A stretch of 64,000 nt of DNA from assembly GCF_021462225.1 (NCBI RefSeq), contig NC_061800.1, forward strand, positions 7,695,814 to 7,759,813, given 5' to 3'. The DNA comes from Girardinichthys multiradiatus. Lineage: Eukaryota > Chordata > Actinopteri > Cyprinodontiformes > Goodeidae. The translations under genes and the position numbers were made by a program. Under the pieces are notes generated by a model. That model did not search any database. It was not told the origin of the DNA and was given only the letters and a program-made list of their open reading frames with translations. Below are positions 1 to 64,000 of this stretch, piece by piece (within the stretch, counting starts at the first letter, position 1; every line of letters begins with the position of its first letter).

Positions 1-333
1 TTCATTAGACTTGTTTGGCCGCTCTAAGTAGCCATAGAAGGAACACACAATTAAAGACAGATCATGTTATTGGCCTTCAGCTCTGCCAAAGCACAGGAGA
101 CCATCTCAAGAATAGTTATCCCTTTGTTTCCTGAGAGCTTCTCTCTGTCTCCCACCTTCCGAGTCTGACCCCATTCTCACGCTCCAGTGGCCACTTGTAT
201 TGTGGGCAGCCTGGCTGACTGTCCAGTTGTGGAGCCTGGTAAGAGGTTGGTTTCACCTTAATCTCTGACTCACAGGTTGGGACTAAATACTGAGAGACAG
301 TGAACAAAAGCAGAGGTGAATGAAGAAATGTAA

Positions 334-1317
334 CTAAATGTTGCTATAAGCAGCAAATAATTGTTTTATTTTAAATTCTAAACCTAATGTGCAGTTTTTG
401 GGTTCTATAAATCCATAAGGTGTGTATGGTGTCTGTTCACATTCATTTAGGAAAGGTAGTCTGGTTTGGGGACCTGGAAATGGTCTCCCTGTCTGTAGTT
501 CGTGTGGAGTTAGACCATGCCTCTGATTTACAGAACTTCTTACTGACATTAAGGCTAATGGTAAGGCTGTGACCCAATTAATTTTGGTCTGTGCACAGAT
601 TTTAGCCAATTTGGTTTTGAGTGTTTGATTCATCCTCTCCACCTTACCCTGGGACTGTGGATGGTATACTGTCCCAAAAGAATGTTTGAGCCCCAAAAAC
701 CTTTCCACCTCTTTCAGCTCTTCATTTTTAAAGTGTGTGCCATTGTCTGATCTGATTTTGGCTGGGAAACCGTGTCTGGGGATGTAATGGTTGATCAGAC
801 ACTTTACCACTGCTTTGCTGTCCTCCTTTTTTGTAGGCCATGTTTCTGGCCATCCTGTGAATGCATCCACACATACCAACAGATATCTGAACCCATTCAC
901 TCTCTCAGTCATATCTGTATAGTCGATGATGATTTCTTTCCCTGCAATAGGATCCACTGGGAATTTCCCTGGCGCTGGCTTCAATGTAGTTTTGACATTG
1001 AACTGTCTGCAAATTTCACATGAGTTTATCCAATGCACTGCCATTGGTTTTAAATAATGATGCCACCAACGTTCAAGATTTTTCAGCATCTGTGTGGTTC
1101 CTACATGCCCCATGCCATGGGCTTCCTCCAGGGCTGCTGTAGTGAGTCCTGGTGGCAGGATTGGACATCCGTCTGGACTCCTCCAAAGTCCATTTTGGTC
1201 CTCACTGCCTCCTCTCGCCTTCCACATCGACTTTTCCTCTGGTGAGGCCCCCTTTTGTAGTTTCACTACTTCCTCCAGAGTGGGCTCTGGTGTCCACCCT
1301 ACCTCTGAACACAACAA
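334..1317 (-). pseudogene. pol (IN): ERV-A integrase
   Basis: Retroviral integrase inserts viral DNA into the host genome. The 327-residue open stretch has the N-terminal zinc site (H-x3-H, then C-x2-C in CEICRQ) and a complete catalytic triad: first D in IIIDYTDM, second D in [10 protein letters not shown] in [10 protein letters not shown]. Upstream it is in the same frame as the RNase H segment and is separated from it only by a TAA at 1357-1359. The C-terminal SH3-like region that ERV-B keeps is not visible here; the frame ends after an unrelated-looking tail. This is a genomic fossil with an intact catalytic core. Confidence 0.88.
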
Positions 1318-1356
1318 TATATTTTTTGGTTGATACCCAGCACACTGCTTCGCTGC

Positions 1357-1974
1357 TTAATCTGCCGCCTGATTCCCTAGTGCTACTCTGGTATCACTGC
1401 TGTCATGTCCTTTACACTTGATAACTGCCACCTCCTGTGGTAAGAGCAATGCTTCAGCCAACCTTCTCATTTCCTGTTCATGCTTGATGGGTTTCTGTCC
1501 TGCTGTCCTAAACCCTGTTCTCAACCATTGCTTCAGTTCAACATGCACTGTGCCTGTGGCATATTCTGAGTCTGTGTAAATGTTTATTTTTTGTCCTTCT
1601 CCTAATTCTAGGGCCGCGATCACTGCCAAAACTTCTGCTTTCTGTGCTGATTGTGTGTCTGTCAGCCTTTCCGCTTTCATTGTTACGAAGTCTGTGCCTG
1701 TGTCCTCCACAACTGCTTTCAGTCCTCCCGTGTCATGTCTGAAACAGCAACCATCTGTATACAGGTTTCTTGCCTCTGTTAAGGATGTGCTTTGTAAATC
1801 TGGTCTGATTTTTTCATTAACCTCCACTTTTTCTGCACAGACATGTGGTTCTCCTGATGTCATTCTGCCTGCCATGTTTATGCCTTCATGTGTGTATGTG
1901 ATGTTGGGAGCTTCCAGCACCTTGCTCAGTCTCTGTTGTCTCAGTGGTGATAGTGTGAATGTCTTTGAGTTCAC
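1357..1974 (-). pseudogene. pol (RH): ERV-A RNase H segment
   Basis: This is the RNase H domain that removes the RNA strand during reverse transcription. The acidic residues sit in order: YTDG, the E of QKAEVLA, the D of IYTDSEYA, and a late GHDSSDTRVALGNQAAD stretch ending exactly at an in-frame TAA. It follows the RT reading frame after a +/-1 shift near position 1975-1990. Downstream of the TAA the same frame continues into integrase, so the stop is the only interruption there. Confidence 0.85.
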
Positions 1975-3448
1975 AAAAGCCCATAACTACATGGGCTGTT
2001 TTCTGGATTATTTTAGCCATCCCTGCTGCATGTCTGGTGCATTCATGATGTCTTTGTTCCATGTTGTCCAACATGACACTTATGTACATAAGGACAGTTC
2101 TAGTACCCCCTTTTTTCTGAAACAGTACGCCACTGGCTGTGTGTGCTGTTACAGAAACATCTAAATAGAACGTCAATGTGTAGTCGGGGTGTGCCAAGTG
2201 TGCAGCTTGGGATAGGCTGGTTTTCAAAGCTATAAAAGCTTCCTCAGCTTCTCGAGTCCATTCCAGTGGGGCAGTGAGATTTCTCATGCCCTGTTCTTTG
2301 ACCAGGTCCCTAAGTGGAGCAGTGAGATCAGTGTATCCTGGAACAAAAGATCTACTGTATCCATTGAGACCCAAGAAGGAAAGCATGTCTTTCACAAAAA
2401 CGGGTTTGGGATGGGAAAGAACAGCTGACTGATGAGTAGGGGACATCCCAGTGCCCGGTTGGGAGATAACTCTACCTAAAAAGTCAACTTGTTTTCTGCA
2501 AGTTTGCAGTTTGACTTTGCTGACCTTGTACCCGGCTTTAGCAAGGTGTGAGAGGACCACAGCCGTGGCCTCCAAGCATTCTGAAACAGTTGGCATTGCC
2601 AAAAGGATGTCATCCACATATTGAATCAATATGGTGTGTGGTGGAAGGGGGCAGTCCTGTAGAGAGTCTTTAAGAACTTGGTTAAAGATTCCTGGAGACA
2701 GAGCAAAACCCTGTGGCAAACGAGTGTATCGATACCTATGTGATCTATAGGTAAAAGCAAAAACGTCCCTGCATTCCTCAGCTAAAGGCAGGCAAAAGAA
2801 AGCACTGGCCAGGTCAATGCATGTGAACCATGCATGTTCCGGATTAAGGTTAGTGAGAGCGACATAAGGATTTGGAACTGGGACAGTGGGAGTGGACAGC
2901 GCTGCATTAATAGCTCTCAAATTATGTGCCATCCTCCATTTTCCTGTCCCTTTTTTCTCTACTAGCAAGATAGGTGTATTCCACGAGGAGGAATCAGCCG
3001 ACTCCAACACACCTGCATTCCACAGCCCCTCTATTGTGCTCTCAATGCCCAGTTCAGCAGCGGGTTTATGAGGGTATTGAGATCTCCAGATTGGTTGATC
3101 AGAAGTAAGCTGAAAGGTAATAGGAGTACAGTGTATGAGACCTATGTCCGTAGGACCTTCAGCCCAAAGTGTGGAGGGCATGCTCTGTACAACTGCAGCT
3201 GCCAGTGGGTGATCTGATTTTTCTCTGCCATGATGTCTGTCTAACTGTACATGTTCCAGGGTACCTACATCTGTGGAATGATTAAGAATGCGATAAGTGT
3301 TCCCTGAAGGTGAATAGGAGAGGTTAGGAGTGGAAGAGAGATGCCAATCCTGTAGGGAGAGGGAGCGTTTTAACACACCCCCTAACTCACGTGCTTCATG
3401 TCCTGGATGTAGGGCTAAAGAAACGTGCGGAACACCATCAGACCACAT
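1886..3448 (-). pseudogene. pol (RT): ERV-A reverse transcriptase
   Basis: The 520-residue open stretch carries the RT finger and palm blocks: WNTPILLVEKK, WRMAHNLRAIN, FTCIDLASAFFCLPL (first catalytic Asp), RLPQGFALSPGIFNQ and IQYVDDILLA. The YVDD box is encoded at 2609-2620, giving the other two catalytic Asp. The thumb and connection follow (FLGLNGYSRSFVPGY). The last ~30 residues are out of frame, because the true frame moves to the RNase H stretch near 1975-1990. The catalytic core is uninterrupted. Family: class I-like retroviral RT. Confidence 0.9.
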
Positions 3449-3535
3449 TTTAAACCACTCTTCCTGTTCTTTTGATAACTGTACAGAGGTGACAACGCCC
3501 TCTGGAGCTACATAAATATCAGTGGTGACAATGTC

Positions 3536-3965
3536 TCATGTCGTACCCTCCAGCTCTTCAGCAAAGCTTTCCTGGTAGCATTCACAGTTATTTCTGTCAT
3601 AAAACAGTGTGACATGTGAGGGGCTCCCTATGGGAGGAACATAGGGTGCCAGAGTGGAGATCCAGGATTTCCACCGAAGGAAGGAAGAGAGAACACCTCT
3701 GCATGCCGTGGTTTCTGGGTGTAGCAAGACCCAGTAAATGTCAGCCATAGGATCGGGCAAGGACTGGATTAAATACTGTCCATGTGAAAAGTGCATGTTG
3801 CTGCCACATGAAAGTTGGGTGCCATTAGGAAGATGCACCTGTAGTCCGTCTGTTAGGAAGGGCTTGTTGGATGGTTGAGCATGTAGCCCCAGTGTCCACT
3901 AGAAAAGGAAGACTGTGTCCATACACCGTCAGTCTCTCTGTCCGGGGGTTCTGTGGGGATCCTCA
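3536..3965 (-). pseudogene. pro: ERV-A protease
   Basis: Aspartic protease remnant that would process Gag-Pol. The active-site D-T-G-A is encoded at 3885-3896 on the minus strand, preceded by the hydrophobic LPFLV that is usual for the family. A second open stretch (3536-3838) continues toward RT in another frame and contains an ADIYWVLLHPE block. The protease is therefore split by at least one frameshift, but its catalytic motif is preserved. Confidence 0.7.
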
Positions 3966-4358
3966 GTGGTGGTCTGGCCAGAGACTGGGCTCATCCCAGG
4001 CTGGCAATTGGAATGAAGGCTGCTGCTGTTGGCCTCCACGTGAAGCACCACCTCGTCCCCTTTGTGGGCGTCTCGCAGGCCCTCCCATAGGTCCATGCCA
4101 TCCATAACCCACATGTGGACTGCGTTTGTAGGGACAATTCCTGCTCCAATGACCAGGCTCTTCGCAGTATTCACACATCAGCATTCTCCCACCTCCGTGG
4201 CGGTCCTCGCTGGAATCCCCTTCCCCCAGGCCCACGCCGCCCTCTGAAACGACCAGCCTGCGCCTTATAATGACCAGGGGCCATGGGCTCCTGTGCAAAC
4301 GTGTCCTGGTGGCCAGGAAAGGGAGGAGCTTGTGGTGGGTGAGACACAGCACCTTCAT
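3963..4358 (-). pseudogene. gag (NC): ERV-A nucleocapsid with CCHC zinc knuckle
   Basis: This is the RNA-binding nucleocapsid part of Gag. One canonical zinc knuckle is visible, C-x2-C-x4-H-x4-C in CEYCEEPGHWSRNC, flanked by Arg/Gly-rich sequence. The following residues are Gly/Arg/Gln-rich (RGRGGASRGGQQQQ). It lies in a different frame from the capsid stretch upstream, so Gag is broken between them. Confidence 0.8.
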
Positions 4359-4395
4359 ACATTATTTTAGTGGTTTTTATTCTTTTTTTCTTCTC

Positions 4396-5986
4396 TCACA
4401 CTTTTTGTTTTGCTTCGGCTAACTGCAATTTTAGTAACTGAGTTTGCAAGGCTTTAAGTTCTTCCTCATCCTTCTTGTTTTCCTCTCTTATTTTAGATAA
4501 ATGGTGAATTAAATGGCAGCCCCATATTCCAGTATCAGCCCCTGCCAAATCAGGATTGTCCTCCATGTTGGTTTTAACCTGTGTGGGTAAACCTCTTAAC
4601 ACAGCATCTCTGAACCAATCCCTCTGTGGGCCCTCATTGGCTGGATTAGTACCAGTTTGTGTTTGCCACATGGATTTACACTGGTCCAAATATTCTCTTG
4701 GATTGGTATTTGGATTCCATTCAAATTTAGGGATAGTGCGCCCCCTGGTTACAGGGTATAACTCCCTCAACGTGTCCCCTATGTCTTGGGCATGGAAAGA
4801 GAAATGAGCTGTGTCTGGGAAGAGAAGGGAGCGAGCATTCGCTTCAACCTCTCTACAGCTATGTGGTTTCATGCAATGTGCTGCAATTGCACGGTAGTCA
4901 CCTAGAGCTAAAGTGGTGCCTGCGGTAAGAGAATCTAATGTTTGTTTGTAACCAAATAGAAGCACCCTCAGTTACGGGTGGGAGCTTGTCGCAGAGTGTG
5001 GTAAGATCCCCCAGGGAAAAAGGCTTATATTTGCGCTGACCCCCAGACCCAGGTTGATGAAGGAGGGGCAACTGTTTTCTATAGAACCCAGGCTCCCCTC
5101 TTGATGCCACCTGGCGGAGGACGCGTGGTTGCATGGTTTGAGTTTCTGGTTGGGGGGCACTGCGCTCAGGTGTGTCTTCTAGTGGTTCATGCAGAGTTGA
5201 GACGACTTCATCATTTTCCTGGGCCTCACCTTCCACACTAGGAGTGTGTGAAGCCCAAGGAGTAGATGTCCGTGGTGGAAATAATCTATGAGGAAGTGTG
5301 ACATCAGGCCGCCAGTCACCATACACAGCAACGGTCACTGAGCCTACTTGCTTAGATGAGGCAGGTGTTGCCATGGTCATGTTTTGGGGTGAATAATCTG
5401 TGCAGGGTGAACGGGGTGAGAGATGGTGCTGAGATGGAGTTAAAGTTGGGATGGGAATTGTTGCACCATCCAAGATTTCTCGCATTTTTCTTAGCTTAAA
5501 CCCATCTGGGCTTACTTGAGTATAAGAGCCAACAGAGAGTGCTTCAGAACAAGCTGGATCAGGTACCGACAGAGAGTCCTGTTGTTTGTCTTGTGGAGCT
5601 GTAGGGGCGGTACAGTAAGTGAGAGCAGTCTGTGGGCTGGGCAAGCCACGAACAGTTACATGCCCTTCTTTGACGTCAAGTACAGGGTACAGCCCTGTGG
5701 GAGGAGATGTAGGAGGGGAAGGAGACTGGGCAGAAGCAGCGGGAGGTGCATAGGGTGGTGGCTTGTCAGCTACTTCCTTATTCCTGTCAGTGTGTGGTTC
5801 TGAATGTGTGGTGTCAGGTTTATCAAACATTGCATATTTACCTCCCTGCCATATTAACACCATCTGAGACCAGAATGTCTCATCTTTTGCTGCCTTGTCC
5901 TTTGTCTCTTTAAACTTGCCTTTAAACCATCCACTGTCTTTGCATTTTTCCTCAGCCAACTCTCTTTCTTTCTTAGCCTTCTTCAT
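4396..5986 (-). pseudogene. gag: ERV-A gag matrix/capsid region
   Basis: Two overlapping open stretches (4898-5986 and 4396-4965) in different frames make up the body of Gag. The first is charged at its start (Lys/Glu-rich), then Pro-rich with a PPPYAP late-domain-like motif, then enters a capsid-like region (FSLGDLTTLCDKLPPV). The second continues the capsid through a segment with NPREYLDQ and RDAVLRGLP and ends in a Lys/Glu/Gln-rich coiled tail before the nucleocapsid. A single frameshift near 4900-4965 divides it. Confidence 0.75.
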
Positions 5987-6148
5987 ATTCAGCCAAAACC
6001 ATCTTCCAACACTTTTTCTGCTCTTTTCACCAGTTCCATCCTTTTCAACTTCATCCTGTATTTTCTGTATTTTTTTTTAATCAACTTTTCAGCCTGTTTT
6101 CCATCCTGAGTCTGCTGTACCAGTTGTCTCACAACATACACCTGTTCC

Positions 6149-6376
6149 TTAAATGTTCTTTAATTTCCACACCGGTGCCTCTGCACTTGACTCCGAGTCA
6201 TCCGTTTCCCTATCAAATTCTCCGTCCATGTTTAGAACAAAACTTTTCGCACCCTTCTGTAAAAACGTTTTGCACCCTAGAAAAGTATTAGCACCCTCAA
6301 AAGTATTCACCCCCTGAAAAGTATTCACACCCTGAAAAGTATTCCCACCTTTCTTCACTCCACTCTGTTCATTCAC
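6149..6376 (-). pseudogene. ERV-A N-terminal gag-side ORF with hexapeptide repeats
   Basis: This 75-residue open stretch lies just upstream of gag. It contains about five tandem 18-bp units (6284-6355), each coding for a hexapeptide of the form N-T-F-x-G-x, followed by an acidic segment. A stop separates it from the main gag frame. It may be the original N terminus of Gag or a leader ORF. I do not recognise the repeat; it is not a standard pentapeptide-repeat fold. Confidence 0.4.
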
Positions 6377-7021
6377 TGGTCAACTGAGGCCATCCAGAAA
6401 ATATGGCACGCTGTGTCCCTGGTATCTGGACTACTTTGAGAGTGACATACACACGTCTCAAGACACCTCAATTTTCCCCCAAACCAAGCAGCTTATCAGC
6501 ACCCTGTCATTGTTGACACCAGTTAGGTTTCCTTACAGGAATGCTGCAATCATTCACCTGCAATGAGAGTCTGGCGAACCGCTGCGCCTCTCTCCAGTCA
6601 CACCGTATTTTTCACACACTCCTCCTAACAAGTCTGTCTCACAGATTATCCCTTCTGTGAACAGCTCATCGATTTTATGTGTTTGTGTATTATGTACTTT
6701 TCTCTGGAGTCCACTAGATGTCCTCCAAGTCTAGCTATTCTTGCTGAATTATCCTATTCCAGCTCATAGTTTTCTCATGCTGGTCTTGTTACAAATGTCA
6801 TTTATAACTCACAGTCATGCACTCACTGTTACTGGTCTTACAGATTCATACAAACTGTTCACAGTAACTTATAGCTTCACGGGACTTCAGACTATGTGTT
6901 TTATGAATTACCACATCTGTAATCTGGTTTTATTGAGACAGAACTCGAATAAAACACAGCATTCAAACCTTTGTGTTTTTGCCCGGTCTTAGCTTTCTGA
7001 CTCCAGAATACAATGCACAAC

Positions 7022-7108
7022 CTAGGGACTTTAACCCTTATCCAGAGGGACTCTAACCCTTAATTCCAGGGGACTCGAACCCCGTTTTTGAAGGACTCAA
7101 ACCTTAAG
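7022..7108 (-). repeat. Degenerate ~24-bp tandem repeat in ERV-A leader
   Basis: About four diverged copies of a unit with core GGACT-x-xAACCC lie in the untranslated leader between the primer site and gag. The rest of 6380-7480 shows no other feature I can name. Confidence 0.5.
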
Positions 7109-7485
7109 AAAAATGTTTACACTTCGGAGGTTCCCACCCTCCTGGACTTCAACCCAGCAAAATCATGAATTCTCGTCAGAAACCATGTAGAGTTGCCAAC
7201 TAAGGAAACACACGGGCCTCAAACCCTATTTCTCACTTTACTTTACTTGACCTCTTTTATATTATATTATCTTAACACACTGGTCTACACATTTTAAATT
7301 TAGCAGAACATTTCACTTACTCAGACATCTGACACCAAGAATTTAGGCCTATCGACAATGCCAAAAGAGCAGAGTTTGTTTAAACAGGTTCTGCCTTACC
7401 TTTGTTAGAAGTGAGGAGGGTACCCTGGTGTCAAGACGTCTTTTGGTGAAGTTCTGATTTAGCCGAAAGTCCTCGCTTTTCCCAA

Positions 7486-7503
7486 ATCACGTCGGGGTCA
7501 CCA
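7486..7503 (-). promoter_or_regulatory. ERV-A primer binding site (tRNA-Trp type)
   Basis: The plus strand here reads the last bases of tRNA-Trp including CCA (ATCACGTCGGGGTCACCA), so the viral minus strand is complementary to the 3' end of that tRNA over 18 nt. It sits four bases from the LTR edge at 7508, as expected for a retroviral primer site. Confidence 0.8.
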
Positions 7504-7507
7504 AGTT

Positions 7508-8006
7508 GTCAGAGTTGTCCTTCTAAACTCCTGCATGTTCGTTTATTTGGTCAAAGCATCTTAATTCTGCCTGAGAAAAAACTAAACTTAAATGTCTAAG
7601 AAAGCAAAACACGGACTAGAGGTTGAAGCTGATTCACCCGGCCGGGGAAGAGAGGTGCTGTGTAATCAAGAACACTTCTGCTCTTCTCTCCCCTGCACCG
7701 TTCTTTTATTGAACACACACATACCAGGAAATATACATTTCACATTTGTTGTGCAGCGCCTTATCAGTTTCTCACACATTCTTTTGCTGCAGACAGTTTC
7801 TCATACATTCTTTTGCAGAAGGTCAGTTCTGAGGCATCTTCTATTGATGAAACTGACACATGCACTCACACCCTTTAGTGCCTGTTTTTTCAAGTTCACA
7901 AATAATACATATTGTTCTGCACAGTTAACTTTCTAAGCGCTACAGGTTCAGACTAATTCCACACTGTTATGAACATAAGAACACATTACACTTTGTTATA
8001 TATAAC
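7508..8006 (-). repeat. ERV-A 5' LTR
   Basis: On the viral strand the LTR ends ...CTCTGACA next to the primer site; in plus coordinates this is TGTCAGAG at 7508, the same edge sequence as the ERV-C LTR at 46,838. A minus-strand AATAAA lies near 7704-7709 (R region). The outer boundary near 8006 (TGTTATATATAAC on the viral strand) is a guess, because the partner LTR is outside the window. Confidence 0.6.
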
Positions 8007-8625
8007 ACTACCGATACATGCTATTCTTCAGAGGTATTTGGGTCTTTTACTGTGACTCAGTACGGATCTGAATACAAAAATTGTTCAGTCTTTCAGTACT
8101 TCTCTCAGTACTCTCTTACTTCAGTAAGAGAATATCGGTAGTATTGGTAGGAAATACCAAAAAAGTCAGTAGTTGATGTCTGAATGAGACCTTATCTAAT
8201 GAAGTAAGTGTAAAGCTGGAGTTTTACGAAGCCTGGTTATCTGTATCTATGTTTGAGACTTTTATTTTGAAGTCAGAAAAGAAGTAGTACTTGAGCTATT
8301 ATTTTATTGTGTTGACAGAATAGACTCAGTTAAAAGCGTAGAGGAAGTCTGCCACTTTAAATTTTGTGAGGCAGCATTTTGGATAGGAAAATTAAAGTAA
8401 AAGATAGGATGTGAATGATTTGTAAGTACTGTGAGAAGATTGCAACTGGCTAACCATTACCTGCTAATAATGCTAATAATAAGAAATAATAAGTTGGCAT
8501 TTGCTTCATAGCTTCCTATTAGAAGTAAAGCCTAATCTGTGATGACCTGGAGGAACTGCTTTCAGATATGGGAACTGGGAATTTCTGAGGAGGATTGTTG
8601 AGGATATAAAAACAACTTAAAGTCA
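8007..8625. other. Non-coding stretch
   Basis: A/T-rich DNA with imperfect short palindromes (for example around 8100-8150). I see no gene or known repeat. Confidence 0.5.
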
Positions 8626-8935
8626 AGATTAGAGACAGACAACTAGCAGCTGTACAGGAAGAATCTGAAAAGCAAGCTCCAGCCGAACAATATAAGAGAT
8701 GTGTGGTCAGGGATGAAGAATATCATAGGCTTCAAGCAGCAGAGGGATCAGATAGATGGACATCTGGACAAAGCCAATAAACTGAACACATTCTTTAATT
8801 AGTTTAGCTGAGGAACAATCTCAGCATTTTCCTCTCATGTCCTCATCTTCTTTCATCTCCCCCTTCTGTCAGTCTGTCTCAAAAAGTCAGGTGAAAAGGC
8901 AGCACGAGGCTGCAGGTCCAGATGGTGAAAATTGA
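8626..8935 (+). repeat. LINE (Rex1/CR1-like) RT upstream fragment
   Basis: The stretch decodes in pieces to the region ahead of RT in fish Rex1/CR1-like LINEs, ending in an AAGPDG block. It is followed after about 1.85 kb of inserted sequence by more of what seems to be the same element at 10,786. Confidence 0.5.
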
Positions 8936-9560
8936 TTAAATTTAATACTTACCTCTTTAGAAATAAAAATAGGCATTTATGCTCTTAGGAAAACAATTGT
9001 ATTAAATAATAATAATTAAATAATTACATCTGTTAACGTTGAATTAATGTTGTTGAATTTCTGAATGGATCAAACAAAGGGCTTTTTTTCCTTGTAATGA
9101 CTAAGCTGCCACCTGTTTGTCCCTGATTTCATGTTGACTTTCCTTCACTATATATTTATCTATTATATCATTCAATCGTTTTCAATAATACTGGCAAACC
9201 TTTTTCTATATCCACATTTAAAAGCTTTGTTCTGAATGCTAAATAGTTAAGATATTTAAATGTATGGTGTAAATTAAAACATAATGAATGAGACTAAGTG
9301 CAGTAATCAAATAAATGAGTGTTAAACTTCTGAATGGTGGAAACAGGAAGTAATTTGACTTTGATATTTTCAGCTGGTAGTGTCGTTTTAATATTGCAGC
9401 TACTTTAACAGTGAGAGGATGTGGGCAGTAAGTTAGTTTATACTGCTCTGAAATGATCTAAAGTCATTTAATACAGTGTTCAGTTGGAGAGATGATAATA
9501 ATGTAGACATTATTAGGAAGCTGACATTAACATACTGCTATGAGCCATTAACATCCCATA
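8936..9560. other. A/T-rich non-coding stretch
   Basis: No open frame, RNA gene or recognisable repeat; it separates two LINE fragments and so is probably inserted or expanded sequence. Confidence 0.5.
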
Positions 9561-9564
9561 ATAA

Positions 9565-9785
9565 TCCACCTATGTCACTGGCTACTTATCAAGCTTATCC
9601 TTTCAAAGTAAAAATGGGGCTGCCATATCAGCCACACCCATCCCTTTGACCACCATCAGCAGGCAAGGCGGGTGAAGTTTCCTGCACAAGGACATAACGA
9701 CTAAGACAGAAGGAGCAGAGGTTTTAACCAGCAACTCTCCAGTTACAGGATGAACCTGTACCTTTTGCCATAACGTCCCACATCA
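9565..9785 (-). repeat. Dispersed fish SINE/LINE-tail-like repeat
   Basis: The region with GGTGAAGTTTCCTGCACAAG followed by GTTTTAACCAGCAACTCTCC resembles a very common teleost repeat in which a 'caaggacac...gaaccagcaa' block is conserved. Orientation and family are inferred. Confidence 0.4.
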
Positions 9786-9814
9786 TTTAATATCTGGAAA
9801 GCCTTTTTTTTTTT

Positions 9815-10783
9815 GCAAACAAGTAATGATGGAACTTATGGCTCTTTGACGGGAACCGAATCTTCAGGATCCGTTCATATCAAAGAGCCGTTGAAACAAT
9901 CCAATTTTGAAAATGCATGTATTTCAAAACACAAGCCATTATATACCTAATATATATTATAAGACATAATATAAAATGTCTCATAATATTAATTTTGGGA
10001 AACTTGGTATTTGTGGGTAAAATTCACAAAAAAGTTGAATCATGTGTATTAAGATTAATGTTTTTATTCAAATGGTTAAAAAAATACCCAAGGTATGTTT
10101 ATGCAAACTAAAAATCTTTCTTAATTTTACATAAAAAATATACATAAATTATAAATATCAAAATATTAATATCATATACCAATGCAGTTCATTATTACAA
10201 TTGTTGTGTGCATTAATAGCATTTTAGTGCTATTTATACTAAAGAATGAAGAGCAAAAAGTAATAAAATAGTAAAGCAATAAAAATCACCTTCTGCACCA
10301 TTAAATATAACAGTTAAGGCAACACACTAATGGTGAACAGCATCTAACTGTAAGCATTAACTATATAAAATGTGCAAACATCCCAAACACAACCCTGAGA
10401 AAAGGCAGTATCTTGCTTTAAGGTTTCTTCTGTTTCACCTTGTTATTTTCTGGCAAATTGGAGAAAGATGAGTTTAGTCATCCTTCTCTCTCCCACTGCA
10501 TGCAGCTCACGCCAGCAATGCAGCCAGGTCACACACAAGGCCACACATATGTCTGTCGCCATGACATGACAAAAACAATCAGCATGCACTCTGTTTGCTC
10601 ATACCACCCCCCTTTCTATTTCCGTATTTAGTCGCAAACATAATAAATATATAATTTAAATTTAAAGTAGTGAGTGCAGTGTATGCAGAGCATTTTAAGC
10701 ATGCGAAGTAGTAAAAAACACTGACTGAGATTCAAGGTCAAGAGAATCGGAACGTTCGTGAACGTCACATCACTACAAATAAG
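9815..10783. mobile_element. Probable non-autonomous hAT-like element
   Basis: The right end (AACGTTCGTGAACGTCACATCACTAC) and the left end (AGTAATGATGGAAC... GGCTCTTTGA) are partly inverted copies and resemble hAT-type ends. It lies exactly between two parts of one LINE, which supports insertion. The interior is A/T-rich and has no transposase. Confidence 0.4.
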
Positions 10784-10785
10784 CA

Positions 10786-11285
10786 CCTTTTAGGATTGCG
10801 GTTGCAGTTGAAGATGCCATAATTCACAAATCAAACTTCAACGAACCCACTGTCATCTAGACAAAGCAGGCAAATCTGTGAGAATCAAGTTATTTGATTT
10901 CCGCACTGCATTTAACACAATTTGAACTGTTTTACTTAGTCATAAACTACAAAAGACACATGTGGAAGCCTCAACAATCACCTCAATCAATGATTACTTG
11001 ACAAGCAGACCACAGTTTGTGAGACTGAAAGGTTATGTGTCTGAACAGGTGGTCCACAGTACAGGACCACCACAGGGGACTGTACACTCATCTTTCCTTA
11101 TCACTCTGGAAACATCCCAGACCTCACGTCAGAGTCCTATCATCTGTTGAAAGACACAGATCTCTGCAGCCATGGGGTGTGTTCGAGCATGGTGTGTAAT
11201 CAGTCATCTCATCTTAAATGTGAGCAAAACAATGGAAAGGATTGTAGATTTCAGAGAAAACAGGAATATTTCAAACACTATTTCC
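10786..11285 (+). pseudogene. LINE (Rex1/CR1-like) reverse transcriptase fragment
   Basis: Decayed RT of a non-LTR retrotransposon. It matches, block for block, the fragment at 62,849: both have the stretch 'LDKA...VRI..FDF..AFNTI' containing RT motif A, and this one continues through a YLTSRPQFVRL block and a GPPQGTV block (motif B region). Several stops and shifts interrupt it. An antisense L2-like fragment cuts it at 11,286. Confidence 0.7.
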
Positions 11286-11885
11286 ATTTCAATCAATCAA
11301 TCAAAACTTTATTTATAGTATTTTAACATACTATAAGGCATCCAAAGTGCTGCACAGATGAATAGAAAATACGAGATAAAATTATCATAATATAAACAGT
11401 AAGCTATAACAAACCAATAAAAAAAAAAAAAAAACATTAAAAGACATAAAGACTGGCCTACTGATCTATGCTGTATGGAGTTAAAAGCCAGAGTTTTTAA
11501 ATTCAATAAGAGTTTTGGTGGACTTCAAAGATAGAGGGAGACTACTCCACAGTTTAAGAGCTGCAGCTGAAAAGCTTATGTCTTCTCTAGTCACAAGTCA
11601 AGCCCTGGGAACCAATTAAAGCATTTCATCTTCAGATCTCAGAGCTCTAGGAAGACAATAACTATGTAGGAGCTCAGAAAAAGAAGAAGGTGCCGGACCT
11701 TTTTAACATTTAAAAACCAAAAGCAAATTGTTAAAACAGTTCCAGAAGAAACAGGCAGCCAGTGAAGAGAATGCAATAGTGGGGTAATGTGCACACACCA
11801 TCTAGTCTCTATTAATAGGCAGGGAGCTGAATTTTGGACCTGCTGGAGTCTACAGTCAAAGGCTTCTTGAGATCTGCTGTAAGAC
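11286..11885 (-). mobile_element. L2-like LINE 3' fragment nested in the Rex1-like LINE
   Basis: On the minus strand, 11,639-11,917 codes for the conserved LINE-2 C terminus (LQQVQNSAPCLL ... HSLHWLPVSS). Its 3' tail ends in an (AATC)n microsatellite at 11,291-11,306 on the plus strand, as is usual for L2 insertions. It interrupts the plus-strand LINE. Confidence 0.7.
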
Positions 11886-12035
11886 AGACTGTTACAGGAG
11901 ATCCTTCCTGTCCACAACCATCAGCAACCATAGCAATTCCTGGAAGAAAACATTTTTAATAAAAGTTACAACAACATCAAATTTCCCATTTGGATTGATA
12001 ATGTATTTTTATTAACCTGAATTGAACAAAACTGC
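11886..12035 (+). repeat. Rex1-like LINE 3' end
   Basis: CTGTTACAGGAGATCCTTCC and the following bases match the 3' region of the LINE at 63,700-63,810, including the final GAATTGAAC-type tail. This is the continuation of the LINE broken by the nested L2-like piece. Confidence 0.6.
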
Positions 12036-13925
12036 AGGCCTAGTTTTTAATGTGACTGAAGAGCATTAGATTAAACTGTAGAACTTAGGATGGGCTAACC
12101 TGAGCTGGATGGTTTTTTGATTTGTTTTTTCTGGATTTAGCTCTTTTGGCTCTGCTGTCTTAGAAGATGTAGCTCTTAGTGCTCCCAAATGCCTTTTCAT
12201 TTAGTATCACTCAGAGCCTGCCATTCTAGCCTAATGAAGTAATTATGGAAGGTTTGTGTGTTGGTAAATAATTTTTATTCAGTCTTTTCATAAAAGCCAA
12301 ATTTCTGTGCATTTGTGTTGCAGGAAAATCCAGCATGGTGGAGTCATAGGACGGACGAGGGTGGAGGTGAGTCTTTCAGTTTGAATTTTCATCAAAAGTC
12401 CATTTCAGAAAATGATTTGCTGAATAAAACCAACCCTCTGGATGACTTTATTTAGTACAATTATATTTAAGGAAATATTAGGAGTATAAGGACCATTACT
12501 TTAAATAAAACCAACAGCCTTCAGGGAAAAATTATTCTCAGCTGGCGTTTGATTATCACATTTAGTAAACTAATATTTAGGGAAATATTATTTTGCTTGA
12601 TTGGAAACTGACAACGTTTCTGGATAAATTATTCTTAATTGACTCATAAAATGGCGGTCATAAGTCACGTGTTACCTTAGCCGATAGAGGTTGAAGCTAA
12701 GAAAAGAAGCTTCTAGCTTTTTGTTCAAACAGTGACATCATGGGGAGTCAGCTCTGACTCATCCTCTTTCTGGGCTGGGTTAGGAATAGGTTAGTGTGAT
12801 GTAGAAAGGTGCAGAGATTCATGCTGGCCTTCGATTATGTATAGGTCAGAGTCTATGTTCATGCATGTTGTAGTCCATGACTGGAGTCCCAACACTTATA
12901 TTCCCAACACTATATAATACTGTTATTGTAAATAAAAAGATCTCTCAAGCAAAATTGTCATTTAAATAGGGTGGTCTGTATCACTTTTGCACCTGTCATC
13001 GATTACTCAATCTTGGTAGATTATCTGCAACACGCCCACTTATGCAATGTGCAATTTTCTTTTGCAAAATTCATGATCAGGCACATAATCTTCTGTAGAT
13101 GTGGTTGTGTGATACTAATAAATAATACCTAGTAGCAGTAGTTTACTTATACTTATTTGATTTGATCAGGTGTCATAAAACAGCAATTTCAACTGATTCA
13201 AACACAGGTCAGAACCACAGCCTTTTAATTTTTAAATTTTTTTATATTTATTATGTTTCTCTGCTCCAAAGGAGACGACACCAAGTAATCCCGTTTTGTT
13301 TTATTTCTATTAGAAATAGCTTGGGCAGGATAGAGTAGGAATTTAGGGCGATTTAGAATCGCCAGTTATAGGCCAATGTGTTCTAAGTTGTATGTGTATG
13401 CAATGTCTTTTTGAAACTTGGATTGCTGTTGGACTCTGAAAGCCGCCGCACTTTGAAGCTGTGCGTGTCTAACGGTGTTTTTGAACACCTGAGCACAGAC
13501 TCAGGTGAACTTAAATTTGGACTGCTAGAACCTCAGGGTGAAAACTCACTATTCCTTTGTTTTCACTCTTCGTGTTTTTCCACTGGTTGCCGCCTAAAGT
13601 TTTATGACCCTTTGTGTTTCACTGAGCTCCATGACTGCAGCCTGGTGGAGGCCGCTCCCAAAGCTTTGCTCAGTACAATATTTTGTATTGTTTCGCCATA
13701 ACTGCTGATTTGACTTCATACACACTCAATGTTGTTTTATCCCTTTTGTGTAGAACTTTTGCATGCTTGATTAGGTGAAGATTATTGAATCGGAATAGCG
13801 AGGTGTATCAGGGCTGTTGATTTAATAAATATTCACGTAGATAAAGAGAAAGCGTTTGTGTTTATTTTGAGCAAGAGTTATTTGTCTGTCAAAATAAGTC
13901 CAAAGTTCCCCCACCTTCGGTGAAG
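12036..13925. other. Mostly unassigned DNA with one exon-like sequence
   Basis: The stretch at 12,324-12,366 (43 nt) has an acceptor-like TTGTGTTGCAG before it and a donor-like GTGAGT after it, with one open frame across. The rest, including a 96-codon open frame at 13,411-13,701, shows no domain I recognise. Confidence 0.3.
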
Positions 13926-13927
13926 CG

Positions 13928-15094
13928 GTTCAATTCAATTCAAAGATACTTTATTGATCTCCAAGGGGAAATTAGAATTCCAGTACAACCCATCCAAACA
14001 GACATGATGACACAAGACAAGGGGTAACGGGTCACCGAGGCTTTGCTGCCCACTCACAGGCGCTGCCCTTGCTAGATGAGAAAAGAGGCCACATTAGGTA
14101 AGTAGAGGAAAGAAAATCATATTTCACACTTTATCCTTAGAAGGATACAGTTTGAGATTGCAAAAAACCTCAGCACAAAGAAGCAACAAATTTACAAAAC
14201 AACATCATCAACGGTGAAGGTGGTGTAAGTGGGTGCATATGTTTATCTTGAGCATGTGTGTGTGTGTAAGTGAGTGTGTGCAAGTAAGTCCATGAAGCAC
14301 TATCCCAGAGGCCATTGTCCTTGATGGTACGTTGGAATGTTCATCAACCGGCCACAAAGTTCTGAGCAGGTCCACAGATGTTCTCAGGGAAGGGAGGGAG
14401 CAGAGGGAGCAGAGCGTCATGTTTACATAACTTCCAGGAGAAGTTGAAGATAGCCAGCAATCAAGGTCATGCAGGGGAGCCAGATTCAGAAAAACAATAA
14501 TTATTTGGGTTAGGCTGACTCTTAATTTTCCGTCAGCCTTGAGAGTCTCGCTGGTGCTTCTCAAAGGTAAATCCAAACAGCCAAATTCCTGGTCTTTCTG
14601 CCAGATCCGAGTGAATAACTTTCTGCAAGATTTATCCCATTTCACCCCTGAGTCCAGGAACCGCAACCTGCCTGCGATCCTGTGTAAGGATCACATCCAG
14701 TCTGCGATTCAGCTCACGTAAAATCTCAGTCTGAGTGTTGATTGCTCTGCAGATCCATCACACATGCCAGGCAGCCTCACAATTGCCAGAACAGCTGCTG
14801 ACATTCTCCGAATTTCTCGATATGCCAGGTAACCGCTGACTCCAAAAAGCAGAAATCCTGATATCAAACATCCAATTATATACATATCTTCAACATCCTC
14901 CACTGACATCATCGACAAACACACAATCCTCCACTTCTGCCAGGAGTCCATCGTGTATCCAGAGAAAAACGTCCAGTCTGGACAAGAGGGTTCCCCTTCA
15001 CTCTGTCTTCTCGTCGAGAAAATTTGATCAATTGCATTGAGAGACCAGCTGACCAAATCCATAACTCAGACTTTGGAAGATTAAACCGTGACAT
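13928..15094 (-). mobile_element. Retroelement fragment coding for a small membrane protein
   Basis: The minus-strand ORF at 14,709-15,062 (117 codons) has a Trp-rich N-terminal part, then one strong transmembrane segment (YIIGCLISGFLLFGVSGYLAY), then Arg-rich sequence. After a frameshift the frame appears to go on into 14,208-14,666. The unit ends at 13,928-13,985 in a tail that on the minus strand reads as AATAAAGTATCTTTGAATTG, the LINE-like tail seen again near 18,700. It looks like the 3' part of a non-LTR element with an accessory membrane ORF; function unknown. Confidence 0.45.
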
Positions 15095-15109
15095 CTAGTA
15101 ATAGTTATC

Positions 15110-15475
15110 AATTATTACTGAGAATTTAATAATTGTAATTATCAAAGGCCTTGAACCATAATTACAACACCAGAGGACATCTCTGATTTCGATTCGTAAG
15201 TAATGATTTTTGTTTAAAAAATTAAATTTTTTTTCAAATCATGATTTTAAATTATAATACTTGATAAATATTAATTAATCAATAATCATAATTTATACAC
15301 ATCTTTGTCCCTAAAGAAAAAGTTTATAGGTGAGAAATAGTACATGGACAAAATCATAAAGACTGGGTATGACATAGGAGTATGAATTGCCAAAGGAGCT
15401 AATTATCCTTGAGCCAACTCAAAGGAGTACAATAAAGATAAATGAAACATATTTTCTGTGAATGGTTGCAGCCAG
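15110..15475. other. A/T-rich non-coding stretch
   Basis: No gene or repeat recognised. Confidence 0.5.
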
Positions 15476-15479
15476 AAGT

Positions 15480-15560
15480 TTCAATTCAATTCATTTCAGT
15501 TTATTTATATAGCGCAATTCACAATACAATTCACAAGTTATTACCCCGGTGCTGAGATGC
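15480..15560 (-). repeat. Dispersed repeat with TTTATTTATATAGCGCAATTCAC core
   Basis: The same core occurs at 45,376-45,470. It is a typical teleost LINE-type 3' tail read in antisense. Confidence 0.5.
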
Positions 15561-16037
15561 TAAACAGAAAGAAAATAAAGAGAAAATGAAGATTCAGGCT
15601 GTTGGTAATAAAGGTGAGCCTACAACATAACATCAGTTCCTCTGAAATATGAACCTTTCATGGTTCAAAGTCACAGTGAACTGAAAATGTGCCTGAAGTA
15701 ATGAGGAGGTGATGAAAGTGTTTGTGATTAAAAAGAGGTGAATGTTCCTACACCTGACAAAAAAATGAAACTTTGATCTTGCAGCTAGCCAAATATAGCT
15801 TAAAGCTCAGATCTCACCACAATGCACTCATGTGCAATATACTAGGTATTTTTGTATTTTTGGTTGTGCAATATGATTCTGACACTTGTTGGACAGTTAG
15901 TGCTCTGGTTTGGCTAAAACTAAATAAAGAAATCTAGTGCATATAGCTTAAAATGATCTAAAGATTGATAAAAAATATCTGCATGAAGTTCCTGTTTCTC
16001 ATTAACAGACTAACACATAGTTAGTTAACAAAAGTAT

Positions 16038-16063
16038 ATATAAATATATATATATATATGTGT

Positions 16064-16107
<44 letters not shown>
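16038..16107. repeat. (TA)n(TG)n microsatellite
   Basis: Simple dinucleotide run: TA repeats then about 20 TG units. Open frames across it code for cysteine/valine or histidine/threonine runs and are artefacts. Confidence 0.95.
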
Positions 16108-16108
<1 letters not shown>

Positions 16109-16109
16109 T

Positions 16110-16672
16110 ATACTTTACACCTCCAGGACCCTGAAAGGGAACTTTACACCTCCAGGACCCTGAAGCGGGCAGGGAAGATTCTGGCTGATCCCTCCCACCC
16201 TGGTCACAGACTCTTTGACAATCTCCCCTCTGGCAGGAGGCTGCGGTCCATCCGGACCAAAACCTCACGCCACAAGAACAGTTTTTTCCCATCTGCCACC
16301 AGCCTTGTTAACAAAGCCCGGAAACCACCCTGACACTCTCCCTTTCCCTCACACCCCCCCTTTTTTGCTGACAAGACACCTGTAACCTGCAACTCTATGC
16401 GTTACATTAACGCTCAGCATGGACTCCTGCTTTACTTGCACTGCCATACTTGCACAATGATCCCCTGCACTATTGTACCGCTCTCGCACCCAATACTGCT
16501 CTATATTTACTCTCACTCACTTAAAACTGTGCACATATATTTATATTATATTGTAGATATGTTTATACTGTTTAATTTGTACTGTATTGCACCGACTACG
16601 CCAAAACAAATTCCTTGTATGTCCAAAAACGTACTTGGCAATAAAGCTTTTCTGATTCTGATTCTGATTGCT
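16110..16672 (+). repeat. LINE 3' end with TGATTC tail
   Basis: Open stretch 16,130-16,333 codes for the C-terminal block of a fish Rex1/CR1-type LINE ORF2 (RAGKILADPSHPGHRLFDNL ... PSGRRLRSIRTKTSRHKNSFFP). It is followed by a 3' UTR with AATAAAGCTTTTCTGATTCTG, a short-repeat tail characteristic of this LINE group. Heavily 5'-truncated. Confidence 0.75.
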
Positions 16673-16759
16673 GCACAGTATTGCAAAGAACCAGTAACCT
16701 GCCTGCTCTAAAGTCAGCAGCAAGCAGGGGGTGCCAACTCAAACCACCCCTCAGCTGCT

Positions 16760-17040
16760 GCTTCTTTCCATAGAAGAGATGAGATTGAGTGGAAAATGCT
16801 CAATAGTTTCTTCAGGATTCCTCCTGGACACCCCCTTTGAAGAATATCTGGTTATTTCTCCACTGAGAGGAGATCCCACTGGGAGGTATATATATTCATT
16901 GTTGTCTTGGGACATCTTGGGGTCCCTCTTTAGGAGCTGGAGAGAGTGGGGAGTGGGATGCTTGCTGGACCTTTTACCTTGTTGAACTTATTTGACATAA
17001 GCGCAAGACAATGGATAGCTGGATGGAGGAATTTGGACAT
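16760..17040 (+). repeat. Degraded LINE 3' fragment
   Basis: The sequence follows the common fish LINE 3' block, with GGAGATCCCACTGGGAGG, GAGCTGGAGAGAG and a final ATGGATAGCTGGATGGA-type tail. Too decayed for a family name. Confidence 0.5.
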
Positions 17041-18685
17041 TTCTTACATTACCAAATTGTAATAATGGTTAAAAATTCTCAGAAATTAACCCGCAGCCTG
17101 GTTAGGCTTTGTCTAAGTCGGTCTTCAGCTTTCACCTAGAACCTTCCTGGTTCATCAGGTTATATGTTAGATGCAGCTTTGTAATATGAAAATACAGCCC
17201 CCCAAAGTTCACCCCAAAGTTCACACCTCGATTTGTGACTAGTTGCACTGATTAAATTGGCCACTGTCTTCAGAGTAGGACTTGTAAGGACACCAAAATG
17301 GATTTAAATCTCATTCTCCATATGCCACACTTCAGGATTTTGAGTATGACATTGGTGTACTTATAGCATTGGCACTGCAATATTAGTGATATCAGAAATA
17401 ACAAACAGAGTGAACTTTCTTGTACTCAATCTTCAAAATTAAAACCACCAATCCAAGGTCTCGTTTCCAGAAAATTATCATCCTTTATCATAATAGCTTC
17501 TATTTGGTGGACATGGACTAATACCCTACTCTCATTATCATCTGAGCATCAGATAATCCTAAAGATGAGTCATGATGAAGCTGTGACTAACTACAGTTGC
17601 CTCCCTCTACCATTGCCTTGACCTTCACTCATTTTCCCTCCGTCCCCTCAGCTCCCTGAGTGGCTCCCTTATTCCAGGTATGCACCTCCCTCTGCTTCTC
17701 TTACAATTTATTTTAATGCCAGCCAAGACCTGACACTTGGGTTCAGCAGGGTAGATAGTCAGATGGCCTGATGGGAAAAGGGAGCACAGGGGAAAAGAAG
17801 GTGTGATCTACTAAAACAGCTTGGTAGATGGTGGAGACAGTGATCAAGTCTCAGGTCTTAATGAAGAGACAGATGAACAGGTTGAATTAATGGTATGAAG
17901 GAAGGCAAAGGGATCAGCATGCAACAGTGACTGAGGTGGAAAAAGATAGGAAGAGGGCGAGAGGGAAGCAGTTTCCATAGTAACTTGTAGTTGTGTCAGT
18001 GTGGAATGAGAGAAGAGTGGAGAGGAAGGTGGAGGGATAAGTCAGTGATATAGAATTGTGTCATGCTTTAATTGCTGCTCTCCAGTTTAATCTGCTGTAG
18101 GCCCAGTGAATCCCAAAAAGTATCTTCTGTCCTCAGGTGGGATAAGAGTCTCCAATAAAACCTCCTGTCTGTGTAGAGTCCCACAGCTCACTAAGGAGTG
18201 TCTTTTTCCGTGATGGCAGATAATGTACAGCGAGAAGAGAAGATCCCAGTTGCAGTAGAGATGAACTGTGGACATCAGTCAGGTCTTGGAGAGTGCTATT
18301 TGTGTCAATAAAAGGCAAAGAAAAGCATTGAGATCTTTTGTGGCTGGAATGGGGGGAGATGAATATAAGAACTTCAAATTGCTTTTTAAACCATTTTTAA
18401 CCTACAAAGCTGATATAGTGGTATTAGAAATCACTTTGCCACAAATATACAAGGTAAGACAGACAGCAGATTCAAGCATGAACCGAAAGAGAGAAAGAGC
18501 AGTTTTCATTCACATCCGCATCTTCCAGTCATTTTTAATGTCCTTTGATCCCCTGTTTAGGAAACAATATTTCTGGTGGATTTGATGGTTAGTGACAATA
18601 GTTCAAAGAAGGAAAGCTAACCAGTGGTAGAATCAATAAAATACGCATTGTGTCCATCATAAGACTAAACCAGTTATTTTATGTT
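17041..18685. other. Mostly unassigned DNA with one exon-like sequence
   Basis: At 17,652-17,677 a 26-nt sequence has CCCCTCAG before and GTATGC after it and could be a micro-exon on the plus strand. No other feature seen. Confidence 0.3.
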
Positions 18686-18689
18686 ATTC

Positions 18690-18815
18690 AATTCAAATTC
18701 AAAATTCAAATTCAAAAATACTTTATTAACCCAAAAGGGAAATTAAATGTTGTAGCTCATTATGTAGAGTCATTATGTATTATCATTATGTATCTTTGCA
18801 GAGTTGTTTTAATTG
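18690..18815 (-). repeat. LINE-like 3' tail
   Basis: AATACTTTATTAACCCAAAAGGGAAATT preceded by ATTCAAATTC repeats is the antisense of a LINE tail, related to the one at 13,940. Confidence 0.55.
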
Positions 18816-18850
18816 AGTGATAATGAAGGGTTTTCAGCCTATCTCTAGTG

Positions 18851-19409
18851 AGAGACATTAAGGACATCCTTCAATCAAACGAGGTGTGAAAATTTTGACA
18901 GGTGGGTGGGACTTCCGGTGGCTGGGACATTTTTCTCCTCATTCCACATGGGAGTCAGAGGTTGTAACCAGTATGTCTATGTAAAACGTAACAAGAAACT
19001 GAAAAAATAAAAAATAAAGGTTATAAAATCCTCAGACATGTCACTGTTTATTGAATTAAAGCAGACAACTTGTGTATTGTCTCAGACAGTCTTCACACCA
19101 ACTGTAGTCAAAATTAATCAAGAGGAAAATAGCACTTTCCTGGCTATAAGTCTGGAGCATTGTCTGACAATACACATCCACTGTTTAATGAATAGATGGG
19201 CAGACCTCTAAACATCCACAGGTGTGCATTGTCTCAGACAGTCTTCACACCAACTGTAGTCACAAAGTAATTAAGAGGAAAATAGCACTTTCCTGGCTAT
19301 ATGTCTGGAGCATTGTCTGACAATACACATCCACTGTTTAATGAATTAACGCGTCTGCGCTGTTGCTGAGGTGTCTCGGGGGGTATGGCCAAGGGGCGTA
19401 ACTAAGCGC
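18851..19409 (+). repeat. Polinton left terminal inverted repeat
   Basis: About 95 terminal bases match the right end almost perfectly, and so do the inner ~350. Two near-identical units of 152-bp period (starting 19,076 and 19,228) lie inside; the right end has a single copy. The inner edge is near ACTAAGCGC. Confidence 0.9.
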
Positions 19410-19556
19410 GCTAATAGGATTTTGTCATTAGGGGGCGAATCTAGAATCAACAAATTAAAAAAACAGAGGGGCGTTTTTCATTGTTTGTTTTAAATACTAG
19501 CGGAAAACGCAACAATTTACCTGCAGCATTTGCTGTAAAAGAACGCTTGTTGAACA

Positions 19557-20480
19557 ATGGTTAGAGTTAAGAGAGTTTTTCATCAAACCGGGGAGAAAAG
19601 CAAGATGTGCCAAGATGATGAACAACCATCTACATCATCTATTTCCTCGTCTGAGATACCTATCGGAATTCCTATCGTAACATACTCTGCAGATGATGAT
19701 TCAACTTCACCAACAACAATGGATGAAAAACAGGCCTCAGGTCAGCTAAGACGTACATCTCTTCTGTGTGAAACCCCAGTAACCGTCTACAGGCATACGC
19801 GCTGTGAAATGGATGCCCCGAAGAAATCAACATATTACCTATGCAAGGTACAAAGGCCTCCGTTCGACACTCTGCAGGAAGAGTGGTCTTTGGAACCATA
19901 TGTACTGAGCGGTAGCTGGGGGTATATTTTCATGTACAAAATAGGAGAGCTCTGCCTGTATCAATTGGATCAAGACGAGGTATTTAATGGATCATTGGCT
20001 CTGTGTACTCTCACCCACAACAACTGGGCTGTGTTACGGCTGGCAATCCCACACCTTAACGATAACCCTGAATCAGTCTCAGTGTACGAAAGGGAGGATG
20101 AAGATGAAAGCTCTCGTCGACCAGCAAAAAGGATGAGAATGTGTCCTTCCGATGTTGAAATAGCTGCGAGAGAACCTCTCTTTAGTGCAGTGTGGGGGTC
20201 AAAAACCACAGCAAATGGCCGCTGGTCTTTTCAGGCAAGCAAACGCAAGAATAACCAGACGACCCCCTCAGATCTGTTTGTGTTGGAGGCATTCAATCAG
20301 AACTGCGGTGTATTCAAGACTGTGCTGGCTCTACCGTATGATGCTTGGGTTGAGAAGATGAATGAAATTGGACAGCGTCTTTCCAACCTTTTCGAAAACT
20401 CACGCTGCTGGATTGATGTTATGTCAGTGAAAAGAATCCTGACGTTCCCTGCTGTGGATCTAAAGCCCACCCTCTTTTGA
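19557..20480 (+). CDS. Polinton orphan protein, 307 aa
   Basis: An intact 307-codon ORF, the first gene inside the left TIR. The N-terminal ~60 residues are Ser/Thr/Asp-rich and probably disordered. A middle part with aromatic/hydrophobic blocks (YYLCKVQRPPF, GSWGYIFMYK) suggests a folded domain. An acidic patch next to a basic cluster (EREDEDES... RRPAKRMRM) could be a nuclear localisation signal. The C-terminal ~80 residues look folded again. I do not recognise the family. Its place just inside the TIR would suit an early or regulatory gene. The stop lies inside the tandem promoter-like repeats of the next gene. Confidence 0.65.
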   Translation: MVRVKRVFHQTGEKSKMCQDDEQPSTSSISSSEIPIGIPIVTYSADDDSTSPTTMDEKQASGQLRRTSLLCETPVTVYRHTRCEMDAPKKSTYYLCKVQRPPFDTLQEEWSLEPYVLSGSWGYIFMYKIGELCLYQLDQDEVFNGSLALCTLTHNNWAVLRLAIPHLNDNPESVSVYEREDEDESSRRPAKRMRMCPSDVEIAAREPLFSAVWGSKTTANGRWSFQASKRKNNQTTPSDLFVLEAFNQNCGVFKTVLALPYDAWVEKMNEIGQRLSNLFENSRCWIDVMSVKRILTFPAVDLKPTLF

Positions 20481-20547
20481 GGACCCACCCTCTTTTGAGG
20501 ACCCACTCCCCTTCTTGAGGACCCTCCCACCTTCCTGCGCTATATAT
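20467..20547 (+). promoter_or_regulatory. Tandem repeats and TATA box before the proline-rich gene
   Basis: Three copies of about 18 bp with core ACCCACCCTCTTTTGAGG (20,467-20,520) are followed by TATATAT at 20,541-20,547, about 65 bp ahead of the chosen start codon. Promoter function is inferred. Confidence 0.5.
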
Positions 20548-20610
20548 CAGGGTCTAACTGCGAGCTCACAGACTCTTCTTCTTCATGACGGCGGGCGGCA
20601 GACCTTGAGA

Positions 20611-21030
20611 ATGTATGGAGCGTACGGGAAAACACCATACTGGGACCTCTACAGCCAGCAAGAAGAGACCGTCTTCTCTCCTGATCATGATGATAAAAGC
20701 TTCAACACCCGGCCGTATCCTCCACCTTCTCCAGACCTCTACTCACCAGCCGCCTCATCGTCGCAGCTCTTTGAGTCCCTATTCAGTTCAGGGACACCGA
20801 CAGGATACAACCTCAGATCATATCATCCGCCTTCACCCGGCCTCTATTCACCACTATGCGTGGCTGAGTCTGTACACACAGATATCCAACCTGAAGACAA
20901 GAGGGTGATCGTGGAGGACGAGGCAACCATCAGCTACTCACCCTCCCCACAAACTCCAGACCCAATACCTGCCCCTCAGCCTTCACCAGAGGAGGAGGAG
21001 AGTAATCAGGGTGATGAAATTGACGGCTGA
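20611..21030 (+). CDS. Polinton proline-rich orphan protein
   Basis: The frame is open from 20,515, but a TATA-like box at 20,541 makes the ATG at 20,611 (139 codons) the likelier start. The protein is Pro/Ser/Tyr-rich, with two copies of a PPPSPDLYSP/HPPSPGLYSP motif spaced about 40 residues apart and an acidic C terminus (EEEES...GDEIDG). It is probably disordered; the repeated motif looks like a docking or late-domain-like peptide. No known family recognised. Confidence 0.55.
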   Translation: MYGAYGKTPYWDLYSQQEETVFSPDHDDKSFNTRPYPPPSPDLYSPAASSSQLFESLFSSGTPTGYNLRSYHPPSPGLYSPLCVAESVHTDIQPEDKRVIVEDEATISYSPSPQTPDPIPAPQPSPEEEESNQGDEIDG

Positions 21031-21054
21031 ATCTCAAGCGCTCTCATCAATACG

Positions 21055-21450
21055 GTGAAAACAGCAATACTTCATTTATTCAACATAACCTGTTTGAACT
21101 ATGTCAAAGAAACCTGTTATGGGTGCATTACGAACCACCCGAGCCAACGACAGCATCAGTGCCTGGAGATATTGGAGGAGGAGTATTACCAAGTCAACTT
21201 TCAACGCATCGTGCGACGACTCGTAAACCCCAAGCTCCTTCCTGCTATTCGGAAACTTCTGACACTTCGACGCATACAAGCAGATGACTTCAGAGTGAAA
21301 ACGATTGCTGAGACGGTTTTATATGAACTGAAATCGGTACAAGGCTTCCATAGTGCAATCACTGATATGTACGATAAGATGAGCGGTAATGATTGTCTCA
21401 AGCAGCTTAACTCTGTCTCAGAGTGCTACGATCCGATCTCAGATGATTGA
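21055..21450 (+). CDS. Polinton small protein with Cys/His cluster, 131 aa
   Basis: Intact ORF with an N-terminal Cys/His cluster (CYGCITNHPSQRQHQC), which could bind one zinc ion. It is followed by a helical, basic region (RIVRRLVNPKLLPAIRKLLTLRRI) and an acidic end. The cluster seems to recur in fish Polinton proteins, but I cannot name a function. It lies between the proline-rich gene and integrase, on the same strand. Confidence 0.6.
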   Translation: MKTAILHLFNITCLNYVKETCYGCITNHPSQRQHQCLEILEEEYYQVNFQRIVRRLVNPKLLPAIRKLLTLRRIQADDFRVKTIAETVLYELKSVQGFHSAITDMYDKMSGNDCLKQLNSVSECYDPISDD

Positions 21451-21589
21451 TGACTTGTTTTGTCTTTTCTGTATTCTCTCTCAGCTTTCTACTGGTATAC
21501 ATATATAACAGTTTTGGTTTTATTTTTTAAAGATTGCAATGTTTGAATTGATCTTTATTATCTCAATGTGTTTTTTTTTCTGTTTCTCT

Positions 21590-21632
21590 ATTAAATACGG
21601 GTATAAAATAAAAAAAGAAGTATAAATATACC
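21590..21632 (+). promoter_or_regulatory. TATA-like / poly(A)-like segment before integrase
   Basis: TATAAAATAAAAAAAGAAGTATAAATATACC could serve as poly(A) signal for the upstream gene and as TATA box for integrase. Inference only. Confidence 0.35.
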
Positions 21633-21693
21633 CTCAAGTGTTTGTTTTATTCATTATTTAACAAGTAGTCGTCAGAGTGAGCATAAAACTGGG

Positions 21694-22778
21694 ATGTCTG
21701 AAAGAAGGATCATGAAAAATGTATATTACAACCCATCAAATCCTGGAAGTTTAGGGGGTTTAGAAAGGTTGAGGAGGGTTATACAAGATGAAACGGGGAA
21801 GAAGGTAGCGGTTGAAAAAGTTAAAGATTTTTTATCGGGAGAAGATACCTATACTCTACATAAACCTGCAAGAATAAAGTTCCCGAGAAACAGAGTTTTT
21901 GTCACCAGACCATTGAGACAGTTCCAAGCCGATCTCTGTGACATGCAAGCTCTGGCCAAGGAAAATGACGGTTACAATTATTTATTAACAGTCATTGACA
22001 TCTTTTCAAAGAGGGCGTATGTACGTGTTTTGAAGAGGAAAACTGCTGCAGAGGTGCTAAAGGCTTTTGAATCAGTTTTTAAAGAAAGTCAGGTCCCAAA
22101 AAAACTTCAGACTGATGCAGGGAAATAATTTTTTAACAAGAAATTTAAGCTTCTAATGGAGAAACACGGTATTGAACATTTTGCCACAGCAAGTGAACCA
22201 AAAGCCTCTGTGGTTGAGAGGTTTAACCGTACGTTAAAAACAAGGATGTGGAGATATTTTACTGCTAACAACACCCGGCGGTACATTGACGTCCTGCAAA
22301 ATTTAACTAGAAGCTACAACCACAGCTACCACACCAGCATTAAGATGAGCCCAATGGAAGTGACCTCAGAAAATGCCTTTCAAGTGTTTCAGAATCTGTA
22401 CGATGTTACCTCCAACAGATATTGCAGGGACTCAGTGACAATGTTTAAACAGGGGGATCTTGTCAGAATATCCAAGGTACGTGGAGTGTTTGACAAAAAA
22501 TACAGAGTTTTACGGATGAAGTGTTGACAGTGTATGAGCGGATACCCCGATCTCCTCCTGTATACAAACTCAAAGATTTGGATGGAGAACCTATTGAGGG
22601 TTCTTTTTACGCTGAGGAACTTCAAAAAGTAAAAATATTTAAGGACAAGATGTATCAAGTGGAGAAAATATTAAATCAACGCACCGTCAAGGGTGTCAAA
22701 CAGGTTTTTGTACGCTGGAAAAATTGGCCTGAGAAATTCAACAGTTGGATCAAGTTTGATGTACTACGAAACGTATAA
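21694..22778 (+). pseudogene. INT: Polinton retroviral-like integrase with chromodomain
   Basis: The integrase would insert the Polinton by its TIRs. The DDE core is visible: first D in QADLCDM, second D in QTDAGK, E in SVVERFNRT. A C-terminal chromodomain-like block follows (MYQVEKIL ... VFVRWKNWPEKFNSW). An in-frame TAA at 22,126-22,128 lies right after the second catalytic Asp, and a frameshift near 22,500-22,525 separates the core from the C-terminal part. This copy is therefore broken twice. Confidence 0.88.
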
Positions 22779-22817
22779 AATAGGTGTGTACTAAAACCTA
22801 ATGATTCATACAGCATC

Positions 22818-23592
22818 ATGGAATGCAAGGCAGAGGATGACGGTTTTTACATTACCCTTCCCTCTAATGCTAGCATGGAAGTGTTTAAAAATAATACCAG
22901 TTCGAGTTTCCGTGTAAATTTAGCTCAACATATTGATTTAGAAGGCCAATGGATGGTTGCATTAGTAGAGATTTCATACCCTCATACATGGCATAATTTA
23001 CCGGATTATGATGCCTACTTTGAATGGAGGAAGGTTGGCGATGTGGAGATCAATACGCAAAGGATCAGAAGTTGGTTACTATAACAGCGCTATTCAACTC
23101 GAGACAGAGATGGAACTGTTTTTCAAAAAAATGAACTCGGGTATCCGCATTAAATTCAGCAAAGTTCAAAAGAGATTTGCATTTCAAGCAAGCGGTCCGT
23201 ATGAAATACGCTTCTTCAACACTCTGGCTTATATGATGGGCGTGAAACCAGGGGAATAGATTCATGTATCTGAACCAAAACTGGCTCCTTTTCCGGCAGA
23301 TATAAAGGCTGGTTTCTATCACCTATACTGTTACAGCAACGTGGTCAGCCCGCAAATAGTAGGCGACACTTTTGCCCCTTTACTGCGGACCGTCAAAGTA
23401 CAAGGCGACTTCAGTGATATGGTTACTCTGACGTTTAACCCTGCCCACTACCTTCCAGTTTCCAGAAGACATATTGAAAATATCCATATAGAAATTAAAT
23501 TGGACCAAAATGTTCCTGTAAATTTCGTCTATGGTAAGACCATTGTAAGACTACACTTCAAACCGGTGATATCACGACGTAGCCTGAGATAA
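22818..23592 (+). pseudogene. Polinton minor capsid (penton-like, PX) protein
   Basis: It starts at ATG 22,818 with the usual opening (FYITLPSNAS, then DLEGQWMVALVEISYPHTW), which in this family precedes the single jelly-roll penton. A frameshift at about 23,045-23,075 and an in-frame TAG at 23,257-23,259 divide it into three open parts; the last ends near 23,592 (FVYGKTIVRLHF). It sits between integrase and the pVI-like gene, the usual Polinton capsid block. Confidence 0.8.
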
Positions 23593-23696
23593 ATTTTATT
23601 TGTATAAACAGAGATATATATAACCTCTAAGACTGATTGATTATCATTCATATTACCCTGGTCCTTCAACACTGCATCAAGCAGGCAAGAGAGAAC

Positions 23697-24320
23697 ATGG
23701 CACATCTAAGTCTGAGACGTGATCCAAATCGCTTTGTAAATTACTATGTAAGTCAATCAGGTGGTAATCTGCCAGGGTTTTATGGGGCCCCGGTCATGTA
23801 CGGATGCGGAATCGGATCATTATTTTCAAAATTATTCCGCTTCGTATCCCCTCTGGTTAAAAAAGGATTTGCTATTGCAAAACCCCATCTTAAAACGGCT
23901 GCATCAAATATCGCTTCAGATGTCATCGGTAGAGCCGTGAGTAAAATGAGTGGTTCTACACGCACCGAAGGTCAAGAAGGTTCAGGAATTATGGTTTTGT
24001 CCAAAAGACCCAGAACAAGACCCCCTGGTGATCGTTTAAGGACAGTTAAAAAACAACGACAAACGCAAAAAAGGAGATCAGTTGGAGCTGACAAACGAAG
24101 AGGAAAAAAGTCATCCGCATGTTTTGATATATTTAAAGAATGGCTCTTTTACATAACAAATCATCAGAGTGCACGCTGGCAGAGTTGGACTTATTTTCTG
24201 CCCCGATGGCGCAGCTATCGATTGAAGATAAAATTTACACCGAGATCCAGCCTTTATCAGCAATCACCGATGGAGGCCCGATCGAGTTTTTCATTCCGGG
24301 AGATGGAGAAAAGTATCTAG
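23697..24320 (+). CDS. Polinton pVI/pX-like basic membrane-active protein
   Basis: I chose ATG 23,697 (MAHLSL). The protein has a Gly-rich hydrophobic/amphipathic part (GCGIGSLFSKLFRFVSPLVKK), like adenovirus minor core or membrane-lytic proteins. It is followed by a very basic C-terminal region (KKQRQTQKRRS...KRRGKK) fit for DNA binding. A Gly-Gly in the N-terminal part (SQSGGNLPG) could be a cleavage site for the adenain-like protease. The open frame overruns the major capsid start at 24,140 by 180 nt in another frame, so its natural stop was probably lost. Confidence 0.6.
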   Translation: MAHLSLRRDPNRFVNYYVSQSGGNLPGFYGAPVMYGCGIGSLFSKLFRFVSPLVKKGFAIAKPHLKTAASNIASDVIGRAVSKMSGSTRTEGQEGSGIMVLSKRPRTRPPGDRLRTVKKQRQTQKRRSVGADKRRGKKSSACFDIFKEWLFYITNHQSARWQSWTYFLPRWRSYRLKIKFTPRSSLYQQSPMEARSSFSFREMEKSI

Positions 24321-25446
24321 ATCTCAACGATACGCTGTTGCATCTCAGAGTGAAAATTACTAACGAGAATGGAACAAACCTGCCAGATGATGCACCTGTA
24401 GGGCTCATCAACTACCCGTTAAACACCATCTTCAGTCAGTGTGACGTCACTCTCGGAGATTGATTGATTTCACAATCCAGCGCTACACATCCATACAGAG
24501 CCATGATTGAGACATTGTTAAACTTTTCTGAGGATTCTTTAAAAAGCCAGTTGAGCTCTGGTCTTTTTTATAAAGACACTGCAGGTGCTCTGAACTCTAT
24601 TGTTACAACTAACGGCCCTAACCAAGGTCTTAACAACAGAGCAGGCTTTACGGAAAATTCCAGGGAGGTACATCTCCTAGGCCCCCTGCATGCAGACATA
24701 TTTTTCTGTGAAAGACTTCTTTTAAACTCTGTTGACCTCAAAATTAAACTTACAAGAGCCAACGATGCCTTTTGTCTCATGGCCGCAAGAGACTCTACTT
24801 TCAAACTCAGGATATTAGGAGCATCTCTTTTTATCAAAAACGTTACTGTCTCTCCAGCTGTACGACTGGGGCACGCTTCAGCTTTAATGAAAGCAAATGC
24901 TCTGTATCCACTTTCACGTGTGAATGTAAAAACATATTCCATCCCTGAAAATTCAAGGGTATGCAACCAAGAGAATCTTTTCTTAGGCGTCTTTCCCAAG
25001 TATGTGGTGATTGCATTACTGGATCATGACGCTTTTACAGGAACACGCAATCTCAATCCGTTTGACTTTAATCATTTTGATATGGAATATTTAGCTTTGT
25101 GTAAGGATGGCAGACAAATTCCTGCTAAGCCTTCCAGCCCAATTTTAACCAAGGTAATTCAGTGAGAGAGTATTACAACTTGTTTACGGCTACAGGACGA
25201 CATCTAAAAGATCTTCCGCTGAGTATAACACGTCAGGAATTTAATCAAGGATACTCTCTATTCGTATTTAATCTTAACCCGGGTGAGGACACAGATGCTC
25301 TATCTCCAGTTTCCAGTGGGAATTTAAGACTGGAAATGCGTTTCAGAAACCCGTTGCCTCATACCACCATGCTGATCATCTACGCTTGTTATGACTCTAT
25401 TTTAGAGATTGATTCAAAGAGGCGTGTGCTGGTGGATTATTATTAA
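24140..25446 (+). pseudogene. MCP: Polinton major capsid protein (double jelly roll)
   Basis: The major capsid starts at ATG 24,140 and is about 435 codons long in three pieces. Recognisable blocks include GGPIEFFIPGDGEKYLDLNDTL near the N terminus and THPYRAMIETLLNF. An in-frame TGA at 24,461-24,463 and a frameshift near 25,160 interrupt it. The last piece (25,162-25,446) starts YYNLFTATG, contains ITRQEFNQGYSLFVFNL and reaches the normal C terminus. Only the two breaks keep it from being open, so decay is recent relative to its conserved body. Confidence 0.85.
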
Positions 25447-25457
25447 TCTAATCAGAC

Positions 25458-26000
25458 ATGAATAATCATAAAATTGAGAACATACTGCATCATCTGCTGG
25501 GAGATTTGTTTTGCGATGTGTGGCCATGCGACCAGCTCCCGCTGCTAGCTGACAAATTCCCAGGGCCGGCCTACTTTATTGTGAACACACATCCTTCACA
25601 CATGCCTGGAGAACACTGGTTAGCTCTGACTTTGGATGAGAATGGTCAATCCAGCTTTTTTGACTCTTATGGATTCTCTCCGGATTTCGAGTTCTACCCG
25701 TCAAGCATCGTAACATTTCTAGAAGACAGATCCTCAAAAATATTGTATCATAATAATCAGCTTCAAAACACTATGTCCACTGTGTGCGGTCACCATTGCA
25801 TTTTTTATCTATGTCATAGAGCGTGCGGATTATCACTGCAACAAGTGTTGTCAAAATACACCGGAGATGTGATTAAGAATGATTTAATGGTATCTAACTT
25901 TGTGAAAAAATATCAGAAATGTGTCATTAATCAAAGTTGTACGTTTTATACTCACGGAACATGCTCTTTGGAGATGTTTCTGGATTGTTATGGAATTTAA
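25458..26000 (+). CDS. PRO: Polinton adenain/Ulp1-like cysteine protease
   Basis: An intact 180-codon ORF that starts 11 nt after the capsid stop. It has the adenain-type catalytic set in order: His53 in GEHWLAL, Asp69 in FFDSYG, a Gln near residue 103, and Cys114 in CGHHC. The family cleaves capsid and core precursors at Gly-containing sites during virion maturation. Length is normal for the family. It is one of only two conserved enzyme genes in this copy that remain fully open. Confidence 0.92.
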   Translation: MNNHKIENILHHLLGDLFCDVWPCDQLPLLADKFPGPAYFIVNTHPSHMPGEHWLALTLDENGQSSFFDSYGFSPDFEFYPSSIVTFLEDRSSKILYHNNQLQNTMSTVCGHHCIFYLCHRACGLSLQQVLSKYTGDVIKNDLMVSNFVKKYQKCVINQSCTFYTHGTCSLEMFLDCYGI

Positions 26001-26114
26001 ATTGTCTTTTTTTTTTTTTTTTTTCCATTGTTTGTTTTTTCTTATGATATAATATTTGTGTAATGACATCATATGTTAGTGTGTGAAGTAGAGAACGAAG
26101 CTAGACTTGAAAAT

Positions 26115-26150
26115 ATAATCAATAAATATTTTATTGAATAAAATAAATAG
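26115..26150. terminator. Bidirectional poly(A) signals between convergent gene blocks
   Basis: AATAAA at 26,121-26,126 on the plus strand and at 26,130-26,135 on the minus strand lie between the protease end and the first leftward gene, the expected place for 3' ends of both transcripts. Confidence 0.6.
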
Positions 26151-26178
26151 GCTACATGTTTCATTTTCTTATAACGGT

Positions 26179-27006
26179 TTATGGTGAAAATGTAGTCCAT
26201 CGGGGTGGTAGTGTCGTCTTACGAAGAGACTTTTTTGACTTCCCATCAGCATTTTTTGGATCTTCCAGCTCGGATCTCGACCAATGGGGAGAATGAGTTA
26301 TCTGCCTTCTTCTTCTTGTTCTTCTCTGCTTAATGCTGGGTAGTGTACCCCCATTTTCAATAGATGTACCCCCTGTTTTGAACTGTCTATATTCTTCACG
26401 AGCATAAGGGTTAATGACTGAAGATATGGGTATGTTTACTTCTGACAAGGTATGTAGAAAGTTTGACCACCTTTGGGGTAGCCATGCTCCAGATTTTTTA
26501 AACGGAAGGATGAGATTTTTCAACAAGTCAATCATGTGGGACCCCTTTACAACATTCCCTTTATATACAAATTCACCTCGCGAAGTCCAACTCTCACTTC
26601 TTTCGGATAATTTCATCAAAATGTACTCAGCATTTTTACGGTTATGCTTCGGTAGGCTTTTCAGTACATCCGTAACAACCTGATCCTTAGGGGCCTCGTC
26701 CTGCCCTGGGCCTTGTTTTTCTTGGGACCGCTCATGTTCAGGAACCTCTGTGTCACGCTGCAGCGTTAAACTTACCCGCTGTTCTTCTTTCACACCTTGC
26801 TTGAGTAGAGTCAGATACCTCTGGAAAAGTGCATCATATTTCTTGATTTTTTCATAAGAAGTCAAAACCGGCTCGTTTAATATCGCTCTCATTTCAGCAT
26901 CCAAATTCTCCTCCGCCGTCTGTATGATGGACGTGTCTGACTGGGTCAGACGCTTGAATTGATGAGGGGAAATGAGAAACATCTTCTGCGATGTTCTGAG
27001 ATACAT
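26179..27006 (-). CDS. Polinton conserved protein of unknown function (PW-like)
   Basis: An intact 275-codon ORF. The N terminus (FLISPHQFKRL) is followed by a helical region with YEKIKKYDALFQRYLTLLKQ, a pattern seen in Polinton proteins between ATPase and the 3' junction. A Glu/Gln-rich linker follows, then a second conserved part (WTSRGEFVYKGNVVKGSHMIDLL). The C terminus is Arg/Lys-rich (KQRRTRRRRQ). It could be a virion-associated DNA-binding protein, but that is inference; the PW name is a guess from position. Confidence 0.6.
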   Translation of the reverse strand: MYLRTSQKMFLISPHQFKRLTQSDTSIIQTAEENLDAEMRAILNEPVLTSYEKIKKYDALFQRYLTLLKQGVKEEQRVSLTLQRDTEVPEHERSQEKQGPGQDEAPKDQVVTDVLKSLPKHNRKNAEYILMKLSERSESWTSRGEFVYKGNVVKGSHMIDLLKNLILPFKKSGAWLPQRWSNFLHTLSEVNIPISSVINPYAREEYRQFKTGGTSIENGGTLPSIKQRRTRRRRQITHSPHWSRSELEDPKNADGKSKKSLRKTTLPPRWTTFSP

Positions 27007-27347
27007 TATCTCCTGATTATACCACCCACTAGATCACCTATCAAGGGAGCAAGAGCCGTTAAGATGGGGAGAATAAAACCACCTCGTTGCCTTTTGAGAG
27101 CCAGCTGTTTAGTTTTTATTTCGGTTTTTTTATCACCCAACAATCTGATGATTTTTCTTTGCTTCTTCAATTTCCGGTGTTGAGATGGAGATAGTTTAAT
27201 GTTACCTTTTAGGATATTCAGAGCAATCTCGCACAGAGCCTGAAGAAAGTCGGGAGAGCAGTGTGCAAGAATATCTTTGCGCTTCTGCGGGGTGGCCTCA
27301 AACAAGGCTCTGAATAATGGTACATTCCTTTTTATACGTGCAGACAT
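27006..27347 (-). CDS. Polinton small basic protein with hydrophobic C terminus
   Basis: An intact 113-codon ORF whose end touches the start of the next leftward gene. The first part is helical (FRALFEATPQKRKDIL, then LCEIALNILKGNI) and the middle very basic. After an RQRGG site comes a hydrophobic, Gly-containing tail (FILPILTALAPLIGDLVGG). The Gly-Gly before the tail fits cleavage by the adenain-like protease to release a membrane-active peptide, as adenovirus pVI does; inference. Confidence 0.65.
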   Translation of the reverse strand: MSARIKRNVPLFRALFEATPQKRKDILAHCSPDFLQALCEIALNILKGNIKLSPSQHRKLKKQRKIIRLLGDKKTEIKTKQLALKRQRGGFILPILTALAPLIGDLVGGIIRR

Positions 27348-27353
27348 GATGAC

Positions 27354-28037
27354 TTACTTTGTTCTGGGCACATACACAGCAGGCCACTGGTGAGGAAGTA
27401 TGCCTGTTCTCAATCTGAAATGTTCTGGGCAGGTAGGCGTAAAATTGATGATTAAATATCCATGAGCTTCTCTCGTCGCATCTTCAAAACTCTCCAAGAA
27501 GAGACCCTTTTGAGATGGAAACATTTGACGGGCCAGTATATTCAGCTGCAGTTTATCTCTCGGGTTCTTAAACAACACCATATAATTACAGTTCAAACTA
27601 ATAGTGCGACTGAACTTTCCTTGATGAAAAACATTCTGAGTCAACATCATAACACTCATATTACGATGGTGACGAAACTGGGTAAAGACCTTCATCACGT
27701 TTTCATCATCTGAGGCTTGAGCAATAACATCGTCTAGAATAATCAGATGATTCTGATCAGGAGGAAACAGGTTTTCATCTTCAAAAGAATGAGGCAATCC
27801 TTCCACAAATTTTATATTTTTATTCATCTTCTGCAATTCAGCATACATCGGCTGAAAAGATGTGTAAATCCACACAATATTTTCTGGAACAACATCCATG
27901 ACATGGTTACAGTTCTGCAAAACACTTTTTACAAAAAAGGTTTTTCCACAACCACTGGGTCCTATTATCATACATGAGAAAGGCGCTCTAAATGTAGGAT
28001 ACAAATCAATCTCCTGTAAATTGGCTGATTGCAACAT
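27354..28037 (-). CDS. ATP: Polinton A32/FtsK-HerA-type packaging ATPase
   Basis: An intact 227-codon ORF for the genome-packaging ATPase. Walker A is GPSGCGKT (residues ~26-33) and Walker B is LIILDDV (Asp102/Asp103). A later VMMLTQN block fits the sensor region of A32-like ATPases. Normal length. It lies between the small basic protein and the polymerase, the common Polinton order, and has no disabling change that I can see. Confidence 0.93.
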   Translation of the reverse strand: MLQSANLQEIDLYPTFRAPFSCMIIGPSGCGKTFFVKSVLQNCNHVMDVVPENIVWIYTSFQPMYAELQKMNKNIKFVEGLPHSFEDENLFPPDQNHLIILDDVIAQASDDENVMKVFTQFRHHRNMSVMMLTQNVFHQGKFSRTISLNCNYMVLFKNPRDKLQLNILARQMFPSQKGLFLESFEDATREAHGYLIINFTPTCPEHFRLRTGILPHQWPAVYVPRTK

Positions 28038-28069
28038 TTTTATTTTATCTTTCTTCTTCTTCTTATGCT

Positions 28070-31000
28070 CTAATAACCGAAAGGCAGAGTTGTCCCGTCA
28101 GAAAAAAGGCATCTCTTGTCATACACCAACCGAAACCTTTTAACAAATGCAGCATTTCTTAAGAGGAATCTCTTTTTATCCCTCCTGATCGTGTGCTGAG
28201 GGATTTCAATGACACCCTCAGTTGACCCCTGTAAGTAGCCCTGGACCAGCCCTTTGATGCTGTCCAAATTGACCCTCTCGCTGCATTCATGCGTCTGAGT
28301 GATACCCTTAGCACGTATCACTAGCTTTTTCTGGTTTTTGGTTTGATATGCATAACTCTTGGGTCCTGTTGATGCAAACTCTGAAATGCTGTCTCCTGCG
28401 AGCTCGTCAGTAAGATCACCCAGATAATTCCCCAACTCCAGAGGAGTTTCACCACTTTTTGTCACATAAATCAAACTGTCCGTGTCAATATAAATCAATC
28501 TGTCCTGCAATTGCTCCATGCTGCTGAGAAGTTTTAAACGTGCATAAGCGGTGGTGAATGCTGCAATAAACACATTGTTTACCTTGCTTGGGGGGGAGAT
28601 GACACATTTGCTGTAGTTCCACTGCACTACACACATTTCAGGGTTGAAGAAATGGAAGTAGTTAACCCTGTATTTACTCGAGAACATGAAGCTGAAAAAC
28701 TCATCAGGGTTAGTGATGACTGTGGTCTGAGACAGATCACTTCGCTGCGCAAACTTTCCCCAAAAGCTGTTTAAGCACAGTTTTGCTACCTGTCTTTTGG
28801 CAGGGTTCACCTCGATTTTGCCTGCGTCTAATTGGATACCCTGGTGAAGTTTGTAGTCTGCGACATACTTTGACCTGCTCTCTTCATCCACCGCTTCAGA
28901 TGGGTAGCCTGAAGCCTCCTGCTTACCCGTTAAAAAGCAGTGAATGTAACCTTTAAAGATTGTGTCACCCCTGGGTCTGATCTTTTTCATTTCAGTCCAC
29001 TCATGCTCCCAGATAACCTCGAGACGAAGACCGTACACAGTTTGGAGCACCTTGCTTCTCTCAACAGTTGCTGCGTAAAACTGTTCAAATGCGACCCCTC
29101 TCAACGGACATTTGTCATGAGGCATGTAACACTTTTTACAGCCGTGGAAAAAACAGCCGTAAAATTCAAACGCAACTTTGACACCGTTAATCTCTGCATA
29201 CCCATCCACAGAATATGGACCAATTTTCCTTTCCCCCATGTTTAATGCATGTTCGATGTCAATTTTTCTGCTGTCTGAAATCCAGCCAAGCCATTGAATG
29301 GACGTGCTGGAAAACGTCTTACTACTATGCCTGTAGTCCAGAGGTGAGGGGATGGCCAAGGTTTTAGGAGGAAGGAAATTGGTTACAAAAACCTTCATGC
29401 AGGCTGAGGCTATCGTGACGCATTTAAGCGGATCCACACTTGTCTCCTTAAAGAACTCATCCCTGAATTTAACACAACCTTGATAAAGAATGTCCACATC
29501 ATATTTACAATAACGAAGAGCTTCCTTCTCAAAGTCAAAGACCCCTTTGCTCGCTTCTCTGTACCAGCTGCTAAACAGCTGTTGTTCTTGAAGGCTCATG
29601 CGTTCTACAGCGTAGGAGGATGGAGGAGGAAAAGACCCCACATACTGGAGATGTTGCTCAGACGAGAATAGGTGGGGGAAAAAACCTTTGGTCTTATCAC
29701 TAAAACCTAATGCTTTCGGCATCGCACTAAGCTTCATACACATGAAGGACAGACTATAAATGTATTTTAACCTGTAATCAGGGTCGGTTAAACAGAGAAC
29801 TTTACTTCCCTGCATGATGAGATGAGGTTTAATGCCTAACTGCAGCATAGCTGTGATAATCAGGTAGCTATCATACCCACGTGCGTTATGAGCTGTTAAG
29901 GTAAAGCCTCTGTACATCGGTCTCCTGAAATGGAGAAGTAATTTTTGGGTGCAATTCAATCCATAAGCATGCCATTCCTCACCTTTCAGCGTTTTAACAC
30001 AGACCAGATAGGGGATGTGCACACCGTTCTCGTCAATGAAGCATTCAAAATCATAAAAAACCAGTTTATCATCTAACTGATTACAGGCTTGGGCGGTTTG
30101 AATGTAACACAGATGATCATCGCACGTCACATCTAAATCAGGAGGTATATTCTCACCACAAATACGGCATTTTACATTACACACGTGTGGTTTATCCTGC
30201 CTGCTGATCGGAATAACATATATCCTTTTGCACACCTTGCACAGTTTTACCAACTCACAGTCACTAGTCAGCACTAGGTCTTTTGCGAGGTTCCCTGTGT
30301 CTACTGAAACAAGAAGAGTTACGACAGATTCTGTGACAACCTGCACAGGCGACAGGTTCGTTAATTTCACGCATACACTGGTATGAGTGACACACCGGGC
30401 AATAGCCTTCACAATGGTGTGTGTCTGGCTTTTCATAGCTCCCGTAACAATATGCACAGATGTATCTCAATCCTATAAAACCCTTGAGATTTTTTATCCC
30501 ATAGTAGTGACCTTGAAATAACAGCAGAAAGAGAGGGTTTGATCGATCAGGGAAACTGGTCTCAAATTTACACAGAGCTGCAGAGTCTGTAACGGTTCTG
30601 TGAAACACTACAATTTTTCTCTTTAGAATGTTTTCAAATTTACCAATGTCGCTGAAAGTTACTGCTGTCTGATCATCTAAACCAGCCCTGCGTTGCCACT
30701 CCCTCCCCAGCTCTAAAGCCTGATTATCAGTAAGGTTAGAGTCAGAGACGTGTGCAAGACTTATGGCAAAGCATAACTGATTACCGGTATTATCTACAAT
30801 ATACAGGTGACGCTTTTTCTTATTAATCAGTTCACAGTCTAACGTTCCTTTAACCTTACGTTTTGACCCTCCTGCAGGGTCATTAACTACCTGTAGAACA
30901 AATTCCAGGTTATTATCTGCAGGCATTTCAGCGTTGGACTGTACTAACTCATCCAGAAATTCCTCAAAAGCAGGCAGAATCATATTCCCATCATCGTTAA

Positions 31001-31745
31001 TGGTAAACGTGACGTTACGGTTCAGATTTTCCCCGACTAATTCTAGCTGCACAACATCGTTACATCTGGCTAAAGATCTTGCAGTATCGGCTAATTCAGT
31101 GAGAATATGCATGATGTTTATATAGATTGCAGGGAGATCAGGGACATTCCCAGGGCAGGGAGGCGGGATGGTAAAAGGTCTCCTTATTTCAATGTTATTA
31201 AAACGTTCACGTTCAACAGTCACAGGAGGATCTCCCTCAATCTGATCAGGGTTGACTGCAACCTCTGGATTGAAATTACCGCCATGCTGCCCAGTATGAT
31301 CAGCGGCGTGTGACGTTGAAGGAATTTGTAAGTCAGCTGATTCATTTTGCTGAATGCTGGATGGAGATGGTGTTCTATTTAAATCTTCAACAGTCGCAGG
31401 AGGATCTCCCTCAATCTGATCAGGGTTGACTGCAACCTCTGGATTGAAATTGCCGCCATGCTGCCCAGTATGATCAGCGGCGTGTGACGTTGAAGGAATT
31501 TGTAAGTCAGCTGATTCATTTTGCTGAATGCTGGATGGAGACGGTGTTCTATTTAAATCTTCAACAGCCTGTTCTAATAAGCTAAAAAAGTCACCGTACA
31601 GATTTTGATTTATTACATTTTCACTGTTAGCAGGAGATGCATTTAACCAGATGTTATCTGCTACATCAGCATTAACAGGAATTTCATTAAGATGAGCAAC
31701 AACATTCCTTATCTCATTCAGCGCATGTGTGATCTGGCTTTCCAT
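28070..31745 (-). pseudogene. POLB: Polinton protein-primed family-B DNA polymerase
   Basis: Two overlapping open stretches, 30,264-31,745 and 28,070-30,457, are joined by a frameshift near 30,290. The first holds a long low-complexity N terminus with a 58-residue tandem duplication, then a Cys/His-rich part. The second holds the 3'-5' exonuclease (FYDFEC; NARGYDSYL; YCKYDVDIL) and part of the polymerase palm: motif B AKLCLNSFWGK and motif C YIDTDSLIY (DTD at 28,478-28,486). Palm motif A (the D-x-x-S-L-Y-P type block) is absent: the sequence jumps from the EHEWTEMKK region to the GYIHCFLTGKQEASGYP region near 28,965-28,985. It cannot be catalytically active. Confidence 0.9.
31214..31561 (-). 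repeat. 174-bp tandem duplication in the polymerase N-terminal region
   Basis: Two nearly identical 174-bp (58-codon) units, 31,214-31,387 and 31,388-31,561, keep the reading frame. They code for a Ser/Pro/Gln/Asn-rich, probably disordered segment. Confidence 0.9.
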
Positions 31746-31794
31746 ATTAACATGAGTATCAGAAGAAGAAGACCCAGGGATCAGTTTAAATTAC

Positions 31795-32400
31795 CTTGAT
31801 ATCAGCGCAATGTTTCAGTAACAATGTCTGACATGCTGCCAGAAGCGTTAAACATGATGCTTTATTACAACGGTCACGTAAGGATAGAGAAACTCTCTGT
31901 CTGTGCTGTTGCTGTCCAGGTCTCGATGAAATCTGCTTCACCATCAACGTTGCCTCTGGAAAGATAAAGAAAAAAATAAATTAATGAAATATGCGAATTA
32001 ATTCAGTAGGGAAATGAGTATAAGAAGAATTAAACTTACCATTCAATAAACCTTTAACAAGCCTTGCCCTGGTATACAGAGCACAGAGTTGCCGTCTTTT
32101 CCTCAATTTAAGATATTCTGTGAAACAAAATAAAGTTACCTTACAATGCAGGTCTTTTGAAAAAAAAAAAAAATCTTGTTTCTGTGAAGATTTGAATATA
32201 ACTATAACTTACTCCATACACGGGGTATTTGAACGGTTCCGGGCGGTTCCAACTCTTCCTGCACTGAACTGCTACAGTTCTGCTGAATGTTATCCAGGCT
32301 TGGGTTCTGGATTAAATCATTCGATATATCTGTAAAATATTTTATCAGGGGTTAAAACAAGTCTGCAATATCGCATAGACCTGTGAAAACATATGCTTAG

Positions 32401-32436
<36 letters not shown>

Positions 32437-32966
32437 TTTTTTTTTTTTTTTTTTTTTACTTACTCTCCTCTTCCGGAGCTGTTAATTTTTCCGGCGCACG
32501 GTCAGGTGACTGTGGTACATGAATGGTTTTGCCCTCTATTTCATGTTTAGCTGGGATCGGATTCTCTTTTTTAAAGACAAGTTTCCGTCTCAACTTTGAT
32601 TTTTTCGGAGGCAGACGGTTACAAACGCTGACCTCTCCAACGTTCAGGAATACGTCTCTTGTTAAATCTGTATGTAGAATTTATCTCATTTATTTTTTAA
32701 ATCACAAAATAGCATTCACCAGTTGACTAAACTAGATGTTGTTGCAGTTAATAATTACCGTAGTCAGACTGTGTAAAAACGATACCATCCAGCTCGTCAC
32801 TCGTGGGTTCTAAAGAATATAAGTTAAACATTATTATTATCCAACGAGCATTCACAAGCACTTAAAGAATTCTTAAAGATGAATACTTACTACTGAAGAT
32901 TGCGTTGTATCTTTCGATAGAAGCAGAATGTTCACCTTCTTCGTTTCCTGAAATATTTTCCAACAT
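31795..32966 (-). CDS. Spliced six-exon Polinton leader gene upstream of POLB
   Basis: Exons on the minus strand: 32,891-32,966 (ATG at 32,966), 32,759-32,809, 32,464-32,667, 32,213-32,329, 32,040-32,117 and 31,795-31,955. Each of the five introns (81 to 134 bp, except one of 84) starts GTAAGT or GTAATT and ends in a pyrimidine-rich ...AG. Exon lengths 76, 51, 204, 117, 78 and 161 put every intron in phase 1 and give 687 nt with no stop. The product is charged, with a basic third exon and Arg-rich fifth and sixth exons. The last exon could end two codons later, or splice again (31,734-31,794) in frame into the polymerase ORF. Function unknown. Confidence 0.65.
32402..32457. repeat. (TA)n and poly-T run within an intron
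   Basis: Simple repeats between the third and fourth exons of the spliced leader gene. Confidence 0.9.
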
Positions 32967-33123
32967 TTTTTTTTCAGCTTCTCCTTACAAGTGTTCTAAA
33001 AATATTTCAGTGTAATTGGTTAAATATAAACTTTTAGCTACCAGATTTGAAGCCGATCTCCCAGTAAAGATTGCGCTGTATCTCTCGATAGAACCAGGGA
33101 TGACTGACTGCACCACCTTCAGT

Positions 33124-33824
33124 GCGCTTAGTTACGCCCCTTGGCCATACCCCCCCGAGACACCTCAGCAACAGCGCAGACGCGTTAATTCATTAAACAG
33201 TGGATGTGTATTGTCAGACAATGCTCCAGACTTATAGCCAGGAAAGTGCTATTTTCCTCTTAATTACTTTTTGACTACAGTTGGTGTGAAGACTGTCTGA
33301 GACAATACACAAGTTGTCTGCTTTAATTCAATAAACAGTGACATGTCTGAGGATTTTATAACCTTTATTTTTTTTTTTTTTTAGTTCATCTCTACAACAG
33401 AAGCCAATTCATCCTTCTTTTCTAAATAGCATCTAAATAACCCCCTGTGTTAAAACAAAATGAATTTACAATCTGTCAGGTTCTCTCTTTTTATCAGAAT
33501 TTTGTGTGATGTGCCTGCATTAAATTGAGTGACCTTTTAAAGTGGAGAAACTACATGTTTTGTTTTTAGATGTAAAAAACATCTAAAAACATACAATTAG
33601 AAAGATTCGCTTCCTTGTAATGACAACTTCCGGTTAATGACAACATCCGATTAATGATGATATCCGGCTAATGACAACATCCGATTAATGATGATATCCG
33701 GTTACGTCACAGGAAGGCCCAGCCACCGGAAGTCCCGCCCTAGGATGTCCCAGCCACCGGAAGTCCCGCCCACCTGTCAAAATTTTCACACCTCGTTTGA
33801 TTGAAGGATGTCCTTAATGTCTCT
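33124..33824 (-). repeat. Polinton right terminal inverted repeat
   Basis: Inverse of the left end but longer, because about 375 bp at 33,360-33,735 replace about 90 bp of the left copy. That extra part holds a duplicated ACCGGAAGTCCCGCC block and a ~38-bp tandem repeat with CCGGTTAATGACAAC/CCGATTAATGATGAT (33,629-33,705). Confidence 0.88.
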
Positions 33825-33835
33825 CTAGTGGTCAT

Positions 33836-34063
33836 TAGACGAGACGTGGGGTACAATCTAGACAGTTTGCCAGTCTATCACAGGACAACACAGTCACACA
33901 CGACAAACAACCATACACACAGACACCAGCACCTGAAGGCAATCTGGGGGAGGAAGCCAGAGTATCAGGAAAGAAACCACACACGCAAGAGAACATGCGA
34001 ACTCCATGAGGCTTTGAACCCAGGAAGGGTTGCTGCAAGGCAACAGTGCTAACATGTGCACTA
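33836..34063 (-). repeat. tRNA-derived SINE copy
   Basis: Antisense copy of the SINE at 44,920: both contain the TGCATG/TTCTTGCG region, a 'GGACAGGCGAC'-like end block and a tRNA-like head. It begins within a few bases of the right Polinton target duplication. Confidence 0.65.
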
Positions 34064-34330
34064 TTGTGCAAACCTAGTCAGGTTCTATTTAAAATATTTC
34101 TTGACTCCACAAGTCTGGTAGTAACCAGGCCTGTGTGTGGCTTGATCTCAGCTGTTCAAAAAATCTGGTTATTCACACTTAATTCATCATTTAAAAATAG
34201 CTTTGTGGTATTTAGCCGAGTTATGTTTGTCTAATATTAAAATTAACTTGATAATCTGACTTATTAAGTGTAACAAAAAACAGAAGAAAATCTGTGAGGG
34301 GGTAAATACATTTTTACAGCACTGTGTGAA
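34064..34330 (+). repeat. Tc1-type element fragment (3' end)
   Basis: The terminal AAATCTGTGAGGGGGTAAATAC ... CACTGTG block resembles the ends of fish Tc1-like elements. No transposase. Confidence 0.4.
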
Positions 34331-37018
34331 TTTTAACTGTGACCAATTTATTGCATTTTTTTTCTATCCAACGGTGATCTTCTGAGCTTACTAAGATTAG
34401 AAGGTACAACCTCAGAGATCCTCATGGTCAATGTGATTAAGCTTCTATTTTTTTATGGAAGATATGTTTCTGGTGACACGTTGGGTCCAAATGTGCCATA
34501 ATCTCAATTTGACAGCTGGTTTGGGTGAATGATTATGTTTGTGTGCTTGCACACAGGATGTAAGTGTCCACCATGCACAACTGTGTGCATGCATGTGTGC
34601 AGTTTTTAATAGCTTTCTTCCCTTCAGAGGAGGCAGAGATGCAGCAGGCCAGGCAGTGGGAGAGATAAAATGTTTTGAGATGCTGCAATGGCAGCACGCA
34701 GCAGCAGCACCCAAATCTTGGCTGTATTTACTGTCCTCCTTCTGAACCTCTCTGTATAAATATCCCAGAGTGGGGGATCTCCTTAGCTGCTTTCTAATCT
34801 GATCGTTAACAACCCAAATCCTAACTTGTTTATGTTTTCAATTCTAAGAATATGCAAAATGCACTTATATTGATGTATGTATGTGTACAGTGGTGCATGA
34901 AATCCTTTGAAACATTTAGGTTTTTCACTTTTCTGCAGATACGTTGGCTCTTATTTTGCTTAATTGGCTTATTAGCAATTTTTGTGCAGCAAAATGGGAA
35001 ATAACTGTTGTAGTTTGTTAACTAACTCCCTAGACCTTTGTTACCTATAAATGGATTATGATGAGCTGTATTCCAACTGCAAGATAGGTTTGCTCCATCC
35101 TGATACCCCAGGGATTTACTACATATACTGTAGCCTGACAAGCTTCAAAAGGTAAATTATGCTAAGCAGAATCTCTGTGTGTCAATGAGTTGGATCTTGG
35201 CTGGGGACTCAAATGTAGCACATGGATGCAGCATGTAGATAAGATCTTTAAGCTCCCATATTACACCAGCAAAAGCCTAAAAACAAACTGAGCAAAAGCT
35301 GGAAGTCATTCTAACTAAAGGGGAACAGGGGAAACAGGCAAAGGAACAACAAAGATCAAGAGATAAACAGGAAACAAGCGATGTATTGTTATTCTATATG
35401 TATCAAAAGTTTACAAAACTGCAATACTCTTGTTTGGAAATCACTGATGAAGAAGACTCCTCCTTGAGATTTAACAGCAGGGTAAGCTGTCTAAGGGTGC
35501 TTTCACACCAGAATTGTTTGGAGGATTCAGGTCGATTAGGCAGATAACCATTGAAAGCCTCCTGCAGAATCTCCATCATGCAAAAATGTCTCTGGACAAA
35601 CACCTTCATGACTGGCAGCGCATTCCTCCTGGGATCTCCAAGCTCTTACCTGCATGCTCTCTAACAACATCAGGAACCTTGTTCTGTTCTCCACCTACCT
35701 GGATTCCACTATAACACATGGACCAAAACGTTTTGGACTCCTTTAACCTTACAGTAAGAACCCACCTATATTCCTTAAAACATCCTGTCTCATCCTCAGT
35801 ACCCTGCTCTCCTCTCCTTCTCTTCCTCACAGAAATTCCTCTTAGGACCTTAAAAGAACACCCTGGACAACACGTTCTCATACCCTTCTCATTATTAATT
35901 GACGTGCGGGATGCTCTCATTAAATGTAATAGACCTCCCTAAATGTTGGAAATTGACGACTGGAGAACAAGGAGAAGCTCGTTCCAATATGTGCGGTAAG
36001 CTAGCTAAAGTAGCCGCTGTTACCCAGTCAGGTTCCACTTTAGCTTTACTTATTGCATGTTATTATCCTTGGTAGAGGCACAGAGAAGTGTATACTCATG
36101 TTTGTTACCACTTTGTAAACCATTAGTGTTTCCAGACTGGGCTCATAATGCTCATAATACACCCAGATTTCTTTTATGAACCCAACTGGGAGCACTGATT
36201 ATAGCTAGCTAATTGAACTGCCAGCTAAATGGATGATTTTATTCACATCACTGCACATTTAATATATGGCTTTTAATGTACTATACAAGGTGTGGCATTT
36301 AAAGTCAAACTAAACTTGCATCAGAACCAGCATAGTTCTCTCCACCTGTCTATGTTGTATTTTACTGTGGCAAGACAGATAAAGAGTACACTGATTTCTA
36401 AAGTGCTTCTGAGTTCTGAACACTTCCTTTTTTCTCAATAGGTTCTTCTTCATTGATTAAATTATTGCAACAATCTATTTCTGTTTCTCGGAAAATCTCC
36501 TAAAGGTATTTTTAAAAGCCACGTTTGTCATATTTATCTGTTCTTACTTGTGTCCTTAATTTGTGTCTCTTATCCTTCTCTCTGTGTCTCTGCCTCTTTA
36601 TTGTTATTTGTTGATAGTTCTGTTTGTTGGCTTTTGTCCATCACCTGTCTTTGTTTTTGTTTTGCACTTTGTCACTATTGCTTTTTGTTTAAACATGACA
36701 TGCCCCAAATTTAGGCCCTACACATCTTGCCAGACCCCAATCAGGCAAACAGAAAAACCTGCTATGTCTGCTATGAAAGTCTCTCTACCAAAAAAAGCTG
36801 AATAAAAAAGTACTGGATAGCCAGTAGGGGCAAGCTGTTGTGAAAAACAGAAACACGCGGAGTCAACCTGGGTGTCTAATGTGTTCTGGGAGTTGTTCGA
36901 ATGTTGGGGTCACACTACCACTCATGCGTGGCAGACCCTCTTCCCCACCCATTTTTCTTTTTAAATGCACACTACAACAACACGCATCAACACCACATTT
37001 GAGTGGGCGGAGTAAAGC
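34331..37018. other. Unassigned DNA
   Basis: No supported gene. Short open frames have no recognisable domains. A few dispersed-repeat-like tracts may be present but I cannot name them. Confidence 0.5.
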
Positions 37019-39950
37019 TTGGGGTCTTTTCCCACCCTCGTTTGCTGTTCGCCATCTAGGGTCGGAGGCCGGGAGAGGGAGCGCACCTTCTGGTCGGGAT
37101 CTGGGCTGGGGTTGAGGTTTGGGTCTTGGGGGTTGTCTGGTGCTGGGGCTGGCTCTTCGGCCCTCTCGGGATCATTTAGATTGCCTTGGATCTCGGTCCC
37201 TGGCTTCGTTGCCCGGTCTATCGGTTGGGGAGGCATCTGGCTCCAGCGAGGGGTCTTGGCCGGGCGGTGTGCAGTGTTGAGTGAGATGTGGCTTCGCTTT
37301 GATAGAGGGGCTGGCCAGCTTGCTTGGTGCGGTGGGGTGTACCGTGCGGGAGGTATGGGTGGCCTGCATCCTGGGGCTCCTCTGGGGTTTGGGTGTGGGG
37401 TTGGCGGGGTGCCCGGTCCTTGGCATGCTGTGGTGGCATTCCGCCAATGCTTCCTTCTGTGGCTCTTGCCCCTGGCCAGGCGCAGGGCTACAGTTGGTGG
37501 TCAGGTGGGTGGGGCGGTGGAGCATGTCTTGTGCCTGCACTGGGGCGGCTGATGAGATGTGCTTGGCCTGGAGCGGTTGGCCTGCCTGGCCTGGTTGCCC
37601 GGCTGTGTCATGGTTCTGTCACGGTTTACTTGGAATTGGACCCCACAATGCAGACGAGCAGGCAGAGTGATGGTAAGTAAAAAAGATTTAATAACGAAAA
37701 CTCACTCACTACAGGAGGCAGAAACAAAACAAACGGGCAGGCAAGACAGGCATGGCATGATCAAAAAAAAAAGACTTGAGCATGAGAGCTAGACATGAGC
37801 ATGAGAATGAAAGATGTTTCCGCGAAGACTAACAGAACAGGTGTGAATATATGGCGTGAAAACCAGGTGGAGTAAGGAGACAGATTAACTTGAAGCAGGT
37901 GAACTGAATAAACTTAATTAACAGAACAAAACGTGACTGGAGCAAAACAGAGACTCTCGAACACAAACTAGAAAAACATGAAGCAAAATCATAACCGGAT
38001 CCGAAAACCAAACTTGATAAAACATGAACAAGACGACAAAACAAAAGCATGACCAGGAAAATAAACAGAAACATGATTCAAAACTTGAACAGTGAAAAAC
38101 ATAAGGAAAAACCCCGAAACCAAAAACCAAACAGCCCTACATCATGACAGGCTGGTGCATATTTTCCTCTTACGCACTGATGAGCTGGGGCTGCTGACGG
38201 TGGCCAAATGGTAGGGTGGGCTTGGCAGTGTGCTGCTCTGCTGGCTGTTGTGTCTAGGGGGGGGATCAGGGTGGCGGGCTAGCGGGTGCCGTGGGGGACT
38301 GCAACGTGTGGGGTGAGGGGGTTGTGTCCTCTACTTGGATGTGTGGTCACCGGCATCTGGATGGGCTGAGTGGTGATGGTAGAGCTAAGCTGGATAATGT
38401 TTCTACCTGGGCAATCATTTCAGTGGCAGTGATGTGGTGTGTCTGTGTGGTTGCAAGGAGAGGGGGGGGTGGGGGGGGGGGGTGTATAGGGGGGTGGGGG
38501 GTGGGGGGGGATGCCGGCCTCGAGTGCTTGCCGCTGGCTGGGGACCTCTTGCCTCTCCGGGGCTTCGTTGTGAGCTCAGTGCTCAACGGCGTCTGCTCTG
38601 TTGCGCCTGTGGGCGGGGGCTGGCACAGCATTGTGTGGGCCCCTTGCCTTGCTGTCGTACGCGCTGTGTGGTGGGGGTGGGATATGATGGGGGTGCTTGG
38701 AGCGGGGCTGTGTGTGGAGCTTGCGCTGTGTGGGTGTTGCTTCGTCGGCCTTTTGGAGATGAAGCTCTCCTGTGGGAGTGTGCCCATGTGCTGTGGGGGG
38801 TGATTCATGGCGTTTGGGTTCGGGGACATGTGTTCAATATCTGTGTCCTGGTTGGGGGTGGCCCAGTGGGGAGATTCATGTCGGGTTCATTAGGGGATCA
38901 GAACTCATTGGGGGTTGGGAGTATTTTATTCTGTGGCGGCTCTGGTTGGCGGGCTTGTTTGGACCATGTGTACATGGCCCACTCCCTGGATAAAGATGGG
39001 GAGACTTGGGGACTGGGGTTGGGGCGTGGGGTCGGCGACGGGCCGGGGTCGCTCAGGTTCAAGCACAAGCCTGGGCTAGCCCAGACCAGGTTCAGCTGCT
39101 GGGGCGGTCTGCCTGTCTCCACCACCGGAGGGAAGGGACCACCTCCTGGGTCCGGGGTTTGGTTGTCCCTATGGTATATCGGCACCCGGACCTGGGAGTA
39201 TAGAGTATGTATAGGGAGTGTGAGTGAGTGTACGACGTCCATTGTTGTTTGTCTTTGTTGTGTGCATGGGTGTGAGTGTCTTTATGTGTACGCATGAGGG
39301 TGGGAATGAGTGATTGTGATTGTGTGTGCCTGTTTTTTGAGTCAGGTTGGGTCTTGGACTGCTCCCTCTGCTGGATCAGGTTAGGCCCCCATCGAATGTG
39401 GGGCCTATTCCCTCCCCGCCACACTACCTGCCGGTGGTTGGTATCTCTGCCCGCTGCTGTACTGTGGTTCTCGGTATCCGGGGCTGGCTGCTTTGGTGTG
39501 TGCTGGCTCACTCCTGGTGGCTGCTTGCTGGGGCCTGGACCCCTGGGCTCGGTCGGGCCTCTGCTCGGGGAGTGATATGTCCCAAGTCTCTGGGATCCAT
39601 GGCTGGATCTGCTCGGGCGTAGACGGCTGCCTGTGGGCTCGTTGCTGCAGTTCCCTGGGCCTTCTGCACTGTGGCTGCTGGGTGGTTCCCCTGGGATTCT
39701 CCCCTGCTCCTCTCTGGGGGGGTTACAGTTGTCCTGGCAGTGGTTCTCCTGGGGTTCCTGTGCTCTGGGGGGCTTTTGGATGTTTGTGGCTTGGATCTCC
39801 TCCATATAGGTCCCGGGTCCAGGGGGCAGGTCTGTGGCTCCTCACACTCACTATTGCATATTTTTATGGAGAAGCCTTGTATGCACATGCACGCTCACAC
39901 TCAGACCCACAGGTGTTTAGATTCAGGTGTTAAAAGATACACAAAAGTTA
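37019..39950. repeat. G/T-rich strand-skewed repetitive block
   Basis: About 2.4 kb (excluding the inserted LTR) of DNA rich in G and T on the plus strand, with recurring CTGGGG, GGTTGGGG and TGTGTGG words. Long open frames on both strands are composition artefacts: Gly/Trp/Cys-rich on plus, Pro/His/Thr-rich on minus. It ends in pyrimidine-rich DNA and CAGGTTCTATTAAAGTTTC near 40,220, which looks like a transposon 3' end. Family unknown. Confidence 0.5.
37606..38149. mobile_element. Solo LTR inside the G/T-rich block
   Basis: A 544-bp sequence starts TGTCATGG and ends CATGACA, with a perfect 5-bp target duplication GGCTG (37,601-37,605 and 38,150-38,154). Its base composition is A-rich, unlike its surroundings. 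Confidence 0.85.
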
Positions 39951-41090
39951 TATATTGAGACGCATTTACCCCTAAATACATCTTGCATTCATAAGTACCG
40001 TGCACCTTTCGGTAAAAAGGCTGTTAATACGAATGTTTCTGCATGTGTAGAAGCAAGCAGGTTGTTATCTTGTATTCTCTTCCTCCTTCTTTCTTTCCTC
40101 CATTCTATTTTCCTTCTCTCCCCTTTTCCTTTTTTTCCTTTTTGCCCTCTCTTTCGTGCTTCTTTTTTTTCCTTTCCATTTCTGTCTCTGTGTCTGTAAC
40201 AATTGAAATAATCCCAAAGCAGGTTCTATTAAAGTTTCTTTTTATGAATATCAAGCAGAACTTTAAAGCGTTAGCTGTAATGCTCCACTTTTGAAAGTAA
40301 ATCTGTTGGGCTTTTTCTTGACACTCATTGGCCATTGAGTGCTACTCTGACGGGCAGGACACAGTAAAAAAAAATGGAAATCCTGCTTATGAAAGTTATG
40401 AACAGGACCAGTGACAAAAACACGGTAAAATAAAACTAAAAAAATACGATTCAACCCAATGTTGTGAATGCTTTGAAAAGAGACAGTATAACTCTGTAAT
40501 AGTGCGTATATGCATTACTGAAACAAAGGACCAGCGTTTCACAGTAAAGCCAACCCGGATGTGCGTGCACATGCATGGTATCCATTCCTTTCAGGCACTG
40601 TGCTTTCACGTAAAACCAATTTTTAGCATTCCAGCAGTATTTCATTAAAAGCCTCTCTACTGTGCTTTAAAAACAAAGAGAAAAACAGAAACACCGGCCG
40701 AACAATTGATTCTCCCCGTATTGCAGTAAGTAGAAATTTTTATGACTGAAAACCTACTTGTTTCATTTAGTCCTTTCTGTAAACGAGCACAATGTAATCT
40801 GTGCAATCTGTCTACAAAGAACATCCTGTTGTTACATATACCTTCCTGCTTCTTCTTGACCCATGTATATTGGGTTGTATGAAGATGTTGACATGTTAAC
40901 ACAGAATAGCATACACAATTTTGACAACATGAAACAAAATTTTAACATTTTGTTAAAGATAAGCAATTGCTTCAGCTCTAATATCAAGGTGGGTTTAAGT
41001 AATATGTATAATGTGTTCTTTTTCTCTTCAGGTATGAAAACATGAGGCAATAAGCTATGAGCCTATTTTATTTATTGGCAAAAAAGAAAA
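39951..41090. other. Unassigned DNA with pyrimidine tract
   Basis: A long C/T tract lies at 40,075-40,195; otherwise nothing recognised. Confidence 0.5.
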
Positions 41091-41099
41091 GTCTTCAAA

Positions 41100-42000
41100 C
41101 AAGTGGGTAGCAGATGTGATAACCCATTTGGAACCCACTGCTACTACAAGACATTCCTGGAGAAGATTCAAAGAGCCTACGGATTTATCTTGTCTAAGGG
41201 TAAGATGTGTATATGATTATGTATGCCTCAGCAAATTTAAAGATGTTTTAACTTTGATTATGGCATGCATTCGCTGTGGCATGGTCTCGATAAGCTTCTG
41301 CAATGTCACAAGATTTAGTTCCATCCGGTGTTGCATTAATTTTACACCAAGATCTTGTATTGATGATGAAGAGTCTGACCACTGCTCAAAGCCTTCTCCA
41401 GTACATCCCAAAGATTCTAAATGGGGTTAAGGTCTGGACTCTGTGGTGGCCAATCCATGTATGTGAATGATGTCTCATGCTCGCTGAATCACTCTTTCAC
41501 AATTTGAGCCGGATGAATCCTGACATTGTCATCTTGGAATATGCCCGTACCATTAGGGAAAAAAACATCCATTGATGGAATAACCTGGTCATTCAGTATA
41601 TTCAGGTAGTCAGCCGACCTCATTCTTTGAACACATAATGTTGGTGAACCCAGACCTGACCAAGTGCAGCAACCCCAGATTATAGCACTGCCCCCACAGG
41701 CTTGTACAGCAGGCATGAGGCATGATGGGTGCATCATTTCACTTGTTCTCTTCTTACCCTGATACACACTCATCAGACCACATGACCTTATTGTAGTCCT
41801 TCAGAGTCCAGTCTTTATGCTCCCTAGCAACCTGTAGCCTTTTTTCCTGTTAGCCTTTCCAGTTAGTGGTTTTCCTACAGCCACACAGCTGTTCAGTCCC
41901 AATCCCTTGAGTTGTGCGTGTGGAAATGCTGTCACTTTCACTATTAAAACATACACCTGAGTTCTACTGTTGGTTTTCATTTGATTAAACATTTAGGAGA
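41100..42000 (-). pseudogene. Decayed Tc1-like transposase (second family)
   Basis: Minus-strand fragments 41,489-41,773 and 41,217-41,411 code for parts of a Tc1-type DDE transposase, with a [10 protein letters not shown] block, [11 protein letters not shown] (second catalytic Asp region) and a C-terminal LQKLIETMPQRM block. Stops and shifts divide it. It differs from the Tc1 family at 49.5 and 53.9 kb. Confidence 0.75.
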
Positions 42001-42148
42001 TCACCGATCACAATAATTTTGTTTCAACCACATTTCTTCTATAAGCAGGCAGAGCCCCTCACGGAGGAGCAGCCTGAGATGCTGAGAAGCATCCAAACAT
42101 TCTGTCAGCAGGAAGATTGATGATTGTGCTTGATCTTGTTCCTTTTTC

Positions 42149-42781
42149 TGTTATGATTCTGGCACGTCTGCTCTACCCTGTCTCCTTGGCTGCAATCAGC
42201 AGATTAGATGCACCTGGTGGCTGCTGCAGTGTAGTGCAATCTATGGCATGCCATACACCTGTGTCGGCCCTGATATATATTGACTCTGACAAGCAGACGG
42301 TGCCAGATTTTTGAAAGCCATCGTGTGAGTAGATATCCAGCGTTCCTTCCTGTCTGATCATTGTTCTTGACCTTGCCTTGCTTTTCGGATTTTTGCCTCT
42401 CTGCCTGCTCCCTGTCGGACTGTTTGGAATCTGGTTTTGACCCTGTTTCCTGCATCTGGTTTATGCCTCTGCCTGCCCCTTGCCTGACGCCTCTTGTTCC
42501 GATTGTTGACCCTGTTTCTGTCCTCGGATTATTGAGCCAGCCTAGCCCTTGGATTATTTAGCCTGGAGTCACTTCTTACCTGTGCTGTGGAGATCACTGC
42601 CTGCCGCCCACTGAGGTTTCCCCTCTGGGTTTCAAAGTTCTACTCAAGACGAAAGCAGTGATTCCTGGAAGCTGTGAGGAGTGTTACCTGTGTGATGTTT
42701 TCCTGTGGCTGAATAAACCTTTTAAACTTTCAGTACTGTGTCTGGCTGAATCTTGGGTCCACCTTTTTCTGATTCATAGCA
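42149..42781 (+). repeat. Gypsy 5' LTR
   Basis: Starts TGTTATGATTCTGG and ends near TTCATAGCA. It shares long blocks with the solo LTR at 52,312 (TTTTTGAAAGCCAT, GAGTAGATATCCAGC), so the family has more than one copy in this window. Confidence 0.8.
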
Positions 42782-42856
42782 GAAACATCTGGCCAAAAAA
42801 TTGACCCATCGCCAGCACAGCAGAGGCGCACCCACATTGATGAGACCATTTTCCGG

Positions 42857-43760
42857 TTGAGATCCAGCATGGAGGAAATATTTTCCACATTACGTTCTGG
42901 CAATCTTGTCTCCGAGCCGCCACCGTCACAAAGGGAGCCACGCCTATCTCCGCCTGAGATGTTCAGGGGAGACCCAGACCAGTGTCGAGCTTTTCTAACT
43001 CAGTGTGAAATTCATTTTGAGCTTCAGCCGTCATCCTTTCCCACTGAACGTACTAAGGTGGCTTTTGTTATATCTCTGCTAGCAGGAAAGGCAAAACAGT
43101 GGGGGACTGCTGAATGGCAAAACAGGTCTACATCTTGTAACTTCTATGAAACTTTTTCTAAGGAACTCATTCGAGTTTTTGACCCTATTATTCCAAGTCG
43201 TGAGGCCGCAAGAGGATTACTGTCCCTCAAACAGGGTGATCAGCCTGTCTCGTCCTATATAATTGACTTTCATTTGTTGGCTGGAGAGAGCCGTTGGAAT
43301 GAGGCAGCACAGATGGATGCATTTATGCAAGGACTAAACGCAGACATCAAGGATGAGTTAGCGACCCGTGACTACCCCTCTTCCTTGAAACAACTCGAGG
43401 ACCTGGCTGCTCGCATTGACATTCGGCTGGCAGAGAGAGGGAGGGGGAAGCGACATGACGAGGGTCGCTCCTCATTAACTCAGGGTCCTGCACTCTGGCA
43501 TGAGAGAAGGAGTCGGTCACCTCTCACTGAGGAAAATGAGAATTGTGAGCCCATGCAGTTGGGCAGAACCAAGATTACCCCTGAAGAGAAGGATCATCGG
43601 ATAAGATTCAAGCTGTTTTTATTGTGGAGAGAAGGGACATTTAGCACTCAGGTGTCCATTAAAAAGGACAGGCTCAGCAGAGGAAGGGAGTTTTCTACTG
43701 AGCCAAAGTCAGCTAACTGCCTCCTCCTTCTGGTTTCCTGCTCATTTTCGAACCTCTTCC
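42857..43760 (+). pseudogene. gag: Gypsy gag
   Basis: Open from ATG 42,857 for about 250 codons with the capsid-like retrotransposon Gag fold typical of fish Gypsy and the PEG10/RTL family (FRGDPDQCRAFLTQCEIHF, FVISLLAGKAKQW, GDQPVSSYIIDF). A CCHC zinc knuckle (C-x2-C-x4-H-x4-C) is encoded at 43,614-43,655 but in the +1 frame, so a frameshift just upstream (about 43,600) separates capsid from nucleocapsid. Confidence 0.82.
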
Positions 43761-44210
43761 ATGTCTCTCCAGGGGGCCGTGTTTATTGATTCAGGAGCAG
43801 ACACTGAATTCATGGATGAAGCATTCGCCAATAAGAACAACATAAAGCTCATTCCATCAGCTGACACATGTAAAGTGCTAGCATTGGATGGTCACAGCAT
43901 GAACAATTCACACCTCAGGACAGAGGAAATTACCTTAACAGTTGCAGGTAATCATCAAGAGAATGTAACCTTCATGATCATAAATTCACCTGAACTTCCT
44001 GTTGTCCTAGGGGCCTCCTGGTTGCAGAAACACAACCCTCACATTGACTGGAAAAAGAAAGAAAATCTGGGTTGGTCTGAGTCATGCTCCACTGCCGGCC
44101 TTTTGTCTGCTGCTATGGAGGTCAGCGTGGAGAATGAGGTCAAGGAGACATACCCGGATTTATCCAAGGTACCTCAAGAAGACCATGATCTAAAAGAAGT
44201 ATTTAATAAG
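43761..44210 (+). CDS. pro: Gypsy aspartic protease segment
   Basis: Retropepsin-like domain with active site DSGA at 43,788-43,799 and a second-flap [19 protein letters not shown] block near its end. The open frame runs without a stop from the protease through the protease-RT linker ([12 protein letters not shown]) straight into the myosin-derived segment and ends at TAA 44,442-44,444. It would make a protease-myosin fusion of 227 codons from the first ATG. Confidence 0.8.
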
Positions 44211-44627
44211 ATTAAGACCAAGAACGCTCTGGCTCATGCTGTTCAGTCGGCTCATCATGACTGTGATCTGCTCAGAGAGCAGTATGAGGAGGAGCAGGAG
44301 GCCAAACCTGAGCTGCAGCGTGCTATGTCCAAGGCTAACAGTGAGGAGGCTCAGTGGAGAACTAAGTATGAAGAGAGTCAAGCCGAGCTGGAAGGAGCTC
44401 AGAAGGAGGCACGTGCTTTGAACACAGAGATGTTCAAAATGTAAAAACTCCTATGAAGAAGCTCTGGACCACCTGGAGACCCTGAAGAGGGAGAACAAGA
44501 ACCTGCAACAGGAAATAAGTGATTTGACTGAGTATATTAGTGAAACAGGAAAGACAATTCATGAACTGGAGAAGAGTAAGAAAACTGCAGAGAATGAGGT
44601 CAGGAGCAGGAACGATGCCCTAAGGTG
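44211..44627 (+). pseudogene. MYH-like: Captured sarcomeric myosin heavy chain tail fragment
   Basis: Coiled-coil rod sequence of class II (sarcomeric) myosin: [47 protein letters not shown], then [12 protein letters not shown], and after a 1-nt insertion at about 44,443 the [20 protein letters not shown] and [11 protein letters not shown] blocks, ending in RSRNDALR. Three separate rod regions are joined, and no introns are present, so the source was mRNA. The first junction lies at a KYE shared by two rod sites. It sits in frame after the protease and before the integrase C terminus, which shows capture rather than a host gene. Confidence 0.88.
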
Positions 44628-44918
44628 CCAAAGAATATGGAGAAAGGCCAGGAGGTCGATGATCAGAATGTCACTGATTCAGTCAAGAACGGCCAACCGG
44701 AGACGGACCCCTGTCCCTAAGTACCAGGTGGGGCAGAAAGTTTGGCTCTCCGCCAAGGACCTACCATTAAGGGTAGAATCCCGGAAGTTGTCACCCCAAT
44801 TTGTTGGACCTTTCCCAATTTCCAAGATCTTCAACCCTGTCGCTGTACGGCTGAGATTACCCAAATCTATGAGGATTCACCCCACGTTCCATGTTTCTCA
44901 GGTCAAGCCCTTCGTGGA
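44628..44918 (+). pseudogene. pol (IN C-term): Gypsy integrase C-terminal region
   Basis: Only the SH3/GPY-like end of integrase remains: an Arg-rich lead-in ([12 protein letters not shown]), [25 protein letters not shown] and [14 protein letters not shown]. The catalytic DDE core is absent. The open frame 44,524-44,961 joins the last myosin segment directly to this domain. The end is cut by a SINE. Confidence 0.85.
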
Positions 44919-44919
44919 G

Positions 44920-45262
44920 CCCCGACACTGTTGCCTTGCAGCCACAAGGTCCTGGGTTTGACTCCCAGCCGGGGGTCTTTCTGCATGGAGTTTGCATGTT
45001 CTTCCCATGCATGCATGGGTTCTCTCCGGGTACTCCGGCTTCCTCCCACAGTCCAAAGACATGCATGTTAGGTTAATTGGTCTCTCTAAATTGCCCTTAG
45101 GTGTGTGAATGAGTGTCTGCATGGTTGTTAGTGTGTTGCCCTGCGATGGACAGGCGACCTGTCCAGGTTGTACCCCGCCTCATAGACTGCTGGAGATAGG
45201 CACCAGCTTCCCCGTGACCCACTATGGAATAAGCGGTATAGAAGATGACTGACTGATAGAAG
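44920..45262 (+). repeat. tRNA-derived SINE
   Basis: A tRNA-like head with B-box GGGTTTGACTCCC is followed by the body (GCATGGAGTTTGCATGTTC, TTCCTCCCACAGTCC, ATTGGTCTCTCTAAATTG) and an end block with CTGCGATGGACAGGCGACC. It truncates the Gypsy integrase. Confidence 0.75.
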
Positions 45263-45364
45263 TTGTTCATGTTTGAAGCAATCACACGGACCAGGATAAA
45301 TGTCCTGTTTCAAGTTATTTATTTCAACAGGTCACTAACAAAAGGCGTGTCTCAAGTTTTATTT

Positions 45365-45850
45365 ACATATGCAATTCAATTTTCAATTCAATTCAGTTTT
45401 ATTTATATAGCGCAATTCACAACGCATGTTGTCTCAAGGCACTTTAGAAAGTCAATTCAATTAAATCATACAGATTTCAAATCAGGTTCATACATTCCAA
45501 TTAATCCTAACTATCGAACAGTGCAGTCAGATTCAGTTTATTGTCCAAATTGTTAAAAAGTTTTCTATCTAAGGAAACCCAGCAGATTGCATCCAGTCAG
45601 TGACTTGGAGCATTCACTCCTCCTGAATAAGTATGTAGAGATAGTGGACAGTCACTTGCATTGACTTTGCAGCAATCCCTCATACTGAGCATGCATGTAG
45701 CGACAGTGGAGAGGAAAACTCCCTTGAGCCAATAACTTTGCTAGCCATTACCTGGTGGATATGCTATTTAGAATGCAGATGTGCTATAGGGATTACTTCC
45801 TATTGTAGGAAAAACCTCCCTGTCTCAATTTAAGTTATAGAAACATCTCA
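45365..45850 (-). repeat. LINE-type 3' repeat
   Basis: Shares TTTATTTATATAGCGCAATTCAC with 15,480 and contains AGAGGAAAACTCCC, a common block in teleost LINE 3' regions. Confidence 0.5.
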
Positions 45851-46837
45851 AGGAAGATCAGTGAAAACAGCTGAATTTTGAGCTTCATGGCTGTGAACCT
45901 ATGTAAATGTGATCGTGGGAGAAAATGAAGTGCTGTGCATATGTGCTGGATGCACAGTAGGTAACCCTCAAACATATATACCTCAAGGTCACAAGTCAAT
46001 CACTTCGTAACTGTATTTAGGAGTCTTTTCAGTCGCCCAATTAAAATTTCATGCAAGACTCATTCAATTTGATTTGCCCATTTTATTTTTTGCATATGGG
46101 GGGTGCACAAATACCTTTGTGTCCATTGTGTTGCGGTATTTCTTACTATAACTTCTGTTTTGTAAAAAGGTCAACTTCAAGCAGTGTTAGGACCTGTTTC
46201 TCCATTTGTTGTCCTAAATTCATTTGTGAAAACCGCTTCCATGATTAAGTATTTTAGAAGCACTTAATTGATATGCTGTCTGAAGACTGCTTTAAGAACT
46301 AAAATTACTCACTTGTTTCTGTCTTCTGTTTATGGCAAAGCAGAAGTAAAAGTACATTGGTTGCCTTGCTCTGCTTGGCAAGAAGTAGTTGATTTTGCTT
46401 TTAATGGAGAATTTCTATTTAATAGTTTGTCTGGGCAGTAATTAAAATCTAAAACTAGCAGTTTGTTTTTTCTTGTTTGATTTGGTTTTTTCCCTATTGG
46501 CACTTTTTAAAGAAATGAAGTACTATGGGAAAGAGTCTTTCCATCTTTGTGCAATCATAAAAATTACTGTGCATTAAGTTCTTCTCTGGATGCAGTTTTA
46601 ATAGCGAATTGGTACATTGTAATATATTTGGAACTCTGAGGAAGAAAAATAAGTAGTAACTCTACTAAATGGAGTAGTATTGGGAATAATTCCAGCAGGA
46701 CATTACTTTGATCATGAGAGCAGGAATAATAGAAAACCATTTGAACTCAAGGTGGGCAGTGACAAAGTGGAGAGGATATGTTCATGCCTTACACAGCACT
46801 ATGAAATAATCAGTTGTTAATTCTGTATTTGTAGCAT
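45851..46837. other. Unassigned DNA
   Basis: A/T-rich sequence; nothing recognised. Confidence 0.5.
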
Positions 46838-47371
46838 TGTCAGAGTTAGACACACTGATAAACTCAAAGAAGGTATGCAATGAAGACACAAGTGAGTCAA
46901 GGTTATCTTTGGAGAGACAGTTTATTCTCTCAGGGGAGCTGCCCTGTGTCACAGCCTTTTATTAAAGAAAGAAAAAACACTCATGATACAGCATCGTGGG
47001 TGTGGCCACACACAAGTCCTACAGAATAAAACTGGTTGTGTCCAGAAACTGATACAGCACACACGTCCACATCTGGCATTCAAGGACACGTAGATTGGCT
47101 GGGGTGCGAACAGCTTCCCAAACTCCTCTGCACGCACACAAGTTCATGCTCAGTCTGCACAGCAACCACCTAAATGCAACTCTAAGACAAGATGACAATT
47201 ATGTTAATATTTCATAAAAGTACTTTAAAAAGTAAATGTAAAAAGTATTCAAACCACTTCAATTAAAGTTCACCAAACTAAATAAATGAAAATGTCTTTT
47301 AATGGTAAATCATAAAGATAAAGAATCTTTTTAAACTAAGCAACGATAATTCATGTACAAATCTTCCAACA
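46838..47371 (-). repeat. ERV-C 3' LTR and polypurine tract
   Basis: A 534-bp LTR. On the viral strand it starts TGTTGGAAG and ends CTCTGACA. Just upstream (47,372-47,387) is the polypurine tract AACAGGAGGGAATT on the viral strand. A minus-strand AATAAA lies near 46,960. Confidence 0.8.
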
Positions 47372-47494
47372 ATTCCCTCCTGTTTATTATTGATTAGTTT
47401 TAAAACAAGTCATCCATGTCTACACTTCCTTTCGGCTTTATGCACACACTTCATTTAGTACTAAACTATTTCCATGTCTTCATCAGGATCTGGA

Positions 47495-48406
47495 TCATCT
47501 CTCTCCAGCAGCTGGTAATCTTGGGACAGCATTGTTCCAACTATGCCTGCAACCACCTTGGAAATCATTACTCTGATACAAGGAATGATACACATGGTGA
47601 AAAGGCAAAAACATCACTAATATTATGAGAAAAGGAATCAAGATTTTCAATAGCAGTTGCCACCATGGTCCAGAGGTAAGCCATGAGAGCAGACCACCCT
47701 GTCCTGGGCGTGTACCCTGCTGCATACCTTTCCTTATCTCTTTGAGCTGAGCTAGCACTTCACTCACAGTGTGACCATCTCTGGTTTCATCAGGATGTAG
47801 GTAAACAGGTCTCATTCAGAGGAGTGCAAACTCCCCCTGACGGGGCAGTTACCAAATCCACCATAATCCTTTTTTGCAGACCACTGTGCAAGGTGCTATT
47901 TCCTTGGACATTCCTGTAAAAGCTTTATCAGCGGCATTAACAAATAATCCAAACCTATAATCTATGGTTTCCTGTTGATCTATGTTTAAACTCGTCAGGG
48001 ACATCTGTTCCCTATATACTATCATGTGGTATGACTTGAACGAGTTCTCTCTTAATTCTATTTGGAGTGGAAAATTCTTGGCTGCTAATAAAAGTATGGT
48101 CAGTTACATATACAGACGGCTCCGGAGGCCACCTACTGGGACAGAAGCTCTTCCTCCTACACAATGAGGGAACCGAGAACCTGCTAATAGTTCGACATAG
48201 TTAGAGACAGCAGTGACATTTAACTTAAATGTAAAAATTGTGAAATTACAGGTGTGAAATTTAGTAAAGTTTACTCTCAGTACCAAATGAAAATTCTCAC
48301 TGTTTCCTTCAAGGCTCTGCCTTATAAAACACACATCCTCTGGTGTCAGCAATGGTCTAGATGTTAATCTGGGTTGGCTGGAAGAAATAGGAAGTCTGGA
48401 GCACAC
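47495..48406 (-). pseudogene. env: ERV-C envelope remnant
   Basis: Two stretches. At 48,104-48,406 is a surface-like part with N-glycosylation sites (NFT, NVT). At 47,495-47,890 is the transmembrane subunit: an immunosuppressive-domain-like block (VDLVTAPSGGVC) followed by a C-x6-C motif at which the frame shifts, then a heptad region and a membrane anchor (LLLKILIPFLIILVMFLPF). Gamma-type transmembrane architecture. Broken by stops and at least one frameshift, and much shorter than a full env. Confidence 0.72.
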
Positions 48407-48675
48407 ATAACAATCAGAGACATTCCGTTTTTTTATTTAGCAATGACTTTCACATATATATATATTTGTTTCATATAAATGTGCTATATCTTGATAAAAA
48501 AATGACATGGAATCCTTCATCGATCCACCTTTTAACCTTTTTGCTGGGGCTTTGTTCATTAAACAATATTAATAATGCTAAGGTGGAAAAACCAGTTCAA
48601 TTACATTTTTCACCCCCCCCCCCCCCTTTTTTTTTATTCAGGTGTTATCAGTCAATCACTTACCTCCCCTAAGTG

Positions 48676-49270
48676 CTAGAAGGGGCCGTTGGTTTCTTCT
48701 CTGACATTGAGACGAAGCACCTCTAAAAGGCTACAACCCCTTTGTAGCCAGACTTTGTCACCCCTAGCGTCGGGAGAAAGTATTGACTGACTGATCTTAA
48801 TGTATCCAAGTAGCAGTGGGAGTTGTGAGAACCACCAGTCTGCTTCCTTCACATCTGAGGTTGTCTGTGGGGTGTCAAAAACATTTAGTAGATTATTTGC
48901 ACTTTGTATTTCTCTAGATTTTAATGTTTTTCTCATATAATCTGCCAAAGTTCTATCTGGTTGTGGGTCTTTTAATTCCTTCTCTAAATCAGGAATGTAA
49001 TAGGGTCTGCCATGTATTATTTCAAAAGGTGTTAAACCTCCTTGAGCTGATGGAGTTATTCTCATAATAAGCTTTACTATATCCAAGCATTCAACCCAGT
49101 TTCTTTTTGTTTCTTCCATTGTTTTTCTTAATTTATTTTTAATGGTGCCATTAGTCCTTTCTACAAGTCCTGCACTCTGAGGATGACAACTGCAATGTGT
49201 TTTTAGATCAATGTTAAAACATTTTCCTTATTCCTGTATTATTTTATTTACAAAATGCGTTCCATTATCA
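48676..49270 (-). pseudogene. pol (IN): ERV-C integrase fragment
   Basis: The second catalytic Asp (YSDNGTHF, near 49,255-49,280) and the Glu (HPQSAGLVERTNG, near 49,160-49,195) are visible, with an in-frame stop between them. The open stretch 48,676-49,119 continues with the core C-terminal part (LTPFEIIHGRPYY) and an SH3-like end (ARGDKVWLQRG). Upstream, 49,380-49,480 resembles an RNase H end. Decayed. Confidence 0.75.
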
Positions 49271-49519
49271 CTATAGATTCTTTCTGGGATTTCAAAAGTT
49301 GGTATTATATTTTTGCACAAAGCTTTCCTACAGTTATTAATATTTATACTAGTTCCTGTTTCAGACATGGCTTTGCCCATGACTCACATTTGTAATCCCT
49401 TCACATTTACACTCAGCTAATTTAGCTGGTAACAGTACAGCATTTAATAATCTCAGTAATAACTTGCATTTTTCCATTGTGCTGACAATTATATCTTTTA
49501 TTTCTTTCCATACATAATA

Positions 49520-51128
49520 CAGGTCCTTCTCAAAATATTAGCATATTGTGATAAAGTTCATTATTTTCCATAATGTCATGATGAAAATTTAACATTCATA
49601 TATTTTAGATTCATTGCACACTAAATGAAATATTTCAGGTCTTTTATTGTCTTAATACGGATGATTGTGGCATACAGCTCATGAAAACCCAAAATTCCTA
49701 TCTCACACAATTAGCATATCATTAAAAGGGTCTCTAAACGAGCTATGAACCTAATCATCTGAATCAACGAGTTAACTCTAAACACCTGCAAAAGATTCCT
49801 GAGGCCTTTAAAACTCCCAGCCTGGTTCATCACTCAAAACCCCAATCATGGGTAAGACTGCCGACCTGACTGCTGTCCAGAAGGCCACTATTGACACCCT
49901 CAAGCAAGAGGGTAAGACACAGAAAGAAATTTCTGAACGAATAGGCTGTTCCCAGAGTGCTGTATCAAGGCACCTCAGTGGGAAGTCTGTGGGAAGGAAA
50001 AAGTGTGGCAGAAAACGCTGCACAATGAGAAGAGGTGACCGGACCCTGAGGAAGATTGTGGAGAAGGGCCTATTCCAGATCTTGGGGGACCTGCGGAAGC
50101 AGTGGACTGAGTCTGGAGTAGAAACATCCAGAGCCACCGTGCACAGGCGTGTGCAGGAAATGGGCTACAGGTGCTGCATTCCCCAGGTCACGCCACTTTT
50201 GAACCAAAAACAGCAGCAGAACGCCTGACCTGGGCTACAGAGAAGCAGCACTGGACTGTTGCTCAGTGGTCCAAAGTACTTTTTTCGGATGAAAGCAAAT
50301 TCTGCATGTCATTCGGAAATCAATGTGCCAGAGTCTGGAGGAAGACTGGGGAGAAGGAAATGCCAAAATGCCAGAAGTCCAGTGTCAAGTACCCACAGTC
50401 AGTGATGGTCTGGGGTGCCGTGTCAGCTGCTGGTGTTGGTCCACTGTGTTTTATCAAGGGCAGGGTCAATGCAGCTAGCTATCAGGTTATTTTGGAGCAC
50501 TTCATGCTTCCATCTGCTGAAAAGCTTTATGGAGATGAAGATTTCATTTTTCAGCACGACCTGGCACCTGCTCACAGTGCCAAAACCACTGGTAAATGGT
50601 TTACTGACCATGGTATCACTGTGCTCAATTGGCCTGCCAACTCTCCTGACCTGAACCCCATAGAGAATCTGTGGGATATTGTGAAGAGAACGTTAAGAGA
50701 CTCAAGAACCAACACTCTGGATGAGCTAAAGGCCGTTATCGAAGCATCCTGGGCCTCCATAAGACCTCAGCAGTGCCACAGGCTGATTGCCTCCATGCCA
50801 CGCCGCATTGAAGCAGTCATTTCTGCCAAAGGATTCCCGACCAAGTATTGAGTGCATAACTGTACATGATTATTTGAAGGTTGACGTTTTTTGTATTAAA
50901 AACACTTTTCTTTTATTGGTCGGATGAAATATGCTAATTTTGTGAGATAGGAATTTTGGGTTTTCATGAGCTGTATGCCAAAATCATCCGTATTAAGACA
51001 ATAAAAGACCTGAAATATTTCAGTTAGTGTGCAATGAATCTAAAATATATGAATGTTAAATTTTCATCATGACATTATGAAAAATAATGAACTTTATCAC
51101 AATATGCTAATATTTTGAGAAGGACCTG
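49520..51128 (+). mobile_element. Tc1-like transposon copy 1, full length
   Basis: A 1,609-bp element with perfect TA duplication (49,518 and 51,129), ends CAGGTCCTTCTC/GAGAAGGACCTG and TIRs of about 200 bp (49,520-49,727 and 50,928-51,128). It lies in ERV-C. Confidence 0.95.
49848..50851 (+). pseudogene. Tc1-like transposase, copy 1
   Basis: DD34E transposase. The N-terminal paired helix-turn-helix DNA-binding region starts MGKTADLTAVQKATID and includes GCSQSAVSRHLSG and a second HTH (ETSRATVHRRVQEMGY). The catalytic residues are D in FSDESKF, D in FQHDLAPAHSA and E in NSPDLNPIENLW. A 1-nt deletion near 50,215-50,222 puts the two halves in different frames (49,848-50,228 and 50,171-50,851), so it is inactive. 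Confidence 0.92.
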
Positions 51129-51195
51129 TATGGGAGTTCAAGATGTTAATAAGACCAGTATGTTGTCATGATAGATGGTGTTAAATAAAATGAAA

Positions 51196-51775
51196 TTGGA
51201 TCTTTCCTACCCACTTTTATAAACAAACGGTACAGTTTCAGTCAGCCATAGTTCTTTCCTTTTAGTTACACTTTGTATTTATTTCAAGTAACTAAAGTTT
51301 GTTTCAATTAACTCAAGTTTTCTCCATTTCAGTCCAGTAATTCTGTTAAGGTACATTTAATCTTGTGTTAAATGTGAGTCTGATTTGATTATTCTGAACC
51401 TGACTGGAAAAAGTCCAAACATCTGTTAAAATCCTTTTTTTTAATCATAAAAAACTAACCAAATATTATTATGGTACTGTTTAGGATCAGACTTGCCATT
51501 GTAGTCTTTAATTATCATGCACATATATCCTAATTTTTACATAACATGAAACAGAGATTTATTTCACAAAAACAGACAGACAAAATGGACAGACATTGGC
51601 CACATAAAAGTTTGATTACCCTGTTTGTAAAAGAATTGTGAAAAATTGAAGACGGGTCTATGAGCTTTCTAATGTTTATCAGTATTTCAATACAGGTAGA
51701 ACCGTTGCTATCTTTATATGATTTTGGAAAAGATTCTGAAAACCTTATTAAGATATAAGTTTGGCAATGATCATC
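51196..51775. repeat. Repeat segment R, copy 1
   Basis: A non-coding segment that recurs at 55,205-55,465 plus 56,016-56,349. Shared blocks include ACAGTTTCAGTCA, AAACATCTGT, ACATTGGCCACA and AAGTTTGGCAATG. It lies next to a Tc1 copy in both places; identity unknown. Confidence 0.7.
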
Positions 51776-52311
51776 AGAACATCAGACCTTTATTAGCGCT
51801 TTTAAGGTCCCTCAAAGATGCATCACAATGAAATCAGTCATTCCCATTCACACACATTCACACACTACTTACTTCTCTGTCAGAGTAATTTCATTTGCAA
51901 AAATTTGAACATTATTTTCCTTCTATTATTCTTAAAATGCACATTGTTTTCTCATATCCTTTTTTGTTCCCACTAGGTCTGTTTTGAACGCTTCAATTAT
52001 TTTTTATTCACCAGGAATCAATAAGGTGGTCTTAGTGGGGTCCACCTTAAAGGTATTGTCTGTAGGGTGTCATGTTATCATTGTCAGGTCAGTGAGGTTC
52101 ATGAGTCAGTCAGAACCTTGGTCATTTGTTCTGTGCACATAATGTTTCATAGATCCAGCCTATGATTAGTGAGCAAAACTTCCACAAAGTGTGATGTTAT
52201 GTCTTCCACCTATAGGAGAAAAATGTATTGTTAATAAATGAGTTGCATTTCCTAGGAACACTGCATCCCACTTTTGAAAAATGTTCATCATTGTATTAGT
52301 CAGTTTGTTTC
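51776..52311. other. Unassigned DNA
   Basis: Nothing recognised. Confidence 0.5.
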
Positions 52312-53030
52312 TGTTATGATTCTGGCCCATCTGCCTGTTTCCTACTCTGCCCTCCTGTCAGCAATCAGCTCCATCTGCTCCACCTGTTTGCGCTGCAGCG
52401 CAATCATTGTCATGCCACTCACCTCTGCACCAGCAGTTATATTCAACCTCTGGCGGGCAGACGGTGCCAGATTTTTGAAAGCCATTTGAGTGAGTAGATA
52501 TCCAGCATTTCTTCCTGCCTGATTGTGGTTTCTGACCACGGTTTTTGTCTCTTGGATTTCCCCCTCTTGCCTGGCCCTTGTTGGATATCTCTAGCTCTGG
52601 ATCTCGAACCTGCCTTTTCTTCCTGCCCTGTCCTCGCCCAGTCCCCTGTCAAATGGCCTGTGCTGGCTTTTCTGGTTCTCGCCCCCGCATCAACTCACTG
52701 GTCGGTGAGTTTGGGTCTGTTGGCAATCCGACATCGGTCAGTGGGACACTCCCGTACAGATGTTCTGGGCTGGCTCCTGATTGACCACTTCCCAGCTGAG
52801 GAGCCATTTCCTGGTTCGCTGTCCCACACAGACCCCAGGAAGCTTAGTGGCCATTTGGACTCGCAACTTTGTCAGAAACTTATCAAGTCACTAACTCGTT
52901 TCTCTGCCTCCAGTGGTTCCTGGGTTCTGACTGGTGGTTGCTAGTGTTCCTGTTTCCAAGACCATAATAAATCTTAACTTTGTGCTTTGTCTCTGGCTGA
53001 AATTTTGGGTCTTCAGTCCTGGTCTTAATA
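52312..53030 (+). mobile_element. Solo Gypsy LTR
   Basis: 719 bp starting TGTTATGATTCTGG, related to the LTR at 42,149, with a 5-bp target duplication GTTTC (52,307-52,311 and 53,031-53,035). The expected final CA reads TA. Confidence 0.75.
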
Positions 53031-53035
53031 GTTTC

Positions 53036-53900
53036 ACTCAGATTATATTATACCAGTAGATGAAGTTGTTAGTATCTCATCTAGACTGACATATACTGTT
53101 GCTTTTGGAGAGGATCTCAGATTAAATAAATTTAGAGCTTCAATCCAGGTACATTTTGTATCTGCAGACTTTAGCCAATTTTTCTTTTTGTATACATAAA
53201 GAGCAAGATTCAAAACATTTTCAAAAGGCAGATTGTGGCAGAATGTAGACAAAACCGCTTTATTGACAAAATAGCATTCAAGCACACAATCGCCATATCA
53301 AAGGCTCTACTTTTAGAGAATCACATAACCTTCTGGGGGCTGGTTTTGGCCCGCGGACCTTGAGTTTGACACCTGCAGGGTAGAGTTACAATCTTCATCA
53401 TAGCTTTCAGCAGAGGTAGGCTTCTGCTCTTCTGCTGGGTGCAGAAATTTTATCTTTGTTTTCAGGCAGCTGCATTTCCTTTGTCAAGGTCGTTTCACAG
53501 AGCTGAAATTGAACTTTTCTCAAAGAGGAAATAACTCAAAAATGCACACAATCTGAGTCAAATATGGAATTTTACATTTTAATAGTTCCTAATCAATAAC
53601 TTTTAACTATTATCTTTAGCTAATGTCTTTTCTGGTTTAACAACTTATCTCATTTATTTACATAAAATTTGTATGTGCATCCACCAGCAAACAGAATTTC
53701 TCACCGGACCCTCAATCCCAATTGGAAAACAGGCTTCTAGAAGAAAAATAGTTTTCATCCGGTTTTCCGCTTAGGGTTCTAATCCCGAAGGTAAAAGAGG
53801 TTTTAGACTGCTACTGGTAAAGTGCCTAAAAATACAAATCAGAATTCCCTACAGCACAGGTTTAGTGGTGTTGGGACCCACAGCCATGGATACAACAATG
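53036..53900. other. Mostly unassigned DNA with a hAT-like end
   Basis: At 53,330-53,390 the words GGCCCGCGGACCTTGAGTTTGACACCTG resemble the end of a hAT-type element. A minus-strand open frame at 53,043-53,285 has no recognisable domain. Confidence 0.4.
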
Positions 53901-54871
53901 GCTGCTTCAATGCGGCGTGGCATGGAGGCAATCAGCCTGTGGCACTGCTGAGGTCTTATGGAGGCCCAGGATGCTTCAATAACGGCCTTTAGCTCATCCA
54001 GAGTGTTGGTTCTTGAGTCTCTTAACGTTCTCTTCACAATATCCCACAGATTCTCTATGGGGTTCAGGTCAGGAGAGTTGGCAGGCCAATTGAGCACAGT
54101 GATACCATGGTCGGTAAACCATTTACCAGTGGTTTTGGCACTGTGAGCAGGTGCCAGGTCGTGCTGAAAAATGAAATCTTCATCTCCATAAAGCTTTTCA
54201 GCAGATGGAAGCATGAAGTGCTCCAAAATCTCCTGATAGCTAGCTGCATTGACCCTGCCCTTGATAAAACACAGTGGACCAACACCAGCAGCTGACACGG
54301 CACCCCAGACCATCACTGACTGTGGGTACTTGACACTGGACTTCTGGCATTTTGGCATTTCCTTCTCCCCAGTCTTCCTCCAGACTCTGGCACCTTGATT
54401 TCCAAATGACATGCAGAATTTGCTTTCATCCGAAAAAAGTACTTTGGACCACTGAGCAACAGTCCAGTTCTGCTTCTCTGTAGCCCAGGTCAGGCGCTTC
54501 TGCCGCTGTTTATGGTTCAAAAGTGGCTTGACCTGGGGAATGCGGCACCTGTAGCCCATTTCCTGCACACGCCTGTGCACTGTGGCTCTGGATGTTTCTA
54601 CTCCAGACTCAGTCCACTGCTTCCGCAGGTCCCCCAAGGTCTAGAATAGGCCCTTCTCCACAATCTTCCTCAGGGTCCGGTCACCTCTTCTCGTTGTGCA
54701 GCGTTTTCTGCCACACTTTTTCCTTCCCACATACTTCCCACTGAGGTGTCTTGATACAGCACTCTGGGAACAGCCTATTCGTTCAGAAATTTCTTTCTGT
54801 GTCTTACCCTCTTGCTTGAGGGTGTCAATAGTGGCCTTCTGGACAGCAGTCAGGTCGGCAGTCTTACCCAT
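53849..54871 (-). pseudogene. Tc1-like transposase, copy 2
   Basis: Same DD34E protein as copy 1, with HTH region, FSDES, FQHDLAPAHSA and DLNPIENLW all present. One in-frame TAG at 54,641-54,643 separates the DNA-binding part (54,641-54,871) from the catalytic part (53,849-54,637). The last residues after RRIEAA come from flanking DNA. It lacks the frameshift of copy 1, so the two copies decayed independently. Confidence 0.92.
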
Positions 54872-55199
54872 GATTGGGGTTTTGAGTGATGAACCAGGCT
54901 GGGAGTTTTAAAGGCCTCAGGAATCTTTTGCAGGTGTTTAGAGTTAACTCGTTGATTCAGATGATTAGGTTCATAGCTCGTTTAGAGACCCTTTTAATGA
55001 TATGCTAATTTTGTGAGATAGGAATTTTGGGTTTTCATGAGCTGTATGCCAAAATCATCCGTATTAAGACAATAAAAGACCTGAAATATTTCAGTTAGTG
55101 TGCAATGAATCTAAAATATATGAATGTTAAATTTTCATCATGACATTATGGAAAATAATGAACTTTATCACAATATGCTAATATTTTGAGAAGGACCTG
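53902..55199 (-). mobile_element. Tc1-like transposon copy 2, truncated
   Basis: Same family as copy 1 in opposite orientation. The 5' TIR ends at CAGGTCC next to TA (55,200-55,201). The 3' end is missing: similarity stops within the last codons of the transposase near 53,902. Confidence 0.92.
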
Positions 55200-55204
55200 T
55201 AATC

Positions 55205-56349
55205 TTAGTTTGTCTTACCCAGTTTTATAAACACACTGTACAGTTTCAGTCATCTATAGTTCTTCCCATTTTAATTACACTTTGTATTTATTTCAAGTAA
55301 CTATAGTTTATTTGAATTAACTCAAGTTTTCTCAATTTCAGGAATAGTAATTCTGTCCAGTAATTTTGTTAAAGAGCATTTCATCTTGTGTTAAATTTTA
55401 AATCTAATTTGATCATTTTGAACCTGTCTGGAAAAAGTCCAAACATCTGTGAAAATCCTTTTTGTTGAGGTTTAACTAGAGGAGTACCCAAGTTCAGGCA
55501 TAAACAGAACAATGACACAGAGACAAGATGAAAAGTTAAATGATGTTTATTTACAGAGAATGCAAAACAGTGGGTTTGTCTTGCAAAGGAATAGGAAGAA
55601 GTTAGCTGGTCATCCACAGGAGTAATGGTGAGTATAATGAGGAGATTGCCTCTTTGTTTCTTACAGGCTCTTGGGAGGGAGGTCAGCTCGGAGGAGGAGG
55701 CAAGGGAAATCCAGGAGGTAAGTGTTCCAGGACCGAGAGAGAGAGAGAGAGAGAGAGATAAGTGTCCTTAGAAAAACACAAAAATCACCAAGAAGGTCTC
55801 AAAGATAAATTATTGGCTGTCTCATTCAGTACCAGTGTCATTGAATAATCCGGCGAGGAATGGATCACTTCCAGGAGCTTAAATGCCAGCTGCTCTCATC
55901 AGCAGAATCCAGGACAGGTGTGTAGATTGGGAAACTCCGCCCCTGCTACTCTAACTCTGAAAGGTAAGTAAACACAAACAGATCCACCAAAGAGAACACA
56001 ATCCTAACACTTTTGTTTCACCATAAAAATTGACCTAATAATTATGGTACTGCTGAACATCAGACTTGCATTTATAGGCTTTAATTATTATCATGCACAT
56101 ATACCCTAATTTTTACATAACATAAAACAAACATTTCACAAAAACAAACAGACAAAATTTACAGACATTGGCCACACAAAAAATTGAATTACTCTGTTTG
56201 TAAAAGAATTTTGTAAATTGAAGACAGGTCTATGAGCTTTCTTATGTTCATCAGTATTTCAATTCAGGTAGAACCTTTACTATCTTTAGATGATTTTTGA
56301 AAAAAAAAAATTCTGGAAACCTTATAGAGGTAAAAGTTTGGCAATGTTT
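55205..56349. repeat. Repeat segment R, copy 2, split by a solo LTR
   Basis: Matches 51,196-51,775 on both sides of the inserted LTR and runs up to the end of the ERV-B env frame. Confidence 0.7.
55466..56009. mobile_element. Solo LTR in segment R
   Basis: About 544 bp starting TGAGGTTTAACTAG and ending ATCCTAACA, flanked by CTTTTTGT/CTTTTGT. It is absent from the other copy of R, which gives the empty site. A (GA)n run lies at 55,737-55,758. Confidence 0.75.
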
Positions 56350-57714
56350 ATAAGAAGTTCTGGAACTCCACGTGGAATACCTATTGTATCAATATAAGTT
56401 AATGAGCTGTCCATAAGATCAAAGGATCTGGTCTTCCTCACCATTCCTCCATGTGGTGATTTCTCCCCCCACAGCAGTAAGGGAGCCACTAGCTGCACCA
56501 TTGCACAGCTTCCTACTGCCCTAGGGGCAATTTGGGCTAATAAAACACTTCCACCACAATAGTAATATAAACCTTCTCGGGCCCAGTGTCCTACAGTGCC
56601 AGCTGTTTTGTTGCACCATGATGGAGAGACAGTTCCCAATTTTAACTGTGGTTCTTCAGTAACCCCTGTAAAATTGAAACAGAGATAATCATATCCCTCA
56701 CTCTGAGGAGAAAAAGGGCCTACCAGTGAGCTATTACTAATAACCAGAAAAACCTTTGCTAAGGTATGACATGCAGGGTTTTCTTTACCATGAGTTAACA
56801 GAATCCTGCATTTAAATCCTAGTGGATCCGCGTTCTCATATATGGGGGCAGGTACAGTGACTAGAGTGGGTCTAGCAGCTGCACATGCTATACAATTGCT
56901 CATGGCCAACTCACGTGCTGTCTGAGCCATTTACAGAGTCCACAAATCCCAGAGCCCCTTGGATAACATTTTCCGGGGTTAAGGTGTTATAGTCTATCTG
57001 AACCACAGGGGTTTTCACTTTACCACCCTTGGCCATAACAGAAACAAGATTAATTCTAACAATTCTACCCTGATCTCATGCGAGCCATCCTGGCAAATCT
57101 ACTCCTAAATACATATAAAATCCAGAACTCATATTTCCACATCTAAGAGTAGGATACCTTATTGTAATATTATGGTTGTGGTAGGGGTTGCTCTGTATTC
57201 TTCCAATGCTGAGTAATATTAGATTAATACCTCCAATTGTCAATTTACCCTTCGCTTGTCCTCTAGTCAAGGTCACCAAATGCTGAAATGTTTCTGCATA
57301 TGGATTATCTCACAGTATTTGTCCCTGTTTAGTGTCCCAAATGATAAAACCCTGGGCCGGCATGCCATCCACTGCACCTTTCTGATAGATACTCAGATAC
57401 ACATTATATTTAGTCCAGGCTAACTCACTACCCTCACATGTAAACACAGAACAGAGATCAAACTGAAACGTGGTGTCTGAGCCAAGTACATGATCTAATT
57501 CAATACCTCCATGTCTTTTAATGCACGTGTCCGATAATTCAGTCATTTTCCGGAGTAGATGACGACGGCTGCGGAAATTGGGACTGGAAGTGTGCTCACC
57601 ACTCTGGAAAACATCACATATCAAGAATACAATTATTCCTACAAGTGTCATTATTAAACCTCCCCCACATTTCCATTTACAACTAACTTCCCAACCATGC
57701 ATCACCATTTTCAT
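56322..57714 (-). pseudogene. env: ERV-B envelope remnant
   Basis: Three open pieces: 57,310-57,714, 57,076-57,279 and 56,322-56,930. The first has a hydrophobic leader/anchor (GLIMTLVGIIVFLICDVF) and an Arg-rich RSRRHLLRK. The last is Cys-rich surface-like sequence with glycosylation sites (NFT, NKT) and a conserved fish ERV block (YIDTIGIPRGVP). The frame then leaves env at the segment R border. The transmembrane subunit is missing. Gamma/epsilon-like by its pol; env class uncertain. Confidence 0.7.
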
Positions 57715-58056
57715 TCTTTATATCAGATCAATCCCACTTAGCCCAGGAGCTTATAACCTTCACACACTGTGGGATTTACTCAGAAATGTTGATTCAACGT
57801 CATACATCAAGTACATAAAACAACAATAGCATATAACCAATGCTCCAAAGATTAATTGACAGAATTCAATGATCACATAATCCGAATCAAGAGTCACATA
57901 TGTTCCACTTTCCAATCCTGAATTTATCTGTTGATTAGTTGAATATAATGACTCCTTGTAGTGGATAAATACTCTTGAAAACCAAAAGAAAAAGTCTCTG
58001 GAGTGGATAAATCTTCTTCAGCTCAGTGCGATCACACCGGTGAGCCTCCAGGGGAT

Positions 58057-59348
58057 TTATTGTGCCCCTTTATGACACCTCTGGTGCCTGTGACTTTGTA
58101 GGCTCCTCAGCTGGTGCACACTGGCTCCAATGATACCAGGTTTCTCCTTTCCTCTCAGACGAACCACATGAGATGTTCTTTCCAGGACTTGGAACGGGCC
58201 TGTGAACCTGGGTTCCTGCCACCTCCGCTTGATGACTTTGAGCCACACCCAGGTGACTCCTGGTATCACAGGGGGCCTCTTGTTCTCTCAGGTCCTCTGG
58301 AGAATTCTGCCGCTAGGGTCTGCAACTCATTAAAGAAAGTGTTAGAAGATAATTGTGCCGATTCAGCTGTTTGTCCTGGCATCCGCTGTGCTGGTCCCAG
58401 GAAGATTCTCCCAGTCTGTAGTTCATGTGGGGTGTAACCTGTGGACTGATTAACAGACATCCTGACAGACATTAAAGCAACTGGCAAATCATCCACCCAA
58501 TTTAATTTGGTCTGTGCACAGATTTTAGCCAATTTTGTTTTCAATGTTTGGTTCATTCTTTCAACTTTGCCCTGTGACTGAGGATGATAAACTGTACCCA
58601 AAGCATGTTTCAGTCCCAACATTTGCTCCTTCTGTTGCAGATCTTTGCTCCTGAAACGAGTTCCATTATCTGATCTTATCTTTTCCGGGAAGCCATGTCT
58701 GGGAATGTAATGATTAATTAAAAATTTTACCACATACTTACTGTCTTCCTTTCTTGTGAGCCATGCCTCAGGCCATCCTGAATATCCATCCACACAGACC
58801 AACCTGTATCTATATCCTCTTGCTGTGGATACCATGTCTGTGTAGTCAATGATGATCTCCTTCCCAGGTTGGGGGGTGTAGTTTTTAAACTTACCTGGAA
58901 ATGGATGCACAGTAGGTTTTAGATTAAATTGTCTGCAAATAGAACAGTTCCTGATCTTCTCTCTCACCATATCTTTTAAATATGGGTCCCACCATTGTTC
59001 TGGATTGAAAGGCACCTGCAAAATACTTACATGTGATGTTCCATGTGCCTCTTCCGAAATCTGTTCTCTCATGTTTGGTGGCTTCACAACTTTTATCACC
59101 AGGGCCTTTTCTCTTCCACACAGTAAATTCCTCAAGGGGAGAACCCATTTTTGTGATGTTGTTTGATTTTTTTCCAAGTTTAGATGTTCAAAGTTCTCAG
59201 CTTCAACACTTACTAAATTGAAGCTGCGTGTATAACCTGCTACTTTTTTAGGCAACAACAAGGCTCGAGCCATGAATCTCATTTCATTTTCATGTTTGAT
59301 TGGCTTCTGTGATGCAGTCACAAATCTACTTTTCAACCATTGTTTCAT
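58057..59348 (-). pseudogene. pol (IN): ERV-B integrase
   Basis: A 360-codon stretch (58,266-59,348) plus a C-terminal stretch (58,057-58,269) in another frame. The zinc site (H-x3-H, CSICRQ), the DDE triad ([27 protein letters not shown]) and the SH3-like end (RWQEPRFTGPFQVL) are all present. The core is open; a shift at about 58,266 splits the end. Close relative of ERV-A integrase, which lacks the end. Confidence 0.88.
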
Positions 59349-59439
59349 ATCAACATGTCTTTTTCCATATTATCTAGCACACAGCTAACATACTGAATCA
59401 CCTCTATATCCCCCTTTTTCTACAACAACATTGTTGTTA

Positions 59440-60530
59440 CAGAAACATCTAAATAAAAAAGGCAGACAGGAATCCTGAAAGAGCAATTGTGCAGCAAACT
59501 ACAGCAGCTGTTTAAACTTAATGAATGATTCCTGTGTTCCAATTCAGTGATGGATTACAATTTCTCATACCCTGCTTTTTTTACCAAAAGAGCCAGTGTT
59601 GCTGTCAAACCAGTGTAATTAGGGACATAGTTTCTGCTATAAGCAGTCAAACCCAAAAATGACAACAAATCTTTGTTTGGGATGATGTAAAATGGCAGAT
59701 TTTTGTGCAGAAAAAATATGGGTTCCTGTTGTTGAAATAACTGTTCCTAAAAAGTAACCTGTATTCTTCAATCTGTTTTTCATTTTACTCACTTCGAAAC
59801 CTTTTTCTGCAAGATGTAAAAGAATAGAGTTGGTAGCTTCAATACACGCGGTTGCTGTTCGGGCTGTAATCAGAAAACCACCTCCGCTGGCAACCTGCAG
59901 TCCTGGAGCTGCTGTTTGAGAACCTGATTTGAGAACCTGACCCAGGGAAAAGGCAAAATCTTGAGGCAACCTGGTGTCTCTCAGTTGCTGATTCCTATAA
60001 GTGAACAAGAAGACATCCCTGTAGTGTTCAGCTAGTCAGCTGTCAGAGCTATTAATTTATCTTAAATCGTGAGCCATTTTGCAGTTACCTATAACTTTCC
60101 TTTTTACAGGGGTTGTTCAAAGCAGACTGGCAGGGTTCTGACCTGCCTGCTTTTAACAGCCCCTCAATGGTGTCAGCAATTCCAGCCTCTGCAGCAGAAG
60201 AGTGTGGGTACTGGTTTCGCCAAATGGGAAAGACATGTTCACACATCCAACATCAGTGGGTCCTTGAGCCCATAGATGTGATGGACAACTGGATAAACAG
60301 CCTCAGTCAGAGAGTGATCACTTAATTCTCTGCCATGTTATCTAGATAGCTGATGATGTTCTAAAATGGCAGAGTCAATAACTTCAACACAGTAAATGTT
60401 AGTGGAGGCAGAGAAAGAAAGGGCTGGGACAGCAGTAAGTTGTGTTACAACTCCTCCCTGTTCTTTAGTCTGATGACTTGAGTGCAAGGTTAGAGATATG
60501 TGAGATACAGCCTCATCCGACATTTCATAA
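59440..60530 (-). pseudogene. pol (RT): ERV-B reverse transcriptase remnant
   Basis: Strongly decayed. The stretch 59,637-60,008 keeps LPQDFAFSLG and the thumb-side block, but the catalytic YVDD position reads ASGGG in the open frame, so the catalytic Asp pair is gone. Upstream pieces (60,050-60,530) show the RT start only in parts. Confidence 0.7.
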
Positions 60531-60775
60531 ATGTTTTAGAGGAAATGGTCCATATTTTCTTTTCTAAAGTATTCCTCAAACTGTTCTTGAAACCAATCTG
60601 TTTGTTTTCTCATTTCTGTCATAAAACAAAGTCACCCATGGCAGAGCAGGTATTGGGCCGCAAAGAGCCAGGGCCCGAATCCAGGGTTTCCAGATAAGGA
60701 AACTGGACCTCACCCCAGCACTAGAAGGGGTTTCAGGCTCAATGAATCCCTGATAAATGTCCACACAAGGCTCCT

Positions 60776-61090
60776 CTACAGACTGCAGTAAATACTGATG
60801 TTTTCAGGGCCATCCACTGCATGCAGTGTGGTTCCATCTGGAAAAGTCACAACCAACTCATCCATGGAACACAGTATTGTTGCTCCCAATGCAATCAAAA
60901 TGTCTCTGCCGAGTAGATTCACAGGTGTGTCAGGCGAAACAACCAATGAATGCAACAGTTTTTGTTTTCCTGTCATAGTGTGAAGAGGTGTAAACACAGC
61001 CAGTCTGTTTCACCCCATCAGAGAAGACATTTTATTGGATGGAGGAATGTTCAACGTGGAAAAAGTGGCTTCAGTGTTCACAAGAAATAG
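60776..61090 (-). pseudogene. pro: ERV-B protease remnant
   Basis: The open part 60,776-60,997 has the LLGRDILIALGA block typical of retroviral proteases. Upstream, where the family has D-T/S-G, the sequence reads N-T-E (61,070-61,078). The active site is lost, and a stop follows shortly after. Confidence 0.65.
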
Positions 61091-62280
61091 CAATGTGTCC
61101 CTTTAATTCCACTGGAACAATGGGTTCTGCCTTTTTCCCATTGTCTGGACCTCTCTGTGGGGTGTGTCACTGTGGTATGATTGATGCATTGTGTGGTTAC
61201 AGGAGCTTGTTGTGTCAGAGGAGGTTGATGCAAGGATGGAGGAGCTCCTTCTGGACGTGCCCCATAGCGCTGAGGGCAGCTGCGGTCCATGATCTGTCCG
61301 CCCACATACTAGGTAGGAGGAGGAACCAGCTCCTCCCTGTCCACCCCTTAGTCCGGCCCTCTTTCCAAACGGTCCACCCCTTGCTTGGCCACGAGGACTA
61401 TATGGGTGTTACTCCCACTAGATAGGTGGAGCCAGTTGATATACATTGATAGGAGCTAGGGGGTTTTACCACCCCCGAGCTGCTGAAGTGGGTGGAGATG
61501 TAACAGGAGCCATTATCCAATTTGTTCCTCTGTCAACCTCTGCAGTGATCATTTTCTTATCAGGCTTCTTACTATTCCTCTTCTATCTTACTGCAGTTAA
61601 TTAGACAGTTTTAAGCTTTTTGTCTAATGCATCAGGCTGTTTCTTTTCGTGTTCTATTTGTTCTTTTTCCTCCTCCAAATATTCCTGCATGTGGTGTAAG
61701 AAATGTCTCTCCCACCTAGCGTGACCAAACCTTTCTAAATCTGGGTTTCCTCACATTGTTTTCCTTCAGGTCTTCCATCCATCATTTTGTCTAAAATATT
61801 GAACTCCATCGAGTCACTGTCTGTTTGATACAGGTTTCTACCGCCTCATAAAGAAACAACAGGTGTTCGCCCGTCTCAGAAAAATTAAACACGGTGTCTG
61901 AATTTTAGATGGGAACATGTCACACAGCGCGTCTCCAGCCACAGCAAAATAAGGTGTTGCGTTGCATTAATGAGAGGTGCGGGCCACATTCTCAATAACC
62001 TAGAGATTACTACGTGTAGTGCTGCGACCCAAAAGTTGTCTGAAATCTCCCAGTGCTAAAGTTATATCAGCTAATAATCTAACTCTTCTAACCATGGCCT
62101 CAGTAAACGGATTATTAGGGTGGATGTACGGTGGTGAAGGCGACACCTCAGTGTCTGTGTTTAGTTCCTTGTCACACAAGCAGCTGCATTAAACGCTTCC
62201 AATTTCTCTCTGCCTTTTCTTCCACATTTTGAGCATATTTGCCCTTATTCAACACACCCTCTGACAATTTATAGGCAATT
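61091..62280 (-). pseudogene. gag: ERV-B gag remnant
   Basis: Only traces: a Pro-rich nucleocapsid-like part at 61,078-61,305 with a degenerate zinc knuckle, and short capsid-like pieces to about 62,280, including a Glu/Lys/Gln-rich segment near 61,640-61,690. No long frame. Confidence 0.5.
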
Positions 62281-62838
62281 TAACATTAAAATAATATAGG
62301 ACATATTGTACCAGTTCTATGTCTCGGCTGGACTTAGACTGAATGTAAATTATTGTGAACAAAAAAGGTTTGCAATAATTGTACTGTTTATTTTTGTTAG
62401 AAGCTGAATGAAGGACGAGAAACAGAGTTTAGGACTGAAGAAAAATAATGAATAACTGAAGCAAATAATGACACATTTTGAGGTATTTAGAAAAGAACAT
62501 AATCTGAATTTTGCTGACAAGTTTTAGCCCATTCCGAGTTAGCATTCAGGTTCTATCACTATCTTCGTCTGGGTTATACCGCTCTGCTTCCACCTGTTCC
62601 TGAACACACCAGCCTCCCACTCTTCAGTTGGCTCCGCGGTTGCTCTGACATGAGCCGCAAGTGCACAAATAACTATTTTTTGTCTTCTCCTTTTACCTCA
62701 TTGTCAGGTTATTGTGGAGCGGGAACACAAGTTAAAAAGCTGATTGCTTTTAAATAAAAATGTGAAGTCCAATACCATTTTGTGGCAGCATCTTTTTAAT
62801 ATTTCTAACTGTCTTTTATGAAGAAGCCTGACCCAGAA
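62281..62838. other. Unassigned DNA
   Basis: Nothing recognised; possibly the ERV-B leader. Confidence 0.4.
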
Positions 62839-63210
62839 GAAGGTTCCAGTGTTGTGGAAGACCACCTGTCTTGTTCTGGTACCAAAGAAAACTGACCCAT
62901 CAGTCTTCAATGACTATAGACCTGTTGCCCTGACAACTCACATCATGAAGGTCCTAGAGAGACTCCTGTTGGCCCACCTGAATAAGCAAACAATGAACTA
63001 TCAGGACCCCCTTCAGTTTGCTTATCGCTGTGGAGTTGAAGATGCCATCATACACCTGCTTCAACAAACCCACTGTCATCTGGACAAAGCCAGCAGCACT
63101 GTGAGGATCATGTTCTTTGATTTCTCCAGTGCATTTAATACAATCCAACCTGATTTGCTTTGTCAGAAACTCCAGAAGACTCAGTTTGTGAGTTTGTAAG
63201 ACTGAAGATA
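62839..63210 (+). pseudogene. Rex1/CR1-like LINE reverse transcriptase fragment
   Basis: An open stretch with VPKKTDPSVFNDYRPVALT, LLAHLNKQTM...QFAYR and FFDFSSAFNTIQP (RT motif A). It corresponds to the decayed copy at 10,786. It is cut at about 63,210 by another LINE tail. Confidence 0.8.
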
Positions 63211-63388
63211 TGCAGTAAGATGCTGCATCTCCCTTCTGTTTAAAATAGCTTACTCCCTCTGATCACAGCTGCATTGTCTTTTTTTAATTGTATGGTTTAA
63301 CTTTTTCTTTTTTAAATATCTTGTCTCTTTTATGGTTTATTGATGTAAGGTCACCTTGAGTGTCAAGAAAGGTGCCTATAAACAAAAT

Positions 63389-63442
<54 letters not shown>
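63211..63442 (+). repeat. LINE 3' tail with (ATT)n microsatellite
   Basis: Contains GACCTTGAGTGTCAAGAAAGG-like sequence (here GTCACCTTGAGTGTC) followed by AAAATGTATTATTATT, with about 16 ATT units at 63,391-63,440. A nested insertion in the Rex1-like LINE. Confidence 0.65.
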
Positions 63443-63815
63443 CTTCTATAAGTCTGTTGTGGACAGTGTGATCTCTTCTGCCATCATCTGTCAGGGTAGC
63501 AGCAGCAGAGCCAGGGACTTAAAAAAGCCTCAACAACCTGATAAAGAAGGCTGGTTCTGTGTGGACTAATTTGGAACCACTGGAGATGATGATGCAAAGA
63601 ATGATTCTTCATAAAACCAAGAAAAGTATGGACAACCCTAATCATCCTCTTCATGAGACTGTCATACAAAAACAGTGTCTTCTTCAGCCCTGACTGCTAC
63701 AGGAGATCCTTCATGCACACAGCCATCAATATCTACAACAGCTCTTTAAAGAAATCTCTATCAGTTACAACATTTTATTGCCCTTTCTGATTAATGAGGT
63801 ATTTTGGAATTGAAT
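63443..63815 (+). repeat. Rex1-like LINE 3' end
   Basis: Continuation of the LINE with CTGCTACAGGAGATCCTTC and a TTGAATTGAAC tail, matching 11,886-12,035. Confidence 0.65.
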
Positions 63816-64000
63816 TGAACTCTGTCTTTCCTTCTGATCTTTAGCTTTGAAACTCATGTTGATCAGTGAGATTTATTGCACTCTGTGTCTATCTGAGGCT
63901 TAGAGGAAACCGGTGTTTCAGGTGTAACTTTTTCTTTTTAGCAGGTGGGGGTCTCAGAATTTAGATGTCCCATAGAAACATAAATCTGTGCCTCGTTTGT

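Follow-up and report, generated by a model that had tools for sequence, protein, structure and literature searches.

The window analysed here, 64,000 nucleotides of contig NC_061800.1 of the goodeid fish Girardinichthys multiradiatus, contains a Ty3/Gypsy element which, with a probability of a little over nine in ten, captured a spliced sarcomeric myosin mRNA by template switching and was later amplified, deleted and recombined. An earlier note, made from the sequence alone, had proposed such a capture with loss of the region from reverse transcriptase (RT) to the integrase core. Four lines of evidence supported this proposal: the absence of five introns of the best donor gene, the existence of an RT-bearing parental-type copy, the homologies at both joints and the recurrence of these joints at 56 and 48 places.

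Organization of the window element and nature of its insert

The features of the window copy are as follows (window positions; strand in brackets):

42149..42781 (+): 5' LTR, 633 bp (TGTTATGA...ATAGCA); LTR pairs are present in other copies
42782..43600 (+): gag; Pfam Retrotrans_gag at ~43064-43339, E 4e-12
43605..44190 (+): CCHC knuckle and aspartic protease, from Pfam and ORF comparison
44205..44221 (+): joint 1, Gypsy to myosin; parent and myosin share AT(C/T)AAGGCCA
44211..44625 (+): cDNA of a sarcomeric myosin heavy chain rod, captured and since deleted internally, from a PDB match and comparison with the donor gene
44364..44372 (+): scar of deletion 1, a 9-nt repeat; by arithmetic the loss is 255 nt (85 codons)
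44509..44510 (+): second myosin exon-exon boundary in the window; donor intron L036:2980-3091 absent
44594..44599 (+): scar of deletion 2, with a 4-nt repeat; by arithmetic the loss is 204 nt (68 codons)
44616..44625 (+): joint 2, where myosin passes into Gypsy integrase; TGCCCT(A/G)AGG is common to parent and myosin
44731..44913 (+): integrase C-terminal SH3-like domain, SH3_Tf2-1; Pfam E 1.7e-18
44914..44926 (+): last element sequence, at a 3' breakpoint hot spot, before a C-rich run (minus-strand G-rich) seen in copies L022 and L023

The start of the 5' LTR at 42149 was common to 17 of the 21 aligned copies, and their 5' flanks differed. Judging from its DNA context, gag lacked an ATG at the expected start. 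The frame was broken twice in the window copy, once inside the myosin part and once between gag and protease; gag and protease thus occupied different frames there, but a single one in copy L011 according to the ORF comparison. Among the protease models of Pfam, RVP_2 scored above its cut-off in the window and the others below theirs, the CCHC knuckle falling just under its own. Neither RT nor integrase core was detected by Pfam in the window frames, and the 3' end beyond ~44926, with chromodomain and 3' LTR, was missing. The order gag, protease, integrase SH3 and chromodomain, established with Pfam on the window, L011 and L022, is that of the chromodomain lineage of Ty3/Gypsy elements, and we take the parental element to be sushi/Tf1-like. 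A comparison of flanks among the fetched copies placed the 3' break of the window copy ~25 bases inside a repeat, presumably a SINE-like one, and yielded no empty site.

The earlier note had placed a sarcomeric myosin rod between a Gypsy protease and an integrase C terminus on the same strand, and both PDB and Pfam agreed. The translated window piece matched human MYH7 and MYH4 in the PDB (E 2.1e-27 for Myosin-7). Pfam Myosin_tail_1 stayed under its cut-off in the window frames and was well above it (107 bits) in the less-deleted copy L026. The latter matched residues 1318-1539 of Myosin-7 with an E value of 7e-97, whereas smooth and non-muscle myosin II gave values of about 1e-17 to 1e-20; the captured piece is thus sarcomeric myosin rather than just any coiled coil. 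MYH proteins thus ranked above other coiled coils, as the note would have it, and this gap in L026 ruled out any other coiled-coil origin. Likewise, the borders given earlier were correct to a few bases, the first myosin-matching base being 44211 and the right joint lying within 44616-44625; both joints were in frame, as claimed, and the one frameshift fell inside the myosin part.

Other features were recorded along the window. A block at 19554-31790, which we take to be Polinton/Maverick- or adintovirus-like, displayed DNA_pol_B_2 (28070-30466), an A32-like ATPase (27354-28097), an adenovirus-type protease (25452-26000) and an rve integrase core below cut-off (21607-22128). Two retrovirus-like remnants lay on the minus strand, one at 334-6076 with RT and RNase H at 1886-3535, the other at 56322-59369 with an integrase core at 58266-59369 and no Pfam match in frame 56322-56930. 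A tRNA-Pro-like match occurred at 7082-7165. Two very similar DDE transposase frames, presumably of Tc1/mariner type, were found in opposite orientation at 50111-50851 (+), where Pfam recognized DDE_3, and at 53849-54640 (-), assigned by its similarity to the first.

Donor gene, parental element and joints

The myosin genes of the genome were located with a myosin protein probe, and 14 stretches were compared. The best donor was an intron-containing gene on contig C19 at 24.94 Mb (L036), with summed scores of 1160 bits against L026 and 903 against L021, followed by its C19 neighbours L038 (900 and 421) and L037 (826 and 539). Exon by exon, L026 and L021 were 95-100% identical to L036, with two exceptions, a block of 56 bp at an end of L026 (85.7%) and the last exon of L021 (93%); the C19 neighbours reached 94-99% on one or two exons and 74-89% on the others. 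On the first exon, L038 equalled L036 (95.6 versus 95.2% for L026, 98.6% each for L021). Given this tie, and since the C24 cluster and three further C6 genes lay outside the comparison, the donor could be L036 or a relative or allele of it. All 26 copies with a myosin part were 95.7-97.6% identical to the spliced donor (a reference of 870 nt) over 323-670 nt each, L044 and L045 being devoid of myosin.

Three further candidates were rejected as donors: the C25 myosin cluster (its matching genes reaching 79-90% per exon), a single gene each from C6 and C20 (70-86%) and an intronless myosin frame on C15 (69-71% DNA identity). The last one (L042, C15:2325600-2327500) is of sarcomeric type, open over 1952 codons and 73% identical to the protein probe; it is an intronless or retroposed myosin gene, and not the donor here.

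As the earlier note had stated, the captured myosin is without introns. Five introns of L036, all GT...AG (2174-2272, 2470-2551, 2736-2813, 2980-3091 and 3217-3293), were gone from the element, each of the five exon boundaries being crossed by at least one copy: the window retained two (44216/44217 and 44509/44510), copies L025-L028 of class B (see below) four, and the fifth was crossed by L021.

The parental element emerged from a sample of seven gag-bearing places (~1.1 kb each) outside the 40 scored for myosin (see below). Five turned out to be further myosin copies, L044 left the element before joint 1, and L045, on contig C14, was of parental type, its protease continuing into an RT (RVT_1, E 1e-36). 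With up to 3 mismatches allowed, the parental sequence spanning joint 1 turned up at 328 places and that spanning joint 2 at 354, against 0 for the controls. By arithmetic, the two joint positions were 3421-3453 bp apart in three listed parents and ~2.2 kb apart in other listed ones (e.g. C1:3475588 and C1:8245850), the shorter spacing suggesting another pol-deleted form. If the longer form is ancestral, these three spacings indicate that myosin would have replaced ~3.4 kb of pol. Of the Gypsy order (protease before RT, integrase last), separate copies each showed a part: RT came after protease in L045, and an integrase-core match lay upstream of the SH3 end in L048/L052 (rve, E 6e-6, below cut-off). 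The AAGATT combination of the chimera was absent from all 100 parental matches listed, so the evidence points to a parental type and not to one exact parental copy. This parental-type element (L045/L051) also ended early, with a partial LTR.

At joint 1, which spans the myosin exon-exon boundary 44216/44217, the parental sequence is AAAATCAAGGCCACAGC (or AAGATC...), that of the myosin mRNA GAAATTAAG^GCCAAGAAC (^ marking the exon boundary) and that of the chimera AAGATTAAGGCCAAGAAC. At joint 2, the readings are GCTGCCCTAAGGTGCC for the parent, GATGCCCTGAGGATC for myosin and GATGCCCTAAGGTGCC for the chimera. Homology amounted to 7 exact bases at joint 1 and 6 at joint 2, each with a few more around one mismatch. 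The sequences support the view that both joints are as expected from two template switches at short homologies during RNA copying, their shortness leaving room for a component of chance. One base of joint 1 was diagnostic: T in the chimera and in myosin, it was C in 97 and T in 3 of the 100 parental matches listed (of 328). Since C prevailed among these parents, the T of the chimera probably derived from the myosin exon upstream of the boundary, of which a few bases would have been kept; the three parental matches with T prevent it from being proof of that exon. The bases ATTAAG as plain proof of the upstream exon were weakened by L045, which reads ATCAAG at this place.

Taken as a capture by template switching, these data suggest the following course. 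A chromodomain-bearing Ty3/Gypsy element would have packaged spliced sarcomeric myosin mRNA alongside its own RNA. During minus-strand synthesis, RT may have left the Gypsy RNA for the myosin mRNA at TGCCCT(R)AGG in the integrase gene, copied ~870 nt (~290 codons) of myosin, and returned to the Gypsy RNA at AT(Y)AAGGCCA, a little beyond the protease, the myosin strand of this homology spanning the exon-exon boundary. The product would be without ~3.4 kb of pol (RT, RNase H and integrase core) and keeps LTRs, gag, protease and integrase C terminus. Having lost these functions, it would need the enzymes of the parent family. Today it occupies 62 places, or 59 should contigs C24 and C25 be homologous (see below), and internal deletions and mosaics gave rise to sub-families afterwards.

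Two other routes to an intronless insert were considered. A processed myosin pseudogene made by a LINE inside a Gypsy copy, with DNA deletions then removing pol and the pseudogene ends, would also yield intronless myosin within a Gypsy element. Yet both insert ends were internal to the myosin coding sequence, so neither 3' UTR nor poly(A) is present, and both fell on homology with the parent. Moreover, a 211-nt probe from the stretch that most copies lack matched only L021, L043 and places of known myosin genes, with all 9 candidates scored; it thus revealed no independent processed copy of this stretch, and the sole intronless myosin frame seen, the one on C15, is too distant (69-71% DNA identity). 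This route is therefore extremely unlikely.

A Gypsy insertion into a myosin gene, the DNA fusion preceding the RNA step, is very unlikely too. The production of read-through RNA, spliced and then packaged, is the classical first step of oncogene capture and the textbook route for transducing retroviruses, and joint 1 lay only 4-6 nt from the myosin exon start. However, the parental joint 1 contained no GT splice donor, its homology crosses the exon boundary, and within the 3.9 kb fetched from the donor gene nothing matched the LTR, gag-protease, integrase end or chromodomain.

Amplification and subsequent evolution of the chimera

With 44211-44627 as a DNA query, 63 matches were obtained, spread over 40 scored places of 88 candidates. 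Among these 40, class A comprised 17 places, including the window, where the match was continuous without the 255-nt gap, and class B 23 places where the halves lay apart or only the right half was present (both halves in 22 of the 23). Twenty of the other places were taken at 9.9 kb each (16 of class A, 4 of class B), making 21 with the window. Contiguous alignments with the window crossed joint 1 in 19 of these 20 (L024 being the exception) and joint 2 in another 19 (all but L022), and left no space for pol. L025 displayed an insertion of ~1.6 kb upstream of joint 1.

Pattern searches over the whole genome (up to 3 mismatches; reversed-pattern controls 0 for each joint) uncovered joint 1 at 56 places, 43 of them exact, and joint 2 at 48, 31 of them exact. 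Both joints occurred at 42 places and at least one at 62. The joints that the earlier note proposed to look for elsewhere in the genome are thus found many times over, which rules out an assembly or read chimera; different flanks and private mutations in the fetched copies argue the same way, and the probability left to such an artefact is negligible. That note had dealt with the copy in the window. The captured muscle fragment is real, but it belongs to an amplified family formed by a mechanism already described in metazoan LTR retrotransposons, so the case is less unprecedented than was implied.

Three joint-1 pairs occupied matching positions on contigs C24 and C25. Since these contigs look like homologues, 59 places is a safer figure than 62. 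The two contigs also shared a myosin cluster and element insertions at matching positions, with offsets of ~1.07 Mb for the cluster and a tandem pair and 0.71 Mb for another insertion, and are probably homologous chromosomes (haplotypes or a sex-chromosome pair). The tandem pair, at C24:29425631-29430050 (its end being L050) with its C25 match, consisted of two chimera copies in the same orientation, 2.26 kb apart, and a partial LTR followed the second copy of the C24 pair.

Evidence of movement came from the element ends. LTR pairs, often partial, were recorded in 6 of the 21 copies (five by self-comparison, plus L021), and the outer end of the 3' LTR was retained in 7 of the 21. Exact 5-bp target duplications flanked five of the six copies with both ends readable, L022 matching at 4 of 5 positions. 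L022 and L023 kept the full 3' end, the latter being without a 5' LTR, and in L022 a chromodomain preceded the LTR (Chromo, E 1.2e-10). The divergence of LTR pairs (K2P) was 0.016-0.039 in five copies, which corresponds to about 1-10 million years at assumed substitution rates of 2-7e-9 per site and year. Because RT and integrase core are missing, apart from the L048 type, this spread implies help in trans: judging from the missing genes, the chimera probably owes its mobility to enzymes of the parent, which shares gag-protease and would be their obvious source.

Deletion 1 was typical of class A, and deletion 2 occurred in both classes. For the second lost stretch, only L021 and L043 matched among element copies (9 of 9 candidates scored). 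L021 displayed class A states at sites 153, 426 and 456; being without deletion 2, it indicates that this deletion recurred or that copies recombined. The presence of deletion 2 in both sub-families and its absence from L021 and L043 likewise calls for recombination or recurrence. In L025, class B states at sites 7, 36, 97, 153 and 155, together with the stretch missing in class A, were combined with A at sites 426 and 456, a state found in 16 and 17 of the 17 class A copies, respectively, and in none of the 8 other class B copies. L025 is a mosaic of the two sub-families, generated by recombination. L048/L052 shared joint 1 with the other chimeras and returned to Gypsy in the integrase core; there, as at a second place (C2:25.11 Mb), parental integrase sequence followed ~1.0 kb after joint 1, and these forms suggest recombination as well. 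Trees of three element parts were star-like and mostly weakly supported. In the gag-protease tree, L021 paired with L015 (0.985) in the vicinity of class B copies, in agreement with mosaicism.

The 3' truncations were unexpectedly clustered. Eighteen of the 21 copies ended within the same 12 positions (5412-5423 in L022), as did L050 and L043; L009 broke earlier, and L022 and L023 were intact at this place. The other border varied, lying inside the 3' LTR (L016, L018, L019, L021, L028 and L050) or in other DNA, and in the latter case no 3' LTR was found within the 10 kb read. Scored with G4Hunter, the L022 element had its lowest window (-1.48, minus-strand G-rich) starting at 5421, just past the break. 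Against a role of this run, an equally strong plus-strand one at ~3975-4016, with scores up to 1.52, displayed no break cluster, though L024 and L043 broke beside it. In worms, according to the part of PMC7202663 consulted, deletions at G-quadruplexes have at least one breakpoint very near the impediment. From their position, the truncations may have arisen where second-strand synthesis, or DNA replication at a later time, stalled at the G-rich run.

Coding capacity, related systems and significance

A single open frame of 601-719 codons, running from gag into the myosin part, was present in 5 of the 21 copies, a sixth copy, L018, having one of 567 codons; the longest, in L011, contained gag, protease, myosin tail and SH3 according to Pfam. 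Replacement:silent changes were counted over copies that differ in coverage, with an assumed transition weight and independently of any tree. For the myosin part against the donor, they amounted to 15:6 shared changes, in line with the neutral ratio of 2.64 (p = 1.0), and 108:26 private ones, slightly above it (p = 0.04). Against L011, shared changes leaned to the silent side (11:7, private 78:19; p = 0.12). Constraint was seen in gag-protease (71:56 shared versus 241:90 private, Fisher p = 7e-4). On the replacement:silent ratios of the insert, clear selection was thus rejected, and since the amino acids of the myosin part are under no clear constraint, it is probably a passenger.

An alternative holds that selection kept the coiled coil for use by the element, e.g. 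in Gag-protease multimerisation or transport. The reading frame was indeed kept at both joints and through both later deletions, and open gag-to-myosin frames persisted in the copies just mentioned. Myosin rods are built of 28-residue repeats plus skip residues, and the 85 codons of deletion 1 equal three such repeats and one skip residue, so that the register would hold; the silent-leaning shared changes against L011 point the same way, at a non-significant level. Against this stand the neutral-like shared changes and the above-neutral private ones relative to the donor, a proline at one site of the coil in 12 of 26 copies, and the 68 codons of deletion 2, which break the register. Selection for the coil is accordingly very unlikely. 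It is equally unlikely that the coil of a Gag-protease-myosin-rod protein was exploited during the spread, by multimerisation or by transport along host myosin/actin; were it so, the chimera would be a retrotransposon that had exchanged its polymerase for a muscle protein domain and domesticated the latter.

Considered as a passenger-carrying element, the chimera resembles several known systems. Acute transducing retroviruses are defective, carry host cDNA instead of pol or env and are helped in trans. The chimera is likewise defective, with host cDNA in place of pol, but it is a germ-line retrotransposon, no env was noticed in the pieces read, and the captured piece shows no sign of selection. 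Those non-autonomous LTR elements which retain gag have gag/protease but neither RT nor integrase core and are moved by a relative. The same genes were kept and lost here, yet the missing pol was replaced by a host gene fragment.

The closest relationship is with LTR-mediated retroposition, the occurrence of which in metazoans was reportedly described by Tan et al. in 2016 (Genome Res 26:1663). As far as the consulted parts of the sources go, it works through switches of template at microsimilarities and is described from animals, zebrafish among them (PMC5408686), retrocopies of this kind were reported from zebrafish, chicken, mosquito and Drosophila (PMC5408686, PMC8277862), and one retrocopy family, CG17604_r, was amplified further in Drosophila (PMC8277862). 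Since the mechanism is already described there, the chimera was placed under it: a spliced host mRNA was probably copied into an LTR element at microsimilarities, five introns are absent, homology occurs at both switch points, and LTRs and target duplications are present. Compared with what passages citing that work convey, the present case unites, in a vertebrate, the donor, a parental-type element, both joints, sub-families and ~60 places; again as far as those passages go, it further distinguishes itself by a host piece that is in frame with gag-protease and replaces pol. Bs1 of maize, as portrayed in the consulted part of PMC5408686, is an LTR element with transduced pieces of host genes and a hybrid ORF. 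It shares both traits with the chimera, but Bs1 belongs to a plant and took up three host genes, whereas the chimera belongs to an animal and carries a single muscle gene.

Among the matches listed from the open-licence literature, no paper on a myosin-carrying retrotransposon was found. The mechanism, LTR-mediated retroposition, is known; what is new is this myosin case, which is unusually complete for a vertebrate. Since donor, parental element, switch points, less-deleted forms and a mosaic all survive, the copying route can be read almost stepwise within one vertebrate genome, down to a switch point lying across an exon-exon boundary. Annotation pipelines may be expected to label copies of the chimera as myosin genes or pseudogenes. 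An element without RT and integrase core, carrying a piece of a muscle gene, can still reach dozens of places.
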